From the NCBI GenBank assembly GCA_037127255.1, contig JBANSL010000013.1:66347688-66411687 (forward strand): a DNA stretch of 64,000 nt. The letters are read 5' to 3'. A program made the translations under genes and the position numbers. This DNA is from Persicaria tinctoria (lineage: Eukaryota; Streptophyta; Magnoliopsida; Caryophyllales; Polygonaceae). Positions within the stretch are counted from its first letter, which is position 1; each line of letters starts with the position of its first letter. The notes under the pieces are model-generated. The model had not been told where the DNA came from. It searched no databases and saw nothing but the letters and a program-made list of their open reading frames with translations. Below are positions 1 to 64,000 of the stretch, one piece after another.

Positions 1-2690
1 AAAGTCGTATCAAGTTCTTAACCATAAACTATTTCAACAAAAGGGGCGATGTATGGTTTGGCCTATCTCAATAAGATATTATAAAAGTTAGCTGCATTTT
101 GTTTCTTCTTTTATTTTGTGGTAAAGGAAAATTGAAATTGGAACGTGGAGAGACCGTGTGAATGGGAGAAATAGTGAGATCTGACTTAAAAAAATGGCAA
201 AAGTTACAAGGGCTTGCATACAGATTTTGATAAATCAGGGCATGTTGAGGAGGCAAGTCTTCACTGTGAAAAAATGCAAGTAGCTATAAATGGGTAAATG
301 GAGAGGAAGCATAAGAGAAGGTATTGGAAGAAGAAAAAGGGATCTACTAGAAAACACTGTTCTAAAAATTGCGCCTAGGAGCTAGGCAACCCAACAAATA
401 CAATTCTTGTTTCACACTCCCTTTGAATAAAATTACTCTTCTATTCTACCTAAAGGGAAACCTTTCCAAACAATTACTTAAATAGGGACCAGTTGAAAGG
501 GGAGGAACTCATTCAGGAGTTGGAAAGGTTTCCCTTCTGTTCTACCTAAACGGACTTTTTTTTTTCGCTATCAAACCCCCTTACACTGCATCCCTGCTTG
601 GTTTAGTGAGCATTTACAATGATGACAAAAATTCTTCAAATTTCTAAATTATTTGTGGAGATTAATCTCCATCACATTCCATCGAGGTCCTTCAAGGAAA
701 AAAAAATCAAACATCTTATACCTCTTCTATACCTCTTACAGAGTCTGACTTTGGGACGATTGTTGAAGTGGAAAATACATCAAGACTTTCCAAACATCAA
801 CGTAATAACAAGTCTAACTAGCATATATTTTAAAAAGATTTTCCTGGATTGCTTTTGTTGCAATTGACCAACTCTGAATTGTAGTGCTGGTTAAATGCAT
901 GGGAACACAAGCAAAACTAAGTTGACTAAAAATTTCTAAACCTACCATCCCGATGGTCTAAAAAATTAAGATTTAGGAAATTTGTCCCTCAAGTACATTT
1001 ACAACCGCCAAATCTTCCATACCTTGGGGGATTAGCAAGTAATAACCATGTTGAACTCAGTTCAAGCAACAAAAAATTTCCCGATTCTTAGCTATATGCT
1101 CCTAATGTTAGAGCTTATTTGGATGAATAAAATGTATTCCATAGAAAGGCATATTGATCACTTATCAACAACACTTAACTTACAACGGCATTTTATGTTA
1201 GTTAAGTCACTAATAATGCCTTGTATTCAGCAAGTGCTTTATAAGCATGGCATCCAAGTGATTCAACATACACTTATTTAGATAATCCAAGCCTTTGCGG
1301 TATGCACCCTTTCTTGTCAGGGATGTAGTTTTGATAAACTCCAAAGTTATGAATTTCCACCACGTGAGCAAGATAGCCCGGTTGTTAGATATAAAACTGA
1401 GATTAGGTTTAACTAGCAAACACACACGAATGCAGGGTATTGAACACAAAGAGGCAAATTTCCCCCTTACACTGCATCCCCGCTTGGTTTAGTGAGCATT
1501 TACAATGATGACAAAAACTCTTCAAATTTTTAAATTATTTATGGATATTAATCTCCATCACATTCCATCGAGGTCCTTCAAGGAAAAAAAAATCAAACAT
1601 CTTATGCCTCTTCTATACATCTTACAGAGTCTGACTTTGGGACGGTTGTCGAAGTGGAAAATACGTCAAGACTTTCCAAGCAATTGACCAACTCTGAATT
1701 GTAGCGCTGGTTAAATGCATGGGAACACAAGCAAAACTAAGTTGACTAAAAATTTCTAAACCTACCATCCCGATGGTCTAAAAAATTGAGATTTAGGAAC
1801 TTGTCCCTCAAGTACATTTACAACCGCCAAGTTGAACTCAGTTCAAGCAACAAAAAATTTCCAAATTCTTGGCTATTTGCTCCTAATGGTAGGGCTTATT
1901 TGGATGAATAAAATGTATTCCATAGAAAGGCATATTGATCACTTATCAATAACACTTAACTTACAATGGCATTTTAAGTTAGTTAAGTCACTAATAATAC
2001 CTTATATACAGAAAGTGCTTTGCATGACATCCAAGTGATCCAACATGCACTTATTTAGATGATCCGAGCCTTTGAGGTATGCACCCTTTTCTGTCAGGGA
2101 TGTAGTTTTGATAAACTCCAAAGTTAAGAATTTCCACCACGTGAACAAGATAGCCATGTTGTTAGATATAAAACTGAGATTAGATTTAACTAGTAAACAC
2201 AGACGAATGTAGGGAATTGAACACAAAGCGGCAAATTTCCTCAGCGATCCTTATCATTCCCCAAGAGAGCATCCATGCCTTGCAACTCTAGCCAAACTTA
2301 ATGACTTTATGCGTTGGCCAAACCTTACATCTTCTGCTGCATTCTGGATTAAGCTAGTTTCTTCACTTGAATCCTTTCTCAGATTATTCTTTGTTTTTTG
2401 TATCAAATATTTGTCTCAGTGTTTGAGTTCCCAACAACTACACCAATAATCTTGCTCATTCTGTAAAATAATTTCATATTGTCCAAACCTGAACATGTTT
2501 TATCCTTTTTTTCCCTAGTGTATAAGTATTTCTTTCAATACAATTTCCCACACAGTGACGTACATTTGCATTCTTCTGGCCATTATACCCCTCGTTATTA
2601 CTACTTTTTTACTTATTTGAAAATTACAACTAACATCTACCTAAACATTACAAGGGCAATTTTGTAAAGTAGGTGGCAAAATACCTAAAA
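1..2690 (+). repeat. Copy of VRN2 intron-2 sequence, internally duplicated
   Basis: This stretch matches 13906-15690, the large intron 2 of the VRN2-like gene, nearly end to end; the first 43 bases already align with 13906 onward. It differs in three ways. Bases 44 to about 452 are an extra segment absent from the intron copy. The core is present twice in tandem (units at about 576-1461 and 1462-2240). It also lacks the MITE that sits at 15353-15585 in the intron. The homology stops at about 2688, where sequence matching the 3' flank of VRN2 begins. I see no convincing coding sequence; the short reading frames are not conserved between copies. Confidence 0.8.
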
Positions 2691-4593
2691 TGAGAACTTA
2701 GATATAGACTAAATTTATGAAGGTAAATCATTACCTTTCCCTACCAAAAACAAATGGGAGCTTTGTTCTTACTAGCCATGCCAAGCATCCGGATATCCTT
2801 GTATCTTACTTTTCTAAATTCACCTCAATCATCAACCATTCTTTGGATTTTACAATTCTCCTCGACCACTGCCCAATTATATCAATCAAACTATAGGTTA
2901 AGTATATAAATTGGTCCTAGTTAATTTCTTATTCTTTTTTTTATATATAAATACGATATAACCTACCTTTTAGTGGTAAACCTCATACATTTAATCAAGT
3001 TGTGAAGAACTATAAACTAAACAAACTGGGCTTGTGATGGTAGACTTAATTTTTGTTTGCATCTAAGTGAAGGAGTCGAGACATGGATTAAACCCGAGAC
3101 TCCCTTCAACATCCCATACTATGATGACCAATCTAACTTGAGTACTTTTACAAATATTTTTTTTATCAAACAACCAGGAGTGATTGGTTGTAGTTTACTT
3201 GAAATAAAGTACACAATTACTTTGATCATAATAGCAACTACATAACAAAACCATTCACATTTGAAAAACTATGGATGACCCTACAGGACTATACGAATGT
3301 TGTTAAACAAGCGTGGAAATCAACTATAACAGAATCTCATATGTTTAGATTAACTAAAAAAACAAAAGTACTAAAACAACTCTTTAAAGAAGGGAACAAG
3401 AAGAATTTTGAGAATATTTTAGATAATTGAAACAAGTAGATTAACAACTTATCCATCTTCAACAACAAAATGCAAATGAATATAGATAACCAAACAAGGC
3501 TATTCCAAATAAGGCTATTAAAGAAAAATGATAAATTACTAGAATACCATAAATTATATTGGAATCTTAGAACAAAGACAAAACACCTTCAAGAAGTGGA
3601 TATAAACTCAGGATACTTCCATAAGAATACAACTAGAAGAAGAAACAGGAAAATAATTAAGGAAATTCGAACAATCGAAGGCACGAGCATAGTAGGGGAG
3701 GAAAATATAGCGAAATAAATACAATATGACTTCGAAAAAAGATTCAAAAGGGAGGCCATTAATATAAGACGGCTAGACGAGTATCTTGATCTAGTAAAAA
3801 CAGAGATCATCAGAGAAGATAATGAAAACCTAACTAAACTAGTCACAAATAGCAAAATTAAGCAAGCGACATTCTCCATAGGAAAAAATAAATCACATGA
3901 TCACCCGGAACGGGCGGAATGATACTTGAATTCTACCGGATATTTTTGAGATATTGTAGGACTTGATGTCATACGAGCAATCAAAGGTTTCTTTGAATCT
4001 AAAAAAATGCTAAAACAGATAAACCCCACATTTATATCATTAATACCAAAATGTGAAAAGCCAAGTACTAAAAACCAATACAGACCAATTAGCCTATGTT
4101 CAACAATATACAAGATAATTGTTAAAATTATAGTTGATAGACTAAAAGAAGTTTTGGGCAAAACTATTCATCCACTCCAAGGAGATTTTGTATCTGATAG
4201 AGTGATCCAGATAATGTACTCATTGCACATGATATTTTTCATTCCTTGAGAGCAAAAACAAGGAAAGATGAGTGGATAACAATAAAACTTGATATGGAAA
4301 AAGTATACATGGATTGGGAGTTTCTTTTTCGAGTACTAGAGAAATTTGGGTTTAGTACTAGATTCATCAAGTGGATTGAAGAATGTATGAAAACTGTCTC
4401 ATTTTCGGTTTTGGTTAATGATGACCCAACGAAAATTTTTACACTAGGACGAGGACTTCAACAAGGGAACTCCATCTCACTCCATATATTCATCATAGGT
4501 GTAGAAATTGTAGCATGAAAATTACAACGGATATGTGAGGAATCGAGAAAAAACATAGGTTTTGACCCTATAAGATCAAAAACTAGAATCTCA
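2690..4593 (+). pseudogene. Decayed non-LTR (LINE) ORF2, copy A
   Basis: Broken reading frames resemble plant L1-type LINE ORF2. An LDHCPI motif near 2863 looks like the C-terminal end of the endonuclease. A linker with FRLTKKTK follows, then reverse-transcriptase pieces: FISLIPKCEKP and YRPISLCSTIYKI at about 4030-4120, an AFDxVDW-like stretch near 4300, and GRGLQQGN near 4450. Frameshifts and stops break it throughout. It ends abruptly at 4593, where the paralogous copy (24393-27815) continues through the catalytic xADD motif, so copy A has lost about 1.4 kb including the active site. It cannot encode an active enzyme. Confidence 0.8.
2905..3170 (-). mobile_element. Old SINE-like insertion inside LINE copy A
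   Basis: This segment separates the endonuclease remnant from the reverse-transcriptase linker of the LINE and occurs at the same place in copy B (about 24640-24850), so it inserted before the block was duplicated. On the minus strand, copy B reads TAGTTAGGTTGGTGAG (box A-like) followed by CGGGTTTAATTC (box B-like), as in a tRNA-derived SINE head. A T-rich run at about 2935-2945 would be the A-rich tail on that strand. The TSD is no longer clear. Confidence 0.45.
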
Positions 4594-5427
4594 TTGTTGC
4601 GAATTGTGAGTGAAACTATATTTTTTTTCTATCGCTTTCAGTGAATCACCATTGCTCTCGTTACTTTGATATTATTTTCATAATCTCTATTATTGATTTC
4701 TCTACTTCTCTCTTTTCTCTCATTGTTGAGAAAGATTTCATAAATCGCACGCACTCTCTATGAGATCGACCTCTACTTTACTGTTATACTAGTTATTGAG
4801 TTGAGATTGTCTTTGGAGGGAATCAACGATCGTTTCACGCCCTACCAATAGGCCTAACATTGTGATTTATTCCCGATGAATTCTTCTAGATGTCCCGTGG
4901 AAAATCTCTGAGGTCCTGGGGGAACCAAGCCAACACGTCTCGCGGTCTCTCAAGGATGCACTTGATCCGATTGGGAGCAACACCTTGCAAACTTTGCCCC
5001 AAATACAACGTTTCTGCAACATTTGGGTAGGGACAAAATGTTATTCTGTCCTATGCGACTCTATCTGTTACCTTCTTAGGTCGAACTTCCAAGACGGCCT
5101 CTAGATTCACGGAGTTAGTGTCTTGGTTGTAGTTCTGTGTAGCATCTGTTTTAGCAACCCTTGATCTTGCCAATGAAATGTGCAAATCTGGTCTTGACCC
5201 TTCTTAAGCAATTGCAGGTAACACACTATACTCTCAGGTTGGTGTTTGCGAACCACACCAGCCTTACCGTCCATGGTTGTGAATTTGAGGCCAAAGTGAT
5301 AGACATAACAAACTACTTGAAATTGAAACAGGCTTACTCGTCCTATGATCACGTTGTAGACAAAGGGTAACCGGAGCACCGTGATATTCACCATGTCAGC
5401 TCGATGGTTGGGAGGCTCTCCTAGTGT

Positions 5428-6623
5428 TAGGGGTGTGCAGAAAAACCCGACACGATTGATACGACACGAAAACATGACATGAAAAACACGAAACCGAAAA
5501 GACACGACACGAAAATAACACGAACTGCTAAAACACGACATTAAACGATTCGTGTTCGGATCGGGCATATCCCCTTGTCGGATACCCGACACGAACCGTT
5601 TATTTTTTTAAAATTTATAGGTAAGGCGATATATTACTAATATGAATACAATCTCCAAAGAATCAATAGTCATCTAGCCCGGTTGGTTTTGGCCCAAGTC
5701 AAGTGTATCCGTGCGTTGTTCACCTCTAACCCAGGTTCGAATCCAAATGGCTTTTTTTTTTTTTTAACTCTTCCTTCCTTTATTTTAGTATATAAAAACC
5801 TTCCAAAAAAAACCCTAGCCGCACTAGACAAGTGGTTGACCAAAAACCATCTAGCTACGCCTCCCCAACCCACAAAATTTAAGAGATGTCAAACTCAAAC
5901 CTAATCTTTCTTATTGCTCAAATCTCTACTGGTACAATCTCAAAAACCTATTTTCATGGCTAATTGATGGCTTGAAGATCTGGACCTGGGGCTTCTTGTT
6001 TCAATCCTCTTCTCCTCGTCTATCTCAAATCAACTCATAGAAAAGGGCTTTTTTCTTCGATTTTATCTTTGGCCGTACCATCTTGATCCTCGATGTCCTA
6101 GGCTCATCTTTGGCCTTGTAGCCTGGAATTGGTACCACTTTCTCCTCTATCTTACTGTCTCATATCCTCTCCTAATCTCGGATTCATTCTTTACTCTATC
6201 TCTCTCCCTCAAATTTCTCAAGTCTCGATATATGTTTGATTGTTATTGTTCACTTTTTGATAAAATAAGGTCTCACATCTATCATGCTCCTTGTCAAATT
6301 TGATTTGAACAATAATGGCTAATTCTACCAATTTATTGTTCGTAAACTTCAATCTATGGCAAGAAATTGATTTTGGACTTTATTCTTGGACAAATTTGTG
6401 CAGCCATCTGCTCAACAGACAGCGACACAACCTGGAAAAAAAAAGAGGCTAATGGTTCGTGCCGGATAACACGGGTATCCGACATGGATCCGAATAACTT
6501 TATCGTGACGGATACCCGGTTTATAACGGTTCGTGTACGGTTCGGTCTTTTTGTGCTAAACGGTTTCGGGTATCCGACACGATTATTTGGTTCGTGTCAG
6601 ATACCCGGTAACGTCCACCCCTA
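5428..6623. mobile_element. Non-autonomous hAT-like element with CGACACGA-rich ends
   Basis: Termini are TAGGGGTG and CACCCCTA, flanked by a perfect 8-bp duplication CCTAGTGT (5420-5427 and 6624-6631). The paralogous site at about 28540 has a single uninterrupted copy (GTAGTGTGAGAG), which confirms the insertion. The outer 150-200 bp at both ends are packed with short motifs such as GACACGA and GGATACCCG. No transposase is visible. The interior holds a tRNA-like module (5674-5760). TSD length and termini fit the hAT superfamily. Confidence 0.85.
5674..5765 (+). ncRNA. tRNA-like pol III module inside the hAT-like element
   Basis: TAGCCCGGTTGG (box A-like) and GGTTCGAATCC (perfect box B) lie about 50 bp apart and are followed by a run of 13 or more T, a pol III terminator. 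A normal anticodon stem cannot be drawn with confidence, so this is a tRNA-derived (SINE-like) module and not a working tRNA gene. Confidence 0.5.
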
Positions 6624-6689
6624 CCTAGTGTGAGAGCAAGCTCGATGGTCTCAGCTACTTCTACTTCATCTTCTGAGAAAGAAATGAGT

Positions 6690-6900
6690 TTACGAGAATA
6701 CTGAAATACCTAAAAGTATTTTTGGGATTTCATTTTAAGTAAATACCGTAGTATATTTTTAATAAAAGTGCTTTTATTTTGAAATTAATAAAGATTTTTC
6801 AAATTAAATATATATAAAGTTTTATAACTATTTTTGATGTATTTCATTTTTATTCCTACTTATTTATGTGCACTTATCATAAAGATTAGTTTTAAAGTTA
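6690..6900. other. AT-rich non-coding, part of the duplicated block
   Basis: It matches 28600-28800 closely (same AAGTATTTTTGG and TATATATAAAG stretches). No gene or element of its own is seen. Confidence 0.5.
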
Positions 6901-7336
6901 TACTCTCTTCGTTAAAAAAAACATGTCGTTTTAGGATGTAAATATTGTTAAGAAAAATATGCCATTTTAGGTATTTTGTCATCCACTTTATAAAATTGTC
7001 CCTCTAATGATTAGATAGATGTTAGTTGTAGTTTTTAAAAAAACTAAAAAAGTAGAGTAGTAATTCACTTTGGATCCCATGGTGTTGCTAAAATAACTCC
7101 ATGTGAAGTTGGTTAAATCCTAACTACTTATTTCTAAATAAATGGTTTAGATTTAAATGCATTTAGCCATTTTTTACTTAATTTTTTAGGGTCGATGCAT
7201 TCCTATTGGGTAATCCTACCAACTTCACGGAGTTCAACTCCACGGGATCCTGAAGGGGTATAACTGTATTATCGTTTGTTTTATTAAAAAGTGTGCAGAT
7301 TTCTAAAATGATAAGTTTTAATTAATAGAGTGAGTA
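6901..7336. mobile_element. Stowaway-like MITE carrying a second MITE
   Basis: The ends are degenerate CTCCCTCCGTTAATTAAAAC-type inverted repeats next to TA. The interior matches the MITE at 19359-19604 (GTTAGTTGTAGTTTTT, AGTAGAGTA). It is longer only because another palindromic element is inserted at about 7065-7258. The paralogous position at about 28810 has no insertion. Confidence 0.75.
7065..7258. mobile_element. Palindromic MITE nested in the Stowaway-like MITE
   Basis: The left arm begins CACTTTGGATCCCATGG and contains ATGTGAAGTTGGT. The right arm is its approximate inverse (ACCAACTTCACGGAG through CCACGGGATCC). Comparison with the uninterrupted relative at 19359-19604 places the insertion inside TAATTAGGGGTA. 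Family and exact TSD are not resolved. Confidence 0.65.
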
Positions 7337-7872
7337 TTATTTTAAGACAAAGTTGTAAGTTTTCCTCGACAATAAAGATGGATTTATAATTTCTTTTAAG
7401 ACTATTTTGCAAGGATATACAAAAAATAATGGGGGTAGACAAAAATGGCAGTGCCATGGGATATTTTGCAATGGGGGAGAAAAATGTCAAGTTTTGCAAT
7501 TTTTTGGGTAACCACTTCACCCGGTTAAAGGTTAGCAAGAAAAATAAAAGATTGTGTACGGGAGAGACAAAAAATCAGGGAGACAAACATGGGTAATCTG
7601 ACTTGCATTAAATGCAAGGCATGGAGGGAATAACGTGAGGTTCTCGCGCAAAAAAAAGGAAGGGGGGAGAGAGGGGAATTGGAGGAGTTTGGGAGGGCTT
7701 ATAAAGGTAATTAAGTCAGATCGCAAATACAACATAACTCAATGGGGAAGGAAGCTTGTTACGAGCCACCATTGCAGGTTGATTGACAGACAACCCGATA
7801 CCTCTGTTGCATGCTTGTAAAAAAGGAATACGAGACAACAACCGAGTATTTCGTGCCAGGTGGAGGGAAACA
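7337..7872. other. Non-coding; end of duplicated block, then unassigned
   Basis: 7337-7548 matches 28815-29030, the last part of the large duplication. From 7549 to 7872 I see no gene, repeat or element I can name. Confidence 0.5.
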
Positions 7873-10147
7873 TGTAAAGATCGGATTTTAATTAATTTCT
7901 CAGATTGCCAAAAATAGAAAGTTTTCGGAAAACCCGTCCTCGAGCGTTTGTTATTTTTGGAATGTCTTTTGAAAATATCCCGACTCTCACTAAAATTCCA
8001 ATTTGGCGGGTCCTAAGCCCTTATGAATCAGATTTCAATTATAGAATCCTCAAGAGTCGTTGAAACGAATTTAAACTTTGAGTCGAATTTTGGGATAGGA
8101 TGTCGGGACTCGGGGTCGGATGAGCGGAATCATCTCTCTCTCCTCATGCCTCTCTCTCTCCCCTTCCCAAACTCACTCTTAATGATCTCATATTTTTCCC
8201 CATTATAACCCTAATGAGCCATTACCCTCTGCTATATGATATGAGCTCCAATCCCTAAGATGCTCTTCACACCTCAAATTCTAAGCCATTTCAAAAACCT
8301 AGCCCCCACTCTCCCATCTCAAAGAAGAACAAAAACCCTAGAAAGATAAAACCTCCACATTTCCCCTCTTTTGATCCATCTCTCTCACTCACCATGCCTC
8401 ATTTCTTATTTTTCAAGCTACAAAGAACCTCAAAACATCCTCCTAAAGACTTCCTCTCAAGAATCTAACCTAAAAATCTGAACTAGAAGGTCGTTTCCAT
8501 CGAAAAACCAAATTCTACCCAGAGTCGCCGCCGCGACACTCATCCTCGCCGCTGCGAAGACAAACCCAGAAGAAGGAAACCCATCCTCGCGGCCGCGAGT
8601 TTATCTTCGTCGTCACGAGTGGGAACCCAATTCCGTCTTTGGCTTGGTAAATCGCCTCGTTCTCCCTCGTTTTGAATCCTTTCTCATTTCCGATTGTTTC
8701 TGCTTGTTCCTCACCCTTTCCTCTACCTTCCAATGTTAAGAAGAATCAGATCTAACTTCTTTTGAAGCGGATTTGAGCCCTTTCTTTCCTCCTCCTTTGT
8801 TTTTTAGCAAGGTAAAGTTTTCACTATTCAATCCTCTCGTTTTGGATCTAAAACTCCGTAAAGGTCTCCTTTTAACCAAGATCTATCCCTCCTAGGCCTT
8901 GTCGTAGCAGAACCTCGTTATCGGAGCCCAAGGATCACCCTTTTTCAAGATTTTCGAAGAGGCCTCAAGGAGGCTAGGTAATCTCTCTTTTGCTCTCCCC
9001 TCTAGTCCCCGTTGGAGTCATTGGTGTCCTTTTAGTGTCGGTTTTGTGCTAGAAATGGTTTAAAATAAGTTTGAATTGAAACGGAATTGAATCGAGTAAA
9101 AAACGAGCAAAAACGAACAAAAAGGTTTCGAATCTCGCCGCGACGAAACCATGGTCGCCGCGGCAAGTTAGAACACTGACCTGAGGTAGATGACGGGTCT
9201 CACGGTCGCGACCGCGGGTTTCACCGTTGCAAAAACCTTGCTTCACGACCAGCAAGGGTTACCTTCCTGCGAGAGAAATTTGGAGAAATCCTCTCGCCGC
9301 TGTGAAATCCACCCAATAGCTTGGCCGAGCTACTCCTTGATCCTTTGGACTTATTTGTTGGTTTTTGATTCCGATCCTTTTCAATCGAGCTTTAGTTTGA
9401 GGATGATTTCGGAAAACGAGATTTTAGAATATTATTTTAATATTAATATTTAAAATGGGATTTTGACAGAATTCGAACTATCAGATTTTATGCTTAGAAA
9501 ATATATTGAAGGATTTCATTTCAAGAGCCGGGATTCCTTGATTTGGCTAAATGATCAATGCTTGTTTTGGAAATAAGATTTGGCTTGAGTATTTATTTCC
9601 GCATATTATATCCTGATAAGCATGACTTGCATGTTTAAATTTTATTATGCATTATAAGCATCTTTATCATAGGTATAGCGTATGTGTATGCCTGCTTGTG
9701 AGACCCAGAATGCGATAGGGCATCGGTCTGACTCCGCCCCGTATATTTTTTTTTAGGTCTGTTTTGCTGTTATGATTGCTCTATGCTTCTATATATGGCG
9801 TGGGAAACATCCTGGGCGATTGCAAAAAGGTCTAACCCCGTTAATTCGGCTTAATAATTTTCGATAATATGTTTTATGGTTTGCTTTTGACTCGAGCTCG
9901 CCGTGGAAAGTTGTACTTTAAACTTCCGCTCTCGAACTTTCTTTCCAATAGAATTTTCACAACCTAGTCTCTAGGACAGGTTAAGGGTACCCAACGACCC
10001 TTCGCTTGTTTTGGGGTTCGAAATCTCCACTTTAAAATTTTGATCCTTTGAGGTTTGAAACTACGACCCGTACCTGAATTGCTAGATTCGAATGAAAGTA
10101 TCCAACATTCGAAACGTTACCTAGATATTTATATTCGGGTCATTACA
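7873..10147 (+). mobile_element. Solo LTR (gypsy-type) with TSD AAACA
   Basis: The segment starts TGTAAAGATCGG and ends ATTCGGGTCATTACA, the terminal style of plant Tekay/Del-type chromovirus LTRs. It is flanked by the 5-bp duplication AAACA (7868-7872 and 10148-10152). There is no internal region on either side, so it is a solo LTR left by LTR-LTR recombination. The reading frames inside it (8515-8733, 9049-9453) are not conserved proteins. The CT-rich and GCCGCGAC-rich parts are normal LTR content. Confidence 0.8.
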
Positions 10148-10152
10148 AAACA

Positions 10153-11830
10153 CGTGCCAATTTCAGACAGTACATATATAGTAACAAATATGGGTAAGTA
10201 TGCTTATGGTATTAATTTTACAACCATGAGAACCCCCTATTGTTTTCATATCCCGCAACGATAGTAATAAGACCATCTTTGTAACGGCCCGAGTTATACA
10301 ACCACGTGTCATTCAAGTAAGGACACGTGGGAGGGGGCCATGTTGGACACCTTGTCTTTATTTCTCGTGGTATTTGTCCGTTGACCTCTGTGGTTACTTA
10401 GTCCGTGGTTGTTTTCTCAATTTTTCCTTCTTTGGGCCTTTTCCATTTTCTGATATTTTGAGGGCATCATCGGTACTGAAATCTTAAACACTCAAGCATG
10501 CTAGCAGTTTATATAAGTGCATAAAAATATAAATGGGTACCCGCAAAGAATGCAGGTGGGATGTTCATCTCCTACCTCTGCACCCTTTCTCGTTAGTGCA
10601 GACACCAGCCACGCTCGTAGTTACAACATTTCTGATCATATCATATGTCATATATCATTCATGTCTTATGTCTCATTTCTCACATATCATTTTCATATCA
10701 CATTCTCATATTCTCATGTCATATCAAGTTCTCATGCTCATCTCATATTCTCATGTTCAACTCATATTCTCTATAGCTTTATCGTGACAAGACCATACAA
10801 CTCGATTAGAAATAAACTCGATGACACTGGGTCGTACTATGAAGCAAAAGACTCTACGACTCACAAGTTAGCAGTTGTTTTGCCAATCACATAGAGAATC
10901 CAAGTGCTCAGACATTTGTGCAAGTCGTAAGCATGCTACTACATGATCATGTTGGATGCAAATGCAACACCTAGCATACTACATGACAACATGCATGAGA
11001 GTCCAACTTGAGTAAGCCCCGAAGGAACTTACTTGGAGGTGCAGAACAACAAAAGTAAAGCAGTAAGATAGGTCATAGATCACCTAGCATGCATAATAAA
11101 CATATAAATCTATATCCAAGACAACACAAAGCATAAATAACCTCACATAAGTTCACATAATCAAAGGAATCAACATCGCATCTTATCCATATCATCATCA
11201 TCATCTCAATTCATCTCATAACTCATCGCATCATCTCATCATATACCAACCTGTCTCAACATATCATATCTCATAATTATCTCCATATTTATGATATATC
11301 ATCATCATATAATACTCATATATCATACATCATGCTTAAATTAATCAATTTAAGATCTCAACATAAATCATGCTTCAAAATATATTCATATCCTAATATT
11401 CTTTACATAATTCTCAAGTAAGATTCAACAAGTTAAATCAAATAAGTCAATTTTCCCAAGTTTTCCTCAAAACCCTTAAATCTCAAGTTATGCCACTCAA
11501 TATTCAAAATAAATTTCTCAAATCATGATTGACAAAAGAAAAGGATAAAAAACATTAAACCTTTTAAACCAAACTCATAATCTCATTTTATCAAAACTTC
11601 CCAGCATAGTTAGAAACTTAGAATGTTCCAAAGCCTTTACTCTAGTATTTTAAACAAATTCCGACACTCGATAAATATTTCCAAATATCTTTTAATTTCT
11701 CTAACCACTTTAAATATCAACAAATAGTCAACCAGTTAATTAAATAATTACACAAATAATTAATCAGAAATAATTAATAATAATTAAATTGAAAATAATA
11801 ATAATAAATAAATGAATAAATAAGCAAAAC
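10153..11830 (-). repeat. Decayed LTR-like stretch with CATAT low-complexity core
   Basis: At 10280 the sequence TGTAACGGCCCGAG resembles an LTR end read on the opposite strand. On the minus strand, 11340-10900 contains text typical of Tekay-type LTRs (CCTTCGGGGCTTACTC). 10630-10780 and 11170-11340 are low-complexity TCATAT/TCATC runs. I could not find the other terminus or a TSD, so this is best read as a truncated minus-strand LTR. No gene is seen. Confidence 0.4.
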
Positions 11831-12464
11831 TCACCCTAAAACCGCACCGAACCCCATTTTGATTTTCTGGAAAAAAAAATAAAAACAAGGCCAAATGGAA
11901 TCCTAGCCCACAACTCTCTGAAGACCCGATCCACATTCCCAGGGTCGCAGCCCATATTTCTTCCCAAACCCGGTTCAACTGAAAAGAAAGGAACCAACCC
12001 GCCCCAAAATGTTAAAAAAATAACCAGCCCGCAGGCCCCACAAATCAGTCTTCTTCCTCCCTTCACCCGCTACCCTGCTTTCCTCTGGTCGGAACTGCTC
12101 CCGGTTCATCCCTCCCTCCGAACTTGCCTCTCTGACTCTCGCACGTCTGCTCACATGCTCTCTCCCTCTCACCGACTCACTCTCTCTCGCTCGCCCTCTG
12201 GCATTCAGGCTCGAATTCGCTCCTCGCTCTCTCGTTCACTCTCTCTCTCTCGCTCTCTCGTTCACTCTCTCTCTCGCTCTCCGACTCGTTCTCCGGCCAG
12301 CTCGCTCTCGATCTCCGGGGATCTCTCTATCTCCCTCTCTCCTGCCAGCTTGATCACAAAGAGGACGAAGGGACACAAGAATCTGGACAAATAGGAGTCG
12401 GGGGTAGGGTGCTCATCGAGCGATTTTGAGCGAATCTGATAGAGGTTGCTACTGCAATTGCAAG
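11830..12464 (+). promoter_or_regulatory. VRN2 5' flank and CT-rich leader exon
   Basis: CTCTCTCTCG-type tracts at 12155-12330 are typical of plant 5' UTRs and Y-patch promoters. The leader exon ends at 12464 (CAAG, then GTTTGT donor). The transcription start is not determined. An upstream reading frame (12155-12394) would sit in the leader if transcription starts before it; it is low-complexity serine/arginine and not a conserved protein. Confidence 0.5.
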
Positions 12465-13246
12465 GTTTGTATGTGTGGTTTCCATTGTTTCAGATTTTGT
12501 ACTTTTTTCTTTCAGATTTTAATGTTGACAGATTTGGAGGTAGGGTTGAAGTGCTGAACTTTTGAGCGAATCTAACAGAGGTTGAGGGTTGAACTGTTGT
12601 ATCTATGAGTGAAATTTCAGATTTACTTGTGAGCCTTCTGTTAAGATGCCCCTGCTTTATCGTCGGTGATTATCAATTCTTCTATTCACATATCAGATTT
12701 ACTTTGCTGAACTTGTGAGCTCTTGAGCCCGGTGATTATCAATTCTTCTATTCACATATCAGATTTTGGATGTATGAGTGAAATTTCAGATTTACTTGTG
12801 CTGAACTTGTGAGCTCTTGAGCCCAATTCACTTTGATATCATCTCATACCAAACGGAGATATTAGATATCGGATATCAGACTTGATACTCATATCCCTGA
12901 TATCGATAACTCATACCCATATCTGATATCGGGATATTGTGAGCTCTTGAGCCCAATTCACTTTGATATCATCTCAATTCTTCTATTGCTCCTTCTGGTT
13001 TACTATTTAGAAATTTTGCATATTTTGTCCAATTGATATGGATTCAGCTAGTTTGATTCAGTCATTGAATCGAACAGTTGAGACACGATCAAATCACTCT
13101 GTATGACACAATTATGATTATATGGGGATAATATGACTGCATGGCAACAAGTTTTCGACTTGATATTTGTCCTCAGACAGAGTTATGCATTGAGAATAAT
13201 CATTGGAATTTTGTGAAATAGTCATGAATGATTTTGCTTGATGCAG
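12465..13246 (+). other. Intron in the VRN2 leader, with internal duplications
   Basis: It is bounded by a GTTTGT donor and a GATGCAG acceptor at 13241-13246, just 5 bases before the start codon. It contains repeated modules: a GAGCTCTTGAGCCC-led block of about 40 bp at 12807 and 12938, TATCAATTCTTCTATTCACA at 12668 and 12736, and GAGCGAATCT in both the leader exon and the intron. A cluster of GATATC/GGATATC palindromes lies at 12855-12935. Confidence 0.55.
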
Positions 13247-13251
13247 GTACA

Positions 13252-16200
13252 ATGTGTCATCAAAACTCTTGTGTATCTGTTTCCGTTGAAGAGGCTGGTT
13301 CAGCTCAAGAATGCCTCTTAATTTACTGCAAGCCTGTTGAGCTCTATAATATTCTTCTACGCCGTGCTCAACATAATGTAAGTTCTTGAATTTTAGTTAA
13401 GAAGTACTTCCTCTGTATTCCTTTCTCTTGATCACCAATTGACCATATAATGGAAAATTCATATCACTTTTAGATTTTGGGTATTCAGTGCAGTTTCCCT
13501 CCACCTTTGGACGTAAATGAAGATATACTCTTTTACATAAATTTTTTTAAAATGGGACAAAGTATATAAAACTACTAAACATTTCTAAATCACCCCCTTT
13601 CATAAAAAAATCAATTGCCTTGTCAGGAAAACATTATTGTATTTAACAAGATTAGCATACCATTTTCTTTTGCTACACTTGTACATATTTTTTCCCTATT
13701 ACTTTCTTTTAACGTGCGCATTTTCTTTTTTATTTATAGCCATCGTATTTATCGAGATCTTTGAAGTACAAAGTACAAGCAAGGAAGAAGAGAAGGTAAT
13801 CGTTTTATGTTTCTGTTGTTAGGCTTGCTATACTTTTTTTTTTCCCCTTATCACGTGGAATCTTTTCATCCTTTTTACATTAGAAGAAATGGGAGAAAAT
13901 GGACATAAAACCGTATCAAGTTCTTAACCATAAACTATTTCAGCAAAAGGGAAACCTTTCCAACCAATTACTTAAATAGGGACCAGTTGAAAGGGGAGGA
14001 ACTCATTCAGGAGTTGGAAAGGTTTCCCTTTTGTTCTAACTAAACGGACTTTTTTTTTTCGCTATCAAACCCCCTTACATTGCATCCCTGCTTGGTTTAG
14101 TGAGCATTTACAATGATGACAAAAACTCTTCAAATTTCTAAATTATTTGTGGAGATTAATCTCCATCACATTCCATCGAGGTCCTTCAAGGAAAAAAAAA
14201 AAATCAAACATCTTATACCTCTTCTATACCTCTTACAGAGTCTGACTTTGGGACGATTGTTGAAGTGGAAAATACATCAAGACTTTCCAAACATCAACGT
14301 AATAACAAGTCTAACTAGCATATATTTTAAAAAGATTTTCCTCGATTGCTTTTGTTGCAATTGACCAACTCTGAATTGTAGTGCTGGTTAAATGCATGGG
14401 AACACAAGCAAAACTAAGTTGACTAAAAATTTCTAAACCTACCATCCCGATGGTCTAAAAAATTAAGATTTAGGAAATTTGTCCCTCAAGTACATTTACA
14501 ACCGCCAAATCTTCCATACCTTGGGGGATTAGCAAGTAATAACCATGTTGAACTCAGTTCAAGCAACAAAAAATTTCCCGATTCTTAGCTATATGCTCCT
14601 AATGTTAGGGCTTATTTGGATGAATAAAATGTATTCCATAGAAAGGCATATTGATCACTTATCAACAACACTTAACTTACAACGGCATTTTAAGTTAGTT
14701 AAGTCACTAATAATGCCTTGTATTCAGCAAGTGCTTTATAAGCATGGCATCCAAGTGATCCAACATACACTTATTTAGATAATCCAAGCCTTTGCGGTAT
14801 GCACCCTTTCTTGTCAGGGATGTAGTTTTGATAAACTCCAAAGTTATGAATTTCCACCACGTGAGCAAGATAGCCCGGTTGTTAGATATAAAACTGAGAT
14901 TAGGTTTAACTAGCAAACACACACGAATGCAGGGTATTGAACACAGAGGCAAATTTCCTCAGCACTACTAATCATTCCCCAAGAGAGCATCCATGCCTTG
15001 CAGCCATGGCCAAACTTAATGCCTTTATGCATTGCAGCCATGGCCAAACTTAATGCCTTTATGCACTGGCCAAACCTTATATCTTCTGTTGCATTCCGAA
15101 ATACGCTAGTTTCTTCACTTGAATTCTTTCTCAGATTATTCTTTGTTTTTTTTTGTAGCAAATATCCGTCTCAGTGTTTGAGTGCCCAATAACTACACCA
15201 ATAATCTTGCTCATCCTGTAAAAAGTTTTCATATTGTCCAGACCTGAACATGTCTTTATCCTTTTTTTTTCCTAGTATATAAATATTTATTTCAATACAA
15301 TTTCCCACACAGTGACATACATTTGCATTCTTCTAGCCATCGTATATATTTATACACCCTCCATTAATTAAAACATATCACTTTAGAGTTTTGCACAATT
15401 TTTAAGAAAACAAACAAAAATTACCCTTGTAATGATTAGGGATTTGTTAGTTGTAGTTCTCAATAAAGTGAAAAAGTAAAGTAATAATTAGGGGTATAAG
15501 GGTATTTTTGTTTGCTTTGATTTGCTTTCTTAAAAAATGTGCAAATATGTATAAAACAACATGTTTTAATTAACGGAGGGAGTACTACTTTTTTACTTTT
15601 TTGAAAATTACAACTAACATCTACCTAATCTTTACAAGGACAATTTTGTAAAGTAGGTGGCAAAATACCTAAAATGACATACTTTTCTTTACAAGATTTA
15701 CTTTATAAAACATGTTTTAATTAACAAAGGGAGTATTTCTTAAAAAAATTATATTAGTTTTGTGTAATTCCTCCACTGTATTATGTTTAGGTTGACGAAT
15801 GGAAATGTAATCTTCAACTATAAAGACGGAGATAGCTTATTCCGAAGGTCTGAAGGTATGGTGGTCCGTCTAAAATTCCCCTTTTTTTTAAAACTTTGTT
15901 GTCATTGTTTTGGACAAGTTTAACAGCCACTAATAGAGTAATAGATTAGTGCTATTTAGTTTTTTATTACCTTTTTTTGCACATACCTTTTCTAAACATA
16001 CATGTTGGTTTCTTTTGTTTTATAGTCATTATTATAATTTTTTTTTGTGATGAAACTAATTAAAATATCCCATGCTTTTGGGGAGGTGTTACCAAAGTAC
16101 CACGACTCTTTTATCCCACCTAAAGTTAGGCAAAAAAGGCCGACATGACATGAAATATACGAAATTAAGATCTTGATGTATTTCGGATGACATTAAGTTG

Positions 16201-19200
16201 TTTTCATGACAATGATGCCTTTTTGTCGATTCCATGTCAGCCTTGTTGGTCGGATTTTTTTTATTTTTGGAGAAAAGAACCGTGGTACTTTGTTACTAGT
16301 TCCCCCAAAGATTAGGGCATTTTTGTTACACTTGAAGGCGGGGATATGTTTTTACTACTTCCCCAAAAGTGAGGATATTTTAATTAGTTTCACCCTTTTT
16401 GTTTTGGATTTGAAAATGGTTTTCTTTGCTTTATTGCTATATGCTGTAGCTATAGCCAGGGACTTTCCATGCCCCTTTTGTTTTATGGGATGTATGAATT
16501 TCTATTTTAGTTACTTTTTTATTGGCTCCGAAAATGACTTCATTTACTTAATTGATACATGCAGTGACTAGAGAGTTTTCATGCCCCTTTTGCTTGACGA
16601 GATGTGCGAGCTTCAAGGTAGGGAGCTTTACTGGTTTCATACACATCATCTTATGATTAACGTGGGATTTTTGCTTTCATCAAAGATTGGTAATAAACTA
16701 TAGGATTTGTGAAGAGGTATATTAGTTCCATGCGGTCTAGAAAGTTGATCTTATATTGATCCACTTGCACCAAAGTGAACTCTCTATGTCATCGAAATCA
16801 TTAATAAATTAAAAGAAACCAAATATGTCTATTCTTTACTAAAAGTATGAGTGCAGACTTTCAAGGTTACACCATGTATCTATCAATAAAATTCACAAAA
16901 AAGGCAGAAACCAGAATATACTGTATCTGCATTTGTGCTTCTGCAAGATAGATTATGCTGTGTAAAAACAGGAGGCTCTCTCTTTAAATACACCATCAGG
17001 TTACCAATGTTCCACATAGCAGTAATACAACCCTTTCTTCAGCTTATTACACCTCCAAGGACATTCATAGTCCATCCCATTTCTTGTTTTGAGTCTGAAG
17101 GAGAATGAACAGATCAGCGTTTAAAAAAGCACTAGGCGACTCTAGGCAATGGACCTCCCATCTGCCTAGGTGCTCCCTGATGCTTTTCATGCAAACATAG
17201 AAAGAAGTTTGAAGGTAGAGGAAGAAAAAGAAGGGAGAAGGAAGATTTTTTGATTTGTTTTGAATGTAAGAAGAGAAGGGAAGAAGGGTTGAGGAAGATG
17301 TTGCATTGAGAGTTTTTGATATCTATAATACATCTCAGTATATTTTGCTACCTGGGGGTCAAGGTGTACACATCCATTCCCAGAACAAACTGGGGGGATT
17401 TTGTGTTTTTTTTTTTTATACCATTAACAATAAAAAATTGAAAGGAATACTAAAAGAACATTTTAATTATAGGAATGAAAGGATTTTAAAATTCTATCCA
17501 TTTTGGAAAGAGTTCTGATATCTATAATACTAAAAGAGTTTTTGATATCTATAATACATCTCAGTATATCTTGCCACCTGGAGGTCAAGGTGTATGCATC
17601 CATTCGCAGAACAAGCTGGGAGGATTTTGTAGTTTTTTTTATATCTTTAATAATAAACAAATTGAAGGGAATACTAAAAGAACCTATTTTAATTATAGGT
17701 ATGAAAGGATTTTATTTTAAAATTCTATTCATTTTGGAAAGGAATACTGAAAGGAAAGAGATTTTAATCATACGTATGACAAGAAAGGAAAGAGATTCTT
17801 TCAAAACACTACCATTTTTGGAAATATGTGGAAAGTGGGTAAGGCGAGGGTCTTTGGCTGCCTGGCCTCCTAGCAAACGCATGATCGCAAGCCCCTTGCC
17901 TAAGGCTAGGCAGGCGCTGGCTATGCTTAGGCGCCTAGGTCTATGCACCCGTGCCTCACCTTTTCACTCATTGTAACAGACAATGATAAGATTCTAATGA
18001 TGGGGTATGGAAGTTACTCCACGGCCTTCATTGTCACTATAATCTGCAGTCCTATTGCATGTTTTTATAGGTTTTTTTTTTCTGGATAAATTTTTTAACT
18101 TTCAACTTTGTTACTGTCTTTTATTTGCAGGGCCTTCGTTATCACTTGACATCAACACATGACCTTTTCCAATTTGAATTCTGGGTTGGGCACCTAAATT
18201 CTGAATTGAAATATTGTTATTGAACTTTTAAGCTTACAGCTAACCGACTTCCGAATATAGGCATCAGAAGAGTATCAAGCTATCAATGTCTCTGTTAAAG
18301 TTGGTGACTTGCAATCAGAGGTAATAAATGCTAAATGGTCATATGCTTAACATATATACACAAAGGAGTGAAGTGTGAATGTGCAACTTGTCAAAGCTCT
18401 AAAATCCAATTTTTGAAGCACTAAGGTTGTATTTAGCTATCAGTGCAAATGTATGAATAGCTATCTTTACCCGTCCAAACATACTAAGTGGATCAACAAA
18501 CAAAATCTCTTTAAGTGAGTAAGTATCCTCTGTCCAAACCCGATAACAGTCATTAGCTTACCGTCATTAGTCATAATCTCTCCAACATCAATGCTCCTAG
18601 GATCATGAGCCATGGCTAGCAATCACTTACAAGCCAGTAGATTTATATCTGTATTCGTTCCAGCTAGTCGGACTCCTTATTTCAGAAATAGGTCCAACTT
18701 GTTCAAAACGTATCCAATACCTTAAATAAACTCATAGTTACGCTTAGCGGGTCATCATCTCAGGAGAATATCTTACCTTCCTTGATAAATTGGGGGCCTG
18801 AGCCTAATGAGATTCGTAACCATATGAAAGAGAAATGAGCTTACACATCCACTCTATACAGTCACACCTCTCTCAGCTCGTGGCATTTTTATAGAAGTTA
18901 AAACTCATGCTGAGTTTGATCCTTTCTGCTAGTTACTCTTCATAATATCTTCCTTCCATTTACTTAAAAGTGGTGGGAAATTTTTTATTTATTTATGGAA
19001 AAATAACTCAAAATAATACGAATTGTCAACTTTCAACTGAAAAAATATGAACTTTAGTTTTAACTAATCCATGTATAAACTACGCTTATATTAAACCAAA
19101 ACAATATGGTTCTCAATTCCGGCTATTTTTTCGCCAAAAATTGTTGGAATTGAGAACCCTTTTCTTTTGGGTTAATTTGAAGAAGGTGTTTTGGCGGGCG

Positions 19201-21523
19201 AAATCATATCCTAAGGAGAAGGTATTTTGGATGGCAAAATCGTCGGAAAAATAGACACAATTGAGAAGCATATTGTTTTGGGTTAATATGGGCATACTTC
19301 GTACATGGGTTGGTTAAAAATAAAGTTCGTATATTTTTGGTTAAAAGTTGATACTTCATACTCCATCCGTTAATTAAAACTTGTCGTTTTAGAAAGTAAA
19401 TCTTGTTAAGAAAAACTTGTAATTTTAGATATTTTGTCATCTACTTTACGAAATTGCCCTTGTAATGATTAGATAGTTGTTAGTTGTAGTTTTTGATAAA
19501 GTAAAAAAGTAGAGTAATAATTAGGGGTATAAGTGTATTTTGTTTGTTTTCTTAATAAGTGTATAAATTTCTAAAATGACAAGTTTTAATTAACAGAGGG
19601 AGTATTATTTTGAGTTATTTTTCCTTTATTTATCTTACCTATATTTTGCAGATACTAGGACTAGTGAAATTCATTGATCTGCGGAATAGGGTATAGTCAT
19701 GTTTGTGTTGATTGTTGGAACTTCAAGATCAAATATTTCTTGTGTTCAAACGTCACTCCAGCCGTTGTCTTATCACATATTGGTTTGCCCTGTTCTGCAG
19801 GTTAATACAAATGGGGTTGAATCCCGACTGCAGTCGTATTGCTTTTTGTAAGTTTATTCATTGAAAACTGCATATATTATTTTTGAGTCTAAATTATAAT
19901 AATAAATGAAGGGTTTAAAGACAGCAATTTTGTGAACAGGTCAAAGCCTCGCAAACGAAGAAGAGAAGAGAATCCACTTGACAATGTCAAGAATGTGCAT
20001 CTATTTGTTGTAGAGCCTGACTGGGTTCTTAATAATAGTGAAAACACACGCAAATGCCCCATCAAAAGTGATGAAGGTGCCAATTCTCTCTTTCTGATCT
20101 AATACCAGTTCTGAAATATTTTGAAACATAGTTCGCTAGGTTAGTTTTCCATCATGAACTTAAAGTTTTGTCCAAAGATGGCCGACTTTTTATTTGCATG
20201 GCTAGTAGAGGAATTTTTAAGGCATGTATCAATTTTACACGTGGAAAAGCATAAGCCAACTTGTAGACTACATATAGCATATATGATCAAGTATACATAT
20301 CAGTGCTTGATGCAAGAATCATTGGGAGATTGTTGCTCTTTTAAGATTTTCAATATTCCCCTACAAGATGAGACTCCCCTGGAATAATATATAAGCATAT
20401 GCTCGATGCTTGCATACTTAGCTTTGAAGGGAGCTTAATGGAGTTTCATGTGGGAGTGCAGATATTGCCCATACACTTAATTATAGATGCTTTGGCTATA
20501 TTGATGTTTATGTGCAATAAGAAAAGAATTTTTTATAATTTTCCAACCAAAAATGATAAGTTGGTTACTAAAAAAAACCTCTTCGGACAGATTGATATTC
20601 AAAAGCTCTGGCAACATTAGGATATTAAAAGCTCCGGTACACAAATAACCCCCTTTCCTTGTTGAATTTGGCCTAACCGTGTTTATGGTTCACAACTAGT
20701 TTTAACGCAATTTACCAAATAATATTGATTTGCACGCTATTCCCCACCTTTACATTCCCAACATGAAGAAACTAATGTCTTAGGTGAATTTCTGTGGCAA
20801 AATTGAATTGAAGGATCAAATGAATTTCCGTGGCAAAATTGAATCATGGATCACTGCATGTATAACAAATCAAGCTTAACCAGACTATAAACAACACATA
20901 CACAAACCCAAACTTCTGTGGGAAAATGGGTAGAGTATTTTTTAATACCAAAAAAATCAGGTTTATGCATATTTTTGCGATATATCTTGTCTAGAAGTTG
21001 TTGGACTGCTAATAATTAGTTAGCGTATTGCTGCATGTTTGTGTTGATAAGAGGTACTCTTGATTTTGTTATTGGTTCATGTTTTAGTTGAAGAGGCACA
21101 TGGATCATCACATAATGAGTTAGAATTACCAGATTCAATGTCTGGGGGACAGAACCTGCTTGAGACACGTGGTGCAAAGTGTGCAGAACCTGCTTTGGAC
21201 AACCTTGATCCTGTTGGTATGCCAGTTGCACGAGCTCAGACCTATGAAGACACAGAATGTTCTCAGATTGCATGTACAGACCAAGCTTCACTACTTCAGA
21301 ATGCAAAGTCAAGAAAGGTTTCCCTGGAGCGGGCAGATTCTAAAAAGTATGGATCATTTTATCAAATTTGTCTTTGAGGTTTTGTCTCACCATTATGTTA
21401 TTTATAGCTCTTAATATGAGGAAGCTTTAGCTTTTGGTATGCTTTGTTGCCTCCACATGATTTGAATGAAACAACCCTCCACTTTGTGCTGATTACCTTC
21501 CTAAGATTCCTTTCTTGTTTGTT

Positions 21524-21554
<31 letters not shown>

Positions 21555-23740
21555 GTGGGGTGGGGGTGTTGGGTTGAATGAGAGAGTAGGGAGAGCAGAG
21601 GGCTTATATGCATCTTATCATCTTCGAGGCTGCTTGAATTTTAGATAAAGAGGTGGTATTTTAAATGAATATTTGCAACCATAATGGTAGATAAAGAGGT
21701 GGTATTGGTAGCAAGTACTGGCTGCTTGCTTTGAGAAAATTTGACCCTTATAAAGAGGGAGTATTTCTTTTGGTTTATCCTATCTTTATATTGTTTATGT
21801 GCATCTAAGTATTTGTTATTCTTCTAGCACCCCTGTCCAGTGTTTGCCATTTTGAATCACATTTGTATTTTATCTTATTTTTAATGCCAGTGGTGCACTC
21901 CTCCAGAAGCGACAGTTCTACCACTCTCATAGAGCTCAAGTAATCATTTACTTTCTTAAAAGCTGCTCTTCCATTTCATTTTGTTTCGGTTTATTTTTTA
22001 ATCCTGATGTGTATTTCGTCATAGTATTTTGGGGAAGGTGATTGTCGTATCTTCTTTGCTATTTAAGACTCTAAATTATGAATCTCCCAGTCCTGGATAC
22101 TGATTTCTATATTGTTCACTTGTTCAGTAGCTGTTATATCACCATTGGGTTGATAATAACATTACCCTTGAAATAAGTGTTTTCTGTCAGTAGAGAGCTT
22201 AATCTGCTTACATTTTCTGATTTGAAAATGCTGCTTTATCTTATAACAGATCAAAATGTTTGAATCGATTGTTTGGTAGACTGGATGCCAATTTCTTATG
22301 ATCAATTAAGTCCTGAAATTCTGAATACTGCTGATTCTTTTCTTTCTGATATTTGGTTGGCGTTGGAAGCCGATGGCTATGGAACAAGTTTTGGCTGATA
22401 GAGATAGCGAGGATGAAATTGACTATGCCATTGCCGATCTTGAAGATAGAAGGGTATGTATTAACCCAGAATCTCTAATAATGGTTCAAGTTTTGTTTAA
22501 TCCATATAGATTTTGTAGATTGCAATGCGATCTTTTTACTTAATTATAGATTTTACCATTCACTCTATGCTTTTGACACTATGGAGGAAGAAACATAGTT
22601 TTTTTGGGGGATTATTTTTATCCATGATTAAAAAAAAACTGTTAAAAAGTATATAGTAGCAGCATTTCTATGCCATTTGATTATTTTTAGTGTCTTAGTT
22701 TATCATGATCCATCTTTATTCATTTCAACATCTGAAACATTTTTAGCAATAGAAGAATGCAAAATTAGAAACTATCCCTCGTGAGTCTTGACCTATTATG
22801 TTTACTGGAATCAATTGTTTGATGTCACGGTTGAGAACCTTTTGATCTGCAGTGGAAAAGTACCTAGTCTTTCAATTACTTGAAGCGCAAGGTTTTATCC
22901 CCCAAATCAAACTTTCAAATGATTGATAGGTTTACTTACCATTGTAATCAGTTTTCATTTATAGGTTCTTGTGGGTGCTTTCTTTGGGTATGTTGATCTC
23001 TTGACATGTTCTTTGGTGAAGATTAACTGAACTATAATGTGGTTTTCAGATGCTTGATGATTTTGTGGATGTGACCAAGGATGAGAAACATCTAATGCAC
23101 CTGTGGAACTCTTTTGTCAGAAAGCAAAAGTAAGTTGTTTCAAGTGACCTCCTTATTGTCTTATTTTTTTTCCTTTTTATCTTGTATAAATTTGTTTCGT
23201 GCATTCTTAATTATTACCAATCCTTTTACATTTCCAGAAGTGTCACAAATGGCTTTTTCTAATAAACTTTTTAACACTCTGTACGTCCAGGGTCTTGGCA
23301 GATGGTCACATTTCCTGGGCCTGTGAGGCATTTCTACAACTTCATGGGCAAGAGCTAGTTCAAAACTCAGCTCTTTTCTGGTAATGCTGCTATTATGTTC
23401 TGTACCATCTGTCCAAGATCTTTTCCGTGATTTCTGATTGTCCAGCAAAGAAAGGATAATGCTTTGAAATTATTACTTCGATTGTTGATAATCGTTGTGG
23501 ATTTTATATTATCAACAGAAGAGTTACTGCTTGGTTTGATATTTTTTCTTTCTCAGTTGATCTTATTGAATGCTTGGTGACCTTAGGTGCTGGAAGTTGT
23601 TTATGATCAAACTGTGGAACCATGGCCTTATAGATGCCAATATAATGAACACCTGCAGCCTGATTCTTCAGAAGTATCAGGACGAGGCTGTAGAGACTAA
23701 AAATAGCCCGAAACAAGGGCTCCCACATCATGGAGTTTGA
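13252..23740 (+). CDS. VRN2: VRN2-like Polycomb (VEF-domain) protein, 14 coding exons
   Basis: The predicted product is a 437-aa subunit of the plant PRC2 complex, which maintains H3K27 methylation in the nucleus (VRN2, EMF2 and FIS2 share this role). Coding exons: 13252-13377, 13740-13795, 15791-15855, 16565-16617, 18131-18184, 18261-18320, 19801-19847, 19940-20076, 21088-21346, 21891-21939, 22370-22453, 23050-23129, 23291-23380, 23587-23740. All splice GT-AG and keep one frame. Residues 26-60 carry the N-terminal cap (YCKPVELYNI, KVQARKKRR). A C2H2 finger has Cys89, Cys92, His105, His110. A basic patch KPRKRRR lies near 173-179. The C-terminal VEF domain (about 286-420) has RQFYHSHRAQ, DRDSEDE, MLDDFVDVTKDEK and KLWNHGL. 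Exon 2 joins directly to the NVIFNYK exon, skipping the middle block of EMF2, so the layout and length are those of VRN2. No disabling change is seen. FIS2-like function cannot be excluded from sequence alone. Confidence 0.93.
13906..15690 (+). repeat. Repeat in VRN2 intron 2 (single-unit copy)
   Basis: Intron 2 is about 2 kb, and most of it matches 1-2690. This copy has one core unit (14068-14960), where the upstream copy has two. It has a private 34-bp tandem duplication (about 14996-15065, GCAGCCATGGCCAAACTTAA twice) and a private MITE. It does not disturb the splice signals. Confidence 0.8.
15353..15585. mobile_element. Stowaway-like MITE in VRN2 intron 2
   Basis: The left end is CCCTCCATTAATTAAAAC and the right end GTTTTAATTAACGGAGGGAG, next to TA. 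The interior matches the MITEs at 19359-19604 and 6901-7336. The equivalent place in the upstream copy (about 2590) has only a short remnant. A further half-element end (TTTTAATTAACAAAGGGAGT) lies at 15713-15732. Confidence 0.75.
16075..16312. mobile_element. Foldback MITE in VRN2 intron 3
   Basis: About 30-bp imperfect inverted repeats: CTTTTGGGGAGGTGTTACC then AAAGTACCACG on the left, and the complement of CTTTGGGGGAACTAGTAAC with AAAGTACCACGG on the right. A second inner inverted pair (GGCCGACATGACATG and CATGTCAGCC) gives a long hairpin. The TSD is not clear, so the superfamily is open. Confidence 0.6.
16450..16505 (+). pseudogene. Decayed duplicate of the VRN2 zinc-finger exon
   Basis: This lies 112 bp upstream of the real exon 4 (16565-16617) and is clearly its tandem copy. 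It still encodes RDFPCPFCFMGC against REFSCPFCLTRC, with an AG acceptor in the same phase (16448-16449). It has no GT donor where exon 4 has AAGGTAGG, so it cannot be spliced in as a normal cassette. Flanking intron bases (GAAAATG, TTACTTAATTGATA) are also duplicated. Confidence 0.7.
17113..17972. repeat. Repeat-rich insertion in VRN2 intron 4
   Basis: The flanks are rich in AGGCGCCTAG-type motifs (17130-17180 and 17840-17960) that face each other as loose inverted ends. Between them is a tandem duplication with a period of about 230 bp (GAGTTTTTGATATCTATAAT at 17307 and again at 17540). It looks like a non-autonomous DNA transposon, but I found no clear TSD. The remainder of intron 4 up to 18130 shows nothing else. 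Confidence 0.45.
18321..19358 (+). other. VRN2 intron 6, first part: nothing recognised
   Basis: Non-coding. 18760-18900 looks like a fragment of a dispersed repeat, but I cannot assign it. Confidence 0.4.
19359..19604. mobile_element. Stowaway-like MITE in VRN2 intron 6
   Basis: Ends CTCCATCCGTTAATTAAAAC and GTTTTAATTAACAGAGGGAG form near-perfect inverted repeats next to TA, extending inward to CTTGTCGTTTTAGA and its inverse. It is the best-preserved member of the family present three times here. Confidence 0.8.
21517..21570. repeat. Poly-T / poly-G tract in VRN2 intron 9
   Basis: About 23 T are followed by 10 G and GGGTGGGGTGGGGG. It is low complexity and could form a G-quadruplex; its length is prone to assembly error. 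Confidence 0.7.
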
Positions 23741-24392
23741 TGATCTTCTATTGTGAAATAAGACGACGGGTTTCCAATCTGTAATTCTTCCCTGGTGTTC
23801 ATTTTCTGATGCAGTTGCCAAAATTTGGACGCATCAAACATTCATTTGGTTCAGAAAGCTGAGGGTAATCCCGACATTATTTGTTCCATTTGATGTAGTT
23901 ATTGTAATACAATACATTGCATCAAACTAATCGATTGTGTTGTGCACAAATCACACCCATTCTGATACCAAATGTGTACATCACATCCATATTTAAGTTG
24001 ATGATTGGGTTAGAAAGTGGGATAAGACAAAGGATCTTCACTAGTGCATTTGAAGAGTTTAGTCTTAATTCCTGCCCATCTATTAATGTTGTTTGTTTAC
24101 CCCTGATTTTTAAGTAACTGTTGTTTTCTAATTATGTATTATGTGGTACTTCTTAGGGCGCATTTGTTAGGAGACGAAAGAATGAAAAGGAAAGGAATTA
24201 AATTTTACACATAACATGTCTATGATTGTCATTTTTTGTGAGCTAGAGACGGGGGTGAGGAAAATTATTCGAACATTATAGGGAAATAGTTACACTCTGA
24301 AATTAGAGAAAGAAATGTGGGAAAATGTATAAAATTTTGTATGAAAAATGGGAGAATGAGTATAATGGTTATAATAGTGACTAATGAATCTT
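23741..24392 (+). other. VRN2 3' UTR and downstream spacer
   Basis: Non-coding sequence after the stop. AATACAAT-like signals near 23910 could serve polyadenylation, but the transcript end is not determined. No other gene is seen before the duplicated block begins at about 24393. Confidence 0.4.
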
Positions 24393-24639
24393 AACTTAAA
24401 TATAGACTAGATTTATGAAGGTAAATCATTACCTTTCTTTACCAAAAACAAATGGGAGGTTAGTTCTTACTAGCCATGCCAAACATCTGGATATCCTTGT
24501 ATCCTACTTTCCTAAATTCACCTCGGTCATTAACAATTCTTTGAATTTTACAATTCTTCTCAACCACTGCCCAATTATACCAATCAAACTATAGGTTAAC
24601 TATATATAAATAGGTCCTAGTTTATTTTTTATTCTAATT

Positions 24640-24850
24640 TTTTATAAATACGATATAACGTAACTTTTGGTAGTAAACCTCGTACACATAATCGAGTTGT
24701 GAAGAACCATAAACTAGGCAAACCTGGCTTGTGATGGTAGACTTACTTTTTGTTTGCATCAAACTAAAGGGATCGAGACATGAATTAAACCCGAAACCCC
24801 TTCCAACATCCCACACTATGCTCACCAACCTAACTAGAGTACCTTTTTTT
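24640..24850 (-). mobile_element. Old SINE-like insertion inside LINE copy B
   Basis: It is the counterpart of 2905-3170. The minus strand shows TAGTTAGGTTGGTGAG (box A-like) and CGGGTTTAATTC (box B-like) about 40 bp apart, as in a tRNA-derived head. Confidence 0.45.
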
Positions 24851-25865
24851 TAATCAAGCAACCAGGAGTGATGGATTCTAGTTTACTCGAAATAAAGTAT
24901 AAAGTATATAATTGCTTTGATCATAATAGCAGCAACTACCGAACGAAACCATTCAAATTTCAAAAAGTATGGATGACCTGGTATGACTATACGAGTGTTG
25001 TTAAACAAGCCTGGAGACCAACTATAATTGGATCTAATATGTTTAGATTAACTAAAAAAAACAAAAGCACTCAAACAACTCTTTACAGAATGGAACAAGA
25101 AGACTTTTTAGAATATTTTAGACAATTAAAACAAGTAGATTAACAACTTCTCCATCTCCAACAACAAAATGCAAAGGAATATAGATAACCAGGCAAGGCT
25201 TCTCCAAATAAGGCTATTAAAGAAAAATGACAAATTATTAGAATACCATAAATTGTACTAAAGCCATAGAACAAAGATAAAACACATTCAACTAGCGGAT
25301 ACAAATTCAGGATACTTCCATAAGATTGCAATTGGAAGAAGAAACAGGAAAAGAATCAAGGAAATTTGAACAACCGAAGACACAAGCGTAGTAGGGGAGG
25401 AAAACATAACAAAAAAAATACAAGATGACTTCGAAAAAAGATTCAAAAGGGAGGCCATTAATATGAGACGGCTAGACGAGTACCTTAATCTAATAAAAAC
25501 AGAGATCATCGGAGAAGATAATGAAAATCTAACTAGATCAGTCACAAATAGCAAAATTAAGCAAGCAACATTCTCCATAGGAAAAAATAAATCACCCGGC
25601 CGGCCGGAATGATGCATGAATTCTACAAGATATTTTTCGGATATTGTAGGACCGGATGCCATATGAGCAATCAAATGTTTCTTTGAATATGAAAAAAAAT
25701 GCTGAAACAGATAAACCACACCTTTATATCATTAATACCAAAATGTGAAAACCTAAGTACTAGAAACAAATATAAACCAATTAGCCTATGTTCGACAATA
25801 TACAAGGTAATCGCTAAAATTATAGCTGATAGACTAAAAGGAGTTTTAGGAAAAATTATTCATCC

Positions 25866-25963
25866 TTGAATTGGTAAATAAAGAGCGGTCATTCCGGGGT
25901 TCGAACCGGGGACCTATGGGTATTATCCACAAGTCCTTTCCGGTGAGCCATTCCGGAATGGTT
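25866..25963 (-). mobile_element. 98-bp tRNA-derived SINE with 16-bp TSD
   Basis: It is flanked by the perfect direct repeat GAAAAATTATTCATCC (25850-25865 and 25964-25979). LINE copy A has the uninterrupted site at about 4160-4176. Read on the minus strand, it begins with CCATTCCGGAATGG, then GGCTCACCGGAAAGG, and has the box B GGTTCGAACCCCGG before a short tail TTTATTTACCAATTCAA. It consists almost wholly of a tRNA-like head, which is very short for a plant SINE. Confidence 0.85.
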
Positions 25964-26874
25964 GAAAAATTATTCATCCACACCAAGGAGCTTTGCATCT
26001 GATAGAGCGATCCAAGATAATGTACTCATTGCACGTGAGAGTTTTCATTCCCTGAGAGCAAGAACATGGAAAGAAGAGTGGATGACAATAAAAGTTTATA
26101 CGGAAAAAACATACGACATAGTGGATTGGGAGCTTCTTTTCCAAGTACTAGTGAAATTTGGGTTTAGTACTAGATTCATCAAGTGGATTGAAGAATGTGT
26201 GAAAATTGTCTCATTTTCGATTTTGGTTAGTGATGGCCCAACGGAAATTTTTACACTAGGACGAGGACCTCGACAAGGGAACCTCATCTATTCGTCATAG
26301 GTGCAAAAATTCTAGCACGAAAATTACAGCTGACATGTGAGGAATCGAGAAAACGATAAGTTTTGACCCTATAAGATCGAGAACTAGAATCTCATTTCTA
26401 TCATTAGCCGATGATATCACAATCTTTACAAAAACGAACACAGAATCATGCTTGAAAGTGAAACAAATTATTGATGAATATTGTAGTATTTTGGGACAAA
26501 AAGTGAATTTCAAAAAATCGGCTTTCGAAGTAACTGCACGAGTGTTAACCCTCCAAAGGCAACAAATAAAAAGCATATTACACATCGCCAACAATCTTAC
26601 CCTTGATAAATAGATGAGATGTCCAATTATAAATAGTCGGATAAACAAAAATACATTTGGAGACATAATTCATGAAACAAGGAACCAATTGACCAAATGG
26701 AAGGCAAACTCTTTATCCCAACATGGATGAACCATTCTCATCAAATCCAACCTAACAATGAAACCAACCTATGTGATGCAAAGTTTCATTCTACCAATAG
26801 AAACTCATAAAGAATTAGATAAAATAAATAGATTCTTTTTCTGGACCAATGGTAACTCATATAAACAACTGATT

Positions 26875-27663
26875 TAGACCTGTCAAAACACAACCCGACC
26901 CGGTCGACCCGACCTGAACGCCCGAAAAAAATTCGACCCGAACCTGGGAATTTCGACCCGAAATTTTTTTTCGACCCGAACCCGAAATACCCGAAAATTT
27001 TCAGGGTAATCTGGGTTTCGACCCGGTGACCCGATTTACCCATTTGACCCGGTGACCCGATTGACCCGATTGATTTATAATTATATATGATTAATTTTTT
27101 TATGGAGATTCCAATTTGTTACATTGTATAATTACAATCACTTGATCTTTTATTTTTAAATCAACTTTTATATTTATTTGTATTGTGTAATACTCCGTCA
27201 GATCGATAGTATTTGATTTTTTATTTTTCAACAGACTTTTTTAAGAAGATAAAAATTCTAAAAAATATTAAAACAATTCTATGCTTATTACTAATTGCAT
27301 GAAATTATTTTAAAAAAATTATTTGAAAATTTGATATTTTATATATTATTACATTTTATTAAAAATTACGAGAAATAATAAAAATCAAATATTTTAGATC
27401 AAATATAGTATATGCTCCGTAATTACAAGCACCAGAACTTATGAACAACGTCTTTAACTTTAGAATTTTAAATTTATCGCAAAATTATCAAATCGTGATT
27501 TTTTTTAATTTAAAAAAGAAAAAAAATTGACCAATCCGAAATGACCCGAAAACCCGGTCAAACCCGTATTACCCGGGACCCGAAAATATCCGAAACCCGT
27601 ATTACCCGGGACCCGAAGTGACCCGACCCGAACCCGACCCGAATGACCCGTTTGACAGGTCTA
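26875..27663. mobile_element. Non-autonomous hAT-like element with GACCCG-rich ends
   Basis: Terminal inverted repeats are TAGACCTGTCAAA and TTTGACAGGTCTA, flanked by an 8-bp duplication with one mismatch (AACTGATT / CACTGATT). LINE coding sequence resumes directly after it. Both ends carry 100-150 bp of GACCCG/ACCCGA iterations; the middle is AT-rich. No transposase is visible. Confidence 0.85.
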
Positions 27664-27821
27664 CACTGATTGGATGGGACAAAATATGTAAAACGCAAAA
27701 GAATGGAGGTCTAGGCCTACATAAATCGAAAGACATTAATAAAGCACTTCAAATGAAACTACTTTAGAAGATCTTTGCGGAACCAAAGAACATTTGGGTA
27801 AAAGGATAAAGAAATCAATTA

Positions 27822-28590
27822 TTGTTGCGAATCGTGAGTGAAACTATATATCTTTCTATTTCTTTCAATCAATCACCATTGCTCTCATTACTTTGCTATT
27901 GTTTTCATCATCTCTATTATTGTTTTCTCTACTTCTCTCTTTTCTCTCACTTTGGGTTCGACTCTTACTCTACCTCTATACTAAATATTGAGTTGAGATT
28001 ATCTTTGGAGGAAATCAATGATCGTTTCATGCTTTGCTAGTAGACTTAATGTTGTGATTTATTCATAAGGAATTCTCCTGGATGTCTCGTGGCAAACCTT
28101 TGAGGTCTTGGGGGACCAAGCCAACGTGTCTCGCGATCTCTCAAGGATGCCCTTGACCCAACTGGGAGCAACACCTTGCAAAATTATCCCTAAATACAGC
28201 GTCTCTGTCACATTTGGGTAGGGGGGAAATGTTGTTCTGTCCTATGCGAATCTATCTGTTACCTTCTTAGGTCGAACTTCCAACTCAACCTCTAGACTCG
28301 CGGAGTTAGTGTCTTGGTTGTAGTTCTCACCAATGTCAGGTAACACACTTTGCTCTCAGGTTAGGGTTCGCGAACCTCACCAGCCTTACCGTCCATGGTT
28401 AGGAATTCAATGCTAAAGTGACAAACAGAGAAAACTACTTGACATTGAAACATGCTTACTCGTCCTATGATCGTGTTGTAGACCGAGGGTAACCGGACCA
28501 CTATGATGCTCACCATGCCGGTTCGATGGTTGGGAGGCGCTCGTAGTGTGAGAGCAAGCTCGATGGTCCCGGCTACTTCTACTTAATCTC
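27822..28590 (-). pseudogene. Ty3/gypsy pol fragment, copy B (uninterrupted)
   Basis: Minus-strand frames show VVRLPSVYNTIIGR, TMDGKAGEVRE and ILERSRDTLAWSPKTSK, which match the protease-end and linker of plant gypsy polyproteins. It contains stops and lacks RT motifs. It is the empty-site partner of 4594-6690. Confidence 0.6.
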
Positions 28591-30640
28591 TTAAAAAAGA
28601 AATGAATTTACTAGAATACCGACATACTCAAAAGTATTTTTGGGGATTTCGTTTTAAGTAAATATATTTTTAATAAAAGTTCTTTTATTTTGAACTTAGT
28701 AAAGATTTTTTCAAATTAAATATATATAAAGTTTATAACTATTTTTGATCTATTTCATTTTTATTCCTATTTATTTATGTGCACTTATCATAAATAAATT
28801 AGATTTTAAGATATATCATTTTAAGACAAAGTTGTAAGTTTTCCTAGACAATAGAGATGAATTTATAATTTCTTTTTAAGGCTATTTTACAAGGATATAC
28901 CAAAAATAATGGGGGTTGGCAAAAATGGCACTGTCATGGGCTATTTTGCAATAGAAGAGCAAAATGTCAGTTTTGAAAAAAAATTGGGTAACCACTTCAC
29001 CGGGTTAAAGGTTAACAAGAAAAAAAAAAAAGGATTTAGAATTCAAAATTATTACAGTCCTAAAATAAGATTAATAATTGTGGATAGAATTTACAATCAA
29101 ACAAATTTGAGAAATTATCATTTAATTGAATAGATTATACTCCGTAGATGGTATATATTAAGAATACAAGTACAGAGACAGAATCCAGAATACATCAATT
29201 CAAGGCCATAAAAAGACGAACAACAATCTGATTTTTTTTACAAATTACAAATCAAACACTTGAAATTGGTTGGTAATTAAAAAAAACTAAATAACCATCA
29301 GATCTGGAAAGGTGGAGGCATGCGAGGCCTGATTCCTATAGTCCACACCCCGGCGTCGGCACTCAGCGGGAGAAGGTGGAGTGGAGGCGTTGACGCTCGA
29401 CCGACAACAGGTGTAGGTGCGAAGGGGAGGAGGAAGGCACTTGGTCGCGCACTCGTGCCCAACCACTATGTCTGCGAGAAGGAGTGTGAGGAAGAAACCA
29501 GATCTGGATGTGAGAAATTAGGAGACCAGGATGGAGACAGATAAAAGAGAGGAGCAGATCCATCGGGTCAAACAACCTATCCCAACCGTTAGATTAAAAT
29601 TATCAACGGTTGTAAGATAGTTTGGCTATAAAAAACACAGCACACGGATCAAGCTTTTTTTTTTTTTTTTGTCATATGAAAAAAATTTAAATGATACTCC
29701 GTAAGTTAAAAAAAATACAGTATATGGTAACAAATTGGGAAAATTAAATAAAAAAAATTATTATGATAGGTTCTAGACTTATCATAATAATATAAAAAAT
29801 TAATATTATAAAATTTTAAAAAATATTAATAAAAGTTAGTGTAAGATATTAATAAAAGTTACCTCATCAAAATTGGGGTCTCATTTTAAAAATATTAATA
29901 AAAGTTAGTATAAATATAGATATTTTAAAATGGTTATTCTTATTATGAAAGATTATAGACTTATTATTACGATTTATATTATTAATTTTAAAATGGTTTA
30001 TTTAAATATATATATTTAATGGTTGAAACTTTAATCGACTTCTTTTACATATATTGTTATTATTGTTGATCTAACACTTTTTTTTTTCTAATTGTTGAGG
30101 AATATTTGGTTAAGTCAATTATTGGGCAAAAAAATATCTTTTATATTGGAATTTTTGGGATTCAAATAAATGCAAATGTGAAGTTAAAAAGATTTACTTG
30201 TGGTATTACTTTTTCTATATGAAAAAACTTTTGGTATTATTTGGCACAGTAAATTTTAAGAATTAATTAGAGATAGAGTTAACACATTAAGTGAGAAAAA
30301 CCCCTCTTATATATACAATAGTTATTATTATTAGTGGGCTACCCCGTCCTATGCACGAAATTATCAATTTTGACTATTGAAGAGTTTTATATATTCATAA
30401 ATCGTATACGAGATATTCCTATAAAATATATTCGTAACCTACAATATTTAATATTTGAGGGAAAAAAACAAATTTTAAATATTGAAAGGGTAAGAAAAAA
30501 TATTTTTTGGTTAGTAAATTTGTGTATATATAATAGTAAAGGTAGAGATACAAATATGAATATATATATACTTCCTTCAACTTTAGTCAAATATGAGTAT
30601 TTAACATTTTTAGTCACATTCATTTATTTAATCCCCCTTT
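28591..30640. other. Non-coding, AT-rich; no gene supported
   Basis: 28600-29030 is the tail of the duplicated block. 29280-29560 is locally GC-richer, with opposing short frames but no recognisable protein. 29640-30640 is AT-rich, with a poly-T at 29655 and a TTAATAAAAGTTA motif repeated around 29830-29910. Confidence 0.4.
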
Positions 30641-30831
30641 TTTTATTACTAATGTTGTAGTATTTGGTTGATAATAGGAATATATCATAATATTATTTAC
30701 TTATTTCATTCTTAGAAAATAATACAAATTTTAGTTAGATCGGTTCTAGCGATCTTAGAAAAGAATATAAATATTATTTATTTTATCCCCCTTACTTTTT
30801 TTTATTGATATTGTTTCATTATTTGGTTGAT

Positions 30832-31062
30832 ACTCCCTCCGGTTAAAAATATAAGAAGTTTGACTTTTCAGCAAATACTTTAGGAGCTAAAAACTATATC
30901 ATTTTAAAAAAAAAAACCTAAAAGCTTATTAGTAATAAATATTAAGTTTATTTTAAAAAATTTAATAAAAAAATAATATCTTATATTGTTTTTATCTCCT
31001 TAAAATACATGTCGAATAGTAAAAAAATCTTACATTTTAGATAGGACTATAGGAGAGAGTAA
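30832..31062. mobile_element. Stowaway-like MITE, right end decayed
   Basis: The left end CTCCCTCCGGTTAAAAATAT is clear, followed by AAGAAGTTTGAC. The right end (TCTTACATTTTAG...GGAGAGAGTA) is a degraded inverse. The related unit at 31460 reads TTGGTTGATAATAG without interruption, matching a TA target. Confidence 0.6.
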
Positions 31063-31226
31063 TAGTTATATATCATATTATTATTTATTTATTTTATTAC
31101 CAGATATATAGTTTGTTTGAAGAAACATGTACTTTTAAATTTTTAATAGACAATATACTAGTATATAATTGAATTAGTTGGATAGATTCTTATAAAAGAA
31201 CGTGCTCGCTATATACACCTCAAATA

Positions 31227-31320
31227 ATGCACGTCTTTATCGACGTGCATGGTTAAAAGGGTTTTTTTTTTTTTAAATGTTAATTAGTCACAAGGCATGC
31301 ACGTCCTTAACGACGTGCAT
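31227..31320. repeat. Two identical-arm palindromes
   Basis: ATGCACGTC-N6-GACGTGCAT occurs at 31227-31250 and 31297-31320, 70 bp apart, with different spacers (TTTATC and CTTAAC). Confidence 0.7.
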
Positions 31321-31539
31321 TTTTTGACATTGGATTTGTGGTGTACATAACAACACCCTAAAAGAATACATATTTTAGTTATATCTATTCTAAGAAAAGA
31401 ATACAAATATTATTTATTTTATCCCCCTCACTTATTTTTATTGATATTGTTGCATTATTTGGTTGATAATAGTTATATATATATCATAATATTATTTATT
31501 GATATTGTTGCATTAGTGGCGTTAAGTAACCCTAGATTT

Positions 31540-32145
31540 ACTTATTCCCACAGACTTGCCCTCGAATAATTGAATAATTTTGTGGCTATATTGTGGCCAA
31601 ATTTGAAAATCCCGCTCAATTTTTTTATCTTTCCGGGCTCCTAAAATTGAATAACCTCGAAATATTTTGAGGCTAAATTAGTTGCTAAATAGCTTTAAAA
31701 CAAATCGACGGTACTTTTATTGTTAATTAATCATAGTAATTTATTTTATTGTAGTAGATCCAAGGTTAATTAGGACCAAATTTGATCCGAAGCTAAGTTT
31801 TGTGGGCAAAAAACTTGTCTTGAATTTAGCCTTGAAAATAAATTCAAAGCTAATTAGGATCGACATTCGCCACATATACACCCTCCGAATTATTTCATGG
31901 GTAATTAGCCACAAAATTAGTCTCATACATTCCCTTGAAAGGTTATGGATCCTATGTTGCCTCAAATTTACCCTCAAATATATTTTCATTGCGATATGGC
32001 CACGAATTGTAACCATGAAGTTATTTTCAGAGCACATTAGCCTCAAATTGTTTGTTCGTGGGTATATGAGTGTTAGACACAATAATAGCCTCAAAATATT
32101 TCATAGCTAATTGTCTGTGGCTATGACAGCGTTTTCTAGTAGTGA
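31540..32145. mobile_element. End of a CACTA-type transposon
   Basis: TTTTCTAGTAGTG at 32133-32145 is the inverse of CACTACTAGAAAA, the standard CACTA terminus. Inward lie many degenerate repeats such as GTGGCTA, TAGCCACAAA and CCTCAAATTT, as in CACTA subterminal regions. The opposite terminus was not found. Confidence 0.55.
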
Positions 32146-32159
32146 TTGGTGATAGAGGC

Positions 32160-33260
32160 GAGCATGCAGTTTGGGGCGTTGAGGACCATGATCATGGAGA
32201 AGTTGGGGGACCCTTCCTTATAAGATTTGGAGTTGACATACCTTCACGAAACAAAGAAGGAGGGATGCCATCTATTTCAACTAGATGATGACACTAATTG
32301 GGATGCTTTCAAGTTTTTGAACTCCAGGGCTGGAGAACGGCCTTGGCCCTTGCCGTTGTACAATTCGGTAAAAGAAATTGAAACCCAAGTTGGGCCCCAA
32401 TCTATGGTGGTGGATTGGTCTCCAACATAAAACTCACTCTAAGGAGACCTATTAGTTGAGTTGGTGGGCGACTTAAGGGAGGTTATGGTGGTCGATGCAT
32501 CGACGTCGCCGGTTGATTTGAATAACGATTATGTCTCGGAAAAGGCCATGTCTGACATCGAAAACAATGCTCCTGGAATGGATATGGACACAACTGGCAT
32601 GGAGAGTCCATCCCCTGAAACCTAGATCGCCACAAAAACCACAAAAACCATTGCAACAGAGACAACAACAAAAATACTTGACAAGGATGGTGGGAAATAT
32701 GTAATATGTCTCAGTAACGATGACGAGGAAACTATCTCTACGATTGGTCATCGGGCACATGGTGGTTTCTTTCCACTTGGGTAGCTCTTCGGATGAAGAT
32801 CATGATACCCCCACGCAATCAAATTGGATGTTAGAGACGCAACGTCATCCGAGGGTTGCTGTCAAATCTCATCTGACGATGAGATGCAGAAGGCCGAAGG
32901 GCTGGTTTTGAGGCCAAAAGGTGCACAAATGTCCACCGAGGCAGTCGAGGCGATGATGGTGAAGCTCTTCTGTAGCTAGGTGCACAAATGTCATGGTAGT
33001 GGCCAAAGCTAGAGGGACAGATGTGTACATCCTCATATATGATTTCTATAAGGTTGACACGCGAAAACCTTGTTTGGAGGAGGTGTCGTAACTCGTACTC
33101 CCCCCCCCCCCCCAACCCCGCAAGTACGTGGACTATTCCCGCCCATATTGGTCAGCTGCAACTGCTGCCTCCGCCTGTCAAGAGAATGTCTGGACGACTG
33201 AAGAAGTCAAGGTACCCGTCTCGTAGAGAGTATCTTCGCCGCAAGCGTCGGAGGATGTGA
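32160..33260 (+). pseudogene. Mutator-like (MULE) transposase remnant
   Basis: The left part encodes LDDDTNWDAFKFLNSR and acidic sequence, resembling MULE transposase N-termini. The right part encodes PPPVKRMSGRLKKSRYPSR then a basic tail, like the P-x-GRPKK C-terminus of MULE transposases. The catalytic core is missing and several stops intervene (for example at about 32428 and 32623). An internally deleted relic is the simplest reading. Identification rests on two short motifs. Confidence 0.45.
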
Positions 33261-36120
33261 ACAAAAGCGAACATTCGAATGGGACTTGTTAGGTGACGCC
33301 TCATTGTTTTGCTCTTTTGACCTAACCATTTTGGGCCTTATTTTGCAGTTACGTATGTACGACCCTTTTGAAAAGCAAACTCCCTCGACTATAGGGAACT
33401 AGGGTGAATGTGTAAGTATTATATGTAGTGTTTACCTATGTGGTTGGTTGTGTAAAAACCGAACAATCATTTTGCTTTGAATATGCATATATGGGATAAA
33501 ATTAGATCACAAATGGATGGCGGGAAGACATTTCTCAATTAATAACATTGGAAGTTAATGACACTATATTACATGCCAGTCATTATGTTACTACAATTTA
33601 TTTTTGTGTCATTAAAGGTATATCTCGTGCCAAATATAACGAATCCGATGATAAACCCAAATCCGAATACAATAAAAAACCAACATAATCATGACAGTTG
33701 GTTACATGCCACCCAATATGGGAACCCTTCCACTAACGTTAAATTTTGTGCCAATATTGGTATATCACATGCCAACCCAAAAAAATCCGACCGAGATACC
33801 TACATCCAAATAGACTAAAACCAACATAATCCTGAAATCAACTAAAACCAAGAAAACCCAGCATTAATAAAAACAATAATATGGAGTTTCTTACGAGTCC
33901 TAAATCCATCAAAAGCGAGCAAATGTACGAGTCTTACAACAACCAAAACATGCAGTCATAAAACAAACAACAAACAAGCACATCACTTCTAACTCTTCGA
34001 AGTCAAGCCTGAGGTGTCTGCACTTCATGCCCGTCACCAGGGCAAATTCCATCATCAAGAAGTGGAGCAGTCGCTCCTGGATCTGGTACCACGTCTCACA
34101 CTTCTTCCTTGTCTTTAGCTGATGCTCGAGGAAGTAGTGAACAAGGGTGGTGGAGAATGTGACATATATGGATATTCTTACAACCCCCCCCCCCCCCCCC
34201 CCCCACACACACACACAAGGGGGCTCTCTAGGAGCCTCTTCCAATCTGCAGCAGCAAGGCAGTTGTCCATGTAGTGTAAGAGCCCCATGTTCGAGTAATT
34301 GTTGGTCCTCCCTCTAAAGTACTACTTAAGGGAAAGAGCATACGTGGGTTGCAAATACATCCTAAGTGAACGATTAGCATCACCAATACGAAGAGGCCGG
34401 GGAAGAGCATATGGCGGTTTACCTTCTTGCTTGATGGTATCGGCAGGGCATTCCCTCCTTTAGTGCTATCCATGACTCACTTTTTTTCCACCAAAGATAC
34501 AAGTGTACACACTAAAAGTTACAACTTCCTCAAACAAGTGCTAGTAATTACAAATTGCACGTTAGTACAGACATAATTCGTGCCACTAAAGAAAAAATGT
34601 GTATTATTTAATGATTTTCAAGCCATTTCTAGATGTGTATCTGGCACCCAATTCGTTTTTTCCCTCAATTTTAACTTCTTAAGCAACATCCAATAAGCAA
34701 GATATTTCATTATGCAACATACTAATATGTAAGATGGAAGTTCTATAAGCAAGATATTCCATTTTACATGTTCATATTCATCATATCCTCTCATTTTCTT
34801 GGCTTTTTGACTCATGCTTTCTTTGCCTAATGTTTCATTCAAACCCAAACCCTGTCATTCTTTCTTCACACACCCAAACCCTTAATAATATCTCATGCCC
34901 CACAAACCCTATTATGACCTTCAATTTCAACCTCAAGTTTCCATTAATGCTGATTGCCCAATTATATCCCTATACCGCCCAAACCCTACACACTTAGGGT
35001 TTCAAAATGCAAATTACTTGACAATGACGATACCTTTACCAGGTTCAAAATCTTGATCAAAATGCAAATTACTTGACAATGACGATACCTTTACCAGGTT
35101 CAAAATCTTCCTGCTAGGTTAATTTCTAGAGACCATCTAAGCAAAGTCAAAGATGCGGCTCTGCAGTAAAGGTCTGTCCTTCACACACATACCACTTCTG
35201 TTAGTTGGCAGAAATTGAAAGCCTCCCTTTTTTTTCAAGCATAAATGTCTGTTCTACGTCTCAAACATAATGCATAAGTAAAGGAATCAATGAGAGATTT
35301 GGGTAAGTTTATATCAGCATATCATTTCCAAAATCCGGGGTTTGTTTGTAAAGGGCGGTAAAAGTGACTTTACTAATCATAATGCTCTTTTTAGAATACA
35401 AATTCTTTTATCTGTTAATTTTATATCTTTGTTTAGCATGGCGAACCTGAAAACAGGTCGCCCTATCAATGATGAGCCATGGCCCATGGTGCCTGAAATC
35501 TTGAAAGCAGTACTGGATGGCTAACTCAGAGAGCATATGTTGGTTCTTTAATTAGGAGAAGTAATGCACAACAACATTTGATTACTTGCAGCCTAATGAT
35601 AACGCAAACAGAAGCACACACCATTTCCTTAAATCGTTATTCTAATCTTCACTTTCTTGTTTTAAACAGAAAGTTTTTTTGTCTATACGATATTTATTAT
35701 AGATCTATTTATCTATCTATATAGCATGTTTTATTTATAGAAAGTTTTGTCTATAGATATTTATTATAGAAAGTTTTGTCTATATGATATTTATTATCCG
35801 TCTTTCTATCATATATATATGCTCTGAGAATATAGGATAAGAACCTAAATTGAAAAATATTCCTTAATAAAAAAAAATTATCTACCATAAGATTCTAATT
35901 AAAACAACTAAAGTAATTAAAATTTGAAATATAATTCTAAATTTGGAATCTTATCCTATGCCCCAATGGTATAGGATAGAAAAATCGATTTACTATAGAT
36001 ATATCTATAGCATGTTTTATTTATATGGATGATTTTATCTTTTGACATTTATTATAGATGATTTATTTATAATAGGTTTAGGTTATATCTAGCTTTATAT
36101 TATATATATAGAATGAAAAT
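33261..36120. other. No supported gene; low-complexity and short duplications
   Basis: Seen here: a poly-C run (about 34183-34204) followed by CACACACA; a 52-bp tandem duplication at about 35008-35110 (AATGCAAATTACTTGACAAT twice); an exon-like stretch at 35439-35524 with a TTTAG acceptor, encoding 28 residues that end in a stop but match nothing I know; and TTTATTATAG-type short repeats at 35690-35830. Minus-strand frames at 33909-34473 are unrecognised. Confidence 0.35.
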
Positions 36121-36990
36121 CCTATATAGAACAATATTCACTCGGAATTCACCGTTTTTATTTTAGTAACACACAAACGAACTCCTATAGATGAAGAAAC
36201 CAACGATTTCTGGTACGTATCTTCTGTTAAATTATTCATATCGATCGCTTAATTAAATTCTGTAGAAAAAGTCAACAAATAATTGATTTGAAGGTACTTT
36301 TGTTTATGCAGGCATGGATAATCTCCCAGATGAGATATTAGCTGAAATTCTATACAGATTGCGCATCAAACCTCTCTTCAGATGCAAGTGCGTCTCAAAA
36401 CAATGGAATTCCGTCATCTCCGACCCCAAATTCAGCCACAATTATCGACAATCTTCGTCGTCTCTGAATCACCTATCGACATTCTTGTATCCGCACGTCC
36501 ATGATGACTTTGCCAGCGATTTCATAGATCTCATCGATTCAGATCCTACCATCCATCACACTGATGATGATACTCCACACTCCCTCTACCCCGCTTTTTA
36601 CCGACCTGGCCGCGTATACCGCATAGAGGATTCAAGAAATGGACTCTTACTCGGTTCTTACCATTTTTCAATCAATCGCTATAGAATGTGGCACGAAATT
36701 TTTGTCTTCAACCCGCTCACCAACCAATCTGTAAACCTTCCACCCTTGTTACTTTCCGAGTATCAATGGGCTTGTGGTCTCGCCACACGTCTTTTTGGGG
36801 AGAATCAAGGCTGCGTTACATACAAAGTTGTGTTTATTCAAGTCTTGAGGGCAGGTGATGGTGCTGATTCCATCAACTTTGCTACAGTTGACGTCTTCTC
36901 TTCGGATACTAGGAGATGGACTCGTAAAGAACGAATAATTTGTCCGAGTTCTATGGTTATGAATCTATGTGTTATGCCGCGATTATTTAG

Positions 36991-37322
36991 TTACAAGGGT
37001 ATCTTGCATTTCTTCAATTGGAATACAAGGACTATAGTGACTTATGATCCCTACGACAGCTCTAACAGATTCGACTCCATTCAACTGCCCATTGGAACAA
37101 GCAGTGGCGGAGGGAGAAAAAAATCCAGGGGGGGGGGGCTTGCTTTTGGAATGAAGTTACAAGGGTATCTTGCATTTCTTCAATTGGAATACAAGGACTA
37201 TAGTGACTTATGATCCCTACGACAGCCCTAACAGATTCGACTCCATTCAGCTGCCCATTGGAACCAGCAGTGGCGGAGGGAGAAAAAAAATCCGGGGGGG
37301 GGGGGGGCTTGCTTTTGGAATG
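36991..37322 (+). repeat. 166-bp tandem duplication within the F-box gene
   Basis: TTACAAGGGTATCTTGC begins at 36991 and again at 37157. Each unit includes F-box coding sequence plus the left end of the inserted MITE, so the duplication happened after the MITE arrived. Confidence 0.85.
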
Positions 37323-37522
37323 AAGGAAAGAGCTTTTAAAAAAATGAAAAAAAGAAAGAAAGGGGAATCGAACTGCATACCTTCCCACATCTTACAAGGG
37401 GCTTCAACCATCTATGCCACCAGTTACATGTATTTCATATCCCCTTCTTAAGTATATATACAGAAGTTTAATTTTCCGAGAGGGGGGGGGGGGGGGCTGA
37501 AGCCACCGCATGACCCCCCCTG
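37268..37522. mobile_element. hAT-like MITE in the F-box gene
   Basis: The element starts CAGTGGCGGAGGGAG and ends CATGACCCCCCCTG. The flanks GGAACCAG and GGAACAAT (GGAACAAG in the first tandem copy) are an imperfect 8-bp duplication. Two poly-G runs mark its ends. The interior (37366-37432, minus strand) has tRNA-like boxes GGCATAGATGG and GTTCGATTCC. It is related to 54658-55060. Confidence 0.7.
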
Positions 37523-37867
37523 GGAACAATTAAGGGCGTGAATCTGATTCGTTTGGGTCTAGAAGAGGAGCTCGAGTTTGGTGAGATAGAAGATTGTGGT
37601 GATGGTGGTTGGAGGAGGCTATGTGTGTGGCGGTTAGTGGACTAAGACAAGAGAGAGTGGTGCCTAGAGAAAAGGTGTCCGATTAGTCCATTGTGGAGCG
37701 AAGGGGTGTTGTGCGATTGCAGGCTGTTGGTTGTTCCTGATCCACGGAATGCTGAGTTGTTTTATCGGTTATCTATACACGAGGGGACGGTGATGGTTCA
37801 TGATCTCGCTACTGCTGAAAAGGTATATGTGGACCCTTTTGTTATGAGAGAAAATTGCAGCACTTAA

Positions 37868-38487
37868 CTTCAATCCTCATTTGTCAACAAATTACATTAA
37901 AAGCAGTTACCAAGTTGTTATCGGACCCTCTCGAACTCAATAGGGTTGAGTTTTCTGATTTTAAAGTCTTCGATCTTGGATTGCTCTTGGTGAAAGAGGG
38001 GAATTCCTTTGTTTAGATTTCATGCACCAGGGAGAAGCAGAAGTTTGGGGTGGTAAAATGGGACGCAATGGTGAATGTTGAATCTAGAACAGGCTTTCTA
38101 GTATCCTTGAGAAACTTTCAAGTGTGGCATGACCTATACATCCTGCAAAGAATAACTAAATTAAGGATAATCAACTTTAACCAAATTGAGATCATAAAAA
38201 CAATCAAGAAAGTCGCAAAGAAGTAAGAAGTATCTTACTTCTTGCACTACTCGCACAAGGACAATCAAAATATATTTGAGATCATAAACACAACAATATA
38301 AACATGATAAGACAACCATCCCATTAATGAGAACATTTTGACAATAAACCGATACTTAAGATTCTTTAAAGAGTTTTAGCGCGCTGTGCAAGGTCTTGGC
38401 TCACAAGTGAAGCCTTTCACCTTGCCATTGTACTTGGATTTTTTTATACTTACCTCCAATGAATCGTTCTTGTAGCCTTTGAAGTCT
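37868..38487. other. Spacer between F-box pseudogene and copia element
   Basis: 37870-38130 contains short frames (YIKSSYQVVIGPS, FSDFKVFDLGLLLVKEG) that may be further decayed F-box-family sequence. 38130-38487 shows nothing recognisable. Confidence 0.35.
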
Positions 38488-38492
38488 TCTAT

Positions 38493-38915
38493 TGATAAGA
38501 GTTGCAAATTGGATTGAGAATTCAGCACACTAAGTGCTTAGAATTGTTTGGTTTTGGTTTGATCAAAATAAAGGGAACATTCACTGTTCCATTGAAGAAC
38601 ACAGCAAAGGATGAAAATGAGGTGTGGCCGCCTCTTTTTTTCTGTGAGGAGCAGATCCCCAAAACCCTACTAATCCGGAAAGGATTACATGGGATGCTTA
38701 TATACCCTGAACAAGGTCACTCACGTGACAAGGGTGTGCAATACAGCACAGCTGGCCAATGCCTCTTACCACTACAGCTGTCTAAGCTGCTAGAAGACAA
38801 AATGCAGGAAAAAATAAAGGTTTAGCAGTAGCTTATTACGTGACCAAAATGTAGCATAGGAAATAGATAGAATGTAGAGAAATGTGATGACTAACAGCAT
38901 CACATACTCTTCATA
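38493..38915 (-). repeat. Copia 3' LTR
   Basis: 423 bp; the minus strand begins TATGAAGAGTATG and ends ACTCTTATCA. The polypurine tract GAGGAGGGGA lies just inside (38916-38925). It matches 51396-52613 once the hAT-like insertion there is removed. Confidence 0.9.
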
Positions 38916-38923
38916 TCCCCTCC

Positions 38924-41900
38924 TCAAGTTGGGAGTGATGGAAGACCAATCAATCCCAACTTGGATGCAAGGAAGAAGTGATGTTTTTCACCCAAGGGCT
39001 TGGTTAGAAGATAAGCTATTTGAACACCAGTTCTGATGTGTTGAGGAAGAACAAATCCTGCTTGCAATCTTTCTCTCACAAAATGACAGTCAATTTTGAG
39101 ATGCTTGGTTCTCTCATGGAAAACAGGGTTCTCAACTATGTGAATAGCAACCTTGTTGTCATAGTATAAAGGAATGGGTAGAGGAATTTGAGCATTTAGG
39201 ATTTGCAACATCCCTTCAATCCATACCAGCTCACTAGTGGTATTGGACATGCTTATGTATTCTGCCTCGACTGAAGACTTTGAAACTGTCTTTTGCTTCT
39301 TTGTTTTCCATGAAATTAGGGAATTACCCAAGAAAACACAGAACCCTGTTAATGATCTAGCACTGAACTGACAACTACCCCAGTCTGCATCATAGTATGC
39401 AGTGATGTCTATGGGTGTGGAAGCTGGATAAAACAAACCCACTGAGACAGTGCCTCTAAGATACTTGACAACATGCAAAGCAACTTGATAGTGAGTATCT
39501 CTTGGATCAGTCATGAACTGACTGAGGTGTTGGACAGCATAGGAGATGTCAGGTCTTGTCAAATTCAAGAACAATAATCTTCCCATTAATCTTCTATATA
39601 TTTCTGGATCACTTAGAGGTGTCCCACTGTCTGTAGACAATTTCAAACCTCTTGGTAAAGGAAATGGAGATGGTTTGCATTCTAGCATAGAGCAATCCTT
39701 CAATATGTCATGGACATATTTCTTTTGATGCAGATAGATCCCTGTGAGGTTCCTTTCTATTTCCAATCCTAGGAAATATCTAGCCTCTCCTAGATCTTTG
39801 ATTGTAAATGCTTGATGTAAGGCTTTCTTAGTGTCTGCAATGACAGCTAAATCATCTCCTGTGAGCAATAGATCATCTACATAGGCAAGAGCCACCACAA
39901 TGCCATTTGGAACCTTTTTTACAAACATGGAGTAATCCTCCATGGATTGCTTATAACCCAAGTTTGTAAAAAAAACCACAAAGTTCGAGATTCCACTGTC
40001 TGGAGGCCTGTTTCAGACCATAGATTGAATTCTTTAGCCTGCAAACCTGACCCAACTTAGCCTGATCAAAGCCTTCTGGTGGTTGCATATAAACTTCTTC
40101 TTCTAGATGTCCATGCAAGAATGCATTGTTCACATCTAATTGATGGATTGGCCATCCATTTGCTGCTGCCACTGCAATGACAATTCTGACTGAGGTGAAT
40201 TTAGCTACTGGAGAAAACGTGTGTTTGTAGTCTTTCCCTTTGACTTGATTGTATCCCTTTGCCACCAATCTAGCCTTGAATCTCTCAACAGATCCATCCG
40301 GCTTGTACTTCACCTTGTACACCCATTTACTGCCTATGGCCTTTTTTCCAGGAGGCAATTCTGTCAGTTCCCAAGTGCCATTTCTCTCAAGGGCTTGAAT
40401 CTCAGTTTGCATAGCTTGGATCCAGTTAGGATCTCTACAAGCTTGTTTATAGTGGGAAGGCTCATAAACATTTGTCATACAAGCAAAGGTGTGGGAATAG
40501 TGCGGGTCTTGATCATGAATCTCTGATAAACAAATGGCAAGGAAGGAATTGGACATGGAAGGATTTTGGTTGATGGTTTGATCCACATAGTCTTGATACC
40601 TCCTAGGTCTCACAATCTCACGTGTGGACCTTCTGAGAGGTGGAAAATGGTCATGATCATCAAGGAAGTTTGGTTGATTTTGAGGAGGAAGTGGCTCTTG
40701 GTTTTGGGTGCTTTCAGAGGTTGGTAAATTGGATGAGGTACTTTCTGAAGTGGAGTTTGGAACATGATCATTGAAAATTGGGAGATTGATTTGTGGAGAT
40801 GGTGTATTTTGTGGTGTTTGAAAAGGTGCAGGATGATACATTGTATCATCTGCAGGGTTGACAAGGGGTAGTGGTTTGTGAGAAGGAGATTGTTCAGGTG
40901 GTAGGGAAGGTGGTTCAATCTCCTTGAAAGGGAAAATATTCTCTTGAAAGATGACATCCCTACTGGTGTAGGTGCATCTGGTCTCTAGATCCCACACTTT
41001 GTAAGCCTTTTGGCCATGTGGATAGCCAAGGAAAACACACTTTCTGGCTTTAGCTTTCAACTTATCCTGCATGTCATGAGGAACATTGGCATAGCATAAG
41101 CAACCAAAAACTTTTATCTCTTCATAACTCACTCATTTCTGAAACAATCTCTCATATGGAGTTTCCCAATCTATCACACTGGAAGGCAACTTGTTGATTA
41201 TATGAGTGGCTGTCAGGATGCAATCCCCCCAAAATTTGAGAGGTAAACCAGCATGTAGCCTTAAGGCTCTGGCCATTTCAACAAGATGTCTATGTTTTCT
41301 TTCCACTCTCCCATTCTGTTGTGGAGTGTATGGAACACTTTTCTGATGAACTATCCCTTCTGAAGCACAAAACTCAGTGCATTGCTTAGAGACAAACTCA
41401 GTCCCATTGTCTGTTCTTAAACACTTCACACTACTGTTGAACTGTGTTCTAACATAAGCAACAAATTGACAGATAAGCTTGAATACCTGAGTTTTGTCTT
41501 TTTATCAAAAAGGTCCAGGTTGTTCTAGTGTTATCATCAAGAACAGTAAGGAAATAGTGGAACCCATTGTAGGTAGCCACCTTATAGGGACCCCATAGGT
41601 CCATGTGAACTAGATCAAAAGGCCTATCTGCTATGCTGTTACTTCTTTCAAAAGGGAGCCTGTGATGCTTGGATAGAGAACAAATTTCACAATTAAAATC
41701 TGAAAGATTCAACTGCTTAGTAATCTGCATATGTTTCATCTTGGACAAAGAGCTATGACCCAGTATAGCATGCATAACATTCAAGTCTGTGCTAGCTTTA
41801 TTACAACTGCTAAGGCAGTAATCAAAACATTTCTTAATGTTTTTGTCAACTAGTTTCAACTGCTCCCATTCTTGAACTTGATCATCAGACAACACTCTAT

Positions 41901-42414
41901 ATAGCCCATGCTTCCTGATCCCTTTGAGCACAATTCTTTCAGTTCTAGGGTCCTAAATCAAACAAGACAATCGAGTGAAGTGAGCTATCAGATCATTCTC
42001 ATCAAGAAGCTTTCCCACAGACAACAACTTATGTTGGAAATCAGGAACTAGCAAAATATGATTGAGAACTAAGTTCTCTGTCAACTGTAAGCTTCCCATT
42101 TCTGTAACAACTTTGATAGATCCATCAGAGAGGCCTATATGCACTAGCCTTGCAAGTCTAGATTTCTCAAAAAATTTGTCACACATTGGCATCATATGAT
42201 CACTGGCACCAGTGTCTATGATCCAGTCTTTCACATAATTACTTGCTACAACTATGTTAGCTGAATATGGTAAAATCTTACCTGCAAAATTTGCAAAGGA
42301 ACTCTCAGATTTTCCTTTCATCTTCCTCATGATCTCTTGATACACAGCATTCACCATGCTTGTGTCTAGATTCCCTGCATCATAGCCATCAAGATCATCC
42401 ATAGGACTGTTTTG
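38924..42414 (-). pseudogene. Copia pol: protease, integrase, RT, RNase H
   Basis: Read 42414 to 38924: protease WIIDTGASDHMM (about 42220), the GAG-pre-integrase region with HAILGHSSLSKMKH, integrase DLVHMDLWGPY and later TDNGTEF and YTPQQNGRVERKHRH, then RT RNGTWELTELPPGKKAIGSK, QLDVNNAFLHG and YVDDLLLTGDD, and RNase H SSVEAEYISMS with HLKIDCHFVRE. Breaks: a frameshift near 41440, an in-frame TGA at 41133-41135, a frameshift near 39965 between the two RT halves, and a stop near 41945. The host enzyme order and motifs are otherwise complete. Confidence 0.92.
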
Positions 42415-42419
42415 AGTAC
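42415..42419. other. TSD AGTAC of the nested Athila-type element (left)
   Basis: AGTAC at 42415-42419 repeats at 50261-50265. Joining the copia sequence at this point restores continuity between its zinc knuckle and protease regions. Confidence 0.9.
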
Positions 42420-44442
42420 TGTTGTGAGCTAAATCTGCCATATTTTACAATAACTTTAATATCGATTTCTGCATACTTTGCATACATTTGGCTTAGATAG
42501 TACAGAACCTATGTAGTTTATGTTTATTTGCCAAATTATGGAATCTACACCAGTTTCTGTTTAATTCACAGAAATCGAGGCATTTTACAACAATTCTACA
42601 GAAGGTCAGAAAAGCTCGGAAAACCACTACAGAAGTCCAAGGTCAAAGAAGCAGCGGAACCAGTCGAATCGAGCCGAGAACCCAGGCTACTCGATCTCGA
42701 GTAGGTCTTACTCGACCTAGACGAGCATGTCCGAGCAGCCTTGGTCGACAGAGCCTGATCGAGAAAGCCAGACCAACCCGACTTCCGGAGTCTACTCGAT
42801 CTCGACAAGCCCTAGTCGAGATCGACGAAGCCCAGCGCCACACCCGGAGTCGACGAAGAGAGAAGCTGCCCGAGAAGCCGAGGACGACCAGGCAGCACTC
42901 GCTGCCAGCGATTCCACTTGCTGCAGCGGACCGCTCGCTGCCGCGGAAAATCTCGCTGCCAGCGGGATGCATCAAGCCGCGGAAGGGGCAACTCACGTAA
43001 GCGGAAGGGAAGACCCAACTCGATGTCGACGAGCACTTGTCGAGGTCGACGAGACCCGTGAGCCAAGTCTGAGCCACATCGAGCACCAACTAACCAAGAC
43101 GACGAACCCGAGGAGCCAGTCGATGACTTTCCTAGTCGAGATCGACCACGCCTTGTCGAGATCGACGAAGATTTCCCGAAGCCGCGTGACGCGTTGATTG
43201 CAGTTCTACTCGATGTAGAGTCCTTGGAGCCGAGGAGAAGCAAAGTCTATCCGATTTATCCACATCTATCATGGAGAAGAGAGTTTTATCCACTTTAAGA
43301 CATTTAGATATATTTAGATTTAATTTCTTTATCGCTTTTATTTATCGTTAAGCATTTTAGATATAGTTTTAGATATAGATATAGATATTCTATCCTTGAG
43401 TAGCAAGGGTTAGAAGGCTATAAATAAAGCCCTAGGGGCTGGTTTTTGAGATATTCAATTTCAGGGAGACAGTGATACATAGAGATTTAGGAGTTCAGAG
43501 GTTTTAAGGTTTTGGCAGTTTACGAGAGTTGATTGCTAGGATTGTAAAGTCTTGGAATTTAGTTTAATGCAAGTTGTTTTCTTTCAATCGATGATGTTTG
43601 AGTTTGCAATGAAGAGCGAGTAGTCCACCCACTTCTAGGGTTGGGGCGAGCCCGACGATAGCCATGCATAATTGAGGTAAAGATCCAACCTTTATCATGT
43701 TTTGAGTATTTTCCTACTTGTTGATGTGTTTATTGCCCATCTAATGGAGATCCATGCTAACAACTTGGATTATAAACATAAAATTGGTAGAGACAATTAG
43801 GGTTTCTTGAGAGAGTTGTCTAATTGTTGGAAAAGGCGAAAGCTTAGTCCTTTAATGCAATTCACATGATTATCTGTTTGATTTCTACCTTATGCATGTT
43901 TGGTTATCGTTGTTGCAAACCCCAATCTTAGAAGTTCTTTTACATACAGTTTATTTCAAGAGTCCCAAAGCATTTGCCTTTACTTTATTTCTTTATTTCG
44001 TTTTAATTTTTGCCCTTGTCGATCTCGAATTGACTTGGTCGAGATCGAGTTGCCCTTGCCGGGTTTGCCTGTCTGCTGTGATTTCCGATTTTCTGTTGTC
44101 GACTGCTGTGGTCGATCTCGAGTAGCTGTTTGTCGAGATCGACGAGCCCTTTGCTTTGCTTTTAGTTTCTGCTTTGCTTTGTCTTTCCTGTTTTGCTTTG
44201 TTCTTTGCTTCTGCTTTTATTTTTGTTTCTTTCGTTGTTTCTGTGTTTCTGTCTTTTCTGCTGCTCTGTCTGTGAGAATTTACAGCTACCTGAGAACTGC
44301 TGACGTGCTTCCTCGTGGATTCGATCCTGACAACCTTCTACTACAACGGGAGGAAGTCTTGTAATTATTTGCTGAGACAGGGAAGTCAGTCTGATCTTGA
44401 TTTTATATTTATTTCATACTTGACCATCCTCCTGCAACAACA
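42420..44442 (+). repeat. Athila-type 5' LTR
   Basis: Starts TGTTGTGAGC and ends GCAACAACA. The 42680-43200 part is GC-rich, with many CTCGATCTCGA motifs. A TATAAATAAAG box-like signal at 43420 precedes a likely transcription start. 44000-44260 is TTTGCTTT-rich. Confidence 0.9.
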
Positions 44443-44445
44443 AAT

Positions 44446-44463
44446 TGGCGCCGTTGCCGGGGA
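44446..44463 (+). promoter_or_regulatory. Primer-binding site (tRNA-Asp)
   Basis: TGGCGCCGTTGCCGGGGA, 3 bases after the LTR end, is complementary to the 3' end of plant tRNA-Asp, as in Athila and related gypsy elements. Confidence 0.9.
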
Positions 44464-44525
44464 AGCTATCATTCGCGCCTTAGGTAGTTAAGTCTCACGT
44501 TTCTTTTGAGTTAATTCGCAGGTGT

Positions 44526-45599
44526 ATGCGTTGTTCTGGTCTACCACCTGAGTTTGACGCCTTAGACGAACCGGAGCGCCTCCTACACATCCGAGCTAGA
44601 CTACAAAGAGCCATGGCGGCCGCTGAAACACAAGAACAACCTTGCATTGAATGTGGATCACAGAGGCACACCACTACTGAGTGCCCACACACCGAGGAAG
44701 TCAGGATGGCAGAAACACATGAGCAGGCAGCCTACGCTGGGGGTCCAAATCGCTACATGGGAGACCAACGATCTTACCAACCACAGTGGAACCAAGGTCC
44801 TCCTAGGAATCCCCCACCCTACAGAGCTCCAGGACATCCAGAAAGGGATCAAAAGAAGGATGATCTGCAGCTGATCCTAGAGGAGATGCGTCGGAATCAG
44901 GGCACCATCAACAACCAATTCCAGAATATCACTACAAAGTTTGGGGAATTGGACATCTGGAAAAGGGGAATAGAGACGCAGATGGGTCAGATCGCTGCAC
45001 AGGTCCCACGACCGTCCGGACAACTCCCTGGGCAAACTGAACCAAATCCTAAAGGGAAAACCGGACACGTCGCAGCTATCAAACTAAGGAGTGGACATCA
45101 ATTACACGAGCCAGAGGTCGGAAAACAGCAAAGCCAGGCAGAGCAGCAACTCGACGTAGAGCACGGACAACTCGATCTCGAGGAAGGTGTACTCGACATC
45201 GACGAGACTCTACTCGACAAAGACCAGAAGCTGAGCTCAGACTCCGCTGCGCAGACCAGCAACTCCAGGTCGACCACTGTACTCGATGTCGACGAGCCCG
45301 TTGTCGAGATCGACGAGCAGCGTCAAGCCGACGTCGACGACTCTGCAGCACCTCCGCTGGATGATCAGGCTCCGAAACTGAAAAAGCCATTGCCTTTCCC
45401 TTCAAAGGCACAGAAAGATCCCACTGCAGGTAGGTTTACCAGATTTGTTAATATGCTGCAAGAACTGAATGTTTCTATTCCTTTTTACAGAAGCCCTGCA
45501 AGAGATGCCTGGATATGTAAAATTTATCAAGGAAATCCTAAGCAAGAAGCGATCCATCTCAGAGATCGCAGGCGAATGCAAAGTACTCCACTTCCCTGA
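44526..45599 (+). CDS. Athila-type gag C-terminal polyprotein
   Basis: 357 codons in one frame. A CCHC zinc knuckle (CIECGSQRHTTTEC) lies near residues 38-51. A proline/glutamine-rich stretch, a helical segment (LILEEMRRNQGT) and the AIKLRSGHQL motif, typical of Athila gag-pro junctions, follow. Residues 200-270 are an acidic insert made of repeated VLDVDEP/VEIDE-like units encoded by the CTCGA motif. The N-terminal gag core of full-length Athila proteins is missing. The frame shifts at about 45480-45500 into the protease part. Confidence 0.8.
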   Translation: MRCSGLPPEFDALDEPERLLHIRARLQRAMAAAETQEQPCIECGSQRHTTTECPHTEEVRMAETHEQAAYAGGPNRYMGDQRSYQPQWNQGPPRNPPPYRAPGHPERDQKKDDLQLILEEMRRNQGTINNQFQNITTKFGELDIWKRGIETQMGQIAAQVPRPSGQLPGQTEPNPKGKTGHVAAIKLRSGHQLHEPEVGKQQSQAEQQLDVEHGQLDLEEGVLDIDETLLDKDQKLSSDSAAQTSNSRSTTVLDVDEPVVEIDEQRQADVDDSAAPPLDDQAPKLKKPLPFPSKAQKDPTAGRFTRFVNMLQELNVSIPFYRSPARDAWICKIYQGNPKQEAIHLRDRRRMQSTPLP

Positions 45600-46521
45600 A
45601 AAGAGACCTGACCCTAGTAAGTTTTCTGTTACTGTGGGTTTTGGTCAATATAAATATGATTCTCTATGCGATTTAGGGGCAAGTGTGAGCATCATGCCTT
45701 TATCAATCTAGCGGAAAGTAAAGATAGGATGCATAGAACCTGTGGATGCTAAGCTATACATGGCAAACAATACAGTAGTCATCCCTACAGGTATAGTTGA
45801 GAACGTCCCTATCCAGGTTGGTAAATTCTTTGTTCCAGCTGATTTCCTTATCATTGACTGTGCTGAAGATCCTACTAGCCCTATTATTCTTGGTAGACCA
45901 TTCTTAGCTACTGCAGATGCCCGAATTAGCGTCAAGAATAGATCGCTCACCTTCACCATAGGCGATGAGGTTTTGGATTTCTCTTTTGGCCCTGCAAAAG
46001 AGGAAATTGCATGGCTGGAGGTGAAAAGCATCAGCGACCACGGGACCAAGCAAACGGCAGGGGAGGGTGCTGACGCTGTACTCGAGATCGACAAGCCCAA
46101 CTCGATCTCGACAAGGGACCTACTCGACTTCGACAAGCCTTCGTCGATATCGACAAACACTACAGAGCCAGAAACTTGCCAGGAGCCTAAGTATGGGGTC
46201 CCTGTACTCGAAGTCGACAAGCCTTCATCGATGTCGACTAGCCCCAAGCCTAAAGATTCCTGTTTTGGGTCCGAAGAGGCAGGTTCAGGTATGAATCCTA
46301 CTCCCCCTCAGTCCATAAAGAAAATTTTAAATGATTTAAGGGGAGATAAGACGCCGTGGCAAGAGAATCTGCGAAAACTGAGAGCTGGAAGGAAAAGGGA
46401 GAAGGCAAAAGGAGATGATGCAAGCAACAACCTATCAGCTGAGCTTGCATACTACCATCAGGACCTAGATGATCCAGGAGAGGGGCCAAGCATGAGCGGG
46501 CCCCACAATAAGGGTCCTTGA
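45469..46521 (+). pseudogene. Athila-type aspartic protease region
   Basis: The frame from 45469 gives ALQEMPGYVKFIKEILSKK and then the protease core YDSLCDLGASVSIMPLSI. A TAG at 45709-45711 breaks it and the same frame continues from 45742 (PVDAKLYMANN, ILGRPFLATADA), the second half of the retropepsin fold. The active-site triad reads DLG where DTG or DSG is usual, so activity is doubtful. After it, 46078-46240 encodes more LEIDKP / DFDKPSSIST repeats. Confidence 0.75.
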
Positions 46522-48237
46522 GCGCAAAAGGAGAAGTCGGCCTAGCGACTCTAAAATCTAGAGCATGTATATAAAACTTTATGATTTTGGGACTTTTGAA
46601 CTTTTTGTTTTGTTTTTGGTTTTTGGTTTTAGGGTTTTAAGTCTCTTAGAATGTTTTATGTGGATAGTCTTGTTTTGTGTGCAATCTAACACTTTTAGGT
46701 CGGCAAGCATATAAAGGATCGCGAAAAGTGGAATAATGAAGTCCCTGAAAGCAGTCAGAATCGACGAAGGCCAAGTCGACGACGACAATGAGGAGAAGCC
46801 CAGAAGTTACTCGACCTCGAGTAGACGTACTCGACATGGACCAGCCAGACGCTCCTCGACTTCAGATTCCACCAGACGCAGACGAAGCTCCTCGAGATCG
46901 ACTACCCTGTACTCGATGTCGACAAGCCTATCTCTACTCGACATGCACTGATCTGCCTTCCTCGATGTTTTATCCTGTGAGTTCCTTCCTTTACTCTTGT
47001 TTCTATTTGATTTTATACAGTGAGGACACTGTAAATTTTAAGTATGGGGTGGGGGAAGGGCTTACTTTGTGCACATTTGCTATATTTGACATATATGTGC
47101 ATTATTTCTTTGAATTGCTGCTGTGCTTATTTTGGGAATGCATTATTGATTTATGTGCTTATATGCATAATTTCCAAAAGTTTGAAAAATGACCCCAATT
47201 GAAAATTTTTGAATAATGTCATGGAAGTTAATTGAACTCGACGATGCAAAATTGGATTCATTAGAGATATAGCATGAAATTGCCTAGTAAAGGGAAGTCA
47301 TAATGAAGTGCATTATTTCTTGAAAACCATAGAAGGAGGTAAAATTTGAAGTTGCTTTTGACATGTGCATGATAAGATGATGGAGGACTTTATATTTCCA
47401 TATAATGCTCATTGTTTGAAATCCTAGCCATACCTATGCTTATGCATCACAAAAACCATAATATGCCTTATTTCAATTATCGCTCCACATAATCTAAAAT
47501 ATTACCATTCTTTACCCTATCCGGGGATTATGTTGAGAATGATATTACATTATGGAGATTATCATATGGTGTTTGTGTTGTGATTATTATCATTATTGGA
47601 GTTTGGAAGGAAATTATTTGAAATATATGGAAAATTTAATGAGTGAAAGAAAATCCAATCACCTCAGGAGATAAAGGTAGATTGACCCTGCTCTCTGAGA
47701 TAATAGTTTGGAGAGATGGGACACATTGTGAGGAGTCCAAAGCACTAAGTATCCGGGGCCATTCATGACACCCATGTTTGCGACTCGCGAGAAGGCAGTG
47801 CTGAGGTCAGAGAGGTAAAAGCATTATTGTTGATAAAAGCATTATGAAAGGTGATGAATTTTATGAAAAAGAATGTGGAAATTCAAGTTTGAAAATACTC
47901 CCTTTCCCCGGATCATTAGCACCACATTGCCAAAAATTGCCCACCTTTTAGCCTTTTACCAAATCTACTCCCTATTTGAGCTTAAATTGAAGTCTTCTTG
48001 ATTATCAATGCTTTGTCACTTATGAATGTTTTTGCATAACCCTCCTTTTATGAGTAGATGTTGCTTTAATATAATTGCACATGCATGGATTTGTGACACT
48101 AGTACCTTTTCGAGGATGGTAATTGACTGCTGGGTTATATAAGAATGAATCTGATATGTTGAGAGTTTTTGATTTCTTCCCCTGAATGACAAATAAAAGT
48201 ATTACTTGAGGACAAGCAAGCTTAAGTATGGGGTGTT
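46522..48237 (+). other. Athila-type 3' non-coding region with two purine tracts
   Basis: There is no RT or integrase. 46740-46960 has another cluster of CTCGA motifs. AAGTATGGGGTGGGGGAAGG lies at 47040-47059, and a second AAGTATGGGGTGTT at 48224-48237 directly abuts the 3' LTR and is the likely polypurine tract. The 1.2 kb between them is non-coding. Confidence 0.7.
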
Positions 48238-50260
48238 TGTTGTGAGCTAAATCTGCCATATTTTACAATAACTTTAATATCGATTTCTGCATACTTTGCA
48301 TACATTTGGCTTAGATAGTACATAACCTATGTAGTTTATGTTTATTTGCCAAATTATGGAATCTACACCAGTTTCTGTTTAATTCACAAAAATCGAGGCA
48401 TTTTACAGTAATTCTACAGAAGGTCAGAAAAGCTCGGAAAACCACTACAGAAGTCCAAGGTCAAAGAAGCAGCGGAACCAGTCGAATCGAGCCGAGAACC
48501 CAGGCTACTCGATCTCGAGTAGCTCTTACTCGACCTAGACGAGCATGTCCGAGCAGCCTTGGTCGATAGAGCCTGATCGAGAAAGCCAGACCAACCCGAC
48601 TTCCGGAGTCTACTCGATCTCGACAAGCCCTAGTCGAGATCGACGAAGCCCAGCGCCACACCCGGAGTCGACGAAGAGAGAAGCTGCCCGAGAAGCCGAG
48701 GACGACCAGGCAGCACTCGCTGCCAGCGATTCCACTCGCTGCAGCGGACCGCTCGCTGCCGCGGAAAATCTCGCTGCCAGCGGGATGCACCAAGCCGCGG
48801 AAGGGGCAACTCGCGGAAGCGGAAGGGAAGACCCAACTCGATGTCGACGAGCACTTGTCGAGGTCGACGAGACCCGTGAGCCAAGTCCGAGCCACATCGA
48901 GCACCAGCTAACCAAGACGACGAACCCGAGGAGCTAGTCGATGACTTTCCTAGTCGAGATCGACCACGCCTTGTCGAGATCGACGAAGATTTCCCGAAGC
49001 CGCGTGACGCGTTGATTGCAGTTCTACTCGATGTAGAGTCCTTGGAGCCGAGGAGAAGCAAAGTCTATCCGATTTATCCACATCTATCATGGAGAAGAGA
49101 GTTTTATCCACTTTAAGACATTTAGATATATTTAGATTTAATTTCTTTATCGCTTTTATTTATCGTTAAGCATTTTAGATATAGTTTTAGATATAGATAT
49201 AGATATTCTATCCTTGAGTATCAAGGGTTAGAAGGCTATAAATAAAGCCCTAGGGGCTGGTTTTTGAGATATTCAATTTCAGGGAGACAGTGATACATAG
49301 AGATTTAGGAGTTTAGAGGTTTTAAGGTTTTGGCAGTTTACGAGAGTTGATTGCCAGGATTGTAAAGTCTTGGAATTTAGTTTAATGCAAGTTGTTTTCT
49401 TTCAATCGATGATGTCTGAGTTTGCAATGAAGAGCGAGTAGTCCACCCACTTCTAGGGTTGAGGCGAGCCCGACGATAGCCATGCATAATTGAGGTAAAG
49501 ATCCAACCTTTATCATGTTTTGAGTATTTTCCTACTTGTTGATGTGTTTATTGCCCATCTAATGGAGATCCATGCTAACAACTTGGATTATAAACATAAA
49601 ATTGGTAGAGACAATTAGGGTTTCTTGAGAGAGTTGTCTAATTGTTGGAAAAGGCGAAAGCTTAGTCCTTTAATGCAATTCACATGATTATCTGTTTGAT
49701 TTCTACCTTATGCATGTTTGGTTATCGTTGTTGCAAACCCCAATCTTGGAAGTTCTTTTACATACAGTTTATTTCAAGAGTCCCAAAGCATTTGCCTTTA
49801 CTTTATTTCTTTATTTCGTTTTAATTTTTGCCCTTGTCGATCTCGAGTTGACTTGGTCGAGATCGAGTTGCCCTTGCCGGGTTTGCCTGTCTGTTGTGAT
49901 TTCCGATTTTCTGTTGTCGACTGCTGTGGTCGATCTCGAGTAGCTGTTTGTCGAGATCGACGAGCCCTTTGCTTTGCTTTTAGTTTCTGCTTTGCTTTGT
50001 CTTTCCTGTTTTGCTTTGTTCTTTGCTTCTGCTTTTATTTCTGTTTCTTTCGTTGTTTCTGTGTTTCTGTCTTTTCTGCTGCTCTGTCTGTGAGAATTTA
50101 TAGCTACCTGAGAACTGCTGACGTGCTTCCTCGTGGATTCGATCCTGACAACCTTCTACTACAACGGGAGGAAGTCTTGTAATTATTTGCTGAGACAGGG
50201 AAGTCAGTCTGATCTTGATTTTATATTTATTTCATACTTGACCATCCTCTTGCAACAACA
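48238..50260 (+). repeat. Athila-type 3' LTR
   Basis: 2,023 bp, the same length as the 5' LTR, and followed by TSD AGTAC (50261-50265). Confidence 0.9.
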
Positions 50261-50265
50261 AGTAC

Positions 50266-51337
50266 TCACATTCATGGAGTCTGCAGCATTGACTGAACCC
50301 TTGTGTGTACTGACAGTCTTCTCTCTTTCCTTAGTCCCTTTGAACCAATCTGGATACCCATGTATCTTGAAGCACTCCTCAACTGTATTCCCATTCATGT
50401 TGCAAGGAGTGCATTTCTTCTGAAGCTTCAACTGCTTTCTGATCTCTCTCTAGTCTTTTCCTACACTTTACTTCCCAGCTGATCCATTTGAGGACTGATT
50501 AGATTTTTGACTCCCACTGTAAGACCTGTTTCCCTGCTGTCCCGATCTTCCTCTCATAGCAACAAAAGCACTGGTCTCTGAGGATCCAGATTGACTCCCA
50601 TTGGAGGGATCATTGCCTGTCTCCACCTGTTGCAGAATATAATAAGCCTTCCCTACAGAGAGAAGTGGATCTGTAGCCAGAATCTGATTCTTTGCTGCAT
50701 CAAAATTATCATTTAGACTCATAAGCAATTGTATAAGACTGTTTCTCTGCTCCATCTCCTCAAACTTCTTAGTCAAGTTACACTTGCAAGTGACTATGAC
50801 ACCACAACTGCACACAGGGACTCTCTCCAATACTTGGAGTTCATCCCAATACTTCTTCAGTTTGTTATACAGGTCTGAAACAGACATGTTTCCTTGTGAC
50901 ATATTAGCAAGTTTCCTCTTGATTTGATAAATCAAGGGAGCATTAGTATGACTGTACCTCTCATTGAGCTCATCCCAAAGCTGCTTGGTGGAGCTATTAA
51001 ACACCAGCCCTTCTGCTATGTTCTTTGTCATGGAATTTATGATCCAACAACGGACCATAAAGTCAGATCTAATCCATTTCTGCAAGTCTGCAGACTCTGC
51101 AGCAGGTCTCACACAGGTTCCTTCAATGAACCCAAGTTTGCATTTGACTCCTAGAGCCATGATCACACCTCTACTCCATGTCATGAAGTTGGTGCCATCA
51201 AATGGAACCCCAACAAGTTGGGCTCCTGGATGATCAGAATTTGATAAAAATAGAGGATCATTTGGATGACCTTGACCTGCCATGTCTCCTTCAATGTTGT
51301 TGATCTCAGTGTTGTGTCTTGGTGGAGTGAACATCAA
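50266..51337 (-). pseudogene. Copia gag with zinc knuckle
   Basis: Read 51337 to 50266. It starts with a leader, then LVGVPFDGTNFMTWSRGVIM and LGFIEGTCVRP, the conserved gag core (UBN2-type) of plant copia elements, and NERYSHTNAPLIYQIKRKL. The frame stops at 50466-50468. A shifted frame holds the zinc knuckle CTPCNMNGNTVEECFKIHG, in which Asn replaces the usual His. The nested element then interrupts it at the TSD. Confidence 0.85.
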
Positions 51338-51383
51338 TTTCTGCGCTCAACTAGAAGCTATGATTGATCGAGCTAACCATCAA

Positions 51384-51395
51384 GCTCTGATACCA
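51384..51395 (-). promoter_or_regulatory. Copia primer-binding site (initiator tRNA-Met)
   Basis: On the minus strand TGGTATCAGAGC directly follows the 5' LTR; it is complementary to the 3' end of plant initiator tRNA-Met. Confidence 0.92.
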
Positions 51396-52613
51396 TGATA
51401 AGAGTTGCAAATTGGATTGAGAATTCAGCACACTAAGTGCTTAGAATTGTTTGGTTTTGGTTTGATCAAAATAAAGGGAACATTCACTGTTCCATTGAAG
51501 AACACATCAAAGGATGAAAATGAGGTGTGGCTAGGGCTGGGCAGAAATTGGATCGGACCGAAATCGGACCGGGACCAGACCGGAAATTATGGTCTTTGGA
51601 TCGGACCGGAAGTACCCTCCCGAAAACGATGGCTTCTTTCTTTCTTCTGTTCAGACTTCGTCTTCAATCACCCATTCCGGTTCCGGGAGGCGGGAGTCTC
51701 GTTCTCGTCTCTAACTCAGTCCCCTCTCTCTCTCTCTCCAGTTACTACCTGCTAGTTTGCCCTCCTCCTTTGTGCTCGCCAATCGGTCGCCCCTCACCAG
51801 TCGCCACCCGCGGCGTTCCCGTGCTCGCCGCCAGTCACACCGCCCCCCACAGTCGCACCCGCCAGGACTTTCAGGCTGCTGTATACATGTATAGTTTGTA
51901 CACTGTACAAAAATTGGGTTGCCGTAATCGAGATGCCAATCAGTTGGAATGTTGAATCAAAATCGAAAGATATTATTAATTATTGGATTATTAATTATAT
52001 ATATATAAGATCGAAAAGGCAATTGTAAGCATACTTGGAGAGTGGAGATGCTAATGATGGATGGATTGATCTACTAGAAAGCTTGAGGCGGTTTGTTGTT
52101 AAGGCTTTCTTAATCTCAGAAGGCAACGTTTATGCTAGTAACCCAAAAAAGAAGAAGAAGAGAACCATGGCTGCAGACTCCGGTCCCTAACGGTCCGCGG
52201 ACCGGAAAATCCGGGACCATATATCTCGGTCCCGGTCCGGTCCGCGGTCCGAGTTTCTGAAAATTCTGGTCCATCGGATCGGACCGGGACCGGAATGTTC
52301 GGTCCGGCCCGATCCGGTCCAGACCGGATGCCCAGCCCTAGGTGTGGCCGCCTCTTTCTTTCTATGAGGAGCAGATCCCCAAAACCCTACTAATCTGGAA
52401 AGGATTACATGGGATGCTTATATACCCTGAACAAGGTCACACACGTGACAAGGGTGTGCAATACAGCACAGCTGGCCAAGGCCTCTTACCACTACAGCTG
52501 TCTAAGCTGCTAGAAGACAAAATGCAGAAAAAAATAAAGGTTCAAAATGTAGCATAGGAAATAGATAGAATGTAGAGAAATGTGATGACTAACAGCATCA
52601 CATACTCTTCATA
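51396..52613 (-). repeat. Copia 5' LTR with hAT-like insertion
   Basis: It is the same LTR as 38493-38915, enlarged by the element at 51532-52340 and its 8-bp TSD, and lacking about 24 bp near 52535. Confidence 0.9.
51532..52340. mobile_element. Non-autonomous hAT-like element with CGGACCGG-rich ends
   Basis: Perfect 12-bp termini TAGGGCTGGGCA / TGCCCAGCCCTA and a perfect 8-bp TSD GGTGTGGC (51524-51531 and 52341-52348). The other copia LTR has the single empty site at about 38620. Both ends hold iterated GGACCG/CGGTCC motifs. The interior is CT-rich and AT-rich, with no transposase. Confidence 0.92.
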
Positions 52614-52618
52614 TCTAT

Positions 52619-54482
52619 CCTGAATTAATATATCGCAACAAGTTGGGTTATTCTTATTTTGAAGGCAATCCTATTTCCTATAACAAAAAAAAAAAGATGT
52701 AATTGAATACTTGGTATTATAAATGTAATTTATGGAAACCATTCGATCCATATAAACTAAATAGTGTCATTCCATACCTCCATATAAACCAAATAAATTT
52801 GGAATATTAGTTAGGCTGGAAGAATTAAATTATCCTAATGGGTGGTGTTTCTCGAAACTTGAGAATGTAAGGATTGTTCTCTAAGTGAGCAGCTTACCGA
52901 ATTATATCCCTGACTTTTAAATTGCACACCAAGAGAAAGGCAAAGAGAATGAAATTATCAATAAAAAGGGACAGTAGTGGAGGTATAAGCCACCAGCATG
53001 CCTCAATTATTTATCCCTCACAAGTTCATGTAAGTGATGTAACCAATTTGGGATTTTGAAGATTTTGAGCACTAATTGTAATCACATTATTATTGTAAGT
53101 TTGATAAAAAAAAAATATTTATATAAAAAATTATTTGGTAAAATAATTTTTTTTTCTAAAGTAGTTCCACTAGATGATGTTTTCGAGGAAAAACTTTGGC
53201 CTTTCACCTTGCCATTGCATATAACATACATATACTTTCTATGCAAGTGTAACATGAGATATAACAACTGGTACCGGCCTAGCTATGTAACGTTATTGTC
53301 ACCGACATTCTATATTGCACATAACATACATATAGAATACATGAAAACATTTGTGTGCAATTGATTTCAAAACGAATCTCTTTGCACTTGAAAACAAATC
53401 AGAAGGACCCAAATTATCGTCATGAATTCCCCAGATCATCAAATCATCATGACTAAATATGGAAGGAGCAATCTTAGGGAATATATTTTGATATGCATCA
53501 GGATTTGATGCAAATCTTTTGAACTCTTCAATCTAAAATAAATATTGAAACCAAAGATTGAGTGATGCATCATACAATAGACAATTTATGGATAAAAGTA
53601 AAATAAATTAATGAACTGATCGGAATAACATGATGTAATGGGTCAATGACACCCCACACATTGTTTGGATCTTTATAATTTATATGAACAAGGCATCTTG
53701 TATCCAAAGATATTTACGTTGATAAAATGATCGGCTACATCAGCAAGCAATCTGAAGCTTCAAAATCCCACAAAACTACACATGCAAATAAAACCTTCCT
53801 GATGTGCTTTTGTAAGAATTCTGAACTCGTGTTACCGTATTCTGAAATGGGGCAAGATAACCACATTCAAATCCAAACTATTTCTGAACCTTTGATCTCT
53901 ACACCACTGAATCACTAATCATTCCAAGAAACAAGCTAAGACTCACCGATGAGCGTCACTCAACATAATTAAAAGTCTGAATACCAAAAGGATCCAACAC
54001 AATCTTCGAATCACTCAATGCTATATTGAATGAATACAAGAGGACAAAGAACCAGTGACATCTGAATATTCTAACAGTAATGAAAATGAACTCTACACTA
54101 CTCCCTACTAAATAAGCTACATATTTCAAGTTTCCCCCACAAAACCTAACTCATATTCGAACACTATACTCGCAAAACAATCCACCTGTAAACATAAACC
54201 GAGCAAAATCCAAGATATTACTCCAAGATCAATGCTCATGCTATTACTAAAATCTCACATCCAAATCAAAATTTAAGTTGAAGAAGTGAACAAACAAACA
54301 ATAATTTCTCAAAGCTACAAGAACGTTAACTTTGAAAGATGAAGAATACGATCAAAATCTCTTTAAAAACATGAATCAGTAGACCACAAACCCTAACAAA
54401 TAAAACAGCGGGGAGAAAAAGAATGATACAAAACTGATTCCCTAACCTTAATGAGAACAGACCGCTCCTGAAACCCTAACCA
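52619..54482. other. No gene recognised
   Basis: AT-rich spacer. Short frames (53056-53364, 53727-53918) are unrecognised and not clearly coding. ATAACATACATATA is repeated near 53220 and 53325. Confidence 0.4.
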
Positions 54483-54657
54483 TTAATTTCTGCATATTTG
54501 TTGCCCAACTGAACGGAAGTAAGGGACGGCCTGAACTTCGTTTTGAATAACAGTGGCATTGGACGCCGAAATGGAGCAAGGTGAAGAAGAAGAATCCAAC
54601 AAGAAGACGGAAATCAACCGCTGATTTTGCTCACTCAGCCTCGCCACCGCCCTAATC

Positions 54658-55060
54658 AGGGGCGGAGCCAGAAAATAATCGATGGGGGGCTCGGGTTTTT
54701 ATTTTTTTTGAATATATATAAGATATAATTTTTTTGTAAAGAATATAGTATAAAACACATTAAATGTATGATTTTAATAGCTATTTTAAGTTTAAAAAAT
54801 GAAAAGGGAGAAAAATCCATAAAATAAAGCTATGGGGAATCGAACTCAAGACCAAATCATTCAAATTCGCACCTCTTACCAACTGAGCTAACCACATTAC
54901 TTGGTTTTTCTTTCAAATTAACTTGTTTTTACCCTTAAATTATCAAAAATTACCCAAAAAATACATATTTTTAATTTTTTTTTTACGTTTTTCCTCTGAC
55001 TCGGGGGGGGGGGGGGGGGGGGGCTCGAGCCACCTCATGCCCCCCCTCCCTCCGGCACTG
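54658..55060. mobile_element. hAT-like MITE, CAGGGGCGGAG type
   Basis: The left end is CAGGGGCGGAGCCAG; the right end inverse is CAGTGCCGGAGGGAGG. Flanked by the perfect 8-bp duplication GCCCTAAT (54650-54657 and 55061-55068). A poly-G run lies near the right end. It is related to the F-box MITE. Confidence 0.82.
54834..54894 (-). ncRNA. tRNA-like module inside the hAT-like MITE
   Basis: The minus strand reads GTGGTTAGCTCAGTTGGTAA (D-arm / box A) and, 30 bases later, GAGTTCGATTCCCC (T-arm / box B). Spacing is close to a real tRNA, but the anticodon stem is poor and there is no acceptor pairing, so it is a relic. Confidence 0.6.
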
Positions 55061-55146
55061 GCCCTAATCCCCTCCTACTGTTCAACCATCTCCGTCCTCC
55101 TCTGTCTCAATTCGTGCTGGCTATGGTTAGGGTTTCGCAGCTCCAT

Positions 55147-56160
55147 TGTCTCCTCCCTTGTGTTTAAGTTAGGGTTAGGGTTCGGTCGCGCTGGGTGTCT
55201 CTGTCAAAGAAATCGGGAGCACCTGCCCCACCGGAAAGACTGGGAGAGGCGGAGAGAAGAAGATAAATATGGACACAGGAGAAGCAAAGAAAGAGACGAT
55301 GAAGAAAGAGAATGAAAAACAAGCTTACTAGCGGTCGAGAGGAGAGGCTGCACAGACACAAAGAGAAAAAGACCGAAAGAGACTCTAAAAGAAAAAAATA
55401 AATAATTTCAAATTCAAACTATGAGGGGCAAATAAGAGTACATACCTTGGAAAATCTAAGCCATTGCTGAACTCTTCTATCCAACAATCAACGGCTAATG
55501 TAACAAATAATTATATGAACAGTAATTCTAAAAGTGCTGCCTTAAGGGGAGTAAGGATGTGCTGTCAATTACTTTTATCAAATATTTGGGTTGAAAATGT
55601 CTTTCTTTATCACTATATCCTATTGTAGATCTATCTAATTATCTATCTATCTATATAATAAATGGATAATTAGGTTAATATATCATTTTCAATTTTTTAA
55701 TGGGTAATTATACCAATGGAACTTTGTTTTTGGTAATCGTACCTTTTTGATTTTTGATGACTGATTTGCCCCTAGATATAATTTTCTTAAATCACTCCTA
55801 ACTGACTCCTTCCTAAATTGATTACAAATAGTGCTAATCGCTCAATATGTTCTTCTCAACAATCAATTTATTTTGGTGCTTCAAGATTGAAGGTACGTGG
55901 TTATGTTTTTGTGCTATAATTATTGCCGTATAGTTCATAGTTATTTGAGATTATTACTAAAATGCTATCCGTAATATTATACCGGGTGAAATTTAATTGG
56001 ACAATTAATCGATTAGCCGTAATCGATAGAAGACCTAGTACGTATATAGCCGTAATCGATAGAAGTCCAGTACGTATATTCCGTAATCGATACAAGTCTT
56101 AATAGCTATATAGCCATTGCCCATTGATATTTTTTTTTTATTAGGAAATAATTCGGGTGG
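55147..56160. other. No gene supported
   Basis: 55200-55320 encodes an Arg/Glu-rich run (KDWERRREEDKYGHRRSKER) resembling SR-type low-complexity sequence, but no domain. 55620-56110 is AT-rich, with the direct repeat GCCGTAATCGATAGAAG (about 56020 and 56050). Confidence 0.35.
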
Positions 56161-56167
56161 GCTGGCC

Positions 56168-56776
56168 CTACCCGACAGCATCCTTACAGATGAGGTCAAG
56201 AAGACCTGGGTCATTATTAATATCGACTCCTCGGGCAGAGTGGCTAAGGTGTGCAACCTTATTCGCCACTCTGTTGCTCATACAAGGAACATGAAAGAAG
56301 ACTACTTCTTTCAAAGCCGATAACAGAATTTGTTCATCAGAAAGGATTAGTTCGATTTCCCACGGACAGTTGGACTTCCTGTTTAAGTGATCAATGATTA
56401 TCTTACAATCTCCTTCAATTTGGATTCTGTCTATATTGAGTTGACATACGTGCTGGATTCCCAATTTGAGAGCTAGGGCTTCCGCCGTGAGTGGTTTTTG
56501 TTTACCTAGCTTCTGGTGACAAACAGAAATAGGGCGGCCTTCTCAATCCTTGATAATGACGCCTGCAGAGCTCTCGTTGTTTGTTAGCGTTGACCCATCA
56601 AAATTTAGTTTTAGCATACCCCGTGGTGGCTTGCGCCAAGAAATAATTTTTTGTTTCTTATTCTGTGTTGGAGGATTGGGCCGAAGAGGGCGAACCTCTT
56701 CCTCTAAATCAGCCTCTATTACCATGAATATTACTCGAGACTTGCAATAGCTCCTAACAACCTCCTCTCCTTCCAA
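56168..56776 (-). pseudogene. RNase H-like (RVT_3) reading frame with one stop
   Basis: Read 56776 to 56168 in one frame. WRKPPRGMLKLNFDGST carries the first catalytic Asp, then AEALALKLG (Glu), IEGDCKIIIDHL (Asp) and SNRVANKVAH near the C-terminus, the plant RVT_3 pattern found at the end of LINEs and in stand-alone host genes. A single in-frame TGA at 56543-56545 separates the first motif from the rest. No LINE RT lies upstream, so it is either a LINE 3' remnant or a recently disabled stand-alone gene. Confidence 0.7.
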
Positions 56777-56797
56777 TTTTGAATAAGATAAAAGAAG

Positions 56798-57168
56798 GGT
56801 AAATTAGCTCATATCTTAAATTACAAACCATATCATTTAAAAAATAAGCTAAGTTTATACATATCATTTGACAAATTAGTCGAACATGAATAATTTTATT
56901 ATAATTTATCCTTTTTAAAAGGGTAACCGGATTATTTAACAAATGAGAAATATTTTGAAAATAAATCATTGCATTAAATACAAATAAGCTTAAATTAAGG
57001 GTATTCTAGTCTTTTTAAACAAAATAAATAGAGGCCTAATGAGTGGGTGGTCTTATGAAAAGATAACTAATTTATGGGTGGTGTAATGTAAATTAAGTTT
57101 TTATGGGTGGTTATGTGAAAAGTATCATAATTTATGGGTGGTTATGTGCAATTTACCCTTTTAAAAAT
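56798..57168. mobile_element. MITE-like element with GGGTAAATT ends
   Basis: The ends AAGGGTAAATTAGC and GCAATTTACCCTT are inverted. The right part has the iterated motif TTATGGGTGGTTATGTG. No clear TSD. Confidence 0.5.
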
Positions 57169-57196
57169 AATAAAAATGTGGGTCCTATAATTTTTT

Positions 57197-57430
57197 ACTC
57201 CCTCCGTTCACAAATATAAGATTGTTGACTTTTTGCACGTATTTTAACGAGTGAAAAACTACATAAAATATTAATTTTTTTTCAAAAAAAAATTTCGTAA
57301 TATAATATTTATTAAGAATACATACTATATTGTGAAAAAAATTAATTAAAAAATTAATATTTTATATATTTTTTACTTCTTAAAATACGTGCAAAAGTAA
57401 AGTGATCTTATATTTATGAACGGAGGGAGT
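57197..57430. mobile_element. Stowaway-like MITE
   Basis: CTCCCTCCGTTCACAAATAT and its inverse ATATTTATGAACGGAGGGAG form the ends, next to TA on both sides. The interior is AT-rich and non-coding. Confidence 0.85.
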
Positions 57431-57439
57431 ATTAGGTAG

Positions 57440-60400
57440 ATGTGATAATAGAGAGACTGAGAGGAGGAGAAGAGAATGAACTGATGTATTATTGGGGGTC
57501 TTCATGACCCTTTATATAAGAGTTTACATAGGGAACTAGGGTTTACTAGTGTTTATCCATCCCTAATATAATAATATTATAACACTCCCCCTTGGATAAA
57601 CATCCTTAAATACGACCTCATTACAAATATCGCCTAGAAAACCCAATGGGACAAAACTAGGATCCAGAGAACAAATACATATGACATTTGATACGCTTTG
57701 GTGATCTGCCTCGTTAAAAACCTTGTCAGGAAAACCCAGTGGGACAAAACCTGATCGAAGGAAAAAAGAGTGCAGTCCGTGTATACTCCCCCTGAAGTCA
57801 ACATCCTTCTCGAAGTCTTCTCATTCATCTTGATGGCGTTGTCTTCATGAGCTTATTGTCGAATCTCAACATTGTCTTTGACCTGGAATTTCTTCATGAT
57901 TGACTTGATGTGCTTGACTTCCATGTATTGGTGTTGGGCTGCTTTGAATGCACAAGCATAAGGTACTTAAGGACCTTGTATGCTTTTCACTATTGATTAG
58001 GGGGATCTGTTGTATTAAATGGTGGATAAGTTACCTCGCTAAAAATCTTAACTTGGAAAAACCCAATGGGAGAAAAACCAAGATCAAGGAAAAGAGTACA
58101 ACATTGTATGGTACTTCGGGACCTAATGCAATGTCACAATTTTCTCAATTATAAGTACTTCAGGTACTCTTATCAGGATCTTTAACCAATTGCATGTGTC
58201 GGGACTTTGATATTAATGCTTCATGCATTTTTAATCGATCTTTTTAATTTATATGTGTATCCAAGTAACATGTCCGTCATTTACATTTAGATTCAAAATT
58301 ATATTCACTTCTGGTGAATACATTCTCCATATAACCTTTGATAGGTCGGCTTTTGTGCAATCAAGTTGGCTTTATATTTTATTTTGTATGAACACCCACT
58401 TAAAAACCAATTGATGTTGCACTTTGCAGTGTTGGAACTACTGGTCCAATCTCATCATGTTTAATGAATCCATCTTTGCATGAATTGCTCCATTCTAGCT
58501 CTTTTACTATGATTTCGATGTCGACATCAATTTTTTTGATGATCATCATATTCTCATAGGCTCTTTCCACTTCTGAGGAATCGTATACCAAGAGCCTAGT
58601 GATCTTCAACACTTCCGGTGTACTTGAGAACCACTTGATATTCATTGAGTTGGAGTTACTTCTGGAACTTCCAAATGAGCTAGTATATGTGACTTTGTCA
58701 CTTTCTTGGCCTTTAGTAAATGCTTTCAATTGCAGATTTGCTAAACCTTATAATCATTTTATTTATTGAACTTCTGGTTCCCTTGTATTTATCCGCGGAT
58801 ATGAAATGATAGAGAAGTTGCTTCCGTGCAATCTCTTTCTTAATATTTAGTCTCATTTTCTCTCCCCCTAAATACCGAGCATTTGATCACCATTATAAAG
58901 CTCTAGGTATTTGATATCAATAGGGACTCAAACCCCATGTATCATCCAACTTCTTTGTGGTCTCATTGTAGTTCATTTGGAGGAGGTATATCTCAGAACA
59001 TATGCTGCTTATTCAAAACCTTTGAATGACATGCTCTCTTCTGGAGATAATTAGGGAGATGTTATTGTGTCAAATTCGAAATGCAAACTTGCATGGGCCC
59101 ATTTGACCAATGACTCTTTTGGGTCGTCGTGAGCTACCGTATGCTCAACAATGTTTTTGATAACATTCTCTACCTTATGTTTTCATATGACCAAAGTGTT
59201 GAGGCATTTGTAATTTTGGAATTACACTGGTCTATATGATAGTGTTCCGTAGTTGTCTCATTGAATCCATTCAAGAGATATTAGAGACTTTGCATTTACT
59301 TTGAATTTAGATGGTCTTGTTGTTGATTTGCCAAGATGACAGACCATATATGTTCGGTCACCCTTATAGAGGATTTTCGGGTCCTAGGATCTTCTGGTCC
59401 CTTTTAGTGGGTGTGTATGTGAATGTCAATGATCCCGCCCATCATTGTTTCACATGAATGACCGAATGCCACAAAGAAAAACATTTTATCATTAACTAAC
59501 TTCTGGTTAGTGATAAGTTTCAATGGGATAAATGAGTGTAAAATAAACCATATATATACATTCTCACTCTGTAAGACTTGCTTCTGGCTAGTCATATGAG
59601 ATATTGGTGTTCAATACCATGTCAATTCATACATATGTGTTATTGTTACTTTCGTTGGTGTCATACTTCAGGTATGAGTCATTTATAATGTTCTTCAAGA
59701 CATTTAGAATTAACCGTATAACAGACCTAGCTATAAGCCACAACAATAACTTTGGTCAAGCGCTTAACCATAACCTCTTTCACACCCTCTACCGGAGGGG
59801 CATGCTTCAGGCAATGCTTAGAGGATAGTCAGGAAGTGGCCTTCTTAACCGGATCGTGTTATGTGGTTACTTCTATTGGTTGTATCAACCAGACAAAAAT
59901 AGTTTTGAATATGATAAAACCCACCTTCCATGTACTTCTTTAGAAGTACAAATGATAAAATTAGGATCATATACTCTTCTAGAGTTTGGGAAATCATTTA
60001 CTCTTCTAGAGTTTATAAAATATTCTTTACTCTTTAGGAGTTAATAAAAATTCAGCAGTAGAGTCTTCAAGCTCTTAGGCTCGTAGATTGTGGTAAACCT
60101 TTCTCCCAAATGTTCATTTGCCAAACAAAACTCCGCATTAGACACTCATGATAAGTAGTTTCTTCGGGAAACACTTTGAGCTTTGAATTACAATAAGTAA
60201 AATCACAATAATTTTATTCAATATAAAGCAAAGAATAAAAAAACAAATAAACAAATAAAATAAAATTGTATTTGTCCACTTCAGGTGGAGCCATGAGAAA
60301 AAACTTGTCAATTTATCATTTTCTTCAAGAAATGATTTTATTCATAAAATGATTCATTTGTCAATTTCGATTGACAATTAGTCTCTATTATGTATATTTC

Positions 60401-62640
60401 GATCATATACTTCAAAAGATGATAAGTTGCAATTCAAAAATATAGTAAGTTGTCATATAAACATTGACCATATTCTTCAATGTTTGATTATTACTCACTT
60501 CAGGGAGAAGACAACTTGTATACATTCATTTTAATTTCTACACTTCTGGATATTTGTGCAACTTTAAAATAAAAATCCATACACTTAGGGCATGCTTTCA
60601 TCATGAAGAGAATATACAATATTTCTCATATCACTCATTTACTTCAGGAAATGAAAATTGTCACTTCAGAGACAAATTTGTGTTGATGAGAGAGAGACAT
60701 TTTATGAATTTTCTTTTCATATATCTCTTCAGGAGATTATTATCGTTACTGCAGGAACGATTTAGTTATGAGCATAATGTGTTCATCCTCTTCAGGGGAT
60801 GAATTTATTTATTTCGAAGGATAATGATAAATAAATACACAATTGATATAATTAATAAAATTATAACATCATAAATAAATAAAATCAAATTGGCATATTG
60901 TCAACTTCTAGTGACAAACAAATGAACATATGCAAATACATGTTCGTACACTTTTGGAGACTTTCGGAGATCGAAACCATCTACTATAGGAGATAAATTT
61001 CATCATGATATATAAGCTAAAATATTTTATCTTCTTCTGGAGATAAATAAGAGTCTCATCTTCTTCAAGAGATGTGATACATAAATTGTGTTTACTTTAT
61101 CTACTTTAGGAGATAAACTGCCACTTTTGGGATGATATGCAAATTTAACAATTTATATCTACTTCGAGAGATAATGTTTGTCTACTTCTGAAGACAAAAA
61201 AAAAATATAAATTGAAATGAATAATAAAATTGAAAATAAAAAAAATCATCACTACGGGGATGATCTTCAATCGTTCACATCTACTTTAGGAGATGTTCCA
61301 TTCATCTACTTCGGGAGATGGGGATTAAACAAATATAATTTAAATAAAATAAAATAAATAACATACATATAAAATAAATAAACATAAATAATAAATACAG
61401 TTTCATCACTATAGGGATTAAATTTATCGGCTTGACCATCTCTGCGGGGATGAGATTTATCGTTTCATCGCTTCGGGGATGAGATCAACTTATCATTCAT
61501 CTACTTCGGGAGATGATTTCGTTCATACACTTCGGGAGATGCGCTCGTTCATCTACTTCGGGAGATGCGCTCGTTTATCTACTTCGGGAGATGATTTTGT
61601 TCATCTACTTCTGGAGATGATATATAAATTTAACAATTTTATCTACTTCAGGAGATAATTCATCTACTTCAGAAGATGAAAAATAATTAAAAAATAACAT
61701 AAAATAAGATAAATTGTGTTTACTTTATCTACTTCAGGAGATAAACTGCCACTTTTGGGATGATATGCAAATTTAACAATTTATATCTACTTCGGGAGAT
61801 AATGTCTGTCTACTTCTGAAGACAAAAAAATATATATAAATTGAAATGAATAATAAAACTGAAAATAAAAAAAAATCATCATTACGGGGATGATCTTCAA
61901 TCGTTCACATCTACTTCAGGAGATGTTCCATTCATCTACTTCGGGAGATGAGGATTAAACAAATATAATTTAAATAAAATAAAATAAAATAAATAACATA
62001 CATATAAAATAAATAAACATAAATAATAAATACAGTTTCATCACTAAAGGGATGAAATTTATCGGCTTGATCATCTCTGTGGGGATGAGATTTATCGTTT
62101 CATCGCTTCACGCATGAGATCAACTTATCATTCATCTACTTTGGGAGATGCGCTCATTCATTTACTTCGGGAGATGATTTCGTTCATACACTTCGGGAGA
62201 TGCGCTCGTTCATCTACTTCGGGAGATGATTTTGTTCATCTACTTCTGGAGATGATATATAAATTTAACAATTTTATCTACTTTAGGAGATAATTTATTT
62301 ACTTCAGGAGATGAAAAATAATTAAAAAATAACATAAAATAAGATAAAATAAATAAATAAATATATAATTCATCACTACAGGGATGATATTCGATCGTTT
62401 ATCACTTCACGATCGATGGATCCAATCGCTTCAGGGATTGAGATTAAATTAATTTATCCGCTTCAGGGGATACGATCGATTGATCGTAGCGATTGAGATT
62501 AAATTACTTTATCCGCTTCAGGGGATATTACAACTTCGATTTATTCAATCACTTTAGGGATTTAAATTTATTCAAGTAATTCAACCACTTCAGGGTTGAT
62601 ATAATATTATAATAGTAGATTAAATTTTGATTGGTTAAAA
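57440..62640 (+). repeat. Array of covarying stem-loops (non-coding)
   Basis: Across about 5 kb there are at least 40 short inverted repeats, increasingly dense after 60.5 kb. Most share a loop near ACTTC(G/A/T)GG, and arms of 5-7 bp differ from unit to unit but stay complementary. Examples: TATTCAC/GTGAATA (58302-58320), TCATAC/GTATGA (59661-59677), ATCGTT/AACGAT (60742-60761), CATCT/AGATG (61498-61515), CAATC/GATTG (62423-62440), TATCC/GGATA (62455-62472), TCAACC/GGTTGA (62581-62599). A second hairpin type occurs at 57633-58082. No reading frame is conserved. The segment near 57480-57800 resembles non-coding parts of plant retrotransposon transcripts, so the array may belong to a decayed retroelement. 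Confidence 0.75.
61080..62345 (+). repeat. About 630-bp tandem duplication within the stem-loop array
   Basis: ATAAATTGTGTTTACTTTAT begins at about 61081 and again at 61710. The whole block, including its order of hairpins, is repeated with small differences. Confidence 0.8.
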
Positions 62641-62933
62641 ATACGTAGTGAGGTATAAATAAAGTTAAAAAAATAGTAATGGGGTAAACTTATGGGTGTG
62701 GGTTAAAAGTTAGAAATTCTTTAGGGATGTGGTAGAGTTAGTGGAAAATGAGATGTCAAAATATTAGGAGGAGAGAGAGTGACGAGGTTACCCCGTGAGT
62801 GCTGATCCTCTTACACATCTATTTGAGGGGTGGGGTTGGAATGAGGCTCTTCCATACCAATGCTCCGCATCCTCCTCTCTCATCTGCACTTTATCAAAGT
62901 ATCATCTCTAACCTCTCTCTTGTTTTTCCACTC

Positions 62934-63144
62934 ATGGCTTTTACTTCAAAACTCAAAGGGAAACCACCCCCCCCCCCCAAGGGTCAATCTCATGTTCAAT
63001 TGGGAGAAATCCCCCCAACGACGGAAAACTCTAAGGCTGATGCAACGAGTGGAAGCAAATCGAGGAAGGTGAAAAAGCCCAAGGCTTACAAGGTGAACAT
63101 GGGGAAGCTTAAGGCCATCATGTGTAAGGCTGATCTGATCGAAG
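62934..63144 (+). CDS. First exon of an unrecognised gene
   Basis: The ATG at 62934 follows a CT-rich leader. The exon encodes 70 residues, low-complexity and basic: a polyproline run (from 12 C), then SRKVKKPKAYKVNMGKLK, ending at a GTAATA donor in phase 1. Downstream, 63430-63600 holds a further coding-like stretch (LVPPMTNLTVLLSNAGAVAF) before another GTAAC donor. The product is not recognised and the gene runs off the window. It could also be gag-like transposon sequence. Confidence 0.4.
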
Positions 63145-64000
63145 GTAATAGTGGCTTTAGCCTAATCATAATATATATCAGTTTGTCTTTTGTGGTGTCG
63201 AATCCCTTAAGAAGTTCATAAACTCCCTCAGATCTATTGATCTTATTAATTTCTTTCCCATGTGCACAACACCCTCCTGTGCTAATTTGTTATTTGGTGT
63301 ATTGCTCTTGGTCGTTCTGATTAAAAAAAAAACCCGCCAAGATTAAAGGCAATAAATCCATAGGGCTCGGCTCTTCCGAGTTCCTATTGAATACCTCCTG
63401 AAAGGGCCCAAAACATCTCTATGAGAAAAAACTCACGTGGGTTCTCTTGGCCCCGGTGATGGCGGAACCAAAAATAGGAAACCATTGGACGGAATCAAGG
63501 CCAAAAATCTGGCTTTCAAGTCGGAGAAATTGGTGCCTCCCATGACAAATCTAACTGTTTTGTTGAGCAATGCAGGGGCTGTGGCCTTCCGGGTAACAAT
63601 CTCTTTTAATTACAATTGTTTCTTAGTTCAAATGTTTTCGATCTGTGTCTACATTATCTGGAAGGGTTATTGCTCTTGTGCAAGGTGCCATTGTGGATTC
63701 TCTGTTGACCTGTCACTCGAACCGAACAAGCAAATGAAGATATGTAGTACTGTGTATGATATTAATCTCCCTATAGATGAAGCTTTGGGTAAGTTTACTG
63801 CATTAAACTGGGTTATGGTAACAATGATTGAAATTGAATTGGGTATGGTTTTTTTCTCCCAATTCGTTGCATACAGGCCTGCTGGAAGAAACCTGCAATT
63901 GATATATTTTCTTATTTTGCCAAGTATCTTCTCCTTGTGTCCAATTCCTTCAATAAATCTGGCATGAGTAAGGGGCAGCAGGGATTAAGAAACTATGCGC
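63145..64000 (+). other. Introns and possible exon(s) of the unrecognised gene
   Basis: One candidate exon lies at about 63430-63592. The frame after it (63600-63967) crosses likely intron sequence. No family is identifiable before the window ends. Confidence 0.3.

Follow-up and report, generated by a model that had tools for sequence, protein, structure and literature searches.

The window that we analysed is a 64,000-nucleotide stretch of Persicaria tinctoria DNA, in which the non-coding interior of a dead LTR-retrotransposon remnant (57441–62614, sense on the minus strand) holds an array of about 60 small hairpins. One loop is common to all of them, while their arms differ and are nevertheless complementary. 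The features of the remnant are collected in Table 1. Its 3′ LTR has TG...CA ends, with inverted termini that agree at 9 of 10 bases, and its terminal polypurine tract (PPT) runs directly into TGTTA. The PPT sequence occurs in three copies within 1.3 kb and once elsewhere in the window, and the terminal copy is flanked by an inverted repeat (GTTTATCCA / TGGATAAAC). The orientation of the LTR and the polypurine tract points to the minus strand as the sense strand, so that the element's own RNA would read CCNGAAG at the loops, with the TTCG strand being antisense. Three larger hairpins (U1–U3) are also present, and the fold energy of U3 is no better than that of shuffled sequences (z −0.13).

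Table 1. Features of the retrotransposon remnant and its hairpin array (positions in the window).
Feature	Position	Strand	Remarks
Target-site duplication GTAGA, 3′-LTR side	57436–57440	+	same 5-mer at both ends
3′ LTR, 144 bp	57441–57584	−	TGTTATAATA...TATTATCACA, TATA-like TATATAAAG
PPT-flanking inverted repeat, right arm	57551–57559	−	25 bases inside the LTR
Terminal polypurine tract AGGGGGAG	57585–57592	−	LTR TG directly after
PPT-flanking inverted repeat, left arm	57593–57601	−	
Large hairpin U1	57633–57661	+	CCTAG / CTAGG around AAAACCCAATGGGACAAAA
Large hairpin U2	57721–57761	+	CCTTGTCAGG / CCTGATCGAAGG around AAAACCCAGTGGGACAAAA
Second AGGGGGAG copy	57786–57793	−	polypurine-tract-like
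Hairpin array, proximal (LTR-side) part	57961–60803	+	varied arms, 7- and 8-base loops mixed
Large hairpin U3	58047–58089	+	CTTAACTTGG / CCAAGATCAAGG around AAAAACCCAATGGGAGAAAAA
Third AGGGGGAG copy	58862–58869	−	
Hairpin array, distal part	60897–62601	+	8-base loops, arms mainly CATCT/AGATG-type
640-bp tandem duplication, copy 1	61081–61713	+	within distal array; 93.9% identity to 61709–62348
640-bp tandem duplication, copy 2	61709–62348	+	
5′ LTR remnant, first 14 bases	62601–62614	−	13/14 match 3′ LTR start
Target-site duplication GTAGA, far side	62615–62619	+	

Gag-pol was not found in the remnant: the 6 scanned of its 18 stop-to-stop ORFs of at least 55 aa gave no credible Pfam match. A protein-coding origin of the array was rejected on the same six scans, together with the lack of P0003 relatives at an E value of 0.01. 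The tRNA primer site TGGTATCAGAGC was found only at 51395 on the minus strand, in another element, and two full LTRs were likewise not encountered. The minus-strand reading of U2, U1 and the PPT has six metagenome relatives (P0004–P0009), with no credible Pfam domain in any of them. One of the six, P0009, joins a U2/U1/PPT-like 3′ end to sequence that P0010–P0014 extend into what we take to be an RNase H of Copia type. The Copia pol present in the window itself is matched by P0011 (2.8e-31) but not by P0009, and the 3′ region lies beside a Copia-type pol only in relatives, in one of six. When eight of the eleven relatives were compared with the window by tblastn, their matches within the element at E < 0.1 fell only at 57.6–58.1 kb (among the best 25 matches). 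A candidate remnant of the pol C-terminus at about 57.79–57.86 kb (minus strand) was not supported by tblastn.

Between 57600 and 62650, the + strand holds 81 CTTCNGG-like cores (at most one mismatch), of which 64 have at least four of six flanking pairs and 17 have fewer; outside the array, only 35 of 375 such relaxed cores reach four pairs (17/170 for the + strand and 18/205 for the minus strand). The loop is strand-specific and has a single orientation: the window's + strand has 48 exact CTTCNGG matches, of which 41 fall within 57400–62650, and its minus strand has 12, with one in that interval. Re-dealing the right flanks among the 35 unique exact units gave 99.0 ± 5.9 pairs, against 159 of 210 observed, a count that none of 5000 shuffles reached. 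A loop-independent search for inverted repeats (arm of at least 5, loop of 4–9, 200 shuffles) arrived at the same motif, with TTC-holding loops in 17 of 36 proximal repeats (shuffle mean 2.7 of 22.8) and in 24 of 51 distal ones (1.75 of 15.9), and GAA-holding loops in two and none, respectively. The proximal excess of inverted repeats (~13) is thus fully matched by the excess of TTC loops (~14), and TTC loops account for 22 of the 35 excess repeats in the distal part. Sliding-window fold energies across the array are no lower than those of some other stretches.

These counts bear out a preliminary description of the locus, which had proposed a hairpin array with a common loop and had offered comparison with shuffled sequence as one test. 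Its extent of 57900–62620 narrows to about 57.96–62.60 kb. All ten arm pairs that it listed are present in the sequence; three of them (TATTCAC/GTGAATA, TCATAC/GTATGA and TCAACC/GGTTGA) include core bases in their arms, and ATCGTT/AACGAT surrounds the core CTGCAGG. The base before the core is not only A or G, as described, but also T (16 of 64 units). A UUCG tetraloop, suggested for many units, does not hold as the general loop: of the 41 exact cores, 16 have A at the variable position, 13 have G, 11 have T and one has C, so that TTCG is found in only 13, and on the strand judged antisense.

The preliminary description had also stated that the loop is kept while the arms change with pairing retained, and the covariation counts, which exceed two controls, agree. 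Covariation is strong in the distal units and clear in the proximal ones. For 38 distal units, the covariation score was 0.583, compared with 0.269 ± 0.030 after shuffling and at most 0.214 in a slid control, and cells changed on both sides numbered 56 against 21.8. For 39 proximal units, the scores were 0.375 against 0.220 with a 7-base loop and 0.420 against 0.209 with an 8-base loop. Among 30 proximal units, the information content is 0.04–0.40 bits in arm columns and 1.0–2.3 bits at the six fixed positions of the core, the latter inflated because the units were picked by their core. Since the proximal arms lack nearly all common sequence and still pair, merely inherited pairing cannot explain them. 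This weighs heavily on the idea that one hairpin was duplicated in tandem and then drifted neutrally, which we consider very improbable, even though the 640-bp duplication and 26-bp tandem units are present and recent changes look neutral.

That neutrality is seen in the tandem copies, which differ in their arms (11/195) and loops (10/112) at least as much as in their spacers (11/326), with no compensated pair among the 11 arm differences by inspection. The copies thus carry no sign of recent constraint.

Whether the covariation reflects selection for an RNA structure can be asked from the mismatches, as functional stems tolerate G-U wobble. In T5 tRNA stems, which served as control, G-U pairs were kept at 0.55 and 0.65 of expectation (0.46–0.65 across two tests), with A-C at 0.15 and 0 and other mismatches at 0.05 and 0. 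In contrast, G-U is not clearly spared in the array: observed-to-expected ratios for the inner pairs, with proximal registers chosen by Watson–Crick count, were 0.32, 0.15 and 0.23 for G-U, 0.29, 0.47 and 0.24 for A-C, and 0.31, 0.54 and 0.30 for other mismatches. The test is weak, and later decay adds mismatches able to mask wobble. Simple selection for RNA structure, one half of what the preliminary description had deduced, is weakened because of this. One version of it is that the hairpins act in the sense RNA (CCNGAAG), for example as dispersed packaging or Gag-binding stem-loops whose arms drift with compensation. Protein-bound hairpins have a conserved loop and free arms, which the array may be said to resemble; both parts of it covary, and the expected loop-adjacent pair forms in 60 of 64 sense-strand units upon RNA folding (mean −3.65 kcal/mol, in units that were picked for pairing). 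Wobble in the sense RNA would appear as A-C on the + strand, and this class is not clearly spared, either in the inner pairs or when units are judged by their other pairs (0.15 and 0.30), while tRNA stems do keep their G-U. Taken alone, RNA-level selection on the sense strand is therefore a possible but rather unlikely account.

A second version, in which an RNA from the + strand (antisense or independent and non-coding), partly UUCG-looped, is the selected molecule, is where the distal mismatches weakly lean. Judged by their other pairs, distal units have 13 G-U (0.37), 4 A-C (0.15) and 25 other mismatches (0.32), all seven distal columns together have 19 G-U and 11 A-C, and bracketed mismatches are 6 G-T to 1 A-C; + strand hairpins also fold better (mean −4.50 kcal/mol) than the sense units. 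The lean is not found in the proximal units, judged in the same way (6 G-U, 0.25; 6 A-C, 0.30; 48 other, 0.49), and mismatches of the extended stems are uninformative on type (20 G-T, 18 A-C). With the scarcity of TTCG cores, an LTR orientation that would make the element's own transcript minus-stranded, and no Rfam match above gathering score in the window (known RNA families, hammerhead retrozymes and others, were rejected on this ground), we regard a selected + strand RNA as distinctly unlikely.

The other half of the earlier deduction, a copying mechanism that makes hairpins, fits the near-strict Watson–Crick pairing better. Template switching is described in excerpts of a published study as creating and maintaining hairpins, with inverted loops as its strongest mark (PMC8794818). 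If such switching, in replication or reverse transcription, simply kept producing short palindromes, the hairpins would be functionless, which suits arms and loops that vary between tandem copies no less than spacers. Copying on its own leaves the conserved, never inverted loop unexplained: inverted loops are not found in the array (none of eight minus-strand relaxed cores has at least four pairs), and a sequence-blind process should not retain a loop, whereas the excess of inverted repeats is largely TTC-looped and in one orientation. We thus hold copying alone to be unlikely.

The account that we tentatively favour, at somewhat less than an even chance, combines both halves: a Copia-type element may have carried loop-recognised hairpins whose arms were renewed by fold-back copying and which are now decaying. 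While the element was still active, each stem-loop would most likely have acted in cis, as one of many repeats in its nucleic acid that were recognised via the conserved loop (CTTCNGG on the + strand, CCNGAAG in sense), so that the arms would need only to pair. Template switching by fold-back, in the course of either reverse transcription or replication, would have used one arm to renew the other, and this proposed re-copying would have kept the arms nearly strictly Watson–Crick. The present copy, with its 5′ LTR lost except for 14 bases, would be in decay. The hairpins, their conserved and covarying design, the boundaries of the element and the relatives of its 3′ end are observed; a factor that binds the loop, the stage at which it would act and the copying itself are inferred parts of the mechanism. 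A more speculative thought, to which we give little credence, makes the loop C-TTCN-G-G the engine itself: in first-strand cDNA, which would have the + strand sequence, it might form a mini-hairpin from whose 3′ G the reverse transcriptase of the element starts fold-back synthesis, so that in each round an arm could be rewritten to complement its partner exactly. If true, this would be a self-renewing, loop-programmed array, with arms evolving freely and pairing never lost.

Covariation is usually taken as proof of a functional RNA, and here an array with a fixed loop covaries strongly with no clear sparing of wobble. It thus offers a natural test of the shares of copying and selection in covariation, in which each hairpin is a separate count if sister copies can be compared. 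One array copy is known at present: a DNA pattern search found no array-bearing relatives in the viral or genome contigs searched. The 143 loci that this search had gathered (at least 120 stretches in one pass over the viral contigs) were scanned by script, the eight richest in cores were listed and one (L095) was read whole; the pattern-matched loci that were read have the look of isolated chance hits in DNA of phages or bacteria. Four loci from a further pass over the viral contigs were inspected as well, with no array found, and a related-locus search with P0001 in the viral contigs confirmed none of 24 pattern matches.

A literature search retrieved no paper naming this layout, nor any with the sequence strings sought, in line with the earlier remark that no named system with it was known. 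Palindromic arrays are nevertheless known from non-coding Copia regions of Sireviruses, whose LTRs hold palindromic repeated motifs (RM) with a CGG-CCG core, as far as excerpts of that work tell (PMC2829016). Shared with Sireviruses, in those excerpts, are the clustering of many short palindromes in a non-coding Copia region, several occurrences of AGGGGGAG ahead of the 3′ LTR and an inverted repeat around the terminal PPT (PMC2829016). The palindromes described there follow one consensus per element, in the LTR or near env, whereas the present array lies outside the LTR and combines, within a single copy, a fixed loop with varying arms. Unlike in Sireviruses as excerpted, no AT/TG attachment site follows the terminal PPT, and the LTR is not ~1 kb with CGG-CCG palindromes but 144 bp with no CGG or CCG. 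The 3′ junction resembles that of classic Ty1/copia elements in its octamer-like PPT and an LTR starting with TG, and the right arm of the inverted repeat lies 25 bases inside the LTR, where the same excerpts give an average of 18 (PMC2829016). Classic Ty1/copia elements are described there with one PPT and a linker averaging 78 bp (PMC2829016); here, the PPT comes after ~5 kb of non-coding DNA rich in hairpins, part or all of which may be linker.

RNA viruses carry multiple dispersed packaging signals throughout their coding genomes, many stem-loops in which one loop motif recurs on stems that vary. The array may be likened to these in its common loop and variable stems, and differs in being non-coding. 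Template-switch hairpins share its strict Watson–Crick stems and multi-base compensatory change and differ in their loop inversions; a constant loop over dozens of neighbours is not described in the excerpts available (PMC8794818). Hairpin-rich maize Copia LTRs that attract small RNAs offer a further parallel by analogy, in local hairpins in non-coding DNA that could be silencing templates, and their commonest motif is, in the excerpted text, a fixed palindrome, CACCGGACNNNGTCCGGTG (PMC10760457). The array is an unusual form of a type of repeat for which such retrotransposons are already known, and it extends what has been described of the non-coding interior of Copia elements, on which there is little so far.

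On the + strand, 41 of the 48 exact CTTCNGG cores in the window lie within 57400-62650, where the minus strand holds 1 of its 12. When at most one mismatch is allowed, 57600-62650 contains 81 cores, 64 of which have at least four of six flanking Watson-Crick pairs (six pairs scored per core, loops of 7 or 8 bases permitted). This level of pairing is reached by 17 of 170 and 18 of 205 control cores on the two strands outside the array, and by none of the 8 relaxed cores on the array's minus strand. In 5000 re-dealings of the right flanks among the 35 unique exact units, the observed pairing was never reached, and the same holds for the 19 proximal (LTR-side) and 16 distal units taken separately. 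A search that started from inverted repeats led to the same outcome as the loop-first search: TTC loops account for 17 of 36 inverted repeats in the proximal part and 24 of 51 in the distal part (shuffles: 2.7 and 1.75), and opposite-strand GAA loops for 2 and 0. The fixed-loop hairpins with pairing arms proposed in the preliminary description are thus borne out by core counts, flank re-dealing and the inverted-repeat-first search, including its comparison with shuffled sequence. In a bulge-tolerant arm alignment, 42 of the 81 array cores exceed the 95th percentile of 383 control cores and 13 the 99th, with the top control (12.0) above every array unit.

Covariation was scored after removal of duplicates (4 of the 81 cores). 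In a distal set of 38 distinct rows, chosen by core alone regardless of pairing and scored at 7 pairs, standard pairs make up 80.1% versus 62.4 ± 2.0% in shuffled rows, and the covariation score is 0.583 versus 0.269 ± 0.030, always falling to 0.214 or less when the partner is slid. The 39 proximal rows score 0.375 (7-base-loop register) and 0.420 (8-base) versus 0.220 and 0.209 shuffled; a one-column slide still gives 0.369 and 0.357, because the two registers differ by one column. A covariance model built from distal units recovered 5 proximal units at E ≤0.1 and a sequence-only model 2, neither matching outside the array, and most LTR-nearer units were missed by both.

The conserved one-way loop calls for recognition or loop-specific priming, and the near-strict pairing for copying, for selection on DNA or for strong selection on RNA. 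Our best explanation, held tentatively, infers both function and copying: the hairpins would serve the element, recognized via their conserved loop, and fold-back template switching, which is published for RNA genes (PMC8794818), would renew their arms. That the loop itself primes fold-back arm renewal by the element's reverse transcriptase seems improbable.

Real RNA stems spare G-U. In T5 tRNAs, a control found by ARAGORN, which itself seeks pairing, the observed/expected ratios of G-U, A-C and other mismatches are 0.55, 0.15 and 0.05 in acceptor stems (23 tRNAs) and 0.65, 0 and 0 in anticodon stems (n = 14). The distal inner five pairs hold 8 (0.32), 8 (0.29) and 12 (0.31), and the proximal ones 2 and 2 (0.15, 0.23), 5 and 2 (0.47, 0.24), and 26 and 12 (0.54, 0.30), in a count where proximal registers were chosen by Watson-Crick count and distal rows include non-pairing cores; over all seven distal columns the numbers are 19 (0.52), 11 (0.36) and 42 (0.60). 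A fairer count, scoring a pair only where the unit's remaining pairs hold, gives 13 (0.37), 4 (0.15) and 25 (0.32) for distal units, 6 (0.25), 6 (0.30) and 48 (0.49) for proximal units, and 10 (0.46), 0 and 2 (0.03) for tRNA; stricter settings leave 7, 3 and 11 (distal) and 6, 3 and 34 (proximal). G-T versus A-C stands at 6 versus 1 among bracketed and 20 versus 18 among extended-stem mismatches. By these counts, G-U in the array is nowhere separated from other mismatches as it is in tRNA, and the distal array leans to + strand wobble. The fairer count lowers loop recognition with copying, loop-primed renewal, and also the rather doubtful alternative that the hairpins act in the element's sense RNA under selection at the RNA level alone. 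It raises the idea that + strand RNA is the selected molecule, which the distal lean (G-U 13 versus A-C 4) favors and which we consider quite unlikely overall.

The 640-bp tandem copies differ from each other at 11 of 195 positions in arms, 10 of 112 in loops and 11 of 326 in spacers, giving no sign of constraint after duplication, with the caveat that the spacers are A+T-rich and possibly slower-changing for that reason. Similar-flank pairs of well-paired units (a small sample, chosen for pairing) show two-sided change at 7 of 150 arm positions and one-sided change at 12.

Features of the window and their positions
Feature	Position	Strand	Details
Repeat-sharing regions	1-8000; 13946-29029		several long direct repeats in common, ~84-99% identical
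F-box gene	36314-37213		At3g26010 type
Tandem pair	36989-37325		~170 bp, 95.9% identical, overlaps F-box ORF end
Older Copia element	38493-52615	minus	RVT_2, integrase-type and gag domains
Primer site of older element	51395		TGGTATCAGAGC
Repeat pair adjoining primer site	38493-38628; 51396-51531		99.3%
Direct repeats	42420-44443; 48238-50261		2024 bp, 98.8% identical
MITE-like palindrome	57196-57431		inverted arms 79% alike, ends CTCCCTCCGTTC..., TA either side
Element	57441-62614	minus	
3′ LTR	57441-57584	minus	
U1; U2; U3	57633-57661; 57721-57761; 58047-58089		large hairpins, loop CCCANTGGG
Match to LTR start	62601-62614		13 of 14 positions
Second GTAGA	62615-62619	+	

The LTR-side end of the element, read on the minus strand, runs from an inverted-repeat arm through AGGGGGAG to the LTR start, TGTTATAATATT..., and the LTR itself contains the matching arm at 25 bases, a TATA-like stretch and the terminus TATTATCACA. 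One GTAGA (+ strand) lies directly beyond this terminus and the second directly follows the match to the LTR start; together, they define the element. Not counting the LTR, the window's + strand holds two matches of this quality (13/14), including the one beside the second GTAGA. Of the element's 5′ LTR, 14 bases are left, and a search of the element for a primer site and gag-pol found neither; the array, in whole or in part, may have been the element's linker. The MITE-like palindrome sits just outside the element, a few bases from its target duplication.

The minus-strand reading of 57563-57817 (U2, U1, polypurine tract (PPT) and LTR start) has six relatives (P0004-P0009; E 3e-12 to 1.2e-4) from short metagenome contigs, three of which have in common with the window a PRGSVI reading over the PPT/LTR junction. 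P0009 alone extends upstream, into sequence related to P0010-P0014, in which we see a putative Copia RNase H; one of these, P0011, aligns with the Copia pol of the window (38951-39577, 2.8e-31). Speaking against this link, P0009 itself does not match that pol, and a Pfam scan of P0004-P0009 gave no credible domain. P0004-P0014, read as protein sequences, hold no small-hairpin array. With a CCCA(A/G)TGGG centre and changed arms, U1-U3, judged solely by eye and by folding, form another set of hairpins within the element whose loop is constant while the arms vary, and CCCA(A/G)TGGGA occurs in the window at these three sites only. Compared with shuffles, the + strand fold is good for U2 (z −3.0), less so for U1 (−1.7) and no better for U3 (−0.1).

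With its F-box gene and Copia element, the window resembles plant nuclear DNA; as a whole, it contains no tRNA genes and no Rfam match. Its 2024-bp direct repeats probably represent the LTRs of a young element that inserted into the older Copia element.

No description of a fixed loop whose arms vary within a single copy turned up in the accessible parts of the literature searched. In Sireviruses, the LTRs are rich in palindromic motifs and the linker contains AGGGGGAG several times (PMC2829016). Since it differs in attachment site, LTR size and CGG-CCG core, the element is not classed as a Sirevirus, a group that it resembles in its multiple PPTs and flanking inverted repeat.
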